From Betaproteobacteria bacterium (GTDB lineage: Bacteria; Pseudomonadota; Gammaproteobacteria; Burkholderiales; Usitatibacteraceae): DNA of 17,426 nt. Positions 1-17,426 of the stretch are shown piece after piece (position 1 is the stretch's first letter; every line of letters begins with the position of its first letter). The notes beneath the pieces were generated by a model. That model was not told where the DNA came from. It ran no database searches and saw nothing but the letters and a program-made list of their open reading frames with translations. Position numbers and translations under genes: made by a program. The DNA lies in assembly GCA_003105245.1 (NCBI GenBank), contig PQAI01000207.1, positions 21,915 to 39,340 of the forward strand, in the 5' to 3' direction.

Positions 1-851
1 ATCTCGCGCTGCACGCCGGCGAACACGCCCGTGACGGCGTACTTCGAGCCGGGCGTGGCGATCACGTAGGCGAAGTCGGTGGGCCGCACCGCGACCGCAG
101 GCGAGAGCCCCGGGCCGGCCACCGCCACGTCCTTCGTCGCGTCGGTGCCGACGACGTGCAGCCACGAGCGGCCGTCCTGGTAGCGCTGCGTGGCCGGCAT
201 GCCCGGCTTCATCTCCTGCTGGCGCAGGTAGAAGAAGGACTTCGAGTCCGGCCGCCAGCTCACGTTGGGGTACTGGGCGCGGTCGATGGGGCTGCCCACG
301 CGCTTGCCCGTGGCCGTCTCGATCACGTAGATCGACGCATCCTCGGAGCCGGCGGCGGAGACGCCGAAGGCGACGTAGCGGCTGTCGGGGGAGGGCGCGA
401 AGTAGTTGATCGCGTGCGGCTTGCCCGTCTCCTTCTGCCAGGTGTCGGGGTCGGCCAGCAGCTTCTCCTTGCCGTCCGGGGCGCGGTGGTAGAGCTTGAG
501 GGTGTTGTCGGCCGCCCCGCGGCGGGTGAAGAAGAGGTGGCCGCCGGCCTCGCGCGCGACGCTCCCCACCACGGCCGAGGTGGCGTTGTCGAGCTCCGCG
601 ACCCGCGCCTTCAGGGCGGCGTAGCCGGGCAGCGAGTCCAGCGTCTTGCGGGCGCTGTCGGCGTGGGCCTTCATCCACGAGGCGACCTGCGGGTCCTTCA
701 CGTTCTCGAGGGCGCGGTAGGGGTCGTCGACCACCGTGCCGTGGTAGGTGTCGGGGACGTTCTTCGGCGGGAAGACGGGCAGGGCGTCGGCCAGCGCGGC
801 CGAGGAGGCGAGGGCCGCGATCGCGGCGGCGAGGCGCAGGGGCAGGGTCAC
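1..851 (-). CDS. Prolyl oligopeptidase family (S9A) serine peptidase, N-terminal part
   Basis: This is the first 283 codons of a secreted peptidase; the rest lies beyond the left edge. The N-terminus has a short basic start and an Ala/Leu-rich core ending ALA-DALP near residue 22, a typical signal peptide, so the enzyme should be periplasmic. The stretch VVDDPYRALENVKDP (residues 40-54) is the conserved N-terminal motif of S9A prolyl oligopeptidases. It is followed by repeats of the beta-propeller type, for example FAPSPDSRYVAFGVS at 151-165 and SWRPDSKSFFYLR at 198-210. Family members cleave after proline in short peptides; the catalytic Ser/Asp/His would be in the missing C-terminal half, so activity cannot be judged. 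The start is GTG at 851, chosen because AGGAG lies about 7 bases upstream and the signal peptide follows directly. It is separated from phaB by an intrinsic terminator, so it probably has its own promoter. Confidence 0.88.
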   Translation of the reverse strand, partial: MTLPLRLAAAIAALASSAALADALPVFPPKNVPDTYHGTVVDDPYRALENVKDPQVASWMKAHADSARKTLDSLPGYAALKARVAELDNATSAVVGSVAREAGGHLFFTRRGAADNTLKLYHRAPDGKEKLLADPDTWQKETGKPHAINYFAPSPDSRYVAFGVSAAGSEDASIYVIETATGKRVGSPIDRAQYPNVSWRPDSKSFFYLRQQEMKPGMPATQRYQDGRSWLHVVGTDATKDVAVAGPGLSPAVAVRPTDFAYVIATPGSKYAVTGVFAGVQRE

Positions 852-944
852 GCGGTTCTCCTGGAGCTCGGAAAGCCCCTCGTGGGGGCGAGGCGGCGGA
901 GTCTAGCAGGCTGGCGCGGGGCGTGCCGCGGCTGCAAGAAAGCG

Positions 945-973
945 AAACAAAAAGGGCGCCCCGCGGGGCGCCC
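945..973 (-). terminator. Intrinsic terminator after phaB
   Basis: Read on the minus strand, a GC-only inverted repeat (GGGCGCCC arms, 954-962 with 965-973) is followed by TTTTTGTTT (953-945). It lies 20 bases past the phaB stop codon. This is a classic rho-independent terminator that would isolate phaB from the peptidase gene. Confidence 0.85.
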
Positions 974-993
974 CCTGGCCGGCGTCGCGGGCC

Positions 994-1743
994 TCAGGCG
1001 TACATGTGCAGGCCGCCGTTGATGGAGAGGTTGGCGCCCGTCACGTAGGCGGCGCGCTCCGAGCAGAGGTAGGCGATCGTCTCGGCGATCTCCTCGGGCT
1101 TGCCCAGGCGGCCGGCCGGGATCTGGGCCACGATCTGCGCCTTCACGTCGTCGCGGATGGCCGCGACCATCTCGGTCTCGACGTAGCCCGGCGAGACGGC
1201 GTTCACGGTGACGCCCTTGCGGATGACCTCCTGCGCCAGCGCCTTGGTGAAGCCCAGGATCCCCGCCTTCGCGGCCGAGTAGTTGGCCTGGCCGAACTGG
1301 CCGCGGATGCCGTTCACGCTGGAGATGTTGACGATGCGCCCCCAGCCGCGTTCGCACATGGAGTCGATCACGTGCTTGGTCACGTTGAAGACGCTGGTGA
1401 GGTTGGTGTCGATGACGAGCTGCCACTGCTCGGGCGTCATCTTGCGGAAGGTGGCGTCGCGCGTGATGCCGGCGCAGTTCACGAGGATGTCGACGGGGCC
1501 GTGGTCCTTCGCGATCTTGCCCACCATCTCGCCCATGGAGTCGTACTTGGAGACGTCGCCGTAGGCGACGGCGGTCGCGTCCGCGCCGAACCCGTCTGCG
1601 GCCATCTTCTCGAGGTACTTCGCCTCGGTGCCCGGGATGATCCAGTTGGCCACGACGAAGTGGCCCTGCTCCGCGAGCCTCCTGCAGATGGCGGCGCCGA
1701 TCCCGCCGACGCCGCCGGTCACGAGTGCGATCTTCTTTTCCAT
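994..1743 (-). CDS. phaB: Acetoacetyl-CoA reductase (NADPH-dependent), PHB synthesis
   Basis: This 249-residue short-chain dehydrogenase reduces acetoacetyl-CoA to (R)-3-hydroxybutyryl-CoA with NADPH, the second step of PHB synthesis, in the cytoplasm. The cofactor motif TGGVGGIG is at residues 9-16 and NCAG at 89-92. The catalytic residues are Ser141 or Ser142, Tyr155 and Lys159 (YSAAK). The end INGGLHMYA and the loop NWIIPGTEA at 33-41 are close to those of known betaproteobacterial PhaB proteins, and the length is normal for the family (about 246). A good ribosome binding site AAGGAAGG (1751-1758) sits 7 bases before the ATG. The phasin gene is upstream on the same strand and phaR nearby, which supports PHB reductase over the related FabG. 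phaA and phaC are not in the window. Confidence 0.93.
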   Translation of the reverse strand: MEKKIALVTGGVGGIGAAICRRLAEQGHFVVANWIIPGTEAKYLEKMAADGFGADATAVAYGDVSKYDSMGEMVGKIAKDHGPVDILVNCAGITRDATFRKMTPEQWQLVIDTNLTSVFNVTKHVIDSMCERGWGRIVNISSVNGIRGQFGQANYSAAKAGILGFTKALAQEVIRKGVTVNAVSPGYVETEMVAAIRDDVKAQIVAQIPAGRLGKPEEIAETIAYLCSERAAYVTGANLSINGGLHMYA

Positions 1744-1750
1744 GGTGCAG

Positions 1751-1758
1751 CCTTCCTT
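1751..1758 (-). promoter_or_regulatory. phaB ribosome binding site
   Basis: AAGGAAGG on the minus strand, 7 bases before the phaB ATG, fixes that start. A GGGCCC-loop-GGGCCC inverted repeat (about 1765-1782) lies just upstream of it, between the phasin terminator and phaB, and could fold in the leader RNA. Confidence 0.75.
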
Positions 1759-1787
1759 GTCACGGGGGCCCTTCGGCGGGCCCTCTC

Positions 1788-1818
1788 AAAAAAAAACCCC
1801 AGGTTTGAGCCTGGGGTT
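1788..1818 (-). terminator. Intrinsic terminator between phasin and phaB
   Basis: On the minus strand the arms CCCCAGG (1816-1810) and CCTGGGG (1803-1797) enclose the loop CTCAAA and run into nine T residues (1796-1788). It lies about 70 bases past the phasin stop. It should end most phasin transcripts before phaB. Confidence 0.9.
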
Positions 1819-1822
1819 GGAA

Positions 1823-1855
1823 CCTTTATCCAAATTGGAGAATTTGCGATAAAGG
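1823..1855 (-). repeat. Second hairpin next to the phasin terminator
   Basis: CCTTTATC plus CAAATT (1823-1836) pairs with AATTTG plus GATAAAGG (1841-1855) around the four-base loop GGAG, with one unpaired base at 1847. That is 14 pairs, AT-rich compared with the surrounding DNA, and only 4 bases from the terminator stem. It has no T tract of its own. It may stabilise the 3' end of the phasin mRNA or be a processing site; this is inferred from position. Confidence 0.7.
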
Positions 1856-1889
1856 AGGAGGAGACGATTGCGGTCCGGACTGCCCCGCG

Positions 1890-2420
1890 TTACCGGCGGC
1901 GCGCCTTGGGCGCGGCGCTGGCGGCGGCCTTCACGCTCGCGTCGGTGAAGCTCGCGGCGTGGCGTGCGGCCTTGGTGAAGGAGTCGAAGGCGGCGGTGGC
2001 GGCGGCGAGCGAGGACTTCATCGCCGCGACGGCGACGTCGCTGCCCGCGGGCGCCGACCGGGCGGCCTGCTCGACGTTCTCGGTGACGCTCCTCTGCACG
2101 TCGGCCAGGCGCTCCTCGGCGAGCTTCGAGAGCTCGGCCTGGGCGTCGGAGGCGACTTCGTAGAGGCTGCGCGCGTACTCGAGCCACTGGCTCATCGCGG
2201 TCTCGGCGGCCTTCGTGCGCAACGCGAGGAGCTGCTGCACGTCCTGCGTGCCCGTGGCGGCCCGCGCCGTGCGCGTGGCGTCGCCCAGCGCCGACTTCGC
2301 GAAGCCCAGCTGCAGCGCGAGCAGGCGCTCGGCGCTGTCGATGGAGAGCTTGGAAAGGCGCGCGGCCGACAGCACGGCGGCGTTGTTCAGTTCGGTCATC
2401 TGCTCGGCGATGTTCACCAT
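1890..2420 (-). CDS. phaP: Phasin (PHB granule-coat protein)
   Basis: A 176-residue, Ala-rich, fully helical-looking protein without signal peptide or membrane segment. The opening MVNIAEQMTELNN, the central segment QWLEYARSLYEVASDAQAEL (residues 78-97) and the Lys/Arg-rich Ala tail ending PKARRR are typical of the phasin family of beta- and alphaproteobacteria. Phasins coat PHB granules, limiting their size and keeping them apart. Spacing of Leu/Ala residues through 20-160 suggests amphipathic coiled-coil helices. The ATG at 2420 is preceded only by a weak GTGAGACC sequence; an in-frame ATG at codon 8 is a possible alternative. The gene diverges from phaR, the usual repressor of phasin genes, and has a near-consensus promoter, fitting high expression when PhaR is drawn off onto granules. 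Confidence 0.9.
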   Translation of the reverse strand: MVNIAEQMTELNNAAVLSAARLSKLSIDSAERLLALQLGFAKSALGDATRTARAATGTQDVQQLLALRTKAAETAMSQWLEYARSLYEVASDAQAELSKLAEERLADVQRSVTENVEQAARSAPAGSDVAVAAMKSSLAAATAAFDSFTKAARHAASFTDASVKAAASAAPKARRR

Positions 2421-2441
2421 GGTCTCACGCGTCCCCGACGG

Positions 2442-2466
2442 GCGGCGCGCACGAATTGTGCGCCGC
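2442..2466. repeat. Inverted repeat in the phasin leader
   Basis: GCGGCGCGCAC (2442-2452) and GTGCGCCGC (2458-2466) are inverted copies around GAATT, with two extra bases in one arm. The repeat begins just downstream of the predicted phasin transcription start. It could be an operator or a 5' mRNA hairpin; the sequence does not tell which. Confidence 0.55.
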
Positions 2467-2475
2467 AACAATCGA

Positions 2476-2504
2476 ATTCTAGGAAGGAGACCCCGCCCTG
2501 TCAA
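2476..2504 (-). promoter_or_regulatory. Phasin sigma70 promoter
   Basis: On the minus strand a perfect -35 TTGACA (2504-2499), a 17-base spacer and a -10 TAGAAT (2481-2476, five of six matches) lie 55 bases before the phasin ATG. Transcription should start near 2469. It is the best promoter match I see in the window and fits an abundant granule protein held down by a repressor. Confidence 0.85.
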
Positions 2505-2514
2505 GGCAAAATTA

Positions 2515-2552
2515 TTGCGCTGCACCACGAGCTGCCGTCCGCGCTGCCGCAA
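2515..2552. promoter_or_regulatory. GCTGC repeats, candidate PhaR operator
   Basis: GCTGC occurs at 2519, 2531 and 2543, exactly 12 bases apart, within three imperfect 12-base units. The set is bounded by TTGCG (2515-2519) and its inverse CGCAA (2548-2552). It lies between the phasin -35 box and the phaR start region. PhaR proteins are known to bind TGC/GCA-rich sites at phasin and phaR promoters, so this is a reasonable operator candidate; binding is not shown by sequence. Confidence 0.5.
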
Positions 2553-2573
2553 GCGGCCAAAATGTAATAAAAT
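2545..2573 (+). promoter_or_regulatory. Possible phaR promoter
   Basis: TAAAAT (2568-2573) in an AT-rich patch matches the -10 consensus in five of six positions, but the -35 position 17 bases upstream (TGCCGC) is poor. This suggests weak or activator-dependent transcription. Two small hairpins follow in the leader: CTGCGG/CCGCAG (2592-2618) and GATGT/ACATC (2630-2645). Confidence 0.35.
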
Positions 2574-2660
2574 GAAGCACTTGGTGCGCGTCTGCGGAAA
2601 TCCCCGCCGGCACCGCAGCATGGCCGATTGATGTAGCGCAACATCGCCCGAGGATCCCCG

Positions 2661-3263
2661 ATGGCATCGACCCGAATCATCAAGAAGTACCCCAACCGCC
2701 GGCTCTACGACACCGAGACATCCACCTACATCACGCTCGCCGAGGTGAAGGACCTGGTGCTGCAGTACAAGGATTTCCAGGTGCAGGACGCGAAGTCGGG
2801 CGAGGACCTCACGCGCGCCATCCTCCTGCAGATCATCCTCGAGGAGGAGTCGGGCGGCGTCCCGATGTTCTCCACCGAGATGCTCGCCAACATCATCCGC
2901 TACTACGGGCACTCCATGCAGGGGCTCATGGGCTCCTACCTCGAGCGCTCGATCCACGCCTTCCACGAGGCGCAGAAGCGCTTCCAGGAGCAGGCGCAGG
3001 CGCTCATGCCCAAGGCCCCGGGCGACGCGTTCGCCAACATGCTCCCCGGCGCCCAGCAGATCCCGCAGGTGATGGGCGGCTACCTCGAGAAGGGGGCCAA
3101 GGCCGTGATCGACATGCAGGACGAGCTGCGCAGCCAGGCCCTCAAGCTCTTCGCCGGCTTCCCGTACGGCGGAGCGGCCGGCGAGCCCGCGGCCGAGCCC
3201 GCCCCCAAGGCACGACGTCCCGCGAAACCCGCGGCGCGCAAGCCGCGCGCCAAGCGGAAGTAG
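2661..3263 (+). CDS. phaR: PHB synthesis repressor PhaR
   Basis: A 200-residue regulator that binds both DNA and PHB granules and represses phasin genes and itself until granules form. The N-terminus RIIKKYPNRRLYDTETSTYI (residues 5-24) is the hallmark of the PHB accumulation regulator DNA-binding domain, which runs to about residue 65. Two PHB-accumulation repeats follow, the first around GVPMFSTEMLANIIRYYGHS (66-85) and a helical Gln/Phe-rich part at 86-160 likely to contact granules. The tail (170-200) is Ala/Pro/Lys/Arg-rich and probably disordered. GAGGA (2650-2654) lies 6 bases before the ATG. It diverges from the phasin gene across 240 bases that contain both control regions. rimO follows after 9 bases, so the two are probably co-transcribed. 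Confidence 0.95.
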   Translation: MASTRIIKKYPNRRLYDTETSTYITLAEVKDLVLQYKDFQVQDAKSGEDLTRAILLQIILEEESGGVPMFSTEMLANIIRYYGHSMQGLMGSYLERSIHAFHEAQKRFQEQAQALMPKAPGDAFANMLPGAQQIPQVMGGYLEKGAKAVIDMQDELRSQALKLFAGFPYGGAAGEPAAEPAPKARRPAKPAARKPRAKRK

Positions 3264-3272
3264 CCGTTCCCG

Positions 3273-4607
3273 GTGCCGCGCCAGCGCACTTCCCCGGCGC
3301 GCGCGCCGCGGGTGGGCTTCGTCTCCCTCGGCTGCCCCAAGGCCCTCGTCGATTCCGAGTCGATCCTCACGCAGCTGCGGGCGGAGGGTTACGACATCGC
3401 CCCCACCTACGAGGGCTCCGACCTCGTGGTGGTCAACACCTGCGGCTTCATCGACGCGGCGGTGGAGGAATCCCTCGAGGCCATCGGGGAGGCGCTCGCC
3501 GCCAACGGCAAGGTGATCGTGACCGGCTGCCTGGGCGCCCGGGGCGACGTCGTCCGCGAGGCGCACCCTCGCGTGCTCGCCGTCACGGGACCGCACGCCA
3601 CGCCCGAGGTGATGGCCGCGGTCCACGCGCACCTGCCGCGGCCGCACGATCCCTTCACCGACCTCGTGCCCCCGCAGGGCATCCGGCTCACCCCCCGGCA
3701 CTACGCGTACCTCAAGATCTCCGAAGGCTGCAACCACCGCTGCACGTTCTGCATCATCCCGTCGATGCGCGGCGACCTCGTGAGCCGCCCCGTGGGCGAG
3801 GTGATGAAGGAGGCCGGGAGCCTCGTGCGCGCGGGCGTGAAGGAACTCCTGGTCATCTCCCAGGACACCAGCGCCTACGGCGTGGACGTGAAGTACCGGA
3901 CCGGCTTCTGGGACGGCAGGCCGCTGCGCACGCGCATGACGGAGCTTGCCGGGGCGCTGGGCGGCCTGGGCGCCTGGGTGCGCCTGCACTACGTCTACCC
4001 GTACCCGCACGTCGACGAGGTGATCCCGCTCATGGCGGAGGGCCGGATCCTGCCCTACCTCGACGTACCCTTCCAGCACGCGAGCCCGCGCATCCTCAGG
4101 CTCATGAAGCGCCCGGCGGCGACCGAAAGAAACCTGGAGCGCATCCGTGCCTGGCGGCGCGAGTGCCCGCGGATCGCCATCCGCTCGACCTTCATCGTCG
4201 GCTTCCCCGGCGAGACCGAGGCCGAGTTCGAGGAGCTGCTCGCGTTCCTTCGCGAGGCGAGCCTGGATCGGGTGGGCTGCTTCGCGTACTCGCCGGTGGA
4301 CGGGGCGAAGGCGAACGGGCTGCCCGGCGCCGTCCCCGAGGAAGTGAAGCGGGATCGGCTCGCGCGCTTCATGGCCGTGCAGGCGGAAGTCAGCCGCGAG
4401 AGGCTCGCGGCCCGCCTGGGCGAGGAGTGCGAAGTGCTCGTCGACGACGTGGAAGGAGGCGTGGCCGTGGCCCGCAGTTACGCCGAGGCCCCGGAGATCG
4501 ACGGCGTGATCCGCGTGAAGGGCGCGAAGGGAGCGAAGCCCGGCGACCTGCTGCGCGTTCGCATCGCGGCAGCCGGCGAGCACGACCTCGAGGCGGTGCC
4601 GGCCTGA
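3273..4607 (+). CDS. rimO: Ribosomal protein S12 methylthiotransferase RimO
   Basis: A 444-residue radical-SAM enzyme that adds a methylthio group to the conserved aspartate of ribosomal protein S12 (Asp88 by E. coli numbering), in the cytoplasm. The N-terminal MTTase domain has the three cluster cysteines Cys21 ([12 protein letters not shown], the form seen in RimO rather than MiaB), Cys57 (NTCGFID) and Cys86 (TGCLGA). The radical-SAM cluster is CNHRCTFC with Cys153, Cys157 and Cys160. The C-terminal TRAM domain is roughly residues 375-444. Length is standard. The start is GTG at 3273, since no in-frame ATG occurs before the first cluster motif; a weak GGAAG lies in the end of phaR. The stop is only 3 bases from the stop of the opposing kinase gene, with no visible terminator between them. 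Confidence 0.95.
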
Positions 4608-4610
4608 GGC

Positions 4611-6419
4611 TCACGGGCCGCCGCCCTCGCGGGCCGCCGGCATCTCGATCCAGAAGGTGGTGCCGCGGCCGCTTTCCGAGTCGAACCCGATTCGCCCCCC
4701 CATGCGCTCGACGATGGCGCGGGCGATGGACAGCCCCAGCCCCGTTCCCCCCTTCTCCCGCGAGTCCGACGAGTCGGCCTGGGCGAACTTCTCGAATACG
4801 CGCGGCCGGAAGGCCTCGGGGATGCCGGGACCGCGGTCGGCCACGCAGATGCGCACGGCGCCCGCCGCGAGCGTGGCGGCGATGCGTACCTCCTCGTCGC
4901 GGGGCGAGAACTTCGCCGCGTTGGACAGCAGGTTGGTGACGGCCTGCATCAGGCGGTCGCGGTCGCCGCGCAGCGTCGCCGCCGGCACGGGCTCGTCGAG
5001 GAAGAGGAAGACGCCGTGCGCCTCGGCGAAGCCCTGGTTCAGGCGCACGGCCTCGGCGAGGAAAGCGGGCAGCGGGAATTCGGTTGAACGGAAGGCGAGG
5101 GCTCCCGAGCCGACGCGCTCGACGTCGATCACGTCGTCCACGAGGCGCGCAAGGCGCAGGCTGTTGGCGTGTGCCATGTCCACGAAGGCGCGGGCGGCCC
5201 CTTCGAGCTCGCCCGCCTCGCCGGAGCGCAGGAGCGAGAGGGACCCCACGATCGCGGTGAGCGGGGTGCGCAGCTCGTGGCTCACCGACGCGATGAACTC
5301 GCTCTTCAGGCGCTCGACGGCGCGGCGCTCGGAAATGTCGCGGATCACGAGCGCGACGCGCGGGCCGTGCGCCGTCTCGAAGCGGCTCATCGCGAATTCC
5401 GCCGCGAAGGCTTCGCCGTCGGCGCGCCGTGCCGTGGCCTCGAGGCCGGCGCGCGTCCCCGCGCCGGCGCGCATGCCGGCGAGGGCCTCCCGCAGGCGTG
5501 GCGCGTCATCCCCGGACACGAGCGCGAGGACGGACGTGCCCTCGTGGGTGCCGGATCCCTTCCCGAAGAGCTCGGGAAGGCGCGGATTGGACCAGGTGAC
5601 CGTTTCCCGGTCGTCGACGATGACGAGCGCCTCGGACAGGCCGTTGAGGAATGCGGCGAACCGAGTCTCGCTCGCGCGCGCGCGCTCCTCGGCCTCCTGC
5701 CGCACCGCGACCTCGCGTCGCAGCACCTCGTTGCGCTCGGCCGCGGCGCGAAATCCCCGGGCGATGACCGCGGCCATGAAGGCCACGGCAAGGAGCAGCG
5801 CGAGGCCGGCGCGCAGCGCGAAATCGCGCGCGTCCTCCGTGAGCCGGTTCACCTCGAAGGAAGCCGCGCGGATTTCCGCGGCAAGCCGGTTCTCCAGGTG
5901 GTCGCAGAGCCCGCGAACGCCATCGACCCGCTTTCGCCCCTCGCCGCGGGCGACGATCTCGTCGATGGCCGCGGCGTCGGCGGCCCCGCGGGCGGCGCGC
6001 CGGCGCTCCAGCAGCGGCCGCTGGAACGCCTTGCGCCAGTCGAGCGAGAGCGCCTCGACGTGCTCGAGCGTCGCGAGGCGCTCGGCCTGGCCGCTCCAGC
6101 GCTCGCGCAGCGTGGCCGCCGCCGCATCGAACTCGCGCTCGCCCCGCTGCGCGGGCTCGAGGAACTCCTCGCGGCCGGTGAGCAGGAAGCCGCGCGTGCC
6201 GGACTCCATGTCGATCATGGACTTCTCGACGCCTCGCACCTCGGCGAGGTCCTGCAGCAGCTCGCGCTGGCGATTCGCCGCGGAGTCCACCTCGGCGAAT
6301 CCGCGCAGGATCTCCCATTCGGTGAGCGCCACCAGGCCGATCAGGAGCAGCGTCCCGGTCGCCATGAGCGGCGCCATCCACGGCCCGAGCGGGCGGATCG
6401 TCCTCAGCGGCCCTGCCAC
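4611..6419 (-). CDS. CHASE3-PAS sensor histidine kinase
   Basis: A 602-residue membrane kinase. A first membrane segment (about residues 16-36) and a second (about 202-222) enclose a CHASE3 sensor region, recognised by the stretch around MIDMESGTRGFLLTGREEFL (68-87). A PAS domain covers about 250-362. The kinase core has the H box VSHELRTPLTAI with phospho-acceptor His381, the N box with Asn500, the G1 box DRGPGIP (528-534), the F box FEKFAQ and the G2 box GGTGLGLS (557-564); all look intact. There is no receiver domain, so it must signal to separate proteins, probably the receivers encoded upstream. The GTG start at 6419 is supported by GGAGG 5 bases upstream (6429-6425) and overlaps the glycosyltransferase gene by 16 bases; ATG at 6377 is an alternative. 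It is the last gene of the long minus-strand cluster. Confidence 0.9.
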   Translation of the reverse strand: MAGPLRTIRPLGPWMAPLMATGTLLLIGLVALTEWEILRGFAEVDSAANRQRELLQDLAEVRGVEKSMIDMESGTRGFLLTGREEFLEPAQRGEREFDAAAATLRERWSGQAERLATLEHVEALSLDWRKAFQRPLLERRRAARGAADAAAIDEIVARGEGRKRVDGVRGLCDHLENRLAAEIRAASFEVNRLTEDARDFALRAGLALLLAVAFMAAVIARGFRAAAERNEVLRREVAVRQEAEERARASETRFAAFLNGLSEALVIVDDRETVTWSNPRLPELFGKGSGTHEGTSVLALVSGDDAPRLREALAGMRAGAGTRAGLEATARRADGEAFAAEFAMSRFETAHGPRVALVIRDISERRAVERLKSEFIASVSHELRTPLTAIVGSLSLLRSGEAGELEGAARAFVDMAHANSLRLARLVDDVIDVERVGSGALAFRSTEFPLPAFLAEAVRLNQGFAEAHGVFLFLDEPVPAATLRGDRDRLMQAVTNLLSNAAKFSPRDEEVRIAATLAAGAVRICVADRGPGIPEAFRPRVFEKFAQADSSDSREKGGTGLGLSIARAIVERMGGRIGFDSESGRGTTFWIEMPAAREGGGP

Positions 6420-7804
6420 GTGCCCCTCCGGGTCATCGTTCCCCACTGCGCGCGGGCGCCGCGCAACCAGCGCGCGAGCCCGACGAGGCGCCAGACCGTG
6501 ACGAGCTGGCGGTAGCCGAGGTTCTCGACGACGGCGGCGGCCACCAGCCTCGCCACGTGCGACCAGCGCGGGTAGAGGTGGAAGGACACCTCCTCGAGCA
6601 GAAGCGCGCTCGCCGACAGGAGGAAGCCCATGGAGAAGGCGAGCGCGAGAAAGGCGAGGAAGGCCTCGCCGGAGATCCGTCCGGTGACGACGAGCGCCGC
6701 CATGAAGGCGTAGCCGGCGACCTCGATCACCGGCCCCCAGCACTCGAAGACGAGGAAGAACGGGTAGGCCGCGTGCCCGGGCGCGCCGCCGCCCGGCGAC
6801 AGGAGGAGCGCGCGGTTGAGCGAGAGGCTCTCGGCCAGCCCGCGCTGCCAGCGCACGCGCTGGCTCCTGAGGACCGCCGCGGATTCGGGCGCCTCGGTCC
6901 AGCAGATGGGGTCGGGGACGAAGTGGATCGCGTAGGGCTCGCCGCGCTCGCGGTAGAGGCGATGCAGGCGAACGACCAGCTCCATGTCCTCGCCCATCGT
7001 GTCGGTGCGGTAGCCCCCGGCGGCCACGACGGCGTCCTTCCGGAACACGCCGAAGGCGCCGGAGATGATGAGCACGGCGTTGAGCGTGGCCCAGCCGAGG
7101 CGGCCGAAGAGGAAGGCGCGCAGGTATTCGACGATCTGGAGGAGGGCCAGCGGATTCGAGGGCAGCCCCACGCGCTCGAGCTGGCCTGCGCTCACGACGC
7201 AGCCGTTGGCGATGCGCACCGTCCCGCCGGTGGCCACGGTGCGGGGGTCGTCGATGAACGGCTGGATCACGCGTCTCAGGCTGTCGCGCTGCAGGATGGA
7301 GTCCGCGTCGATGGCGCAGAAGAGGGGGTATCGGGAGACGTTGATGCCGACGTTCAGCGCGTCGGCCTTCCCGCCGTTCGCCTTGTCCACCACGCGCAGC
7401 CCCGCGTGCCGGCGCGACACGTAGACCGCGCCGAGAGGCTTGCCGGGGATCCGCTCCCAGTAGGCCTCGGGGAAGGGCTCGAGATCGAAGGCCTCGCGCA
7501 GCCGCTCGAGCGTGGCGTCGCGCGAGCCGTCGTTCACGACCACCACCTCGAACTCCGGGTAGTCGAGCTGCAGCAGCGATCGCACCGAGGTGACGATCGT
7601 GGCCTCCTCGTTGTACGCGGGCACCAGGACCGACACCGGGGGCTCGAAGCCGGAGTAGACCGGCGGAAGGTCCTCGAGCGGGCGGATCGCGAGGTAGCGG
7701 CGCAGCGTGGGCACGGCGAGGAGGTTGAGCGCGATGTAGCCGAGATTCACGCCCACGAAGTAGGCGAGAAAGACCCACTGCAGCGCGTCGAGGGCCGCGC
7801 TCAA
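6404..7804 (-). CDS. Family 2 membrane glycosyltransferase
   Basis: A 466-residue processive-type GT2 enzyme of the cellulose/poly-GlcNAc/hyaluronan synthase kind. After an N-terminal membrane segment (about 8-30) comes the nucleotide-sugar domain: SVLVPAYNEE (58-67), VVVVNDGSRD (87-96), the metal-binding DAD (166-168), the acceptor-site GED (271-273) and the QRVRW motif (315-319), all as expected. Hydrophobic stretches at about 345-375, 380-403 and possibly 418-445 would form the transmembrane exit path. No PilZ domain is present, so direct c-di-GMP control as in BcsA is not expected. The start is TTG at 7804, in a TTGA overlap with the HEAT gene stop; AAAGGG lies 7 bases upstream and no ATG or GTG precedes the first membrane segment. 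Its position beside a YaiO-type porin suggests synthesis of an exported glycan. The sugar cannot be read from sequence. Confidence 0.88.
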   Translation of the reverse strand: MSAALDALQWVFLAYFVGVNLGYIALNLLAVPTLRRYLAIRPLEDLPPVYSGFEPPVSVLVPAYNEEATIVTSVRSLLQLDYPEFEVVVVNDGSRDATLERLREAFDLEPFPEAYWERIPGKPLGAVYVSRRHAGLRVVDKANGGKADALNVGINVSRYPLFCAIDADSILQRDSLRRVIQPFIDDPRTVATGGTVRIANGCVVSAGQLERVGLPSNPLALLQIVEYLRAFLFGRLGWATLNAVLIISGAFGVFRKDAVVAAGGYRTDTMGEDMELVVRLHRLYRERGEPYAIHFVPDPICWTEAPESAAVLRSQRVRWQRGLAESLSLNRALLLSPGGGAPGHAAYPFFLVFECWGPVIEVAGYAFMAALVVTGRISGEAFLAFLALAFSMGFLLSASALLLEEVSFHLYPRWSHVARLVAAAVVENLGYRQLVTVWRLVGLARWLRGARAQWGTMTRRGTWQGR

Positions 7805-8856
7805 GACGGCGCCCTTTCGGCGAGAACCTGCGCGAGCATTCCCCCGGCGGCGGCGCCTTGGGCTCGGGCGCGGAAATCGGCCAGCTCGGCCGCCGAGAGC
7901 CCGGGCAGCGAGACGATGGCCTGGGCCGCGTGGTAGCGCACCCACCACGATTCGTCCTCGAGGAGCCCGAGGAGAAGCGCCAGTTCCCGCTGCGAGCCGA
8001 TCCTCCCGAGCGCGCGGGCGGCCGCCATTCGCACGCCCCAGTCCGGGTAGCGGGCCGCGCCCCGGACCTGCGCGAGGTCCGCGGCGTCCTGGGCGAAATC
8101 GAGCGCCGCGGCGATCACGCGCGGCTGGGCGCTCCTCGCGAGCCAGCCGTTCACGATGGGGGCCACCCGCTCGCGGTGTGCGAAGCGCGCGAGCTTGAGG
8201 AGGCGCTCCAGGCCCTCGGGCGGCGGCGAGGCGAGCAGGCGCTCCACCGCTGGCGTGACGGCCTCCGGCCCCGCCTCCTGCAGCGCCGTCCCCAGGCGGG
8301 CGAGGGACCAGTCCTGGCGGCGCAGGGCATCGGGCAGGAACTCGAGCGCGCGCGCGGCGTCGATGCGCAGCAGCGCCCGCGCCGCCGCGAACGACAGGAC
8401 CGCATCCGGCGTACGCGCGAGCGCGGCGAGGTCTTCCCAGGCATGCACCTCGCGCAGGTGTCCCAGCGCCACGACCGCCGCAAGCCGGTGGGCGAGGTTG
8501 CGCCGGCGGGAGAGGTCCCGGATCGGCGCCACGAGGCCGGCGGCACGCACCGCCTGCGAAAGGTGCGCCGCTGCCTCGCCGCGCAACGACTCCTGGAGGT
8601 GGTTGTAGAGGCGAAGGAAGACGGGAAGGTCGGCGGGCGCCACCGGGGGAAGCCGCGCGGCGGCCGGGTCGTCCATGGCCTCGTGGAGCGCGGCGCGCCA
8701 TCCGGCCACGCGGATGGCCAGCCGGCGGTCGCGGCTGCCGCGCCAGAGTCGAAGGACGAGAAGGGCGGCGATGAGCGCGGCCGCGGAAATCGCGGCGCCG
8801 GCGGCCGTGCCCAGGGCGAGGGCGACGGGAAAGCTAGAAGTGAATTCGGGCGCCAA
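7801..8856 (-). CDS. Membrane-anchored HEAT-repeat protein
   Basis: A 351-residue protein. One membrane helix (about 10-36) is followed by an Arg-rich stretch (RLWRGSRDRRLAIR), so the rest should face the cytoplasm. From about residue 85 to 320 it has repeated helical pairs of the HEAT/PBS-lyase type, clearest at RNLAHRLAAVVALGHL (119-134), YPDWGVRMAAARALGRIG (270-287) and DESWWVRYHAAQAIVSLPG (301-319). Such repeats form protein-binding scaffolds; no catalytic motif is visible. The start is TTG at 8856, which overlaps the end of the barrel gene by 23 bases. There is no clear ribosome binding site, so translation may depend on coupling, and the exact start is less certain. It ends in a TTGA overlap with the glycosyltransferase, suggesting that the two proteins work together, perhaps with this one linking the synthase to a receiver protein. 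Confidence 0.82.
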   Translation of the reverse strand: MAPEFTSSFPVALALGTAAGAAISAAALIAALLVLRLWRGSRDRRLAIRVAGWRAALHEAMDDPAAARLPPVAPADLPVFLRLYNHLQESLRGEAAAHLSQAVRAAGLVAPIRDLSRRRNLAHRLAAVVALGHLREVHAWEDLAALARTPDAVLSFAAARALLRIDAARALEFLPDALRRQDWSLARLGTALQEAGPEAVTPAVERLLASPPPEGLERLLKLARFAHRERVAPIVNGWLARSAQPRVIAAALDFAQDAADLAQVRGAARYPDWGVRMAAARALGRIGSQRELALLLGLLEDESWWVRYHAAQAIVSLPGLSAAELADFRARAQGAAAGGMLAQVLAERAPS

Positions 8857-9583
8857 GGCGAAGCGTCTGCCGCGTATAGCGATCGCCCTGGCGGTGGTGC
8901 TCGAGGTCGGCCAGGAGAGCCCAGCCGCGGCCGACGCCCAGGGCGGCCGACAGCGTCGCGCTGCGCACGTCGTCCGTGACCAGGCCCACGCCGGGCACGT
9001 TCTCCGACTCCCGGCCGCGAGCGTAACCCGCCTCGACGCGCGTGTCGCCGTCGCCGTACCAGCTCGCCGTCAGGCGGTGCACGGGCGACCAGGCGCCGCC
9101 TTCGGGGCGCGACTCGAATACGGTCCAGGCGAAGCGCAGGTCGCGGACGTAGCGCTCGACGGCGGCATTCGCGCCGGAAACCGATGCGGTCGCGTATTGC
9201 GCGCGGCGGGCGGCCGCCGAGACGACCCAGCCGCCGCCAAGCTCGCGGTAGATCGTGGCGAGCGCGGACCACTCGGGGAGAACCGACGCCGACCCGGCGC
9301 CGCTCGCCTCCAGCGCCGCCACCCACCCGGGGGAGAGGCCGGTCGAGAAGCCCGCGGCCGCCTCGCGGTCGCGCTCGCCGTAGCGAACGGTCTCGCGAAG
9401 GCGAAGGAACGCCGAGCGCTCGCGCCCGGACCGCCAAAGCAGCTGGGCGCCCGCCTCGCGCCAGTCCTCGAACCCCTTGTCGAGGTTCTCCCTCGCTCCG
9501 AAGAACTGCGCCTCGAGCTGCGCCGGTTCCGCCGCCAGCGCGGGCCCGAGGGCCAAGGCGGCCAGGGCTCCGGCAAGCCTCAT
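8834..9583 (-). CDS. YaiO-family outer-membrane beta-barrel protein
   Basis: A 249-residue exported protein. Residues 1-18 form a signal peptide (cleavage near ALAAEP). The remainder alternates polar and hydrophobic residues in short strands ending in aromatic residues, for example REAGAQLLWRSG, GWVVSAAARRAQY, and the final LRLGARIHF with a C-terminal Phe, the usual outer-membrane insertion signal. Length and the tandem strand pattern fit the YaiO outer-membrane family (E. coli YaiO is about 257 residues). In E. coli, yaiO lies close to the glycosyltransferase gene yaiP, and here a GT2 gene is two genes downstream, so a role in glycan export or surface attachment is plausible. The ATG overlaps the stop of the preceding receiver gene (ATGA, 9580-9583). 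The family call rests on pattern and context rather than a single diagnostic motif. Confidence 0.75.
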   Translation of the reverse strand: MRLAGALAALALGPALAAEPAQLEAQFFGARENLDKGFEDWREAGAQLLWRSGRERSAFLRLRETVRYGERDREAAAGFSTGLSPGWVAALEASGAGSASVLPEWSALATIYRELGGGWVVSAAARRAQYATASVSGANAAVERYVRDLRFAWTVFESRPEGGAWSPVHRLTASWYGDGDTRVEAGYARGRESENVPGVGLVTDDVRSATLSAALGVGRGWALLADLEHHRQGDRYTRQTLRLGARIHF

Positions 9584-9954
9584 GCGGGCGGCACCAGCCG
9601 GCGCACGCGCGCCTTGAGCTCCGCGGGCTGGAACGGCTTCACCATGTAGTCGTTCGCGCCCGCGTCGAGCGCGCGGACGATATCGTCCTCGTGCGACTTG
9701 GCAGTGAGCATCACCACGGGAACCCCGCGCCACGCGGCCGCGGCGCGGATGGCGGCGAGCACGTCGTGTCCCGTGGCGTGCGGGAGCATCACGTCGAGCA
9801 GCACGAGTTGCGGCGCGTCGCCTTGCGCCACGCGGGCGAGCGCCGCGCGGCCGTCGCGCAGGTGGGTCACCTCGAAGCCCTCCCGTTCCAGGATGAAGCG
9901 CAGCAGTTGCCCGATGTCCGGGTCGTCCTCGACGACGAGGGCGGCGCGCGCCAT
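9580..9954 (-). CDS. CheY-like response regulator (receiver only)
   Basis: A 124-residue protein made of one receiver domain. The acidic pair Asp10-Asp11, phospho-acceptor Asp54 (LVLLDVMLP), switch Thr84 (VVMLTAK) and Lys106 (VKPF) are all present. There is no output domain, so it should act by binding partners, as CheY does. It starts 6 bases after the stop of the extended receiver gene and overlaps the YaiO-type gene by four bases. This places it between the signalling genes and the glycan genes; a likely role is to pass the phospho-signal to the export or synthesis complex. Confidence 0.92.
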   Translation of the reverse strand: MARAALVVEDDPDIGQLLRFILEREGFEVTHLRDGRAALARVAQGDAPQLVLLDVMLPHATGHDVLAAIRAAAAWRGVPVVMLTAKSHEDDIVRALDAGANDYMVKPFQPAELKARVRRLVPPA

Positions 9955-9960
9955 CGGCCT

Positions 9961-10536
9961 TCAGTGCCCCAGGACCGAGCGCACCGCGGCCACGAGCGCG
10001 TTGGCCGCGATGGGCTTGGCGATGTAGCCGTCGGCCCCCGCCTGCAGGCCCCGCACGATGTCGACCTGCGCCGCGTGCGCGGTGAAGAGCACGACCGGCG
10101 TGTCGAAGAGGTGCTTGTGGCGGCGGATGCGGCGCAGGAACTCCAGGCCGTTCATGTCCGGCATCTCCACGTCGAGGAGCAGCAGCTCCGGCGCGCCAAC
10201 GCGCGACATGAGCCGCGCCGCGTCCTTCGCGCCCAGGGCCACGACCGCCTGGTAGCCGGCCTTGCGCAGCACGTGCGCGGCGAGCTCCGCGGTGGGCGCG
10301 TCGTCGTCGACGACCATGATGACGTGGTTGGAGGGGCTGCCCGGCCGCGGCCGCACGAGAACGACGTGGAAGCCTTCCTCGCCGAGCGCGGTGGCGCCGA
10401 TGAGGGCGTTCTCCTCGACTTCGGGCGTGGGAGGCGGAGGCGGCGGGGGAGGCGGCTCTCCCGGCTCCTCGACCAAGGCGGTGAAATCGAGGTCGGTCGG
10501 ATCCTCGGGGTGGGCGGGCGCCGGCTTGGCGGTCAT
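9961..10536 (-). CDS. Response regulator with proline-rich N-terminal extension
   Basis: A 191-residue protein with an unusual 70-residue N-terminal extension before a receiver domain. The extension has an acidic motif DLDFTALVEE (15-24), nine consecutive prolines (28-36) and ENALIGATALGEEGFHVVLVR (42-62). The receiver has VVDDD (75-79), phospho-acceptor Asp122 (LLLLDVEMP), Thr152 (LFTA) and Lys174 (AKPI). No output domain follows. It is a paralogue of the protein at 11069-11629: the two share the receiver almost throughout and the two extension motifs. The proline run implies dependence on elongation factor P and may be a spacer. The ATG has only a weak upstream GAGA; the gene follows the glycine-zipper gene by 32 bases. 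The function of the extension is unknown to me. Confidence 0.9.
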   Translation of the reverse strand: MTAKPAPAHPEDPTDLDFTALVEEPGEPPPPPPPPPTPEVEENALIGATALGEEGFHVVLVRPRPGSPSNHVIMVVDDDAPTAELAAHVLRKAGYQAVVALGAKDAARLMSRVGAPELLLLDVEMPDMNGLEFLRRIRRHKHLFDTPVVLFTAHAAQVDIVRGLQAGADGYIAKPIAANALVAAVRSVLGH

Positions 10537-10568
10537 GTCTCGCTGCCCGGGGCGCTCCCGGCGCGCCG

Positions 10569-10991
10569 CTACTGCCGCGTGAGCTTCCCGTCGACGACCT
10601 TGATCTTGTCGCCGACGCGGTAGCTGGTTTCCTTGGAGAAGTTGAAGGTGCGGCTCTTGCCGTCCTCCATCTTCACGATCACCTGGTAGGTGGTGGTCGA
10701 CTTCTGGCTCTTCTCGACCTGGTGGCCCGCGTAGGCGCCGGCACCCGCGCCAACGATGGTGGCCGCGGTGTTGCCGCGGCCGCTGCCGACCTGGTGGCCG
10801 AGCACGCCGCCGAGGACGCCGCCGGCCACCGCGCCGACGCCGCTCGCCTCGCCTTCCTTCTTGACCGTCTTCACGTCCGTCACCGTGCCGCAGGTGGGGC
10901 AGGAGGCGGAGGCCGACAGCGGGGCGGCGGCGGATGCGGCGAACAGGAGCGCGGCCGCGAGGAGCGGGGCGCGCGAAGAGAGGGCTTTCAT
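10569..10991 (-). CDS. Glycine-zipper 2TM domain envelope protein
   Basis: A 140-residue exported protein. Residues 1-29 are a signal peptide ending SASA; Cys31 and Cys34 (CPTC) follow, and the lipobox match is poor, so cleavage by signal peptidase I is more likely. Residues 51-92 are a glycine zipper (GVGAVAGGVLGGVLGHQVG, then NTAATIVGAGAGAYAGHQVE), the pattern of Rickettsia 17-kDa antigen/SlyB-type proteins. The C-terminal part (TYQVIVKMEDGKSRTF, VGDKIKVVDGKLTRQ) is a small beta domain also common in this family. GGAGG lies 8 bases before the ATG at 10991; an earlier in-frame ATG gives no signal peptide at its N-terminus. It sits between two paralogous receivers, with 77 bases upstream that could hold a promoter. 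Such proteins affect envelope stability; no specific role here can be assigned. Confidence 0.88.
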   Translation of the reverse strand: MKALSSRAPLLAAALLFAASAAAPLSASASCPTCGTVTDVKTVKKEGEASGVGAVAGGVLGGVLGHQVGSGRGNTAATIVGAGAGAYAGHQVEKSQKSTTTYQVIVKMEDGKSRTFNFSKETSYRVGDKIKVVDGKLTRQ

Positions 10992-10999
10992 CGTTCCAT

Positions 11000-11004
11000 C
11001 CTCC
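11000..11004 (-). promoter_or_regulatory. Ribosome binding site of the glycine-zipper gene
   Basis: GGAGG on the minus strand, 8 bases before the ATG at 10991. It decides this start over the upstream in-frame ATG at 11042. The 77-base gap (10992-11068) is the longest inside the cluster; I see no convincing promoter there, only TACCAT as a weak -10. Confidence 0.8.
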
Positions 11005-11068
11005 GGAAATGTCGCGTGGGCACAGCAGGGAAATGGTAGCACGCGCCCTCCCGGCCGGAGGCAGGCGG

Positions 11069-11629
11069 CTAGTTCGAAAGCACCGTCTTCACCGCCGAGA
11101 CGAGCGCCGCCCCCGAGATGGGCTTGGCGATGTAGCCGTCGGCGCCCGCGAGCAGCCCGCGCACGATGTGGCGCCGCTCGTTCAGGGCCGTGAACAGGAC
11201 CACGGGCGTGTCCTTCAGGTGCTTGTTGGCCCGCATCCGGGCCAGGAACTCGAAACCGCCCATGCCGGGCATCTCGACGTCGAGGAGCACCAGGGCCGGG
11301 GCTCCCAGCGTGGTCATGTGGCGCGCCGCGTCGCGCGGGTTGCCCACGACGGCGGCCTGGTAGCCCGCCTTGCGCAGCACGCGCGCGGCCAGCTCGCCCG
11401 TGGGCAGGTCGTCGTCGACCACGAGGATCACCTGCGCGGCGACGGGGCGGGGCGGCTTTCCCGTGTGGCGAGCGGCGATGAGGTGGAAGCCCTCGGCTCC
11501 GAGCGCCCGGGCGCCGATGAGCGCCTCCTCTTCCTCGGCCGGCGTGGGCATCTCGCGCACCGGCGGGGCCGGGATCTTCTCCTCGGCGAGCGAGGTGAAG
11601 TCGAGGTCGTCCGGATCGGGGCTGCTCAA
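11069..11629 (-). CDS. Response regulator with conserved N-terminal extension (paralogue)
   Basis: A 186-residue receiver protein with a 65-residue N-terminal extension that repeats the motifs of the paralogue at 9961-10536: DLDFTSLAEE (8-17) and EEALIGARALGAEGFH (34-49), but without the long proline run. The receiver has VVDDD (70-74), phospho-acceptor Asp117 (LVLLDVEMP), Thr147 (LFTA) and Lys169 (AKPI). There is no DNA-binding or enzymatic output domain. The start is TTG at 11629, in a TTGA overlap with the stop of the upstream receiver gene; GGAGG (11641-11637) is 7 bases before it. The shared extension points to a common partner for the two proteins. Gene order suggests duplication of a receiver gene with the glycine-zipper gene caught or inserted between the copies. 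Confidence 0.9.
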   Translation of the reverse strand: MSSPDPDDLDFTSLAEEKIPAPPVREMPTPAEEEEALIGARALGAEGFHLIAARHTGKPPRPVAAQVILVVDDDLPTGELAARVLRKAGYQAAVVGNPRDAARHMTTLGAPALVLLDVEMPGMGGFEFLARMRANKHLKDTPVVLFTALNERRHIVRGLLAGADGYIAKPISGAALVSAVKTVLSN

Positions 11630-12030
11630 GGCGCGCCCTCCGCGGCGGGGAAGTTCTCGGCCCAGATCTGCGCGATCTGGCGCCCGAGCTTCAGGGGGTC
11701 GAAGGGCTTGGACAGCGTGCCGATGGCGCCCGCGGCGCGGTAGCGCTCGAGGTCGGCCGGGTTGATGCGCGCCGTGAAGAAGATGGCCGGGACCGTCACG
11801 CCCGACTCGCGCATCTTCGCGAGGAGTTCCATCCCGTCCATCCCGGGCATGTTCATGTCGATGAGCAGTATCTCCGGCGCGAACCCGGGCGCGGCCTCGA
11901 GGGCCTCCTGGCCCGAACTGCAGCTGAAGACGTCGAAGCCGCCGATCTTGCCCAGCGCCAGCTTCACGATCCCGCGGATGTCGGGCTGGTCGTCGACGTG
12001 GAGGATGCGCTTGAAAGGAGCCAGTGGCAT
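11626..12030 (-). CDS. CheY-like response regulator (receiver only)
   Basis: A 134-residue single receiver domain. Asp13-Asp14, phospho-acceptor Asp58 (LLIDMNMPGMDG), Thr86 (FFTA) and Lys108 (SKPF) are present. It begins 4 bases after the stop of the three-PAS kinase and is the most likely first target of that kinase. It has no output domain and overlaps the next receiver gene by four bases. It differs clearly in sequence from the two extended receivers. The ATG lacks a strong ribosome binding site, which fits coupling to the kinase gene. Confidence 0.92.
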   Translation of the reverse strand: MPLAPFKRILHVDDQPDIRGIVKLALGKIGGFDVFSCSSGQEALEAAPGFAPEILLIDMNMPGMDGMELLAKMRESGVTVPAIFFTARINPADLERYRAAGAIGTLSKPFDPLKLGRQIAQIWAENFPAAEGAP

Positions 12031-12034
12031 GCCG

Positions 12035-13987
12035 CTATTGTGCCACCGGCGCTTCCGGAAGATCGAACCAGAACACGGTGCCGCCGCCGGGCGCGTCCTC
12101 GAAGCCGATCGCCCCGCCCAGGCGGGTGACGATCTCGCGGCTGATCGCGAGCCCCAGGCCCGTGCCCGTGGAGGCCCGGTTGTCGCCGGAATCGGCCTGC
12201 GAGAAGGGCTGGAAGATGCGGCTGCGGAAACTCTCGGGGATCCCCGGCCCGCGGTCGCGGATGCGCGTTCGCACGCCGCCGCCGGGCGCGCGGCCCGCGC
12301 CCACGGTGACCTGGCCGCCCGCCGGGGAGAACTTCGCCGCGTTGAGGATGAGGTTCGAGAGCACCTGGGAGAGGCGGTCCGGGTCGCCCAGCACGCGCAG
12401 CTCCTCCACGGGCTCCAGCTCGAAGGAGACGTCGAACTGCTGCATGAGGCCGCGGCTCGCCTCGACCGCCTCGCGCAGCAGCGCGCGCCAGTCCAGGGGC
12501 TCGATGCGGAAGCTGACGTGGCCCGCCGACATCTTCTCGATGTCGAGGAGGTCGTTCACGAGCCGCCACAGGCGGTCGGAATTCTGCAGGGCGATGTCCA
12601 CCAGGGGCTTCGCCTCCTCGGGGAGCTCGCCCGCGACCCCGCCGGAGAGCAGCCCCAGGGAGCCGCGCATGGCGGTGAGCGGCGTGCGCAGCTCGTGGCT
12701 CACAACCGACACGAAGTGGTCCTTCATGCGGTCGGCCTCCTTGAGGCGCGTCACGTCGATCCCGAGCACGATCACGCCCTCGACCTCGCCGTCCGCGCCC
12801 CGCAGCGGCCAGTTCAGCACGTCGAGGTCGACGGTCCGTCCCGAGGCGTTGGGGCGTTGCGTCGAGTAGTGAGTGGGGACGCCGGAGAGCGCCTGCACGA
12901 GGTTGGGCTCGACCTGCGCGAAGCGCTCCGGGCCGAGGATGTCGCGGACGGACTTGCCGTTGATCTCGTAGCTCGGCAGGCCGGTGAGCTCCGCGTAGGC
13001 CTTGTTGTGGATGAGGATGCGCTGCTCGCGGTTCACGAAGATGATGGCCGCCGGCATGAATTCCACCAGCTGGCGAAGCTGCAGCTCGCTCTTGCGCAGG
13101 CGCTGCTCGGCGAGCCGGCGGTCGGTGATGACCCTCGCGAGCCCGCGGTAGCCGCGGAACCTGCCCTGCTCGTCGGCGATGGGCACCGCGCCTACCGAGA
13201 GCCACGCCTCGCGGCCGTCGGGCGACACCTGCCGGATCTCCAGGTCGCGGAAGGGCTTGCGCGCCTCGAGGACGGCCCGGTGCGCCCCCCAGTCGGCCTC
13301 GGTGAGCTCGGGCGCGTCCAGCTCCGGGCTGGGCAGCAGCGAATCGCGCCGGCGGGCCCACGCCGGGGCCGACCAGGAGATGAGGTGGAAGTGCTCGTCC
13401 TGTTCCCAGTACAGGTCCGAGGAGAGCTCCGTGAGCGCCCGGAACCGCTCCTCGCTTTCCGCCAGCGATTTCTCGGCGAGCCTCCTCGAGGTGATGTCCG
13501 CGTTGGTGCCGCTCACGCGCAGGGCGCGCCCCTGGGCGTCGCGGGCGATCACCTTGCCGCGCGTGCGGATCCACAGCCAGGTGCCGTCGTTGGCCCGGAT
13601 GCGGAACTCGGCGTCGAAACGCTCGGCAGTGCCCTTCAGGGCGTCGATCGCGGCCTGCTTCACGCGCTCGACGTCGTCGCGGTGCACCAGCGCGAAGAGG
13701 TCCGCGATCGGGGCGCGCGACTCCCGGGGCTCCGCGCCCAGCATCTGCTTCCAGTTGGCGTTGAGCCACATGCTGTCGGACGCGACGTCCCAGTCCCAGA
13801 TCGTGAGGGAGGAACCCTCCAGGGCGAAGCGGATGCGGTCGCGCTCGCTCGCCACCGCGGCGTTGGCCTGCTCGAGGGCGCGTTGCCGGCGGCGCAGCAG
13901 GACGAGGGCGAGGGCGAGGACGACGGAGGCGACCGGTGCGAGCGCGAGAAGGAAGGCGTCGACGAAGGAGACGGTGACCTGGTCCAT
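12035..13987 (-). CDS. Sensor histidine kinase with three PAS domains
   Basis: A 650-residue kinase with one N-terminal membrane helix (about 9-31), hence no real periplasmic sensor domain. Three PAS domains follow at about 50-170, 177-293 and 298-418; the first two end in PAC-type motifs (VSGTNADITSRRLAE, YRGLARVITDRRLAE). The kinase core has phospho-acceptor His431 (VSHELRTPLTAM), N-box Asn549, G1 DRGPGIP (578-584), F box FQPFSQ and G2 GTGLGLA (608-614), all intact. The core is closely similar to that of the kinase at 4611-6419, suggesting related partners. It lacks a receiver domain; a free Hpt protein is encoded 7 bases upstream and a receiver 4 bases downstream, which together form a split phosphorelay. 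The cytoplasmic PAS domains suggest redox, light or small-ligand sensing, but the cofactor is not evident. Confidence 0.92.
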   Translation of the reverse strand: MDQVTVSFVDAFLLALAPVASVVLALALVLLRRRQRALEQANAAVASERDRIRFALEGSSLTIWDWDVASDSMWLNANWKQMLGAEPRESRAPIADLFALVHRDDVERVKQAAIDALKGTAERFDAEFRIRANDGTWLWIRTRGKVIARDAQGRALRVSGTNADITSRRLAEKSLAESEERFRALTELSSDLYWEQDEHFHLISWSAPAWARRRDSLLPSPELDAPELTEADWGAHRAVLEARKPFRDLEIRQVSPDGREAWLSVGAVPIADEQGRFRGYRGLARVITDRRLAEQRLRKSELQLRQLVEFMPAAIIFVNREQRILIHNKAYAELTGLPSYEINGKSVRDILGPERFAQVEPNLVQALSGVPTHYSTQRPNASGRTVDLDVLNWPLRGADGEVEGVIVLGIDVTRLKEADRMKDHFVSVVSHELRTPLTAMRGSLGLLSGGVAGELPEEAKPLVDIALQNSDRLWRLVNDLLDIEKMSAGHVSFRIEPLDWRALLREAVEASRGLMQQFDVSFELEPVEELRVLGDPDRLSQVLSNLILNAAKFSPAGGQVTVGAGRAPGGGVRTRIRDRGPGIPESFRSRIFQPFSQADSGDNRASTGTGLGLAISREIVTRLGGAIGFEDAPGGGTVFWFDLPEAPVAQ

Positions 13988-13994
13988 GGTGGCT

Positions 13995-14297
13995 TCAGCC
14001 CGTGGCCGGCAGGCTCGCGCGAAGCAGCGGCACGAGGCGCTCGACCGCGCCGCGGTCGCCGCGTGCCGCCGCCTCCTCGAGCTCGGCGCCGATGCGGCCG
14101 GCCTCGGGGAACCCGAAGGGGGCCGAGGAGCCCTTGAAGGCGTGGCCGACGGCGCGGGCGGTGGCGAGATCGCCTGCCGCGAGCGCCGCCTCCAGGCGGG
14201 CGAGATCGGCCCGGCGCGCCTCGAGGTACAGGCCCATGAGCTCGCGGATGTCGTCCGAGAGGTCGAAGGGCGTGTCGCCGGGGGGGGGCTGGGTCAT
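13995..14297 (-). CDS. Free histidine phosphotransfer (Hpt) protein
   Basis: A 100-residue all-helical protein. The phospho-acceptor motif is VGHAFKGSSAPFGF with His52 and the typical Lys and Gly-Ser that follow. Hpt proteins shuttle phosphate between receivers, here presumably those encoded downstream. The ATG at 14297 overlaps the stop of the caspase-like gene (ATGA); a longer reading frame upstream would run back into that gene and is not needed. Codons 4-6 contain a run of nine C residues on this strand, a tract that could slip during replication and shift the frame right after the start. Confidence 0.9.
   Translation of the reverse strand: MTQPPPGDTPFDLSDDIRELMGLYLEARRADLARLEAALAAGDLATARAVGHAFKGSSAPFGFPEAGRIGAELEEAAARGDRGAVERLVPLLRASLPATG
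14280..14288. repeat. Nine-base G/C homopolymer in the Hpt gene
   Basis: Nine consecutive G on the plus strand (C on the coding strand) at codons 4-6 of the Hpt gene, encoding part of TQPPPGD. Insertion or loss of one base would abolish the protein. Whether it varies cannot be told from one sequence. Confidence 0.8.
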
Positions 14298-16540
14298 GGG
14301 CGCACGAAGTAGAAATCGCCGGTGAGGGACGACGATTCCCACGGGACCTGAAGGTCCCGGGACTCGGTGGCGACGGCCGCGCGCACCCGCTTGAAGACGT
14401 CCTCGATACGAAGGCCGGGCACGCGCATCTCGCGCAGAAGGTGGCGCGTGTAGAGGCCGTTTCGCCCCTCGCCGTCGTCGGCGGTCTTGCCCGGGGAGGT
14501 GGAGTAGGCGATGAGCGTGCCTTTCGGAGCGTCGATCGACGCGAGCCCGCGCCTGCCGCCGCGCGCCGTGCGTGCGAACGGATTGTCGCGGCAGGCGTCG
14601 AGCACGATGAGGTTGAGCCTGTTCCTCGCCTGCTCGATGCGCGAGAGCACGACGCCCACGTTGAGCGCGCGGTACTGAACGTCCTTTTCCGCGCGCAGGT
14701 CCGCGTCGACGGGAACGAGGTAGTTCTCGCCGTCGACCTGCACGCCGTGGCCGGCGTAGAAGAACAGGCCCACGCCGCGCGAGGCGGCCAGCCGCCCGGC
14801 GAACTGGTCGATCGCGCGGTTGAGGGATTCGAGGGTGGCGTTCTCCACGCGGATCACCTCGAAGCCCGAGTCGGCGAGCGCGCGCGAGAAGTCGCGCGAG
14901 TCGTTCACGGCGTTGCGAAGCGGCGCGCGGCCGTAGGCGGCGTTGCCAACCACGAGGGCCACGCGGCGCTCGCCGCCGGTATCCGCGGTGACGGGCGTGG
15001 CCGGCGTCTCGGGACCGGCGGAGGACCCCGAAAGCGCCACGAGCCGCTCGACGGCCTCCATCGCGCCCGGCGCCGTGGAGGCCTGGCGATACAGGCGCAG
15101 CGCCGGCTCGAGGCGGCCCTCGGACTCCTCGCAGGTCGCCGCGTTGTAGGCCACCGCCGGCGCCGCGGATTCGACCTCCGCGAGCGAGCGGAAGGTCCGG
15201 CAGGCACGCTCCTCGTCGCCCTGCAGCGCCGCCTGGATGGCGGAGCCGAACTCCTGGCGAGCCGAGGCGGAGCGGATCTCGGCGTCGGGCACCAGGAAGC
15301 GCTTCTGGATGCCCGCGAGCGACTGGGAAATGATCTCGCGGATGTTCTGCATGACCTCCCGGCGCGCCTCCTGCAGCAGTTCGTCAGCCGGCGGCGGCGA
15401 CTGGAACCCGCAGCCGTCGCCGGAGGCGGTGCCCACGACGGTGTCGGAGAAGGCGCTGCGTCCGCTCGCGACCTCGGCCAGGGTGAGCTGCGCCTGCCAC
15501 TCCGCCGTTCGGCGCGTGCAGACGATCTCCATCGGCGCCTGGTCGATGCACTCCTCCGTTCGCTTGTCCTGCAGGTCGGTGCGGCGCACCTTGATGCACT
15601 TGAGGCCGGGCTGGGTGACCGGAACGTCGCTCACGCGCGGGGCGAGCACCACGCCGAAGAGCACCATGTCGGCCTCCATCTGCTGGCCTGCGCGCACCAT
15701 CGCCAGGGACCGCGATGCCGGCACCCGGAGCCCCTCGACTTCCTGCGCCGCGGCGATCGTGCGCACGGAGCGCGAGGCTCCGCTGCCGGTCACCGCGAGG
15801 AATTTCTGCACCTCCTCGCCGAAGCCCGCGCCGCGGTCGCCCGCAAAAGGCAGCATCAGGAGGCCCACGCTGCTGCGCGACTGGACGCGGACCGCGAGGC
15901 GGCGCGCGAGATCTGCCACCGCGGGATCGCGAGCGGGGTGGGCGGCGACGGCGTCGAGCAGGGGCACCATGTCGCCGGTCTGCCCCATACGGTCGATCAC
16001 CGAGAGCGTGAAGAGCTCCGGCAGCAGGTCCTCGGCGGGCCATTCGCGGCGCCAGCCGGGAAGGCCGGCTTGAAGGCGCTCGATCCGGGAACGCGCCTGC
16101 GGGGAAAGCGGCGGGACGAGGCGGCGGCCGGGGTCCTGCGCGTAGGCGTAGTGGAATGAGCCGGCGAGGCGCAGGTCGGCGGCGGACGGCGCGGAATCCG
16201 GCAGCACCCGGGTGTCGAGGCGGCCCGAGACGGCCTCGATGCCCGCGGGACCCACCCGAAGGCGTGCGGGCGCCCGGGCGCGCTCGGTGCGGCGCCCCTG
16301 GGGCAGCAGCAGCGCGATGCGGGCCGCGCCGTCCAGCGCGACCTCGTCGCCGGCCTGAAGGGGAAGGAACAGCCGCAACGCGACGGGCTGCCCGCCGCGA
16401 AGCAGCGTGGTGCCCGGCGAGATCTCGTAGGGGAAGGCCACCGGCGCCTCCTCGGCGAGGACGGGCGTGGTGGCGAGGACGGCCGCGATCGCCGCGGCCC
16501 GGACGAGCGCCTCGATCGACAAGTCGAGGGAGCGCCTCAC
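14294..16540 (-). CDS. Secreted multidomain caspase-like (peptidase C14) protein
   Basis: A 748-residue protein with a signal peptide (1-29, ending PVLA), so it should be periplasmic. Residues 36-105 look FecR-like (a GTTLLRGG start, then a GDEVALDGAARIALLLPQGR pattern). Residues about 223-300 resemble the TolB/LpoB/CsgG fold (SVGLLMLPFAGD, then QMEADMVLFGVV). Cysteines 315, 331, 341 and 377 could form disulphides. Residues 435-490 are TPR-like (AYNAATCEESEGRLEPALRLYRQAS). The caspase domain covers 524-748: RVALVVGNAAY (526-536), catalytic His598 (FFYAGHGVQ) and Cys650 (LDACRDNPF), both present, so it is probably active. Such proteins cleave after basic residues in known metacaspases; the substrate here is unknown. 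The start is GTG at 16540 with only weak upstream GGATG. It is the first gene of the cluster and overlaps the Hpt gene by four bases, tying it to the phosphorelay. The domain calls before 520 are tentative; the caspase call is firm. Confidence 0.88.
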   Translation of the reverse strand: MRRSLDLSIEALVRAAAIAAVLATTPVLAEEAPVAFPYEISPGTTLLRGGQPVALRLFLPLQAGDEVALDGAARIALLLPQGRRTERARAPARLRVGPAGIEAVSGRLDTRVLPDSAPSAADLRLAGSFHYAYAQDPGRRLVPPLSPQARSRIERLQAGLPGWRREWPAEDLLPELFTLSVIDRMGQTGDMVPLLDAVAAHPARDPAVADLARRLAVRVQSRSSVGLLMLPFAGDRGAGFGEEVQKFLAVTGSGASRSVRTIAAAQEVEGLRVPASRSLAMVRAGQQMEADMVLFGVVLAPRVSDVPVTQPGLKCIKVRRTDLQDKRTEECIDQAPMEIVCTRRTAEWQAQLTLAEVASGRSAFSDTVVGTASGDGCGFQSPPPADELLQEARREVMQNIREIISQSLAGIQKRFLVPDAEIRSASARQEFGSAIQAALQGDEERACRTFRSLAEVESAAPAVAYNAATCEESEGRLEPALRLYRQASTAPGAMEAVERLVALSGSSAGPETPATPVTADTGGERRVALVVGNAAYGRAPLRNAVNDSRDFSRALADSGFEVIRVENATLESLNRAIDQFAGRLAASRGVGLFFYAGHGVQVDGENYLVPVDADLRAEKDVQYRALNVGVVLSRIEQARNRLNLIVLDACRDNPFARTARGGRRGLASIDAPKGTLIAYSTSPGKTADDGEGRNGLYTRHLLREMRVPGLRIEDVFKRVRAAVATESRDLQVPWESSSLTGDFYFVRP

Positions 16541-16569
16541 GGGCGCATCCGCGAAGGGCGGCTGCGGCG

Positions 16570-16598
16570 TTGTCGCGTGCGCCCGGTGCGCCTAGAAT
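16570..16598 (+). promoter_or_regulatory. Promoter of the lipoprotein gene
   Basis: TTGTCG (16570-16575), a 17-base spacer and TAGAAT (16593-16598) form a fair sigma70 promoter on the plus strand, 35 bases before the lipoprotein ATG. The 11-base palindrome GGGTGACACCC (16603-16613) sits at the expected start of transcription and could be an operator. I found no clear promoter for the divergent caspase operon in the same 93-base gap. Confidence 0.6.
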
Positions 16599-16633
16599 CC
16601 ATGGGTGACACCCTAGCAGATCGCGAAGGGCCC

Positions 16634-17188
16634 ATGAAGAGCGTCCTGGCTGCCGTCGGTTCCGCATTGCTTGCCGCGGGTTGCGCGACGCCGGGCGCGC
16701 CCACCGAGCAGGTCGTGGGCGGGGCTGCTCCGGCGCAAGGCGACGAGGTTCAGGCGGTCGCGCTCGAGACCGTGGATGCCGCGCAGGTCCCGGTGGACGC
16801 CGTTCGCTGCAGCCTTCGCAACGACAAGGGCGCCTGGGAGGTCCGGACCCCGGGCACCGCGAGGGTGATGCGCTCGACGCGGCCCCTGGAGATCGTCTGC
16901 CTGAAGCCCGGCTACCGCGCGTTCGTGCACGCGACCGAATCCCAGGGCGACCTCATCGGCTCGGCGTTCAAGGGCGCGGCCATCGGCGGTGCGGCGACCG
17001 CCGTGGTCGCCACGCCCCTGCTGGCCATTCCCGTATTCGGACCGCTCATATACGCGGGCACCGTCGGTGGGACGGCGCTGCTTGGAGGCACCGTGAGCGC
17101 GGTAGTGGATCACGGCAAAGGCACGCCCTACCGCTACCCCGACCGGCTCGTGCTGCCGCTCACGCCCGAGCCGGGCGCCCGCCGCTAG
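16634..17188 (+). CDS. Putative lipoprotein with PEGA-like and glycine-rich hydrophobic regions
   Basis: A 184-residue protein whose start MKSVLAAVGSALLAAGC has a lipobox-like end with Cys17, so it is probably lipid-anchored in the envelope. Residues 56-100 (VRCSLRNDKGAWEVRTPG, then LEIVCLKPGYRAF) resemble the small PEGA-type beta domains common in bacterial surface lipoproteins; Cys59 and Cys89 may pair. Residues 108-158 are glycine-rich and hydrophobic, like a glycine zipper. The ATG at 16634 is preferred because GAAGG lies just upstream and the signal peptide starts there; an upstream in-frame ATG would bury it. I do not recognise a named family. It diverges from the caspase operon and converges with lysS, leaving only 7 bases between the two stops. 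Confidence 0.8.
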   Translation: MKSVLAAVGSALLAAGCATPGAPTEQVVGGAAPAQGDEVQAVALETVDAAQVPVDAVRCSLRNDKGAWEVRTPGTARVMRSTRPLEIVCLKPGYRAFVHATESQGDLIGSAFKGAAIGGAATAVVATPLLAIPVFGPLIYAGTVGGTALLGGTVSAVVDHGKGTPYRYPDRLVLPLTPEPGARR

Positions 17189-17195
17189 CCGGGTC

Positions 17196-17426
<231 letters not shown>

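Follow-up and report, generated by a model that had tools for sequence, protein, structure and literature searches.

Do twelve tightly packed genes in a Betaproteobacteria bacterium, encoding a caspase-like protein, a two-component phosphorelay and a glycan synthesis and export module, form one system? The question is raised by a stretch of 17,426 nucleotides (hereafter the window; assembly GCA_003105245.1, contig PQAI01000207.1, part of the contig handled here as C207) from a genome of 300 contigs that is 93.86% complete. A first-pass annotation had proposed a single machine, in which the phosphorelay controls a surface glycan and a periplasmic caspase-like protein acts as its sensor, processor or safeguard. 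On the data seen, the twelve-gene single-system reading does not stand. The reading that we favour, and consider rather probable, is that the cluster is a layered mosaic at an insertion-tolerant lysS-rimO site, and that one of its layers, a glycan unit of receiver, outer-membrane barrel, HEAT-repeat protein, GT2 synthase and histidine kinase, works as a line of its own in the manner proposed below.

Gene content and spacing of the locus

Two fixed landmarks frame the gene stack: downstream of it rimO (3273..4607, plus strand), for which 36 of 41 genomes gave a match at E 1e-150, and upstream of it the 3' end of lysS (17199..17426, minus strand; tblastn 87% over 76 aa, 2.9e-38). They enclose twelve genes on the minus strand and one on the plus strand; positions given below are on the minus strand unless stated otherwise. 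From lysS towards rimO, the twelve genes (4611-16540) encode a caspase C14 protein, an HPt protein, a PAS histidine kinase without a receiver, a stand-alone receiver (RR1), an extended receiver (xRR1), a glycine-zipper protein, a second extended receiver (xRR2), a second stand-alone receiver (RR2), a YaiO barrel, a HEAT-repeat protein, a GT2 protein and a CHASE3-PAS histidine kinase. Gene positions and domain matches confirm the count, the orientation and the domain kinds given in the first-pass annotation, and the spacing is also as it described, mostly 4-base overlaps or gaps below 10 bases. Caspase and HPt, RR1 and xRR1, and RR2 and YaiO overlap by 4 bases, and YaiO and HEAT by 23; the gaps are 4 bases between kinase and RR1, 6 between xRR2 and RR2, and 7 between HPt and kinase. 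The only long gaps, of 77 and 32 bases, flank the glycine-zipper gene. The HEAT-GT2 join reads as a 4-base TTGA overlap, and the GT2 and kinase genes overlap by 16 bases provided that the kinase begins at the GTG at 6419, a start that we chose, as we did those of the HPt (14297), glycine-zipper (10991) and GT2 (7804) genes; the start of the HEAT gene is uncertain.

A promoter and terminator scan found terminator-like sites across the window at chance level (4 against 3.8 in shuffled sequences) and a single promoter-like site at 16570-16598, near the plus-strand lipoprotein gene, where 0.2 were expected. Rfam gave no match in the window at gathering thresholds.

The glycan unit and its recurrence across phyla

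The glycan unit, which we number as layer 3 and regard as the core module, opens with RR2 (9580..9954, 124 aa; PF00072 1.7e-29). The next gene encodes a barrel of 249 aa (8834..9583; PF19413 4.1e-17) that belongs to the YaiO outer-membrane family, as its TIGR04390 match (1.9e-36) scores 126 bits against a curated cut-off of 32. The HEAT-repeat protein (7801..8856, 351 aa from a start that is uncertain; PF13646 1.7e-14) was modelled with AlphaFold2 at a mean pLDDT of 95.7, and the predicted fold consists of one long N-terminal hydrophobic helix followed by a solenoid. A hydrophobic N-terminal segment is present in 68 of 70 aligned HEAT proteins, and three of the four best conserved residues (R276, A279 and V306) fall in the last repeats; the rows listed in fold searches with this model were HEAT/ARM-type repeat and scaffold proteins and gave no functional hint. 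The GT2 protein (6404..7804, 466 aa; PF13641 9.8e-24, PF00535 3.8e-23), a processive-type synthase by sequence, starts at a TTG that overlaps the HEAT stop codon. The unit is completed by a CHASE3-PAS-HisKA-HATPase_c histidine kinase (4611..6419, 602 aa), syntenic in the related genome G003 with 66% identity. The unit has both its own receiver and its own kinase.

The recurrence of this unit was assessed in 88 GT2 loci, comprising the best 80 of at least 570 from a GT2 profile search of GTDB contigs and 8 from related genomes; in many of these loci the sequence stops short of the full flank, which makes the absences lower limits of what may lie beyond contig ends. Within this set a HEAT protein was found in 85 loci, YaiO in 56 and HPt in 22. 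In 80 loci a HEAT gene precedes GT2 by no more than 500 bases in the same orientation, and in 63 a codirectional receiver gene lies up to 4 kb upstream; the 25 loci with no receiver in that range include all seven from Nitrospirota. A kinase was found within 6 kb in 39 loci, but in only 4 is it the next gene downstream in the same orientation. In 12 loci a simple gene caller gave no adjacent HEAT-GT2 pair, and these stand outside the following count: among the 76 pairs, whose most frequent spacing is a 4-base overlap, a receiver gene lies directly upstream or just above YaiO in 57. The linkage of receiver, HEAT protein and GT2 across phyla is thus a direct observation in this best-scoring and related set, and two-component genes beside GT2, HEAT and barrel genes recur widely; this part of the pairing of phosphorelay and glycan genes put forward earlier holds.

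The receivers themselves retain the residues of phosphorylatable domains, the phospho-Asp being kept in 60 and the Lys in all of the 63 module receivers from these best 80 and 8 related loci. On a receiver-domain tree the module label needs 18 changes, whereas none of 300 shuffles gave fewer than 43. One group, with support of 0.31-0.69, brings together 30 of the 58 module receivers that carry the label, including RR2 and excluding RR1, xRR1 and xRR2; the other 28 fall outside this best group. It also contains seven unlabelled rows, five of which (L021, L045, L046, L060 and L071) come from loci whose pair was missed by the labelling, and two (L047 and L048) from loci where the receiver adjoins HEAT without GT2.

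The barrel follows a different distribution. YaiO is present in 28 of the 34 Pseudomonadota loci of the same best-80-plus-8 set and in none of the nine Bacillota, five Actinomycetota and one Chloroflexota loci; it is therefore unseen in those largely single-membrane phyla, where the receiver-HEAT-GT2 arrangement was seen. It is also absent from some diderm loci of the set, namely 6 of the 34 from Pseudomonadota, three of the four from Gemmatimonadota, and the single Acidobacteriota and Myxococcota loci. Two loci from archaeal metagenome-assembled genomes (MAGs) carry HEAT-GT2, one of them with a receiver too, and binning error is possible for both.

A check that started from the HEAT protein was performed with the HEAT profile alone on 369 genomes of the class, up to five candidates being scored per genome. 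It returned 22 matches, 16 of them in the family. YaiO accompanies HEAT at all 16 family loci, GT2 adjoins it at 15 and a receiver lies upstream at 10; a caspase occurs only at the window's own locus. Among these 15, GT2 is on the opposite strand in L212; at the sixteenth locus, L214, the contig ends at HEAT. The other six matches are parts of longer open frames (483-888 aa), with no module genes at these loci, and were kept outside the 16. The outcome agrees with that of the GT2 loci.

A proposed line from kinase to synthase

Taken together, gene order and conservation suggest that the signal receiver, the HEAT scaffold and the sugar-polymer synthase probably work together. Since a stand-alone receiver needs a partner and the HEAT protein is the most constant candidate, we propose a line running from kinase through receiver, HEAT and GT2 to YaiO. 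The CHASE3/PAS kinase would sense an envelope or cytoplasmic signal and phosphorylate RR2; as RR2~P has no output domain, it would act by binding a partner, here the HEAT solenoid, whose N-terminal helix may anchor it to the inner membrane next to the GT2 synthase. Binding of RR2~P to HEAT, a contact to which gene linkage alone points, would switch the synthase on. The active synthase would then polymerise and extrude a glycan, which in diderms YaiO would carry across the outer membrane. The phosphotransfer pairs, the activation of the synthase, the polymer and its export are likewise predictions. Several observations weigh against the line: the 25 of 88 GT2 loci and 6 of 16 HEAT-first loci without a receiver upstream, the scarcity of kinases directly downstream, the longer proteins in the receiver slot, the 28 module receivers outside the best tree group and the diderm loci that lack YaiO. 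Tentatively, we also propose that receiver-HEAT-GT2, with YaiO in many diderms, may be an undescribed class of synthase in which a phospho-receiver on HEAT gates polymerisation directly. Such a putative class would extend over many bacterial phyla and one archaeal MAG, the second archaeal MAG having HEAT-GT2 alone.

The receiver could also act elsewhere, on transcription via a partner or in c-di-GMP metabolism, with the HEAT protein as just a structural subunit of the synthase. HEAT is indeed more tightly linked to GT2 than the receiver is (85 against 63 of the 88 best-scoring and related loci), and two of the three longer receiver-slot proteins examined contain GGDEF (L093 and L109, not L080), so c-di-GMP control is possible there. 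However, 43 of the 57 adjacent receivers in the best 80 and 8 related loci are 170 aa or shorter and could hardly accommodate an output domain as well, the other 14 being part of a longer protein, and in two Nitrospira loci the receiver still adjoins HEAT although GT2 lies about 6 kb away. We consider an action of the receiver elsewhere somewhat unlikely.

Layered assembly at the lysS-rimO site

To follow the history of the cluster, site stretches from ten relatives were compared with the window proteins; the genus comprises eight genomes, and one genome, G004, gave no RimO match at E 1e-150. The order lysS-glycine zipper-rimO is that of the family (G005, G006, G009, G010, G012 and G014), and in G006 an extra divergent kinase (33% identical) stands between lysS and the glycine-zipper gene. 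The window's glycine-zipper gene (10569..10991; PF05433 4.6e-10), found between lysS and rimO in these six relatives, thus forms layer 1, and its product was rejected as a component of a system, since the gene's place beside rimO is ancestral in the family.

Layer 2 is the phosphorelay, consisting of the HPt protein (13995..14297, 100 aa; PF01627 3.9e-11), the PAS kinase (12035..13987, 650 aa; PAS, HisKA and HATPase_c), RR1 (11626..12030, 134 aa; PF00072 1.2e-24), xRR1 (11069..11629, 186 aa, identified by a Pfam domain match and bearing an N-terminal extension of about 65 aa) and xRR2 (9961..10536, 191 aa), the two extended receivers being 61% identical over 185 aa. HPt, kinase, RR1 and xRR1 precede the glycine-zipper gene, and xRR2 follows it, in G001, G002 and the window; G003 has the same order over two contigs, with the break inside the kinase gene, and G007 has it from the kinase onward, where its contig ends. 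At E 1e-80 the PAS kinase is found in five of the eight genus genomes, and in these five the kinase and receivers surround the glycine-zipper gene. The HPt gene adjoins lysS in G001, G002 and G003, within a few dozen bases and with neither caspase nor lipoprotein gene between. The next gene after xRR2 is rimO in G001 and G007, whereas in G002 the two are separated by an unrelated open frame of about 700 bases; this frame was considered as a remnant of the glycan block and rejected, as it is a different open frame with weak matches (best tblastn E 0.006).

The domain set of a phosphorelay (kinase, receiver and HPt) is present, with the HPt His and receiver Asp visible in the sequence, and HPt-kinase-RR1-xRR1-xRR2 would constitute a separate, lineage-restricted circuit with candidate phosphotransfer pairs of its own. 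Because it stands at the same site without the glycan genes in G001, G002 and G007, it is not dedicated to the glycan, contrary to the control over a surface glycan that had been ascribed to it.

Layer 3, the glycan unit, was found at the site in the window genome and G003 only, with gene order and position identical in the two. At E 1e-40 the GT2 protein has matches in 9 of the 120 related genomes, and the genus accounts for two of the 9. A tree places the window outside ((G001,G007),G003),G002 at 87%, with one node at 58%, so that losses of the glycan block and repeated gains are both possible. Layer 4, the caspase and lipoprotein genes, occurs at the site in the window genome alone. The layering itself is directly visible as presence and absence; the order of arrival, with caspase and lipoprotein as the most recent, is suggested by the same pattern.

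These comparisons also bear on what the tight spacing means. The caspase-HPt and xRR2-RR2 joins, of 4 and 6 bases, are evolutionary seams, for the modules on either side stand apart in relatives. Tight spacing by itself does not mark a common origin, and it should not be taken for shared function, as it was in the first-pass annotation. The 6-base xRR2-RR2 gap nevertheless fits the idea that, in the window species and G003, the glycan block has come under the phosphorelay, with xRR2 and RR2 as alternative phosphate acceptors for one output, and in both lineages that have the glycan block the phosphorelay lies directly upstream. Yet RR2 clusters, if at weak support, with foreign HEAT-GT2 receivers rather than with RR1, xRR1 or xRR2, the block brings its own kinase, and the phosphorelay persists without it in three genomes; we judge such a connection unlikely.

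Type of synthase and relation to known systems

The motif QxxRW, together with ED, is characteristic of processive GT2 enzymes. The window protein contains GED and QRVRW (315-319) and has four hydrophobic segments, which agrees with the sequence features of a processive GT2; the last motif differs elsewhere, reading QRIRR in G003 and deviating in the proteins of L024 and L025 as well. Among NCBIfam models the best match is PgaC/IcaA (TIGR03937, 3.8e-40), at 138 bits far under its cut-off of 422, and the cellulose synthase catalytic subunit model (TIGR03030) gives 57.6 bits against a cut-off of 699. The locus also differs from PgaC/IcaA systems in its neighbours, since no PgaB-type deacetylase was identified among the window genes, and HEAT and YaiO are found instead. 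YaiO itself is a family (TIGR04390/PF19413) of which the window barrel is a member by score; in E. coli, yaiO adjoins the glycosyltransferase gene yaiP and is not known to have a HEAT or receiver gene beside it.

A functional parallel is offered by the NfrB-NfrA (YbcH) system of E. coli, described in PMC8669469 as an exopolysaccharide synthase whose gating by c-di-GMP involves a specific diguanylate cyclase and, potentially, an MshEN domain. As in the account given there, the window unit combines a glycosyltransferase-type synthase, an outer-membrane partner and a dedicated local signalling protein, whose role here would be analogous; it differs in that the GT2 neighbours are a HEAT protein and a phospho-receiver. 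No MshEN domain was found in the window GT2, all six of its Pfam matches (to E 0.01) being glycosyltransferase families. In the open-access literature searched, within the limits of the search wording, we recognised no description of a receiver-HEAT-GT2 or YaiO-HEAT-GT2 module; the HEAT-repeat passages of PMC3826837, PMC12419801 and PMC7159879 do not treat such a module. The passages of PMC7383365 and PMC8594841 on YaiO give it no function, and in the passage of PMC10448405 the word is a strain name, with no function attached.

The low PgaC score and the silence of these passages on YaiO function would be compatible with a GT2 that glycosylates a lipid or protein and makes no exported polymer, YaiO then having another outer-membrane role. 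Against this, the window protein has QRVRW, though G003 and two others differ, as well as the four hydrophobic segments, and none of the 15 loci from Bacillota, Actinomycetota and Chloroflexota in the best 80 of at least 570 plus 8 related has the barrel. We therefore regard a non-polymerising GT2 as improbable, and retain polymer synthesis and export as the predicted output of the glycan unit.

The caspase-like gene and its divergent neighbour

The caspase-like protein (14294..16540, 748 aa) is predicted to be secreted. Its N-terminus is hydrophobic, a region of about 500 aa matches no Pfam family, and at the C-terminus stands a caspase domain, identified as peptidase C14 by PF00656 (6.2e-40 over 525-744; 137.8 bits against a cut-off of 21.4), its sole Pfam match up to E 0.01. 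H598 and C650, which we take to be the catalytic His and Cys of the domain, are invariant in all six aligned sequences, the window's included. The protein thus resembles bacterial paracaspase/orthocaspase-like C14 proteins in its caspase domain with a His-Cys dyad, and the solved chains found by its sequence were MALT1 paracaspases in 10 of 10 cases; it differs from them in being secreted and in its N-terminal region of about 500 aa. The model for EACC1-associated caspases (NF047832) scored 55.8 bits, below its threshold of 140. In PADLOC-DB a caspase model matched at 1.1e-8, and the five other window proteins compared had no match. A structure prediction from six aligned rows reached a mean pLDDT of 43.1, too low for use.

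A search of 5.8 billion proteins, with the best 7997 candidates scored, returned five close full-length relatives, 75-92% in alignment, which also have the N-terminal region of about 500 aa. Two of these, P0007 and P0008, come from contigs whose greatest sizes (5405 and 9308) equal those for P0098 and P0087, proteins 75% and 80% identical to xRR1. These equal sizes suggest that the caspase may adjoin the phosphorelay in the P0007 and P0008 lineages too, and so may be tied to it in further lineages. Divergent from the caspase gene is a putative lipoprotein gene (16634..17188, plus strand) with a lipobox-like LLAAGC, in an open frame that begins at 16577; no tblastn match to it at 1e-5 was found in the lysS-rimO loci of relatives outside the window genome.

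Within the genus, the full-length caspase occurs in one of eight genomes, the window's own, and the gene looks like a recent local addition. Caspase domains were found in none of the 88 GT2 loci (the best 80 of at least 570 plus 8 related), without a profile match even at E 10. As a control for detection, a single-sequence search recovered 16 of 16 caspase loci; this control is a lenient one, since the same caspase protein had served to find those loci. Elsewhere in the genus 15 further caspase genes occur, on 13 stretches of 5-20 kb that are often truncated at contig ends, and none of these stretches holds a GT2, HEAT, YaiO or HPt gene. One of the 13 stretches holds a receiver and a kinase a few kilobases off.

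Caspase and glycan genes are thus not neighbours in the data seen, the very pattern that the first-pass annotation had named as fatal to its single-system reading, and the caspase was rejected as part of the glycan system on its absence from those 88 loci and its presence in one of eight genus genomes; with it falls the remaining part of the earlier pairing, the periplasmic sensor, processor or safeguard. That all twelve genes nonetheless act as one system is very unlikely, for although they are codirectional and mostly overlapping or at most 10 bases apart, with the caspase stop overlapping the HPt start, the caspase is missing from the GT2 loci, the glycan genes are missing around the other caspase genes, G001, G002 and G007 have the phosphorelay but no glycan block at the site, and G003 has phosphorelay and glycan block with HPt right after lysS and no caspase there.

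Implications for the control of polysaccharide synthesis

The control of exported polysaccharides has mostly been described as transcriptional or as exerted by c-di-GMP on the synthase complex. The recurring receiver-HEAT-synthase operon, without the barrel in monoderms and with it in many diderms, points to direct control of polymerisation by a two-component system. If true, this would be the phosphorylation counterpart of c-di-GMP-gated synthases. The module also offers cultured species for a test, such as Vreelandella and Massilia: the locus of Vreelandella subterranea (L062) has kinase, receiver, YaiO, HEAT and GT2, and that of Massilia alkalitolerans DSM 17462 (L051) has receiver, HEAT and GT2 but no YaiO. 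The value of the window lies in the view that it gives onto a recurrent receiver-HEAT-GT2 synthase module, which merits specialist attention.

Composition and divergence of the glycan block

Comparison of the glycan block in the window with its counterpart in the related genome G003 (locus L020) revealed 88% identity for the GT2 synthase but 64%, 70% and 66% for the YaiO barrel, HEAT protein and CHASE3 kinase, respectively; judged by these sequence identities, the synthase diverges much more slowly than the other parts. In the Nitrospira loci L047 and L048, the receiver–HEAT pair is retained about 6 kb from GT2, and YaiO lies between them on the opposite strand. Locus L064 belongs to a metagenome-assembled genome, although it is recorded as Klebsiella pneumoniae, a label that may be wrong. 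Sulfatase-superfamily proteins (PF00884) were found close to the module in three tested loci, L066 (12720–15110), L112 (5450–7816) and L115 (4806–7268), and could possibly act as polymer modifiers.

The extended receivers of the phosphorelay, xRR2 (window 9961–10536) and xRR1 (11069–11629), share the motif DLDFT..L.EE ... ALIGA.ALG.EGFH, located N-terminal of the receiver domain and detected, among the loci scanned for it, only in the window and G003. One relative, P0040, carries an additional HPt domain.

Variability of the lysS–rimO site

Flanking the stack on the rimO side, the window encodes a phaB-like reductase (994–1743) and a phaR-like regulator (2661–3263) of PHA storage, both named from reading of the sequence only; comparison of relatives' loci demonstrated that the synteny of these genes and rimO (window 994–4607) is maintained within the family. 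In the related genome G002 (locus L162), an unrelated open frame with a lipobox-like start (13960–14690), situated between xRR2 and rimO, fills the position that the glycan block occupies in the window and G003, and the site is therefore tolerant of insertions. A different histidine kinase (33% identity in the kinase part), located between lysS and the glycine-zipper gene in G006 (L164, 874–3759), represents one more use of the lysS–rimO site.
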